A DNA stretch of 21,225 nucleotides from a virus: the IMG/VR virus record IMGVR_UViG_3300042894_003212, positions 1 to 21,225 of that record; one strand, written 5' to 3'. Numbering within the stretch: position 1 is the stretch's first letter; each line of letters opens with the position of its first letter. Positions 1-21,225 of the stretch are shown here, piece after piece. The translations under genes and the position numbers were made by a program. A model generated the notes under the pieces. That model had not been told where the DNA came from. It made no database searches and worked only from the letters and a program-made list of their open reading frames with translations.

Positions 1-57
1 ACGCCTGAGCAGAATACAATCACCGAAGGGTCACCAAATGTATTTGCAAATGGTTAA
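1..57 (+). CDS. 3' end of an upstream structural gene, possibly a PAAR spike-tip protein (partial)
   Basis: Frame 1 is open from the first base and stops at TAA 55-57, giving an 18-residue C-terminus that ends in TITEGSPNVFANG. The Gly-Ser-Pro-x-Val-Phe-x-(N)-Gly pattern resembles the repeat found in PAAR proteins, which cap the central spike of T4-like phages (T4 gp5.4) and type VI secretion systems. A spike-tip gene just before gene 25 would fit a baseplate cluster. Only 18 residues are visible, so this could equally be the end of another structural protein; the reading frame is better supported than the family. Confidence 0.5.
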   Translation, partial: TPEQNTITEGSPNVFANG

Positions 58-65
58 TATAAATA
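58..65 (+). promoter_or_regulatory. T4-type late promoter (TATAAATA)
   Basis: The octamer TATAAATA exactly matches the T4 late promoter -10 element, which is recognised by host RNA polymerase carrying the phage late sigma (gp55-type) and its coactivators. It lies between the stop of the upstream gene and the gene 25 start at 87. A ribosome binding site, TAGAGG, follows at 75-80. The box would start a late transcript covering at least genes 25 and 6 and the genes behind them. The match is seen directly; activity is inferred. Confidence 0.75.
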
Positions 66-86
66 ACCTTGATATAGAGGTTTTAT

Positions 87-509
87 ATGTCTAGTTACAC
101 AAAAACAACTTCAACATTTATTAAGAGGAATGTCAGATACTCTGATTTGGGTATCAACTTTGGCAGAAATCCCTTCAACAGTGATCTTAATAGAATTACT
201 GAGGTTGACAGTGTAAAGAGAGCCATTAAAAGTTTAGTCTTGACTAACAGATACGAAAGACTTTTAGATCCTGAAATTGGTGGAAATGTCAGAGCTCTTT
301 TGTTTGAACCTATGTCTAGTATGACAACAACAGTTTTAGAAGATTATATAACAGACACAATTAAGAATTATGAGCCTAGGGCAATCCTTGATAAGGTAGT
401 TGCCACGCCAGATTATGATAGAAATTCTTACGAAGTAACAATACAATTTAGAATTAACTCAGTTGAGCAACCACAAACACTTGAAGTTGCTCTAGAGAGG
501 ATAAGATAA
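87..509 (+). CDS. 25: Baseplate wedge subunit, T4 gp25 homologue
   Basis: The protein has 140 residues, close to T4 gp25 (132). Gp25-family proteins form the inner baseplate ring, share ancestry with type VI TssE, and nucleate the sheath around the spike. The characteristic core is visible: an N-terminal arm ending in DLGINFGRNPF (about residues 20-30), a helix with VKRAIKSLVLT (43-53), then ERLLDPEIGGNVRALLFEP (57-75), which holds the family's conserved R-x-x-L-F-E-P segment. A C-terminal beta region follows. The ATG at 87 has TAGAGG 6 bases upstream and a late promoter just before that. The stop lies one base before gene 6, so the two are cotranscribed. Length and motif are both intact. Confidence 0.93.
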   Translation: MSSYTKTTSTFIKRNVRYSDLGINFGRNPFNSDLNRITEVDSVKRAIKSLVLTNRYERLLDPEIGGNVRALLFEPMSSMTTTVLEDYITDTIKNYEPRAILDKVVATPDYDRNSYEVTIQFRINSVEQPQTLEVALERIR

Positions 510-510
510 T

Positions 511-2310
511 ATGGCAAATGGATTCTTAACAACTTCTGAGCTAGATCTACAGAACTACAAATCTAGCTTAAAAACATTTCTATCCCAGCAAGAGCAATTC
601 AAAGATTATGATTTTGAAGGCTCAAACTTATCTGTATTACTGGATCTTCTTGCCTATAATACCTTCATGAATGGTGTGTATCTAAACCTGGTTGGTAGTG
701 AGATGTTCTTAGATACATCTCAACTTAGAGAATCCATTGTTTCGCATGCTAAGGAACTGAACTATACGCCACGTTCTAGAACAGCTGCTGTTGCCTATGT
801 TAATATTACTATTACACCTGATGATACGCCAGATTCTATTACAATTCCAAAATATTATGAGATCAGTGGTAGAACAGATGATAATACTACCTACTTCTTT
901 ACGACTGATGAAACACTTACAATCAGGGCAAACAATGGCTTCTATACAGCTGCTAATGTAGCAGTGTATGAGGGTAACATTGTTAAAGAAGTGTTTATAG
1001 CTAATGGGTCGGCACGCTATCTATTACAATCTGCTAATGTTGATATTGAATCAATTAATATTACTGTTAAAGAATCAAACACAGCAACGACGGAAGTAAA
1101 GTACAATAAAGAAACTTTCCTATTTGATCTTGATAATACAGATAATATCTATTTTATACAAGGCGCGGAAGACCATTTATATGAAGTTGTTTTTGGTAAT
1201 GGGGATATTGGTAGGGAACTTACCGATGGTAACTTAGTTACTATAAACTATAGAGAAACAAATGGGCTCGATGCCAATGGTGTTGAAGTGTTTACTGCTC
1301 CAAATGCTGTTGAGGGGTACACTACTATAGCAATAGCGACAGTTAGTGCTGCCGCATCCGGTGCAGAACATGAAACTGATGAAGAAATTAAGTTCAATGC
1401 TCCTAGATACTTCCCTACACAAAATAGAGCTGTGACAGTAGAAGATTATATTGCTCTAACAAAACAAGCATTCCCATCCCTGGAAATTGTTACAGCATTT
1501 GGTGGTGAGGAAACAGAACCTAAACAATTTGGTAAGGTAATTGTTGCAGCTAAACCAATTGGTGGTACTAAGTTGCCTACACCACTAAAGACGCAAATTT
1601 TTAACTTCCTAAAGGAAAGATCTGCTATCTCTATTGATCCAGTAGTTATAGATCCGGAATATTTCTTTGCGGAAGTTGTGACAGAAGTGCTCTACAATAT
1701 TAATGAAACAACAAGATCTGAAAGAGATATTGAAGCTCTTGTTGAGTCAACTATTTTATTATTTGCTAGTGACAATCTTGCTAAATTTGGTTCTGATCTT
1801 AGATACTCCAAACTTGTTAAAGCCATTGATGATTCTGAATCTGCCATTATTAGTAACAATACAGAATTAAGAATTATTAAGAATGTTGAAGTTGACACAG
1901 GTGTTCCATTTAGAATTGCATTCTCCTTTGAAAATGAATTAAGAAGAGAAGTGTCAACAACAAGAAAAATTTATGAAGACACAACATCCACAATTGAGTC
2001 TTCATTGTTTACATTCAATTTAAATAATATAGATTACCTTGCCAAAATTAAAGACGACACCCAAGGCAATCTAATGATTATATCTGTTGTCAATGGAGTT
2101 GTACAATTATTAAAAGATAAGATTGGTACAGTTGATTATACCAATGGTACAATATCTATTGGTGCTATTGTATACGATGATGTTGGTTTAGATAATGAAT
2201 TAGAAATTTATGGTAGAACAAAGAAGTTAGATATAGAAACAAATGCTAACAAGGTCCTTCAGATTGTATCTGGAAACCTTGTTGTTTCAGCCCGCGGCAT
2301 TAGAGCATAA
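511..2310 (+). CDS. 6: Baseplate wedge subunit, T4 gp6 / baseplate J-like homologue
   Basis: The protein has 599 residues, against 660 in T4 gp6. Gp6 dimers link neighbouring wedges and form the continuous inner ring of the baseplate. The N-terminal segment (about residues 9-100), with LLDLLAYNTFMNGVYLNL and LRESIVSHAKELNYTPRS, is typical of gp6 in marine T4-like phages. Further on are FGNGDIGREL (about 228-237) and PRYFPTQNRAVTVEDYIALT (about 298-317), the baseplate-J-type signature in which an R-AVT-DY segment precedes a beta domain. The C-terminal 150 residues look like an added beta-rich region. The start at 511 has AGAGAGG about 10 bases upstream. The stop overlaps the next start by one base (TAATG), which suggests coupled translation. 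Confidence 0.92.
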   Translation: MANGFLTTSELDLQNYKSSLKTFLSQQEQFKDYDFEGSNLSVLLDLLAYNTFMNGVYLNLVGSEMFLDTSQLRESIVSHAKELNYTPRSRTAAVAYVNITITPDDTPDSITIPKYYEISGRTDDNTTYFFTTDETLTIRANNGFYTAANVAVYEGNIVKEVFIANGSARYLLQSANVDIESINITVKESNTATTEVKYNKETFLFDLDNTDNIYFIQGAEDHLYEVVFGNGDIGRELTDGNLVTINYRETNGLDANGVEVFTAPNAVEGYTTIAIATVSAAASGAEHETDEEIKFNAPRYFPTQNRAVTVEDYIALTKQAFPSLEIVTAFGGEETEPKQFGKVIVAAKPIGGTKLPTPLKTQIFNFLKERSAISIDPVVIDPEYFFAEVVTEVLYNINETTRSERDIEALVESTILLFASDNLAKFGSDLRYSKLVKAIDDSESAIISNNTELRIIKNVEVDTGVPFRIAFSFENELRREVSTTRKIYEDTTSTIESSLFTFNLNNIDYLAKIKDDTQGNLMIISVVNGVVQLLKDKIGTVDYTNGTISIGAIVYDDVGLDNELEIYGRTKKLDIETNANKVLQIVSGNLVVSARGIRA

Positions 2311-4295
2311 TGAAAGAACTAGAAAAGTTTATATCTCCATTTATTGCCAGTCAATTTCCCTCTATCTATAAAGAAGAGGGTCCTCTATTCATTGCATTTG
2401 TAAAAGCATATTTTGAGTGGCTTGAATCAGAAAACCAGGTCATTTACGATTCTAGAAGGTTGCTAGAATATAGAGATATTGATAAAACAGTAGATGTCTT
2501 TATTAATAATTTTAAAAAGAAATATATGTTCCCTATCCCAGAAGATATTGCTGGCGATAAGGTTTTGCTGCAAAAGCACATTAAAGAAGTATATGGATCT
2601 AAGGGTACAGAGCGAGGCCTAAAACTTCTATTCCAACTTTTGTTTGCTGATAACATTAGTGTATACAAACCTGGGGATGATGTTTTTAGGTTGTCAGATG
2701 GTGATTGGAATAGAGACATTTATCTTGAGGTATCCTTTAAACCTTTCAATAGTTTATTTGTTGGTGAGTTTATTAGAGGCCGTATATCTGGCGCAAGGGC
2801 CTATGTTGAAAGTTTCCAGACAAAATTTGTTAATAATAAAAACATAAACATTTTTTATCTAACGGATGTAGTTGGTAACTTTAGACATGATGAAGTTGTT
2901 CTAATTGATGAATCCAAATTGCCAGAAGGTGAGGTTCCATCTGTAACAGCAATTAACTCACCAAAGATTATTGGTTCAATGACAGAAGTTGATGTTTCAA
3001 ATAGAAGCTCGCCATTTGGTTATACTGTTGGCGACATACTGGAAGTACAAGGTAGAGGTTCTCGCGGTAAGGTAGTTGTAACAAAATTAAAAGAACTTGA
3101 TGGTACAATTTCATTTAATCTAGAAGATGGTGGCTCAGGTTATACTGTTAATAATACTGTTTTCTTGATTAAAGGTCCTGTCACAGGGCTTGTTATAGAG
3201 GCCGGTGGCACAGGTTATAGCAATACAGATGTCATAACATGTTCAAACGGAACAGCAAATGCAACAATAACCTTAGCTGGAGCTTTGGGTGTTGGCGGTG
3301 TAATTCTTGCTAATAACATTAATGTAGTTAATGGCGGTAATGGATTTTTAACAACAAATGCATTTACTGTTACAGTTGCAATAGCAAACTCAACTGGCGG
3401 AGCCTCAGCAGGCCTTGGCGCAAATCTAGTGCCAGTAATTGCAGGTGGCGGCGACCAGGCAGGTTTAAGAATTGGCGCTTTAACCAATGTTAAATCTCTT
3501 TTTTCATCTGCTGTAAAAATTAATACAATTGGCCAAACACTAAATTATATTGTCACTGCCAATAATGTTGATAATACACTTATTGGTCAATTATCATATC
3601 CAACTGGAAATGGTTATGGTCTTGCTTCAAATGTGGCAGCAGGCTTTGATACAATCCTCAAAGATGCGTTAAGCTTTCAGAATTATGAAGTTGGTACAAT
3701 ATCTAAAATCTTTACAACCAATCCTGGCCAAGATTATACAACGAATGTACAAATTACAGTGACAGATACTGTCATAGGACTAATGGAGCTACCCGACAAA
3801 GAACATCCTGCTGGCCGCGGCGAGCAAGGTAATGGGCAACTTGGCAACAATGCCGTTGTAACTGGCGTTGCTGGGTTTGGCTCTGATGCTCTGGGAGAAG
3901 TCAAAGTTATTGACTCAGGTCTAGGTTATGAACAAAGAGAAGAAGCCCTTCTTGTTTCATTGTCTAACACAAACCTAATAACATCTGGCACTGTATTACT
4001 AACAAGACAGGGTCAGGGTGAAGGTAATTTCAAATCAACTCGTGGATTTTTAAATTCTGACAAGTTCATTCATGACAGTTTTTATTATCAAGACTATTCT
4101 TATGAAGTAAGATCATCAGTTGTATTCAATAAGTATAGTGACCTTCTAAGAAAGCTTTGGCATCCAGCTGGTGTCGAAAAGTTTGGTAGAGTTCTTGTAA
4201 GCAATGAAGTCACCTCTGCAACACCAGACGTTATACAGCAAGCATATATAGGGGATGGGTCAACGACGACGTTTGCTATCCCAGGTGGAGCATGA
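2310..4295 (+). CDS. Conserved virion structural protein at the gene 7 position (probable baseplate wedge component)
   Basis: The protein has 661 residues. The N-terminal 145 residues, mostly helical, include FPSIYKEEGPLFIAFVKAYF, EYRDIDKTVDVFINNFKKKY, GSKGTERGLKLLFQLLF and YKPGDDVFRLSDGDW. This combination is typical of a structural protein family widespread in marine T4-like phages. It sits between genes 6 and 8, where T4 has gene 7 (1032 residues), so a gp7-like wedge role is inferred from position; I see no direct sequence match to T4 gp7. From about residue 270 on the protein is built from several small beta modules with a G-x-G-Y core (GGSGYTVNN, GGTGYSNTD, GGNGF, DSGLGYEQ). It ends in AYIGDGSTTTFAIPGGA, which looks like the first half of a module that continues in the next gene. 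Its TGA lies inside the ATGA overlap with that gene. Confidence 0.75.
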   Translation: MKELEKFISPFIASQFPSIYKEEGPLFIAFVKAYFEWLESENQVIYDSRRLLEYRDIDKTVDVFINNFKKKYMFPIPEDIAGDKVLLQKHIKEVYGSKGTERGLKLLFQLLFADNISVYKPGDDVFRLSDGDWNRDIYLEVSFKPFNSLFVGEFIRGRISGARAYVESFQTKFVNNKNINIFYLTDVVGNFRHDEVVLIDESKLPEGEVPSVTAINSPKIIGSMTEVDVSNRSSPFGYTVGDILEVQGRGSRGKVVVTKLKELDGTISFNLEDGGSGYTVNNTVFLIKGPVTGLVIEAGGTGYSNTDVITCSNGTANATITLAGALGVGGVILANNINVVNGGNGFLTTNAFTVTVAIANSTGGASAGLGANLVPVIAGGGDQAGLRIGALTNVKSLFSSAVKINTIGQTLNYIVTANNVDNTLIGQLSYPTGNGYGLASNVAAGFDTILKDALSFQNYEVGTISKIFTTNPGQDYTTNVQITVTDTVIGLMELPDKEHPAGRGEQGNGQLGNNAVVTGVAGFGSDALGEVKVIDSGLGYEQREEALLVSLSNTNLITSGTVLLTRQGQGEGNFKSTRGFLNSDKFIHDSFYYQDYSYEVRSSVVFNKYSDLLRKLWHPAGVEKFGRVLVSNEVTSATPDVIQQAYIGDGSTTTFAIPGGA

Positions 4296-7200
4296 GTACA
4301 CTAACAGTCAAAGTAAATGGAGTATTGCAGGTACTAGGTACCGATTATACCATTTCTGGTGGTAGTGTTGTATTTACCAAAGCACCTAGTGCCGAGGCCT
4401 CTGTTGAGATTAGAAAAGAAATACCACGGAGTATTCTTGAGACTAGCTTCCAGATTGAGCAAATCAGACTAACAGAGCTAACCACTGCCTATAGCACCCA
4501 GACCATTGTATCTTCCACATTCAATACAAATATTGGAACAGGTACCACAACAACGTTTGTTACTGCATACTCTACTTCTAAATCTACCGATACTACTGTA
4601 GCAACATCCAAGAGTACAACGACAGCGTACATTTCAGAATTTGACACTGTCATTGGTACATCTAAGAACACCACATCTCAGTATGTTACAGCTTATCAAA
4701 CAGTATTTAATACAGTATCTGTGTTTGATACAGTTATTGTTACATCCTATGCCACAACAAAAACAACATCAACAGTATTTGAAACAACAATTGGTACAAA
4801 TAGAGTAACATCTACAAGTAGAGCCACAACAATAACAACAATCTTTGATAGTAGTAGAACAACTACAACAGTTTATAGTACTGCTTATACAACAATTTAC
4901 GCTACCCAGACAGCTTACAATACAAATAGAAATACTGTATATAATACCTCAATTGCTACTCTAACAAGCAAGAGTACCAATACATCTCAAACAACTTCAA
5001 CTGTCTATAATACATTCTATGCATCACAGTATGGAACAACCACTGTATTTAACACATCTAAAGACACAAACTTTGTCACTTCAAAGTCCACAGATACAAC
5101 TATTAACACATCGAAGGCAACAAACACAACAACTACCTATGCTACAATTTTTGATACTGCTGGTTCAACAACAAGAAGTACAACATCTCTTTATGTAACT
5201 GTATTTAATACATCTAAATCAACAGCTACTGTCTTTAGCACAACATTTGATACCATCTTCAATACCAACAAATTAACATCAACTAGTAAATCAACAACTT
5301 CTGTATTCAATACAATAACTACATTTGTTACAACATTTGATACTGGTTACAATACTAGTAAGTCAACAACATCGTTGTTTAATACGACAACAACATTTAA
5401 TACATCATATGCAACTAACTTTGCAACGACAACAGCATTTGAAACAAATGTAGCAACTCAAACTACCGTATCACAAAATACTGCCAGAAATACAACTACA
5501 GTATTTGGTACAGCTACAAGTGTTATAACAACAACTGCGTTTAATACCACAACCACGTTTAACACAACGTATGCAACTAACTTTGCCACTAATACAACAT
5601 TTGAAACAAATGTAGCAACCCAAACCACTGTATCACAAAATACTGCCAGAGATACAACTACAATATTTAGTACAGCTACAAGTGTTATAACAACGACTGC
5701 GTTTAACACTACAACCACGTTTAACACAACGTATGTAACTAACTTTGCAACGACCACAGCATTTGATACAAATGTTCTAACAGAAACAAACCGTGGAACA
5801 AGCAAAGCGACTGAAAAAACAATTGGTACAAGTAGAGCCACAGCAACTTCTAGGGCCACGACAACGCTGTTTGATACAACAACATCGTTCGATACAACAA
5901 CCACATTTGGCACCACAACAACCTTTGATACGACATATAGTACGACTTATCAAACAACTTCTACAACTGAACAAACAGATACCTACAATTCTGGTTCTGG
6001 AACTGCTACTGCCCCATCAGGTGCAATATCAGTGGTTATTAAAGTTTGGGGTGGCGGTGGTGCAGGTGGTACTGGTCGCCAACAAGAGTTTACAGGCGGC
6101 GGAGGTGGAGGCGGTGGCTATGGAGAACATAACGGTACTGGTTTAACTGTTACAGGTGGTGTGACGTTTGGATATGCTGTTGGTGCAGGGGGTGACGCTT
6201 CAACCCAAAACGCACCTACAGATGGTGGAACATCACAAGTTACTGGCGATGGTAATAATCCTTCTTTTGCTCTATCAGGATATGGTGGTTCTAAAGGCTC
6301 CAACGCAACAATTAATGATGATGGTGATGGCGGTGATGGTGGAACTGCAGCAGGAGGCACAACTAATACAACTGGAACTGCAGGCGAGTTTGGCGGACCT
6401 GGTGGGGCTAGTGCAAATGGTGGCGCCGGCGGCAATATGGGAATTGGAGGCGTTGGTGGTGATGGCACTGCTCCTGGTGGTGGCGGTGGTGGTGGCGGGT
6501 ATACCTCTGGTGTTACAGGGTATCGTGGTGGTTATGGTGGTGCTGGTCGCGTTCAATTTATTTGGACAATTCAAAGTAACATTAACACATCCCGCGTAAC
6601 AAGTGCAGCAACATCTAGAACCACAGACACGTCTAGGGCAACGGCTACATCTAGAGCTACTGCTACATCTAGATCTACAACAACTACATTTAGCACAACA
6701 ACATCATTTAATACAACATACCAAACTACAACAACATTTGTTACTGGATTCCAGACAACTACTATATTTGGTACCTCTAGAGGCACAACAACAGTCTTCG
6801 ACACTGCAAAAAGTACTGCAGCTCTCACTGGCACAAGTAAAAGCACCACCTCTATATTTGATACAGCAACGTCAGCTGTAACATCTACTACTTTTGTTAC
6901 TACCTATCTGGCGGCTACAACAACTGCACTTGTAAGATCTCGAAGTACGACAACTATATTTGATACTGCAAGGAGCACAGCAGCTGCCACTGCTACAAGT
7001 AAAAGCACCACATCTGTATTTGATACAGCAACGTCAGCTGTAACATCTACTACTTTTGTTACTACCTATCTGGCGGCTACAACAACTGTATTTGTAACAT
7101 CACGAGGTACAACAACTGTATTTAATACAGCAAAGAGTACTGCTGCAGTTACAGGAACAAGTGTTGCTACAACCACTGCATATAATACATTAGTTGCTAC

Positions 7201-10200
7201 AGCTCTATCAACAAGTAGGGCAACCGTGACTAGTAAAGCCACAACAACTGTATTTGATACAACTACTAACTTTGATACAAATTTTGCTACAGCTAGAAAT
7301 ACATCAAAGGCTACAGATACTACGTTTGAAACTAACTTTGGTACATCCAAGGCAACAGACACAACCTTTAGCACTCTATTTAATACAGCTGCTGCAACAT
7401 CAAAAAGTACTGCAACAACAACCGTGTTTGGCACTGCATATGCAACAACTACTTCATATGATACTGTTTATGGTACAGTATTTGCAACAAACAAAACAAC
7501 GGACACTTCTACTGCAACAGTAAAGTCAACATCTAAGTCAACAACCTCTGCGTTCCAGACAACGACAGTCTATAATACAGATACTACGTTTGAAACAAAT
7601 AGAAACACAATATTTAATACTGTCATAGCAACAGACACTTCCCGCGATACTGTAATCCTAACTTCAAAGAGTACCTCAACATTATTTGAAACTGCTATTG
7701 ATACTGTATACGAAACAAATATTGCAACAACCTCTGTATTCAATACAGTATTCAATACAGCAAAAAATACTACGAGTGTATTTAATACAGCAATTGACAC
7801 AGCCTATGCAACCAACATTGCAACAGCTACATCTAGATTTACCACAAAGGGTACAGAGACTGTAACATCTACAGCTTATGAAACTGGTTATGCAACCCAG
7901 ATCTTAACATCCAAGAGTACCTCAACTGTATTCAACACTGTATTTGCAACAACAACTGTATTTGATACAGGACCAAATACAACAAGAAATACATTGACAC
8001 AATCCGTTTATGCTACAACATCAAGTACACTGAAGGGCACAGACACATCTATCCTAACAGAGTATAGAATTGTTGTTACACAAACATTGTTTAGCACTAA
8101 TATTGAAACAACATACGAAACAATTGCTGGTGTTTTAACAACTATTGCGACAGACGTGTTAACTGGTAAAACTACTGATACCTCATTTGCTCTTGAAACA
8201 AGAAATACTTTAAGAGATACAGCATTCCAAACAACAAACCCAACGTTGATTGCAACTACAACATTATTCCAAACATCATATAATACAAACCAGGTTACAC
8301 GTTATGTAACATTCAATACAGCGTTTGAAACAAGTAAAAATACATCTACTGTATTTGATACAGCAACGACAACTGCATATAACACAACAAGCACATTCAA
8401 CACATCAACTGTTATATCATCCTCAACTTCTCGCAATACTGTGGTAACTTCTTCAACAGTATTTGATACAAGTAGGTCTACAATATTTGCTACTGGCACA
8501 TCTAGAACTACAACATCCTCATATCAGACAAATACAACAACAATATTTGCTACTGGATATGATACAAACGTTGCAACAACATCAGTATTTGTAACAGCAT
8601 TTTTAACTGTGTCAACATTTGACACAAGCCAGACTACATCTAGAAACACAACTCTGTCAAAGGGTACAGAGATCATTACATTCTTTGCTACATCACAATT
8701 AACATTTAAACCAACAAGTACCTCACGCAGCACGGTTTATGTTAGTGACTTCACTACTGTATCTCGCACAACAGAATTTAATACTTTAACAGGTATAACA
8801 ACAGCGTTTGATACAAAAAGAGGTACAAACCAGACAACTGTGTTTGATAGCTCAACTTCATTCCTAACTAGCTTTGCCACAACGCTAAACAAAACAACTA
8901 CGACAATTACTAATAAGAGCACTCTAAGTGCCTATAACACATTAGTTAACACATCAAAAGTTACTGACATAGGAACATCTACAGATACTACAACTGCATT
9001 TGACATTTTGACATCACGTAATACAGCATATAATACTACTAAGACAACACAAAGTACTCTAGTAACAACATTTGATACAGTGTTTAATTCTACCTTTGCC
9101 ACATCAAAGGCAACGTCAACAAGTAGGAGTACACTAACATCCACATCATCTGTTATTACAACAACATATGACACATCAAAGAGTACTGTTAATAACACTA
9201 GCACAACATATCAAACAACATTTCAAACTGATTCTGGAGCAGGTACATTAGTCAGTACATCTGCTCTAACAACAAAATCGACAGGAACATTAACATCAAC
9301 CGTTACTGCCAAGTTGACAACAGTTGATACAACTCAAAGCACCGAAACACAATACTTAATGTCAAGCAGTTTTGGTACAGAGACTGTGTTTGAAACTGTT
9401 GTGGGTACAGCATATGACACAACTACTACATTCAACACGCAAACAATATTCCAGACATCTTCCGTATTTGACACAACAACATCATTCCAGACCGACTCGG
9501 GTGCTGGTACATTGAAGGCAACATCTAAGACTACATCTACTGCTATCTTAACAAATACAAATAAGACAACTGCAACATCAAGAGTTACAGTAACAGCAAG
9601 TGGAACATACTACGTAACATCTAAGACTACAGCTTCCATGTATGATACTACGAAGAATACAGTGGCTGGTCAAACTATTGCTCTAACAAGTACTTCTAAG
9701 AATACAACAACAGTATATTTGTCTGAATATCAATCAACAATCAATACTACAACATCATACTTGTCTTCTTACTCAACTGTTATTGCTACGAGCAGACAGA
9801 CCCAGGCTTTGACAACATTTGGTACATCTAAGACAACAGAAACAATATTCCAAACTGCTGCTGGTGGTGGTACATTATTTAACACAACAAACAATACTAC
9901 AACAGCATTTGACACTGTCTACCTAATCACCCAGTCTGTTGCCTCAACAGCTACCACATTCCAGACTGATTCAGGGGCTGGTACATTAAAGGGTACTTCT
10001 CGAAATACAATTACAACTTACACAAGATACTTGAGTGGTAAGCAAACATCTACTGTGTTTACGACAGCATTTGCTACAGATCCATTTGTAACAACGACTT
10101 TTGGTACATCTAGGAGCACACTGACAGTTTACCCAACTGTATTTACTGAATTTGGTACTTCTAAAGACACCACAACAACATACCAGACAGATTCAGGTGC

Positions 10201-11047
10201 TGGTACAATGGTGAGTACCTCACAAAGTACAACTACTGCATTTAATACAGTATATGCAACTGGTGCATTGACCCAGAAGTCAACTACTACAGCATTTGAT
10301 ACAGTCTATAGCACCGGTCTTGCAACGACAAGAGATACTGCTACATTCTTAACCACATCAACTGCATATGTTACAGAGACAGCAAGAATTACTGGCTCAG
10401 GTAAAATCACACAGTTTGCAACCACAACAACCATCAACACTGATACAGCAAGAGGTACCTCAACCACATTCCAGACAGATTCTGGCGCAGGTACATTAGT
10501 TAACACATCAAGAAATACATTTACTGGTACTATTACATCATTTAACACTACCACTGTAACTATTAGTGATATGTTGACAAGCAAGTCAACAGCTACACAA
10601 ACTGATCAAGGGACGTTGGTAACAACATCAACAGCTACATCATATAGTACAGAAACAGAGTATACCACATCAAGTGGTATAACAGTATTTTTAACATCTG
10701 TTAACACAACAACAGTGATTGACTTTAGTATTAGAAACACTGAATATCAGACTCTCACATCCGTAGAAACTGGAACAGTGTTTGAAACAGGTGACAGACA
10801 AACAACACGACTAACACAATTATTAACAAATACTGAAACCTCTCAATTGGTAATTGATACAACTAGAACAACGTCTGTTGCTACAACATTTGATACATCT
10901 ACAGCTTACTTGACAGATTCTGGGGCTGGTACAATGGTTGCTACATCTAAGTCAACCTCTACATCTAGAATAACAGATAAGGCAACAGACACAAATTATG
11001 ACACAGCCATTCAAACAACATATGAAACTGTTTATATAAATAACTAG
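4292..11047 (+). CDS. Giant Thr-rich repeat protein, probable long fibre or adhesin
   Basis: The protein has 2251 residues. Residues 1-46 are a small beta module (KVNGVLQVLGTDYTISGG...), the kind usually preceded by GDGSTTTF. Residues from about 47 to 564 and from 761 to the end are low-complexity repeats built from units such as TSKSTT, TVFNT, TTFDT and TSRAT. Thr is about 39% in the segment counted (25 of 64). Thr, aromatics and Lys or Arg fall on every second residue, as expected for long beta strands with two different faces. Residues 565-760 are a Gly-rich module holding the only Trp residues (KVWGGGG, FIWTIQ). I found no Cys. The repeat runs to the last codons, with no tip, chaperone or enzymatic domain. 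ATG 4292 overlaps the previous stop (ATGA), with AGGTGGAG just upstream. A fibre role is inferred from size, repeats and context. Confidence 0.7.
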   Translation: MSTLTVKVNGVLQVLGTDYTISGGSVVFTKAPSAEASVEIRKEIPRSILETSFQIEQIRLTELTTAYSTQTIVSSTFNTNIGTGTTTTFVTAYSTSKSTDTTVATSKSTTTAYISEFDTVIGTSKNTTSQYVTAYQTVFNTVSVFDTVIVTSYATTKTTSTVFETTIGTNRVTSTSRATTITTIFDSSRTTTTVYSTAYTTIYATQTAYNTNRNTVYNTSIATLTSKSTNTSQTTSTVYNTFYASQYGTTTVFNTSKDTNFVTSKSTDTTINTSKATNTTTTYATIFDTAGSTTRSTTSLYVTVFNTSKSTATVFSTTFDTIFNTNKLTSTSKSTTSVFNTITTFVTTFDTGYNTSKSTTSLFNTTTTFNTSYATNFATTTAFETNVATQTTVSQNTARNTTTVFGTATSVITTTAFNTTTTFNTTYATNFATNTTFETNVATQTTVSQNTARDTTTIFSTATSVITTTAFNTTTTFNTTYVTNFATTTAFDTNVLTETNRGTSKATEKTIGTSRATATSRATTTLFDTTTSFDTTTTFGTTTTFDTTYSTTYQTTSTTEQTDTYNSGSGTATAPSGAISVVIKVWGGGGAGGTGRQQEFTGGGGGGGGYGEHNGTGLTVTGGVTFGYAVGAGGDASTQNAPTDGGTSQVTGDGNNPSFALSGYGGSKGSNATINDDGDGGDGGTAAGGTTNTTGTAGEFGGPGGASANGGAGGNMGIGGVGGDGTAPGGGGGGGGYTSGVTGYRGGYGGAGRVQFIWTIQSNINTSRVTSAATSRTTDTSRATATSRATATSRSTTTTFSTTTSFNTTYQTTTTFVTGFQTTTIFGTSRGTTTVFDTAKSTAALTGTSKSTTSIFDTATSAVTSTTFVTTYLAATTTALVRSRSTTTIFDTARSTAAATATSKSTTSVFDTATSAVTSTTFVTTYLAATTTVFVTSRGTTTVFNTAKSTAAVTGTSVATTTAYNTLVATALSTSRATVTSKATTTVFDTTTNFDTNFATARNTSKATDTTFETNFGTSKATDTTFSTLFNTAAATSKSTATTTVFGTAYATTTSYDTVYGTVFATNKTTDTSTATVKSTSKSTTSAFQTTTVYNTDTTFETNRNTIFNTVIATDTSRDTVILTSKSTSTLFETAIDTVYETNIATTSVFNTVFNTAKNTTSVFNTAIDTAYATNIATATSRFTTKGTETVTSTAYETGYATQILTSKSTSTVFNTVFATTTVFDTGPNTTRNTLTQSVYATTSSTLKGTDTSILTEYRIVVTQTLFSTNIETTYETIAGVLTTIATDVLTGKTTDTSFALETRNTLRDTAFQTTNPTLIATTTLFQTSYNTNQVTRYVTFNTAFETSKNTSTVFDTATTTAYNTTSTFNTSTVISSSTSRNTVVTSSTVFDTSRSTIFATGTSRTTTSSYQTNTTTIFATGYDTNVATTSVFVTAFLTVSTFDTSQTTSRNTTLSKGTEIITFFATSQLTFKPTSTSRSTVYVSDFTTVSRTTEFNTLTGITTAFDTKRGTNQTTVFDSSTSFLTSFATTLNKTTTTITNKSTLSAYNTLVNTSKVTDIGTSTDTTTAFDILTSRNTAYNTTKTTQSTLVTTFDTVFNSTFATSKATSTSRSTLTSTSSVITTTYDTSKSTVNNTSTTYQTTFQTDSGAGTLVSTSALTTKSTGTLTSTVTAKLTTVDTTQSTETQYLMSSSFGTETVFETVVGTAYDTTTTFNTQTIFQTSSVFDTTTSFQTDSGAGTLKATSKTTSTAILTNTNKTTATSRVTVTASGTYYVTSKTTASMYDTTKNTVAGQTIALTSTSKNTTTVYLSEYQSTINTTTSYLSSYSTVIATSRQTQALTTFGTSKTTETIFQTAAGGGTLFNTTNNTTTAFDTVYLITQSVASTATTFQTDSGAGTLKGTSRNTITTYTRYLSGKQTSTVFTTAFATDPFVTTTFGTSRSTLTVYPTVFTEFGTSKDTTTTYQTDSGAGTMVSTSQSTTTAFNTVYATGALTQKSTTTAFDTVYSTGLATTRDTATFLTTSTAYVTETARITGSGKITQFATTTTINTDTARGTSTTFQTDSGAGTLVNTSRNTFTGTITSFNTTTVTISDMLTSKSTATQTDQGTLVTTSTATSYSTETEYTTSSGITVFLTSVNTTTVIDFSIRNTEYQTLTSVETGTVFETGDRQTTRLTQLLTNTETSQLVIDTTRTTSVATTFDTSTAYLTDSGAGTMVATSKSTSTSRITDKATDTNYDTAIQTTYETVYINN
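5376..5790 (+). repeat. Tandem 162-bp (54-residue) repeats, set 1, about 2.5 copies
   Basis: Equivalent points recur exactly 162 bases apart: the TATGCAACTAACTTTGC-like segment begins at 5408, 5570 and 5732 (TATGTAACT in the third). Units encode a series such as TTFNTTYATNFAT, ETNVATQTTVSQNTARNTTT and ATSVITTTAFN. Copies differ mainly at third codon positions and a few residues. The repeat lies just before the Gly-rich module of the giant protein. Confidence 0.9.
5984..6571 (+). other. Gly-rich adhesin-like module inside the giant repeat protein (residues 565-760)
   Basis: This segment breaks the Thr-rich pattern. It begins with a beta segment, SGAISVVIKVWGGGGAGG, and passes through many oligo-Gly runs, including two of eight Gly separated by beta strands (LTVTGGVTFGYAVGAGG). 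It closes with GGYGGAGRVQFIWT. The arrangement, an opening hydrophobic strand with VWGGGGAGG, a middle TFGYAVGAGG strand and a closing GRVQF strand, is that of the glycine-rich domain common in phage tail fibres. Oligo-Gly loops also form the receptor-binding part of gp38-type adhesins. The local base composition is more GC-rich than the flanking repeats. It is the only likely globular part of the protein, so it is the best candidate for surface binding. Confidence 0.75.
6760..7150 (+). repeat. Tandem 162-bp (54-residue) repeats, set 2, about 2.4 copies
   Basis: The period is again exactly 162 bases: TTC or TTT codons of the FDTA/FNTA segment lie at 6797, 6959 and 7121. Units encode FDTARSTAAATATSKSTT followed by VFDTATSAVTSTTFVTTYLA. 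Bases 6855-6926 and 7017-7088 (72 bases) are identical. The unit sequence is unrelated to set 1 apart from the general Thr pattern. This set lies just after the Gly-rich module. Confidence 0.9.
9224..10936 (+). repeat. Dispersed QTDSGAGT(L/M) motif, six clear copies and one degenerate
   Basis: The motif is encoded at 9224-9250, 9488-9514, 9962-9988, 10184-10210, 10472-10498 and 10910-10936 (LTDSGAGTM in the last). A degenerate QTAAGGGTL is at 9851-9877. Spacing is irregular, about 110-440 bases. Most copies follow an aromatic residue and precede (V/K)xTS. The motif occurs only in the C-terminal part of the giant protein (about residues 1645-2215). DSGAG would make a turn or bulge in an otherwise uniform Thr-rich strand pattern. 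Confidence 0.85.
10229..10336 (+). repeat. Two tandem 54-bp (18-residue) units
   Basis: Two adjacent 18-residue units, TTTAFNTVYATGALTQKS and TTTAFDTVYSTGLATTRD, are encoded at 10229-10282 and 10283-10336. Eighteen is one third of the 54-residue period seen elsewhere in the same protein, so 18 residues may be a basic structural unit. Confidence 0.75.
11035..11042 (+). promoter_or_regulatory. T4-type late promoter (TATAAATA) overlapping the end of the giant gene
   Basis: A second perfect TATAAATA late box lies over the final Tyr-Ile-Asn codons of the giant repeat gene, 28 bases before the gene 8 start at 11070. A ribosome binding site (AGGG, about 6 bases before the ATG) follows. It would let gene 8 and the downstream structural genes be transcribed independently of the 6.7-kb gene in front. 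The match is seen directly; activity is inferred. Confidence 0.75.
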
Positions 11048-11069
11048 AGCATAGGATTTAGGGCACGTA

Positions 11070-13121
11070 ATGTTAACCAAATTTAAGCGAAACGTAGTTG
11101 ACCTTTTTATAGATTCTGTTGCTAATACACTGAGCACAGATCTTTCTGGTACAGTAACAGTCAACACTTCATCCGCAAATGTCACAGGTTCGGGAACAAA
11201 CTTTACTGTTGATTTTACAGTAGACGACCGCTTGTTTATTGGTTCTGAATCAAGACAAATTATCTCTATTGTTAATAATACATTAGTTGTTGTTGGTTCT
11301 GCATATTCAGCAAACGCGTCCGCCAACACATATAAGAAGGGTAGACTAAAAAACGATAGTTATTACGTCTTTGCTGCAAGACAGTCCCCATATGATAATG
11401 AAAGCATAACAGCAAACACAATTGACGATGATTACGAATCTCAAGTATTTGTTCAAGATGAATTAATGTTTGGTATGAAGATTACAGACGATGATGTTTT
11501 GCCAATGGCAGCAAAAAGAGAGTGGCAATCAAACACAGCATATGCAATATATGATGATAAAGATAATGAACTATTAGCAAAAGCTTTCTATGTTATAACG
11601 TCTGAAAATAAAGTATACAAATGTATTAACAATGGTCTTGGAGATATCTCAACTGTTGAACCATCCCACACAGAGGTTGGTTATCCACCTGAAGAATCCG
11701 ATGGCTATAGATGGTTATATCTGTACACGATTAATAATATTGATTATCTGACATATGCTACAGAAAATTACATTCCTGTAATTGAAAATGCCAACGTAAA
11801 GAGCTCAGCCATCGATGGTTCTATTTTTAATATTGTTGTAGAAGCCAATGGATCTTCATATCCCGCTGATAGTGGTACAATCAGAACTGATCCAAATGGT
11901 AATAATTATATTATCCAAATCAGAACTGGGACATCTACTTCAAATGATTTCTTTGCTAATTGTGCTATCACAATTACTAATGATTCAACAAACTTAACCT
12001 ATGTTAAAGAAATCAGAGATTATGTTTCAAATGGGGCTGGCAACTTTGTTATTCTAAAAGTTCCATTCTCTACAAGCCAAGTATCAAACAACAATCCATA
12101 TTCAATTGGCCCATTTATTAAAATTGATTCTAAAACAGGCTCACATTGTATAGCATCAGCAGTAATGCAGAACATCTCAAATACTAACTTCACTGGTAGT
12201 GTTGAGATGATTGATATCATTAATCCTGGCAGAAACTATAAGCAAGCAAATGTTTCTGTTCAAACATCGGTAGGTTTTGGTAGTGGTGCCCAAGTTAGAG
12301 CCATTATGTCACCACCTGGTGGCCATGGATCAAATGCCAAGGATGAATTATATTGCCAATCAGTTGGTATTGGTGTTGTATTCTCAAATACAGCAACATT
12401 CTCGTTCTCTTCAGATGTAGAATTTAGATCTGTAGGTATATTAAAGAATCCTCTATCTTCCACAACATCTGATGGTACAGGAACTATAGATCTTGTTGCT
12501 AATAGCTTAAGCGTGATAGGTGTTGGTACAAAGTTTACAACAGAATTAAATATTGGCGATAATATCATTTATTTGGATGAGGAAAAAGAAGTATCATCCA
12601 TTGCCAATAATACAAGCCTAATACTAAAAAATCCATTTTCATATACTGTTGTTGCAGAAACATTTGATATTAGAAAAAGATTCTTCAACGCCTTTTTCAA
12701 TCAAACAGTAGCTATCACTGCTTCTAATACTACCCCTGCTTTACTACAACCAGGTGAATTCATTCTTGGTTCTGATGGTGCAGGTGGTGGATCACAAGTA
12801 CAGGCTAAGGTTGCATTTGCCAATACATCTAAGGTCGTATTAACTGGACTTGATAGATCACAGGCGCGCGGCAATAATAGCGTAATCACATTCGTAAATG
12901 ATATCGTGATGGATGGTGTTGGCTATATTGTAAATGGCGCCGATAGCCCAGAAATAGTTGCATCGGGAGCTAAATACTCTAAGGCAGCTGGTAATACAGC
13001 TATTACAACAGTTCCTGATTTGAAATTGTATTCAGGCGAGGTTTTGTACTTACAGAACCTATTGCCAATACAAAGATCAAACACAACAAACGAACAAATT
13101 AGACTAGTAGTTAAGTTCTAG
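11070..13121 (+). CDS. 8: Baseplate wedge subunit, T4 gp8 homologue (enlarged)
   Basis: The protein has 683 residues, about twice T4 gp8 (334). Gp8 sits as a dimer on the gp6-gp7 wedge. The family core is seen in REWQSNTAYAIYDDKDNELL (about 151-170), YVITSENKVYKCINNGLGD, SDGYRWLYLYTINNIDYLT and the C-terminus YSGEVLYLQNLLPIQRSN...IRLVVKF. The C-terminus aligns with the T4 gp8 end (SGEMIYMENRPPI...INILFTF). A segment with PPGGHGSNAKDELY is typical of marine gp8. The extra length comes partly from two copies of one small beta module, at residues 27-91 and 469-536 (G-T-x-F-T ... I-x-N-N-T-x-L), inserted into the core. The ATG at 11070 has AGGG 6 bases upstream and a late promoter at 11035. The stop is 11 bases before the next start. 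Confidence 0.88.
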   Translation: MLTKFKRNVVDLFIDSVANTLSTDLSGTVTVNTSSANVTGSGTNFTVDFTVDDRLFIGSESRQIISIVNNTLVVVGSAYSANASANTYKKGRLKNDSYYVFAARQSPYDNESITANTIDDDYESQVFVQDELMFGMKITDDDVLPMAAKREWQSNTAYAIYDDKDNELLAKAFYVITSENKVYKCINNGLGDISTVEPSHTEVGYPPEESDGYRWLYLYTINNIDYLTYATENYIPVIENANVKSSAIDGSIFNIVVEANGSSYPADSGTIRTDPNGNNYIIQIRTGTSTSNDFFANCAITITNDSTNLTYVKEIRDYVSNGAGNFVILKVPFSTSQVSNNNPYSIGPFIKIDSKTGSHCIASAVMQNISNTNFTGSVEMIDIINPGRNYKQANVSVQTSVGFGSGAQVRAIMSPPGGHGSNAKDELYCQSVGIGVVFSNTATFSFSSDVEFRSVGILKNPLSSTTSDGTGTIDLVANSLSVIGVGTKFTTELNIGDNIIYLDEEKEVSSIANNTSLILKNPFSYTVVAETFDIRKRFFNAFFNQTVAITASNTTPALLQPGEFILGSDGAGGGSQVQAKVAFANTSKVVLTGLDRSQARGNNSVITFVNDIVMDGVGYIVNGADSPEIVASGAKYSKAAGNTAITTVPDLKLYSGEVLYLQNLLPIQRSNTTNEQIRLVVKF

Positions 13122-13132
13122 AGGTTCTAAGA

Positions 13133-16100
13133 ATGGCTCTTGATATCGCAAACACAGTATTGAATGCATCACCATATTTTGATGACTATAATGAGGATAA
13201 GAACTTCCATAGAGTTCTCTTCAGACCATCCGTTGCCGTCCAGGCTCGCGAACTAAACCAAGTTCAGTCCATTCTTCAGAACCAAATTGAGAGATTTGGC
13301 CAGCATATTTTCAAAGATGGTACAATTATCAAGGGTTGCGGTCTTTCATATCTTAATAGAATTGATTATGTTTCTATTAATGATCAGTTTGATACAAACA
13401 CCTCTCTGTCATCAACTAATACACAGTTTGTTAATGCCATTGCTGTAGGTTCAAATTCAGGCGTTGTGGCCCAGATTATTTCTGCAAGAGAGGGTTTCAA
13501 GGCATCCTCAAATCCAGCTAGATTCTTTATTCAATACACCCAGCCTGGTTTCAATAACCAAAGAACATTTGACCAAAATGAAACAATCAGCATTTATCAG
13601 CCTGGTAAATCCTACATTGATAAAGTTATTCTTCAAGTTAATACTGTAATTACTGTCAACACAACAAACTTCCCTGTTGGCTCAAAGTTAATTAATAACG
13701 TAAACCAGGCCCGTGGCTTTGTTGTTAATGCCTATGCTAACACATTTGGTAACTACGTTGAATTAAGAAACGTAAGAAAGACATTTGCAACTGGTGATGC
13801 CTTGGTCCTTTCAACAGATGCAGCAGTAACTGCAAATGTCGTTAGTGTAGATTACGAGAGCTATGCAAACTCTCTGATTGACACAGTACTAACTCTTACA
13901 AACAATACAGAGCTTGGTTACACATCGCTTGGCTTTGCCCATGGCGTTGTTGTATCACCTGGTATTATTTTCCACAAAGGTCACTTTGTTAAGGTTGATG
14001 CTCATACAACAATTACCAATGAGGATACACCAGACCCAAGTGGTAAGATTCTATATTTCAAGACAGAAGAAGAAGTTATTAAGGAGACAGATGATTCATC
14101 TCTATATGACAATGCTTCTGGTACAACAAACATTAATGCACCTGGTGCCCACAGATTAAAGCTTACATCAACATTGATTGCAAGAAATAAGAATGGTGCC
14201 AATACCATTTCTAATACAGATATTGCATTCCCTATTGTTGAGTTTGGTAACAATGGTCCTATCTTCCAAAAGACAAACACAGAATATAATATTATTGGTG
14301 ATGAGCTAGCAAAGAGAACATTTGAAGAGTCAGGGCATTATGTTGTTAAGCCATTTACAATCTTAACAAAGCCACATGGTAGTGATTCAGACAAATTTGT
14401 TTATGAAGTTGGCCAGGGCTTATCATACGTTAAGGGTAAGAGAATTGAATTCCTAAACAATCAAAATGTTGAGGGAAGAAAGGGCGTTGATACTATATCA
14501 GAATCAGAACAGCCAATCACAATGGCGTATGGTAATTACGTTATTGTTGATGATTTAAGAGGTTATTTCCCAGTCAACCAGTCTGTAGAAGTAAGATTCT
14601 ACAATGCAGCCCAGGATGCTGTATCTGGTGAAAGATTGCCTGTTGCTAATACAGCAACTGGTACAATCGTTGGATACGCTAACATTCGAGCAGTTACCTA
14701 TATCGATTCAAGCACTGCCTTGAAGGGTTCACACCTAGCACAATATAGACTATACATCTTCAACTATAGACCAGTTGGTACGTTTACATTCCAAGATGCG
14801 AGATCAGTTGTTTACGATGATGGGTCAAACGCTCAAGCATTCGCTGATCTAGTATTAACTGGGGGTGTTCCTGTACTACAGGAGAGTACACAAACTCCTC
14901 TGTTCTTTAGTCTGAATGCAAAGGCTGTAAAGAATTTAAGAAACAGCAATAATGTTTCTGATACAGACTATTTCTACACAGCTGCTAATACAGCTGGCGC
15001 TCAGCTTCAATCAACTGGTCTATTAACATTTGGTATTGGATCTCTCCAGGGTATCCTTGGATTTACTGGTAGTTCTAATGCTGATGAACTAAAGGTTGAT
15101 GTTATAGTAGCAGACGCCAATGCTCAATGCGCAAGCGCCCTAGTTGGTACAGTTGCGGCATCGGCCACAAATATCATTACTGGCACAAGTACACTATTTA
15201 CTGAGGACTTTGTTCCTGGTGAGTGTATCAGATTCACAGGTCTGCCTTCAGCAAACACACATAGAATCGTATCAATTACCAACTCCACGTCAATGACTAT
15301 TAACACAGCAGTAAGTGTTGTTGCTAATACCTATACGAGAGTGCACTTGAGAGGTTCAACAATTGCGTTGAACCCAGCTGCTGGCAACAAGAGAACAATG
15401 GTTGTCAATCCAGGCACCGAGACTGCAACAATTAATCTTGGTAATACCTATGTTGGCACAACAAACGTTGTTGTTAGATTCCAGGCTCTCAACAATGAAG
15501 CTAACCCAATATCCAAGAGAATTAATAGAAATTCAGTAGTCATTATTAATACTGCCAATAATGTTGGCGGAAATACAGGCCCATGGTCACTTGGTGTACC
15601 TGATGCATTAAGACTGACGGGTGTTTATATTGGTTCAAATTCATCAAACTTTGTTACCCAGACAAACAGGGTTAACGACTTTATTCTTGACAATGGTCAG
15701 AGAGACACCCACTACGACCACGCTAGGATTTCTCTATCACCAGCATCACCTCTTACAACATTAGCTAACACATTTTTGTTGGTTCAATTTGATTGCTTTA
15801 CTGCAAATGTTACAGCTGGTGAAGGATTCTTCTCGGTAGAATCATATCAGGCAAATGATGCAGCTACTGCAAATACAGAGTTAACACTAAGAACATACGA
15901 AATTCCATCGTACACCACAACTTTTGCCAACACAGTAGTTACATACGATCTCAGAGATGTAATTGATTTTAGACCATATAAAGCTAACACAGCCAACATC
16001 ACATCATCATTTACATCAGCTACAATCAATCCGCCTGCAACAAATACATTCAATTCAAATACAACCACATATACTCCATATCCTGGTTCAACGCTAACAA

Positions 16101-18961
16101 CAAATTTCACATACTATCTTGGTAGAAAGGATAGATTAGTGCTTACACCAGAGGGTGTGTTTAAGGTTGAGGAAGGCTTACCTGGTATCAATCCAAGATT
16201 GTCACCAATGTTACCAGATGTACTAAACGTGGCTGAGGTATCAGTTCCTGCCTATCCATCTCTTTCTGATACAGAGAAGTTAGTAGTCAGACCAGAAAGT
16301 AACATTCTAATTGATATTCTAACAAACAAGCGCTTCACAATGAGAGATATTTCAGTTCTTGAAAAGAGAATTGAAAGACTAGAATACTACACCACTCTCA
16401 ATATGCTAGAAAGCATTGCTCTATCAACAATGATTGCTGACCAGAATGGTGATCAAAGATTCCAAAATGGATTCTTTGTTGATCCATTCAACAGCCATGC
16501 ATTTGGTAGAACAGAAGACCCAGATTACAAGGTTGCTATTGACGAACAAAATGGCTTACTACGACCATTGTTTGAGCCACAAGTTATTGAAATGGAATTT
16601 GATACAAACCAGGACTCATATGGTGATGTTCAGATAACAGGCAACATGATTACGTTGCCATATGTGCATGAGGTGTACATTGATCAACCACATGCCTCTG
16701 ACCCTGTTAACGTATCAGGTACCCCAATTGCCTTTAGAGGCACAATTGATGTAAGACCAACAGTAAGAAACGATGTCGAGTTCTTAGCAAGACCAGCTTC
16801 AGTTGGTAGTACATCTAAGATTGCCCAAGCCTATAGTTCAATGGCTTCTGTCACTCCTGGCACAACACAGTACGGTTGGTGGAGAGAGGGTATTCAGAAT
16901 AATGACGATTACAACATTAAGTCTGGACCAAATGATGCAAGAAATGCTACCTCAATACCAATTGAAACAAATAAATCTGTAACGACCCAGAGTGGCGAGA
17001 AAGTACAGACTGGTATTGTGTATCTTTCAAAGGAAAGAGTGTATGCCTTTAAGGCTGTTGGTCTGAAGCCAAATACAATACACTACCTGTTTATCAACGA
17101 TAACAACAATTCAGAGTATGCAGCTCTTGGTGAGCTAAGTGGAACACCAAATGCAGGCGATGAAACATTTGTTACAAGATCAACACCATGGGGTACTATT
17201 TTAGAAACCGACTCACGTGGTGAAATGATTGGTAAGTTTATTGTACCAGCTCTCGCATTAAGATCAGGTACCCATAAGCTAACAATTAGAAACAGAAACA
17301 CATTGAATCGTGGTATTGATGAATCTTATGCTGATGCATACTTTACAGTAGACATCGCACTACAGCAGCCACCTATTATTGTTGATCCTCCTGTACCTCC
17401 ACCACCAGATGCAAACACACCTGCTAATACAGGTCTGCCACCACCAAGTAATAACTCAACAAACACAGTTATTACACTACCTGAAGCATTTGCAAGATTT
17501 ACATATACAGGTAACACAACCGTTGTGGCTACTCGTGATGCAAATGGCTATATCAGCAATGGTGTGTTCACGCTAACATTTACAGATGACAGCTTCGTTA
17601 AGAACGGAAGCATTACTGCATATGAGTGGAACTTCAATACTGGTGATTTCCCAGAAATTGGAATCCTAAATGTTAATACAACTCTAACAGGGGTTGGTCC
17701 TCATACAATTCCATTTACTACTGATAGATCAGTATTAGATGTTCTTGTAACATTAACGATTACAGACTCCGCTAATGAGAAGAAGAGCAATAGTCAGCAG
17801 ATTAGATTGACTAAGTTAATTCCACCACCAATAATTGTTGCTCCACCAGCAACACCACCTGCTGTACCAAATGTGGCACTAACATTTGTTGCTTCTGAAA
17901 TCAATCAAATATCTGATCCATTTATCTATGCAAACTGGAGCACAGATGCATATCTACCAAGCTTCACAGGGTTAAATTTACCTTACTTGAGCTTGACATA
18001 TGATGCAGGTGTGTCCCTAGGTACAAATACTGTTGTTAGAGTTATTGCTAAGCCATCAGTAGATTATCAAGGCTATATTGGTTGGACCGTAACACCAGTA
18101 TCAGCCACATCATTGAGAACATTTACTCAAGCCAACCTAACTCAAGTTTATGTTGAGACGGGTGGTAGTGGATACTCAAACAACGACACAATTAGATTCT
18201 CTAATGGTCAGGTTGATGCCTTTGCCACAATCTTCACAGATGATGCTGGTAGCATTAGCTATGTTGAGTTGGCATCGCGCGGTAACTTCTCAGATGGTAC
18301 ACCTGTAACACAGCAGACATTTACTGCTAATAGTACTATCTTCAATAACTTTACATTATCCACCTCAAGTACAAACACAAGCATCCAAGTTACAGTTAAT
18401 GGCCTTGTACAATCCCCAGGTGTTGATTACCAAGTAACAGGTGGTGGTACAACTCTAAACTTTACAACAAATCTTGACTTTTCTGTAAGTCCTGATGTGG
18501 CTGTCGTTTCATATAATGTAACAGGCGTTACCCCTGGTACAGGATTCAAGCCAGCGGAACAAATTAGAGTACAGATTGCAAACACAACCAACCCAGCTAA
18601 TAGCACCAATGGCAATACCTCTGGTGGTACTGGAGCAGTGTTGACGCTAGTACCAGGTGTTGTATTTAATTCAACGCCAACAAATTCACCAAGATGCGCA
18701 AATGACTCTATTACACTATACTCAAATACAGGCCCTGATTCAGAGACAGTTGTACTTGTCAAGGCTGATTTCTATCTATCAAATGGCTATGCAAACTCAA
18801 TTGGTAACACATCCCAGCACTTTACATTAAAGACAACATCTGCTGTTCCAGTACGAGAACCACAACCTACAGGTCCCGGCGGCGGCGGTGGAAATGCAGG
18901 ATCTGGTGGTGGCGGAGTCTTGAAAAATGAGTATGTCAGAAATAGATATATGAAAGTATAA
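13133..18961 (+). CDS. Large DUF4815-like virion structural protein with C-terminal beta domains
   Basis: The protein has 1942 residues. The N-terminus, YFDDYNEDKNFHRVLFRPSV then QARELNQVQSILQNQIERFG, is the hallmark of the DUF4815 family of large tail or baseplate-associated proteins in marine myoviruses. Residues 672-741 repeat the GT..F small module seen in the gp8 homologue. Residues about 1311-1407 (LKPNTIHYLFINDN ... GEMIGKFIVPALALRSGTHK) resemble a conserved C-terminal structural domain of marine phage proteins. Beyond it lie a Pro-rich linker (PPIIVDPPVPPPP), an Ig/PKD-like domain (about 1450-1560), a second similar linker (PPPIIVAPPATPP), G-x-G-Y and VNGLVQSPGVDY modules, and a Gly-rich end (GPGGGGGNAGSGGGG). 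The ATG has AGAGG about 8 bases upstream. The exact place in the virion is not known; peripheral baseplate or fibre attachment is inferred. Confidence 0.8.
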   Translation: MALDIANTVLNASPYFDDYNEDKNFHRVLFRPSVAVQARELNQVQSILQNQIERFGQHIFKDGTIIKGCGLSYLNRIDYVSINDQFDTNTSLSSTNTQFVNAIAVGSNSGVVAQIISAREGFKASSNPARFFIQYTQPGFNNQRTFDQNETISIYQPGKSYIDKVILQVNTVITVNTTNFPVGSKLINNVNQARGFVVNAYANTFGNYVELRNVRKTFATGDALVLSTDAAVTANVVSVDYESYANSLIDTVLTLTNNTELGYTSLGFAHGVVVSPGIIFHKGHFVKVDAHTTITNEDTPDPSGKILYFKTEEEVIKETDDSSLYDNASGTTNINAPGAHRLKLTSTLIARNKNGANTISNTDIAFPIVEFGNNGPIFQKTNTEYNIIGDELAKRTFEESGHYVVKPFTILTKPHGSDSDKFVYEVGQGLSYVKGKRIEFLNNQNVEGRKGVDTISESEQPITMAYGNYVIVDDLRGYFPVNQSVEVRFYNAAQDAVSGERLPVANTATGTIVGYANIRAVTYIDSSTALKGSHLAQYRLYIFNYRPVGTFTFQDARSVVYDDGSNAQAFADLVLTGGVPVLQESTQTPLFFSLNAKAVKNLRNSNNVSDTDYFYTAANTAGAQLQSTGLLTFGIGSLQGILGFTGSSNADELKVDVIVADANAQCASALVGTVAASATNIITGTSTLFTEDFVPGECIRFTGLPSANTHRIVSITNSTSMTINTAVSVVANTYTRVHLRGSTIALNPAAGNKRTMVVNPGTETATINLGNTYVGTTNVVVRFQALNNEANPISKRINRNSVVIINTANNVGGNTGPWSLGVPDALRLTGVYIGSNSSNFVTQTNRVNDFILDNGQRDTHYDHARISLSPASPLTTLANTFLLVQFDCFTANVTAGEGFFSVESYQANDAATANTELTLRTYEIPSYTTTFANTVVTYDLRDVIDFRPYKANTANITSSFTSATINPPATNTFNSNTTTYTPYPGSTLTTNFTYYLGRKDRLVLTPEGVFKVEEGLPGINPRLSPMLPDVLNVAEVSVPAYPSLSDTEKLVVRPESNILIDILTNKRFTMRDISVLEKRIERLEYYTTLNMLESIALSTMIADQNGDQRFQNGFFVDPFNSHAFGRTEDPDYKVAIDEQNGLLRPLFEPQVIEMEFDTNQDSYGDVQITGNMITLPYVHEVYIDQPHASDPVNVSGTPIAFRGTIDVRPTVRNDVEFLARPASVGSTSKIAQAYSSMASVTPGTTQYGWWREGIQNNDDYNIKSGPNDARNATSIPIETNKSVTTQSGEKVQTGIVYLSKERVYAFKAVGLKPNTIHYLFINDNNNSEYAALGELSGTPNAGDETFVTRSTPWGTILETDSRGEMIGKFIVPALALRSGTHKLTIRNRNTLNRGIDESYADAYFTVDIALQQPPIIVDPPVPPPPDANTPANTGLPPPSNNSTNTVITLPEAFARFTYTGNTTVVATRDANGYISNGVFTLTFTDDSFVKNGSITAYEWNFNTGDFPEIGILNVNTTLTGVGPHTIPFTTDRSVLDVLVTLTITDSANEKKSNSQQIRLTKLIPPPIIVAPPATPPAVPNVALTFVASEINQISDPFIYANWSTDAYLPSFTGLNLPYLSLTYDAGVSLGTNTVVRVIAKPSVDYQGYIGWTVTPVSATSLRTFTQANLTQVYVETGGSGYSNNDTIRFSNGQVDAFATIFTDDAGSISYVELASRGNFSDGTPVTQQTFTANSTIFNNFTLSTSSTNTSIQVTVNGLVQSPGVDYQVTGGGTTLNFTTNLDFSVSPDVAVVSYNVTGVTPGTGFKPAEQIRVQIANTTNPANSTNGNTSGGTGAVLTLVPGVVFNSTPTNSPRCANDSITLYSNTGPDSETVVLVKADFYLSNGYANSIGNTSQHFTLKTTSAVPVREPQPTGPGGGGGNAGSGGGGVLKNEYVRNRYMKV

Positions 18962-18977
18962 TAATTGAGGAATAACG

Positions 18978-20687
18978 ATGTCAGATGCAATAAAATATAC
19001 AAGTCTTTCACAAACATTTAGAGTAACAGCTCCACCAGGAGTCCCTGGTGTTTATGTTTCGAAGCTTGGTTTATTCTTTAAAAAGAAATCCGATTCATTA
19101 GGCGTACAAGCATTTTTGATGCAGGTTACCAACAATCTACCTGATCAAGATAAGATTATTCCAAACTCTCTTGTGACAGTTGACACAGAGAATGTTGCCA
19201 TATCCACTGATGGATCATCCGAAACACAATTTGTTTTCCCTCAACTAGTTTATCTAAATGCTGGGGAAACTTATGCATTTGGTATCAAGGCTATTGGCAA
19301 CTCTCCTGACTATGAAGTTTGGGTTGGTGAACTAGGAAGAAGAGACCTAGCTACAGATAAGCCAATTGGTTCAAACCCAGTTGTTGAAACAGCTTACTTT
19401 GCAGGTAACAAGCAAAAGTATGCTGACTTAATTAACCAGGATATTAAGTTTAATCTTTATAGAGCCAGATTTACAGCCACAAGTGGTACTGCAGCATTAA
19501 GAAATAATAATACAGAAGTTATTTCATTCTATAATCTATCTAATATCACAGGTACAATTGACATTAGAGCAGGAGACCATGTTTATGCCTGGTCCAATGC
19601 TTATGTTAATACATCTGCAAATGCTGTAGTAACTAAACTAGATACAGTTAATAACTTACTATATGTAAAGAACTCTTCAGGCAATTTTACAGCAAACACG
19701 GATATTGTATTCGTAAGAACTGGTGAAGAAGGAAACCCATCATCTAATAACTCTGGTATGCTAGGCGTAGCAAGAATTGACAGTACAGCAAATAATGGTC
19801 TAACCAAGTTTGCCTACCATGCAATTGTACCAAAACTAGCTATAAACAAGATTCCATTTACTGGCGTTACACTTACATATAAGGGCGCAAAGTATAATGG
19901 AACAAAGTATGTTCAGGATGATAATAAGCTAATTGATAATAATACAGAATTAGAATTTAGAGATAGAACAAGATATTGGCTTGGCGAGACAGATGAGAGA
20001 GACGCAACCAATGAATTTAGAACAGGTGTAACTCCATCTGGCAAGCAGTGTTCAAATTCCTCTATTATTATTGAAGCAGCCATTAGTTCCGATAATGATT
20101 ATATTTCTCCAGCAATTGACTTAACTCGTAATAATGTTATTCTATTGCGCAATGTTGTTAATGCAAATACAACAAATGAGCATAAAGATGGTGGTGGTGC
20201 TAAATCAAGATACATCTCTAAGGTTATTACACTAGAGGATGAGCAGGAAGCAGAAGATCTAAGAATCTTTATTACTGCTAATAAGCCAGCCAATACAGAA
20301 ATTCATGTCTATACAAAGGTATGGAGTGACACAGATCCAGAACCATTTGATACAAAGGTCTGGTCTAAGATGACATACGAAAATCCAGCCACAGTTAGAA
20401 ACACTAATGCACCAGAAGAGTATCTAGAATATGTTTACTCATTTGCAACAAGTGCAACTCTTGCTGGTAATGCATTAGCTGCATTCCAGGCAAACAACAC
20501 TGTACCTGTTTCATATCTTGGAGCTAACTCAACAGGTGGCGTAACTGGTGGTCCAGTATATGGTGGCAGTGGCTATAATAAAGTTATTAAAAAGTTTGCT
20601 GTTAAATTGGTATTGACTTCTGATACTGGTTTAGAGCATCTTTATCCTAAGGTTAATGATTTAAGAGTTATTGCTCTACAGATGTAA
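18978..20687 (+). CDS. Virion structural protein, companion of the DUF4815-like protein
   Basis: The protein has 569 residues. The N-terminal 170 residues form a recognisable marine-phage module: LSQTFRVTAPPGVPGVYVSK, LGLFFKKKSDSLGVQAFLMQ, FVFPQLVYLNAGETYAFGIK and SPDYEVWVGELGRRDL. It resembles segments usually found in large tail or fibre-attachment proteins next to DUF4815-type sequences. Residues about 172-260 carry another small beta module (NITGTIDIRAGDHVYAW), and the rest is beta-rich (RDRTRYWLGETDERD, NTEIHVYTKVWSDTDPEPFD). There is no signal peptide or membrane segment. The ATG at 18978 has GAGG about 8 bases upstream and lies 16 bases after the preceding stop. Gene order suggests joint assembly with the 1942-residue protein. 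The biochemical role is unknown. Confidence 0.72.
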   Translation: MSDAIKYTSLSQTFRVTAPPGVPGVYVSKLGLFFKKKSDSLGVQAFLMQVTNNLPDQDKIIPNSLVTVDTENVAISTDGSSETQFVFPQLVYLNAGETYAFGIKAIGNSPDYEVWVGELGRRDLATDKPIGSNPVVETAYFAGNKQKYADLINQDIKFNLYRARFTATSGTAALRNNNTEVISFYNLSNITGTIDIRAGDHVYAWSNAYVNTSANAVVTKLDTVNNLLYVKNSSGNFTANTDIVFVRTGEEGNPSSNNSGMLGVARIDSTANNGLTKFAYHAIVPKLAINKIPFTGVTLTYKGAKYNGTKYVQDDNKLIDNNTELEFRDRTRYWLGETDERDATNEFRTGVTPSGKQCSNSSIIIEAAISSDNDYISPAIDLTRNNVILLRNVVNANTTNEHKDGGGAKSRYISKVITLEDEQEAEDLRIFITANKPANTEIHVYTKVWSDTDPEPFDTKVWSKMTYENPATVRNTNAPEEYLEYVYSFATSATLAGNALAAFQANNTVPVSYLGANSTGGVTGGPVYGGSGYNKVIKKFAVKLVLTSDTGLEHLYPKVNDLRVIALQM

Positions 20688-20688
20688 T

Positions 20689-20898
20689 ATGGAAAGAGAT
20701 GTAATTTACAGAGTCCAGGAAAATCCTGACTATATAAGAGATATAGAAACAAATGCTGTGTTAAATACTAATACAGCTAAGTTGAGAGATTATAAACTTA
20801 GAAAGAAGCAAAACAAAAAGATACAGGACTTACAAAGTGAAGTTGCAGAATTAAAGGCACTTCTTAAAGCTGTACTTGAGGAAAGAAAATGTCAGTAA
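20689..20898 (+). CDS. Small coiled-coil protein, function unknown
   Basis: The protein has 69 residues from ATG 20689; a TTG at 20671 in the same frame would overlap the previous gene and is less likely. The N-terminal part, DVIYRVQENPDYIRDIETNA then VLNTNTAKLRDYKLRKK, matches the pattern of a small protein often found among structural genes of marine T4-like phages (a short beta segment ending in a conserved VLN-T). Residues about 36-66 (KLRDYKLRKKQNKKIQDLQ and EVAELKALLKAVLEE) form a charged coiled coil, suggesting oligomerisation or attachment to a fibre. The start is one base after the upstream stop, with no strong ribosome binding site, so translation is probably coupled. The end overlaps the next gene by 10 bases. 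Confidence 0.7.
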   Translation: MERDVIYRVQENPDYIRDIETNAVLNTNTAKLRDYKLRKKQNKKIQDLQSEVAELKALLKAVLEERKCQ

Positions 20899-21225
20899 CA
20901 ATTAATTCAATTGATGCAAATTCAGATACATTTGCAAGTTGGGTTGCCATCACTAACCAAATGGCACAAACAATTAGTAATGCTGTAATTACTGCTAATA
21001 CCTCTGAGGGTGTTACTGGCAACGCCACTGCTAATTTTAATTCTAAGCTCTGGGGTAAGTTTGCCGCAAACACAATTTTAATTGGCAACACCCTCACTTC
21101 CAATGTCACTGGTGCCAATGTTGGTATTGAAGCCAATCTAGAACTTAAATCAGCTTTCAAGTTCTATACAGTTGGTGACCTAAGTGTCAAGGGTAACATT
21201 ATTATCGATACAACTTCTAAGCTAA
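20889..21225 (+). CDS. N-terminal part of a probable fibre or other structural protein (cut by window end)
   Basis: An open frame starts at ATG 20889, inside the end of the coiled-coil gene, with GAGG about 7 bases upstream. It stays open for 112 codons to the window end. The N-terminus, MSVTINSIDANSDTFASWVA then ITNQMAQTISNAVITANT, resembles the leader of marine-phage fibre proteins, in which a short DTF..W..N segment comes before Asn/Thr-rich beta repeats. Later residues (NTLTSNVTGANVGIEANLEL, GDLSVKGNIIIDT) show strand-like alternation. The rest of the gene is not visible, so the family is tentative. Confidence 0.65.
   Translation, partial: MSVTINSIDANSDTFASWVAITNQMAQTISNAVITANTSEGVTGNATANFNSKLWGKFAANTILIGNTLTSNVTGANVGIEANLELKSAFKFYTVGDLSVKGNIIIDTTSKL

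Follow-up and report, generated by a model that had tools for sequence, protein, structure and literature searches.

The stretch analysed here (the window) comprises 21,225 bases of a virus record, with seven listed genes in a T4-like order, 25-6-7-8.

87-509, gp25-like gene
511-2310, gp6-like gene
2310..4295, + strand, wedge subunit of 661 aa, whose C-terminal tail corresponds to strands 1-2 of a split module
4292..11047, + strand, giant Thr/Ser-rich arm protein of 2251 aa
11070-13121, gp8-like gene
13133-18961, DUF4815 protein of 1942 aa
18978-20687, further structural protein

The gene for the 661-aa protein sits between gp6 and gp8, in the order gp25, gp6, wedge, arm, gp8-like, and its product matches a baseplate wedge subunit family, PHROG 17744 (E=2.9e-139), as well as Pfam PF23786 (28.8 bits, cut-off 27). 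The equivalent wedge gene is named gp7 in the paper on phage DLP_6 (PMC5349666). We treat the 661-aa protein as gp7-like, a name that is taken from gene order and wedge family without a demonstrated match to T4 gp7. No solved structure with sequence kinship to the wedge protein was found, and neither were DNA-level relatives of the window among annotated phages. Relatives of the wedge protein are absent from 84,980 bacterial and archaeal genomes, which therefore give no clue to the host. An AlphaFold model of the whole wedge protein (16 sequences) has a mean pLDDT of 47.9 and is uninformative in the tail region. A tblastn search with the giant protein returned no relatives, probably because this protein is repetitive.

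The region around the boundary between the wedge and arm genes, together with the features to which it is compared, is organized as follows.

4215..4247, + strand, hypervariable linker of the wedge protein, residues 636-646, with a per-column identity of 0.14-0.6 at several positions
4233..4292, + strand, module, part one, with strands 1 (residues 642-647) and 2 (654-656) and a PGGA end; HMM match, with strands mapped from the model of an intact relative via the GDG motif
4284..4289, + strand, Shine-Dalgarno-like GGTGG(A/G/T) just 5' of the start codon; duplex with the 16S tail of -6.3 to -8.6 kcal/mol
4292..4295, + strand, ATGA stop-start overlap (GTGA in L008 and L021), kept in all 18 split relatives
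4292..4420, + strand, module, part two, formed by residues 1-43 with strands 3-6; HMM match, with strands from the intact-relative model
4421..4480, + strand, conserved connector RKEIPRSILETSFQIEQIRLTEL, with ETSF...Q invariant in 14 relatives and its start inside the PF03906 match
4484..11044, + strand, Thr/Ser repeat arm, like in kind to the C-terminal region of fused wedge proteins
5975..6574, + strand, glycine-rich island within the arm; Pfam PF21722 Gly_rich_2, 29.8 bits, cut-off 24.3
18308..18469, + strand, unsplit related module in the 1942-aa DUF4815 protein, residues 1726-1779, for comparison; 24.2 bits with the intact-module HMM

The wedge ORF (2310-4295) ends ...YIGDGSTTTFAIPGGA before a TGA stop, and the giant ORF (4292-11047) starts MSTLTVKVNGVLQVLGTDYTISGG. 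The frame of the giant protein is -1 relative to that of the wedge protein, ATG4292 is its first start codon, and the ORF coordinates agree with the first-pass annotation in that the two genes share only the ATGA. Eighteen IMG/VR contigs, found with the wedge protein and having wedge identities of 67-100%, span this junction. In all 18, the wedge protein terminates at the same residue, as PGGA or PGGS, and the next frame opens with the second half of the module. The last sense codon of the wedge gene ends in A or G in every case, as the start codon requires.

That one module is divided between the two genes was proposed from the window alone, and this proposal is borne out by a profile of the intact form. 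The HMM was built from unsplit modules of other phages, taken from loci for which only the second half had served as query. Against it, the joined sequence from the window reaches 70.6 bits, and the head of the giant protein alone 55.0. When 1000 shuffled tails and 1000 other 24-mers of the wedge protein were placed before the head as controls, the maximum was 63.4 and none reached 70.6. Searched with whole proteins, the HMM aligns its positions 11-25 with wedge residues 643-657 and its positions 33-72 with residues 3-42 of the giant protein (46.5 bits); the two halves are therefore complementary. With the second half alone as query, 43 distinct loci were recovered, and 32 of them have the first-half motif upstream within the same ORF; the background rate, from other parts of these proteins, is 13%. 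Homologues in which each half forms a complete, independent domain were not encountered: among the second-half loci listed, those outside the split clade carry the module unsplit or are preceded by 30 or more residues of their own ORF. The unbroken relative that had been noticed in the 1942-residue protein is recovered by the HMM as well. The extent first assigned to the module, from GDG onward, needs to be enlarged: about 6 residues upstream of GDG, which form strand 1, also belong to it.

In terms of domain identity, a joined 92-aa query scores 27.9 bits with PF03906, the T7 tail-fibre N-terminal domain (cut-off 25.2), in a match (14-76) that crosses the junction, whereas the second half alone stays under the cut-off at 18.2 bits. 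A domain of the PF03906 type would be expected within one chain; here it is divided at 4292-4295 in 18 of 18 relatives. The split of one domain over two genes is thus kept in a family of uncultured T4-like phages.

The sole solved relative of the module by sequence is the Klebsiella K1 depolymerase 9k4a. An intact relative, L057, was folded from a 23-row alignment with a pLDDT of 97.3, giving a model of the relative and not of the split pair, with strands at residues 3-8, 15-17, 27-31, 42-45, 48-51, and 60-65. Aligned onto this model via GDG and VNG, the gene boundary falls in the loop of residues 18-26, between strands 2 and 3, and the wedge protein therefore gives two strands and the giant protein four. 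Foldseek and VIA-align rank phage tail-fibre and tailspike domains first (T7 gp17 7ey9_a, Z 9.4, rmsd 2.3, 67 residues aligned; CBA120 TSP4 7rfv, Z 9.3; LME-1 9efk, Z 9.1), with the T4 baseplate chain 5iv5_AC lower in the ranking (Z 6.9); as Foldseek E-values exceed 0.001 for this 67-residue model and Z scores of 7 to 8 are possibly background, we place weight on the agreement between Pfam, the HMM, and the consistent type of the top matches. By these sequence and fold comparisons, the module belongs to the T7 gp17 N-terminal type and is a jelly-roll-like anchor domain, a kind that as a rule attaches a fibre to a phage tail. The equivalent domain of TSP4 has its first strand next to its last one, in antiparallel orientation (PMC8825819); by homology, the last strand of the arm head would have strand 1 of the wedge tail as its partner.

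Both halves are constrained. Past the hypervariable linker of the wedge protein, identity returns to 0.6-1.0 over the terminal peptide GDGSTTTFAIPGGA, and residues G648, D649, P658, G659, and G660 of the wedge tail are invariant. The arm head has 19 invariant positions out of 63, including ETSF of the connector. A conserved short peptide that follows a variable tether has the look of a binding peptide, and the wedge tail may be one. Beyond the connector, residues 65-2251 of the giant protein are 33% Thr and 11% Ser, and the arm may be a fibre-like appendage.

The nearest outgroups of the split pair carry the wedge domain and a Thr/Ser arm in one ORF. They are Stenotrophomonas phage DLP_6 (AAY80_265, 1288 aa), L128 (2180 aa, open), L155-L162, L164, and L166-L168. 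A search for fused homologues, as the first-pass annotation had suggested, thus did yield fused wedge-arm proteins, but no beta module was found in these nearest outgroups, the isolate phage DLP_6 among them. In BLASTP comparisons, split and fused arms score above block-shuffled controls in every case, a homology that rests on repetitive sequence, with no long unique peptide in common. More distant wedge proteins end shortly past the same motif and have no arm. The cyanophage-type wedge proteins L026-L030 (PHROG 4406) resemble the split pair in that the wedge C-terminal motif is followed by a related module, and they differ from it in being unsplit chains of 2900-3100 aa, in the distance of the module from the motif (about 134 residues, versus about 55 here), and in that no Thr/Ser arm was seen. 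An unsplit form of a neighbouring arrangement therefore exists. The absence of the module from the nearest fused relatives, with wedge region and module combined only in the distant cyanophage-type chains, runs counter to a fission reading. No unsplit wedge-module-arm intermediate was found in the wedge-arm clade among the best 80 of 510 relatives of the wedge C terminus.

Phylogeny of the wedge domain recovers the split clade as monophyletic (100/100) and supports the wedge-arm group at 100/99. Fused proteins lie on both sides of the split clade, and are thus paraphyletic, in 98% of bootstrap trees. A single clade of all fused proteins is not rejected (AU p = 0.08), and a split ancestor of equal age is therefore possible. 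The split clade is probably nested among fused wedge-arm proteins, and the simplest history, which is not proven, would be one gene fission together with gain of the module.

The form of the junction bears on how the arm may be expressed. Among the arrangements used for termination-reinitiation, the -4 overlap is the most frequent, and gene pairs of this kind are overrepresented among those for subunits of heteromeric complexes (PMC10666635). The -4 nt stop-start overlap, conserved as ATGA or GTGA in all 18 split relatives, matches that pattern. The third base of the Gly659 codon is T in 14 of 14 sequences, making this one of only 2 third positions that do not vary among 119 comparable codons. 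The invariant T fits a Shine-Dalgarno-like role for the sequence just 5' of the start, though the spacing is short. We infer that the arm is made by reinitiation coupled to translation of the wedge protein.

Of the three explanations raised in the first-pass annotation, gene fission with reassembling halves fits best, the reassembly being putative. We consider it likely that the anchor domain was divided by gene fission and that the wedge tail and the arm head rejoin as a non-covalent joint. The ribosome would finish the wedge protein and restart at once on the arm at the ATGA, and this stop-start coupling would provide wedge and arm in similar amounts, near 1:1. Strands 1-2 of the wedge tail would then enter the incomplete four-strand sheet of the arm to give one jelly-roll, and the arm would be fixed to the baseplate by strand complementation without a peptide bond. 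In sister phages, the wedge protein continues covalently, at its C terminus, into what appears to be the same arm. Somewhat less firmly, we favor the notion that the split domain serves as a natural fastener in the virion: the jelly-roll would be complete only with the first two strands donated by the wedge, and the covalent arm of the ancestor would have become a separately made, self-attaching part.

Alternatively, the halves could remain separate, with the head folding alone or as a strand-swapping homo-oligomer and the wedge tail either left over or bound to another partner. The head has four of the six strands and is well recognised by the intact-module HMM on its own (the 55.0 bits given above), and in other phages the domains homologous to the module form trimers (PMC8825819). 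However, the wedge tail is constrained past its hypervariable linker, and the strand-1/2 pattern is present in all relatives; a leftover would be expected to decay across such divergence. Moreover, at all other second-half loci the ORF extends upstream of the second half, and mostly it includes the first-half motif there. We regard separate halves as unlikely.

Programmed -1 frameshifting, which the first-pass annotation had raised as a low-level event, would join wedge and arm into a chain of about 2900 residues, made either instead of the two separate proteins or together with them. Such a fusion would have counterparts in the fused proteins of sister phages. Every relative has an open -1 frame over 5-28 codons ahead of the start, and 7 of 14 sequences carry an in-frame CCCGGGT located 13 nt upstream of the stop. 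Nevertheless, a slippery heptamer is not conserved: the window holds no in-frame X XXY YYZ heptamer, in agreement with the first reading of its sequence, and none was found in 6 of 13 relatives. The third base of the Pro658 codon is free to vary, and the start codon is retained in all relatives, the change from ATG to GTG included. No conserved RNA fold was found downstream of the junction, where z-scores of +0.6 to -1.7 are unremarkable. Taken together, these observations make frameshifting improbable.

The wedge tail could also complete the arm head of a neighbouring wedge, so that the joint links wedges round the baseplate ring. The variable linker before strand 1 would give the reach for such an exchange, but pairing in cis is simpler and agrees with the fused relatives, and we give the exchange between wedges very little weight. 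A one-base assembly or sequencing error that broke one gene, once a possibility for the window by itself and one for which no point in favour was found, is ruled out because eighteen contigs, obtained from many metagenomes and with wedge identities as low as 67%, have the same ATGA/GTGA junction.

The proposed rejoining of wedge tail and arm head is reminiscent of chaperone-usher pili, in which an incomplete beta domain is completed by a strand of the neighbouring protein, known as donor-strand complementation. The proteins are unrelated, and the donor proposed here would be a C-terminal tail that supplies two strands. The N-terminal domain of T7 gp17 is the closest in kind, as the joined sequence passes the PF03906 cut-off and the intact-relative model matches it with a Z score of 9.4; in T7, however, the whole domain is found at the N terminus of one fibre chain, whereas here a wedge protein of a myovirus and a giant arm protein each hold a part of it. 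Domains XD2/XD3 of CBA120 TSP4 and T4 gp10 have the same fold and join tail parts (PMC8825819). They do so as whole domains that bind other trimers by their surfaces, whereas the joint proposed here would lie inside the domain. The fused proteins of DLP_6, L128, and L155-L168 share the wedge domain, a similar Thr/Ser arm, and the same gene place with the split pair but, unlike it, are one uninterrupted chain without the beta module. In the literature searched, itself limited, no description of an anchor domain conserved as a two-gene split was found. The domain, the wedge, and the arm are all of known kinds.

Related phages have this wedge and arm in either form, fused or split, which makes the family a directly testable case of the passage from a covalent virion part to a separate subunit. 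If the halves bind tightly, they would constitute a two-piece tag of natural origin that closes during assembly, at one defined position of the baseplate.

Besides the wedge protein (661 residues, gp7-like by gene order) and the Thr/Ser repeat arm of the giant protein, the window has three features of note:

2307-2313, one-base overlap (TAATG) of the gp6-like and wedge genes
5975-6574, glycine-rich domain (PF21722, 29.8 bits), an island within the Thr/Ser arm
18308-18469, unsplit relative of the beta module that is divided between the wedge and giant proteins, close to the C-terminus of the 1942-residue DUF4815 protein

The arm (4484-11044), over 2000 residues long, contains 33% Thr and 11% Ser and is covered by no Pfam or PHROG family. 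Its Thr/Ser periodicity is weak, at 4, 14 and 18 residues. At the glycine-rich island, G+C climbs locally to about 0.48; domains of the PF21722 kind are known in phage adhesins.

In seven contigs with the same wedge/arm split (L002, L004-L007, L010 and L015), a CCCGGGT heptamer lies in the slippery register 13 nt 5' of the wedge stop codon. Half of the split relatives carry this heptamer, and the others and the window are without it; where present, it is probably a by-product of Pro-Gly codons. Among contigs with wedge and arm fused, the ORF of L129 (4190-6421) breaks off after 743 codons, whereas it reads through in the near-identical L128 and L137; the interruption could be genuine or could reflect a difference in assembly.

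Because the gp6-like and wedge genes overlap as well, translation may be coupled across three consecutive genes, those for gp6, wedge and arm.

Follow-up and report, generated by a model that had tools for sequence, protein, structure and literature searches.

The reach, stiffness and host range of phage fibres depend on their shafts, of which only a few types of fold have been described. The closest described systems include two β-helices of phage T4: water and an anion bound by Lys can be accommodated inside the gp5 helix (PMC3004832), and the gp12 helix has six residues per turn on average and no clear repeat (PMC3004832, PMC5537660). Triple β-helices contain about 31 residues per 15 angstroms, and the delta protein of Orsay virus forms a pentameric β-fibre with short strands (PMC7565637). 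In the T4 baseplate, gp7 is monomeric (PMC3004832).

Here, we analysed a viral fragment of 21,225 bases (the whole source record, called the window below), which carries part of a T4-like myovirus baseplate operon. The gene order is gp25, gp6, gp7, fibre and gp8, followed by genes for a DUF4815/VrlC-like and a second VrlC-like protein (Table 1). In T4, gp6, gp7 and gp8 likewise follow each other in this order. In all close relatives with sequence over this site, the fibre gene is directly flanked by gp7 and gp8. In the original prediction the protein started at position 4,430, which turned out to be internal to the open reading frame; the actual start is at 4,292 (4292-11047, plus strand). The 2,251-residue product is probably hung on the tail baseplate and would form the shaft of a host-binding fibre. 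Two observations concern the neighbouring proteins. Residues ~470-526 of gp8 match, besides the gp8 profile, the tail fibre family phrog_1980 (E 8.4e-10), and the stretch IQVTVNGLVQSPGVDYQVTGGGTTLNF in the C-terminal part of the first VrlC-like protein resembles the N-terminal domain of the fibre.

Table 1. Features of the window, with loci in other records in the last row (residue numbers refer to the fibre protein)
Feature	Position	Strand	Basis or remark
gp25-like baseplate wedge protein	87..509	+	PF04965 E 2.8e-12; phrog_261 E 1.3e-44
gp6-like baseplate wedge protein	511..2310	+	PF21379 E 4.5e-17; phrog_219 E 2.7e-165
gp7-like baseplate wedge protein, probable fibre anchor	2310..4295	+	phrog_17744 E 2.9e-139; junction read in six genomes
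ATGA overlap of gp7 stop and fibre start	4292..4295	+	In the window and five compared relatives (GTGA in L005)
Thr-rich fibre protein, 2,251 aa, 730 Thr	4292..11047	+	ORF and composition
Second part of split T7-tail-fibre N-terminal-like β domain	residues 1-44 = 4292..4423	+	PF03906 E 1.7e-3 alone
Shaft 1, single parity throughout, 534 aa	residues 50-583 = 4439..6040	+	Parity path; C-terminal end reaches into insert boundary
162-bp (54-aa) tandem duplication in shaft 1	5377..5775	+	54-aa gap at this site in L006, L007 and L003
Gly_rich_2 insert, swappable cassette	residues ~568-756 = 5993..6559	+	PF21722 E 7.1e-7, 29.9 bits, cut-off 24.3
Shaft 2, single parity throughout, 504 aa	residues 755-1258 = 6554..8065	+	Parity path
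Second 162-bp (54-aa) tandem duplication	6803..7137	+	
Two shaft runs, 150 and 303 aa, one parity break between	residues 1341-1490, 1491-1793 = 8312..9670	+	Parity path
Region with six (Q/L)TDSGAGT motifs	9224..10933	+	TDSGAGT at residues 1646, 1734, 1892, 1966, 2062, 2208
Shaft run, 179 aa	residues 1952-2130 = 10145..10681	+	Parity path
C-terminal single-parity run, 65 aa	residues 2187-2251 = 10850..11044	+	Parity path
gp8-like baseplate wedge protein, directly 3' of fibre	11070..13121	+	phrog_438 E 4.9e-75; 37.7% identity to DLP6 gp8
DUF4815/VrlC-like protein	13133-18961		VrlC name taken from DLP6 and phiM7 neighbours
Second VrlC-like protein	18978-20687		VrlC name taken from DLP6 and phiM7 neighbours
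Loci downstream of Thr-rich fibres	L195:10332-12792; L127:5521-7256; L234:8434-9994; L142:1604-3272		phrog_26179 in L127 and L195

The fibre protein had attracted attention by a two-residue alternation in residues 305-417 (bases 5204-5542), which was said to hold without a slip of the register. This is indeed the case, as all 57 odd-numbered residues belong to the proposed set (31 Thr, 13 Phe, 4 Lys, 3 Val, 2 Ser, 2 Tyr, 1 Gln and 1 Arg). The claim was even understated, because a two-state parity path over the fibre protein yielded slip-free runs far longer than 113 residues (Table 1). The six QTDSGAGT segments and the C-terminus also obey the alternation, as had been predicted, and the last ~20 residues (DTNYDTAIQTTYETV.INN) are kept in close relatives. 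Frequent parity breaks over the full length were not found, yet about a dozen occur in the C-terminal 45% (within residues 1259-2187), and the remaining ones lie in the N-terminal domain and in the Gly-rich insert (584-754).

The two faces defined by the parity path differ strongly in composition. Thr accounts for 52% of one face, and the frequencies on the Thr face versus the other face were 0.118 versus 0.008 for Phe, 0.070 versus 0.002 for Tyr, 0.057 versus 0.002 for Lys, and 0.052 versus 0.002 for Arg, i.e. these four residues are 15 to 35 times commoner on the Thr face. The opposite was true for Asn (0.005 versus 0.100), Asp (0.001 versus 0.072) and Gly (0.003 versus 0.065), and also for Glu. 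Because the parity model itself had assigned the faces, a shuffle test was used as an independent check. In residues 50-560, the same parity was kept in 81 of 83 successive F/Y/W/K/R steps, compared with 37.8 +/- 4.7 in the shuffles. For the gp7, gp8 and VrlC-like proteins of the window the parity measure was 0.38-0.47, and thus the pattern is absent from these neighbours. The predicted even separation of aromatic residues (4, 6, 10) was also recovered, with F/Y/W/K/R spacings of mainly 4 or 6, and less commonly 8, 10 or 12. Consecutive large residues on the Thr face were separated by one or two Thr/Ser in 142 and 103 cases, by none in 8 cases, and by three or more in 17. The shaft units therefore are mostly 4 or 6 residues long, PhixT(xT), and follow each other in no fixed order. 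Unit-lag autocorrelation of this order revealed no reproducible period; a z of 3-4 at lag 3 was found for two features, in the window sequence only.

Selection on the pattern was analysed by comparing the window with the relatives L003, L005, L006 and L007, counting well-flanked indels. In the stalk, all of these had an even length (2, 4, 6, 8, 10, 12, 54 and so on), and the sole odd one (5 aa) is located inside the Gly-rich insert, where indels of 1, 3 and 5 residues occur. The even indels represent about ten distinct stalk sites, for which the chance probability is roughly 1 in 1,000 (our own estimate, not a computed value). The alignments with the more distant L022 and L020 have some odd gaps but are less certain. 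In the stalk, dN/dS was 0.09-0.16 on the Thr face versus 0.18-0.25 on the other face, and the Thr-face substitutions among the aligned relatives were mostly Y/F, K/R and S/T exchanges. The dN/dS values by face indicate that the pattern belongs to a selected protein and not to drifting DNA repeats. The original proposal of a strand or stack with two unlike faces is thus strongly supported as a selected property, by the face composition, the even stalk indels and the Thr-face dN/dS.

In accordance with the original expectation, the shaft matched no known fold or repeat family in Pfam, PHROGs or the PDB (queries P0001, residues 305-417, A2 and A4). The whole fibre protein gave no match in Pfam, PHROGs, the PDB or tblastn against phages, a result to which low-complexity filters contribute, and no description of Thr-rich phage fibres of this kind was found in the open-access literature. 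The proposed structure prediction of monomers with AF2 led to pLDDT values of ~25-30 and no fold for the shaft. When residues 1-428 were modelled with 15 sequences, residues 1-44 folded and a helix was drawn at 50-66 with a pLDDT below 50. A relative with regular decapeptides (L148) reached 32.6 as a monomer. This failure would fit an obligate oligomer, and equally disorder or a fold outside the knowledge of the program. Ice binding by the Thr arrays was also considered; evidence for it was absent.

The junction of gp7 and the fibre gene indicates how the fibre may be anchored. The overlap of the two genes implies that their translation would be coupled. A programmed -1 frameshift was the other candidate at this junction, and translational coupling is preferred because no slippery heptamer was seen. 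The C-terminal ~20 residues of gp7 (AYIGDGSTTTFAIPGGA) form the first part of a split β domain, the second part of which is the N-terminus of the fibre. With the gp7 end joined, PF03906 was matched with an E value of 6.8e-6 and 26.3 bits, compared with a gathering cut-off of 25.2 and with 18.5 bits when the fibre was searched by itself, and AF2 modelled fibre residues 1-40 at a pLDDT of 78-89. In Stenotrophomonas phage DLP6 and in the uncultured phages L025, L049, L052 and L083, the conserved HPAG..FG end of gp7 is followed by the shaft within one chain; in other gp7 homologues the chain ends there or bears unrelated extensions. The shaft is therefore encoded beside or fused to wedge genes, the position of a T4-like baseplate-associated fibre.

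Shaft 1 is followed by a Gly-rich insert (Table 1) with a local GC content of 0.48 versus ~0.36. The same site is Gly-rich in L006 and L022 and carries unrelated sequence in L003, L005 and L007. In these three relatives, the identity of the block of residues 551-750 was 0.00-0.20, and most of the flanking shaft is ~50-95% identical. In addition, DLP6, L025 and L049 contain a different globular-looking stretch early in the shaft. This modular replacement points to host contact and suggests that the cassette would be a host-contact module.

A DNA pattern for TxTxPhixTxPhixTxTxPhixT was found in at least 120 viral stretches, and a simple threshold identified a Thr-rich ORF in 85 of those listed. 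Among the matches listed, up to about 80 represent further viral loci, as a few frames are chance-like and some contigs are shared, and the Thr-rich ORFs are as long as 2,821 residues, with a Thr content that reaches 64% in segments of 100 residues. Many of these loci have other anchors than the window; the types found comprise gp7 fusions, VNDGGTLR-type and ISLSxI-type N-termini, and further short ones. A C-terminal FERITA...FWDGxW end is common to several of these proteins, and in L195, L148 and L142 the shaft genes adjoin genes of tail-fibre families. The N-terminal 177 residues of the L132 protein match one small PHROG of unknown function. A second gene of this type is present on the contig of L003 (L127:1310-5266). 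Its Thr-rich alternating product has 1,319 aa and differs in the N-terminus, and the next gene encodes a phrog_26179 member, a protein whose function is unknown. The scan of genome contigs revealed no long shaft among the matches listed; its top frames were short 'STIFSTSTGTS' stretches, which were judged to be chance or antisense frames. DLP6 is the sole isolate found with a shaft, and others may have been missed because BLAST masks low-complexity sequence. In the passages of the DLP6 description that were consulted no such shaft is mentioned, and the description does not contain the word threonine. Taken together, the fibre protein belongs to a class that is widespread among phages, and neither a structure nor a description of this class was found.

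Several further observations were made at these loci. One relative has frequent Trp on the large-residue face (L204:2493-6299; TTTTWSTSFSTTTTW). The Thr-rich shaft at L060:9995-14643 spans overlapping ORFs in different frames and includes an ambiguous residue; the frame changes are probably assembly indels. Downstream of several Thr-rich fibres, proteins of ~300 residues with a HFMKSGN or HFFKSGN-like motif are encoded, along with further unidentified genes (Table 1), and in L195 a gene for a GT29-like glycosyltransferase (PF00777 E 4.5e-9) is near the fibre gene. A role of the HFMKSGN-type proteins and the GT29-like enzyme in fibre glycosylation is possible.

How might such a protein be built? 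In our best explanation, it would be a baseplate-anchored adhesion fibre that is fixed via gp7 and has a parity-coded in-register β shaft. As a whole, this reading has an even chance of being right. Its first part, the baseplate-anchored fibre, is very probable, and here the β domain made of the gp7 C-terminus and fibre residues 1-44 would link the two chains. Its second part, an in-register trimeric β shaft, is proposed tentatively, with somewhat less than even confidence. The shaft would consist of successive short β strands of 4 or 6 residues, whose even length would keep all Thr, aromatic and basic residues together on one face, with the opposite face made of small, polar or acidic residues; the two-face code is observed directly, whereas the fold is inferred. 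Parallel in-register chains, most likely three, would be wound into a stiff thin shaft like the triple-stranded β-helix of T4 gp5, but with a different core. When the parity test was applied to T4 gp5, gp7, gp12, gp34 and gp37, a strong signal was found only in the β-helix region of gp5 (z 7.4 at 441, compared with a maximum of 22.7 in the fibre), and therefore the shaft is best compared with a prism that resembles a triple-stranded β-helix and has strands of even length. The interior water and Lys-bound anion of the gp5 helix would make basic residues compatible with a core position. With the published rise of triple β-helices (PMC7565637), ~2,000 shaft residues would give about 100 nm, and the cassette may project from the shaft and bind the cell surface.

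If T4 gp7 is a guide and gp7 is a monomer here as well, fusion to gp7 would make the shaft single-chained, which argues against a trimer. This leads to the alternative of a single-chain β-solenoid, one per wedge and six per virion, in which each turn would be hydrogen-bonded to the next and would have about three sides, each 4 or 6 residues long. The covalent fusions to gp7 in DLP6, L025, L049 and L052 are in favour of it, as are the regular decapeptides such as YNTSKSTTTT in one group of relatives, and even-sided coils would likewise maintain parity. However, the order of the units has no reproducible ladder period, which suits side-by-side in-register chains better than a coil of fixed turns. 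Furthermore, AF2 left even the regular decapeptide member unfolded, and neither face resembles a solenoid core. We therefore regard a solenoid as unlikely, albeit as the strongest competitor of the in-register trimer.

Slightly less likely still is an architecture that does not resemble triple β-helices, either an extended β ribbon with two faces or an in-register assembly of some other new type, such as a dimer, a pentamer or a lateral sheet. The 504-534 residues without parity slip and the near absence of Gly and Pro from the large-residue face are consistent with it, the AF2 and PDB profile searches were empty, and Orsay virus delta offers the precedent of a pentamer. However, no positive pointer to such an oligomer was found, and inspection of the shaft did not reveal the Orsay motif.

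An O-glycosylated Thr-rich tether that is flexible and either mostly unfolded or similar to a mucin, with the cassette as binding head, would explain the high Thr content of one face and the AF2 pLDDT of ~25, and the glycosyltransferase gene of L195 would fit. However, neither disorder nor mucins need strict parity, even-only indels or face-specific selection. Moreover, Pro is rare in the fibre protein (12 of 2,251 residues), aromatic or basic residues recur at intervals of 4-6, and no such glycosylation enzyme was seen within the window. A tether is thus improbable. A low-complexity ORF upheld by DNA repeat expansion, without specific structure, is refuted by the selection data (stalk dS 0.25-1.3, dN/dS 0.09-0.25). 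The two tandem duplications speak for it but are a small share of the gene, its place between gp7 and gp8 is kept, and the pattern is present across many lineages.

A broader proposal is that the shaft represents a new class of fibrous β fold with a binary two-face code and even-length strands, which would serve as an interchangeable shaft of several unrelated phage lineages, on anchors of three or four kinds at the least and with up to ~2,800 residues. We put this forward with reserve, and it is rather more doubtful than secure. Fibres themselves are a known kind of object. A simple rule that is held over 500 residues and across phages, and that was missed by the predictor and databases used, makes the shaft a clear target for structural work and might also be a starting point for fibre design. 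Face parity and even indels provide an annotation signature for many proteins unnamed by family libraries, and the gp7 C-terminus is marked as a place of fibre attachment in phages.

The known β fibres differ from the shaft in their sequence hallmarks. Like the shaft, the C-terminal triple-stranded β-helix of T4 gp5 is a phage tail β fibre with strict in/out alternation and even strand length. However, it has octads with conserved Val and Gly in runs under 200 residues, whereas the shaft has units of 4 or 6 residues, has no Val/Gly core and is about 10 times longer; Gly and Val account for 0.3% and 2.9% of its Thr face, and for 6.5% and 9.5% of the other face. T4 gp12 and gp34 are also long phage tail fibres, but their triple β-helices have a hydrophobic Leu/Ile interior and no parity signal, and the shaft had no match in PDB searches; Leu and Ile together make up 4.8% of its Thr face and 9.1% of the other. 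That neither face has the Val/Gly or the Leu/Ile core of the known triple β-helices speaks against such a helix, and since these hallmarks were looked for and are lacking, we do not assign the shaft to that group. By inspection, the Orsay delta motif (V/L)x2Vx4V with three-residue loops is not present either. At the anchor, the gp7 end and fibre residues 1-44 score above the Pfam cut-off for Phage_T7_tail (PF03906), but the domain is split over two genes, and other T7 tail fibre regions were not found. The Gly_rich_2 domain (PF21722) is situated within a Thr-rich shaft, with ~550 and ~1,500 residues on either side. Another close counterpart is DLP6 gp7 (AMQ65900.1, annotated as baseplate wedge). 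Its gp7 core is common to both, with 47% identity, and is followed by a Thr-rich alternating shaft of the same kind with an inserted globular-looking stretch. In contrast to the window, DLP6 has a single fused protein of 1,288 aa, and its insert is an unrelated stretch of ~130 residues with just a weak DUF642 match.
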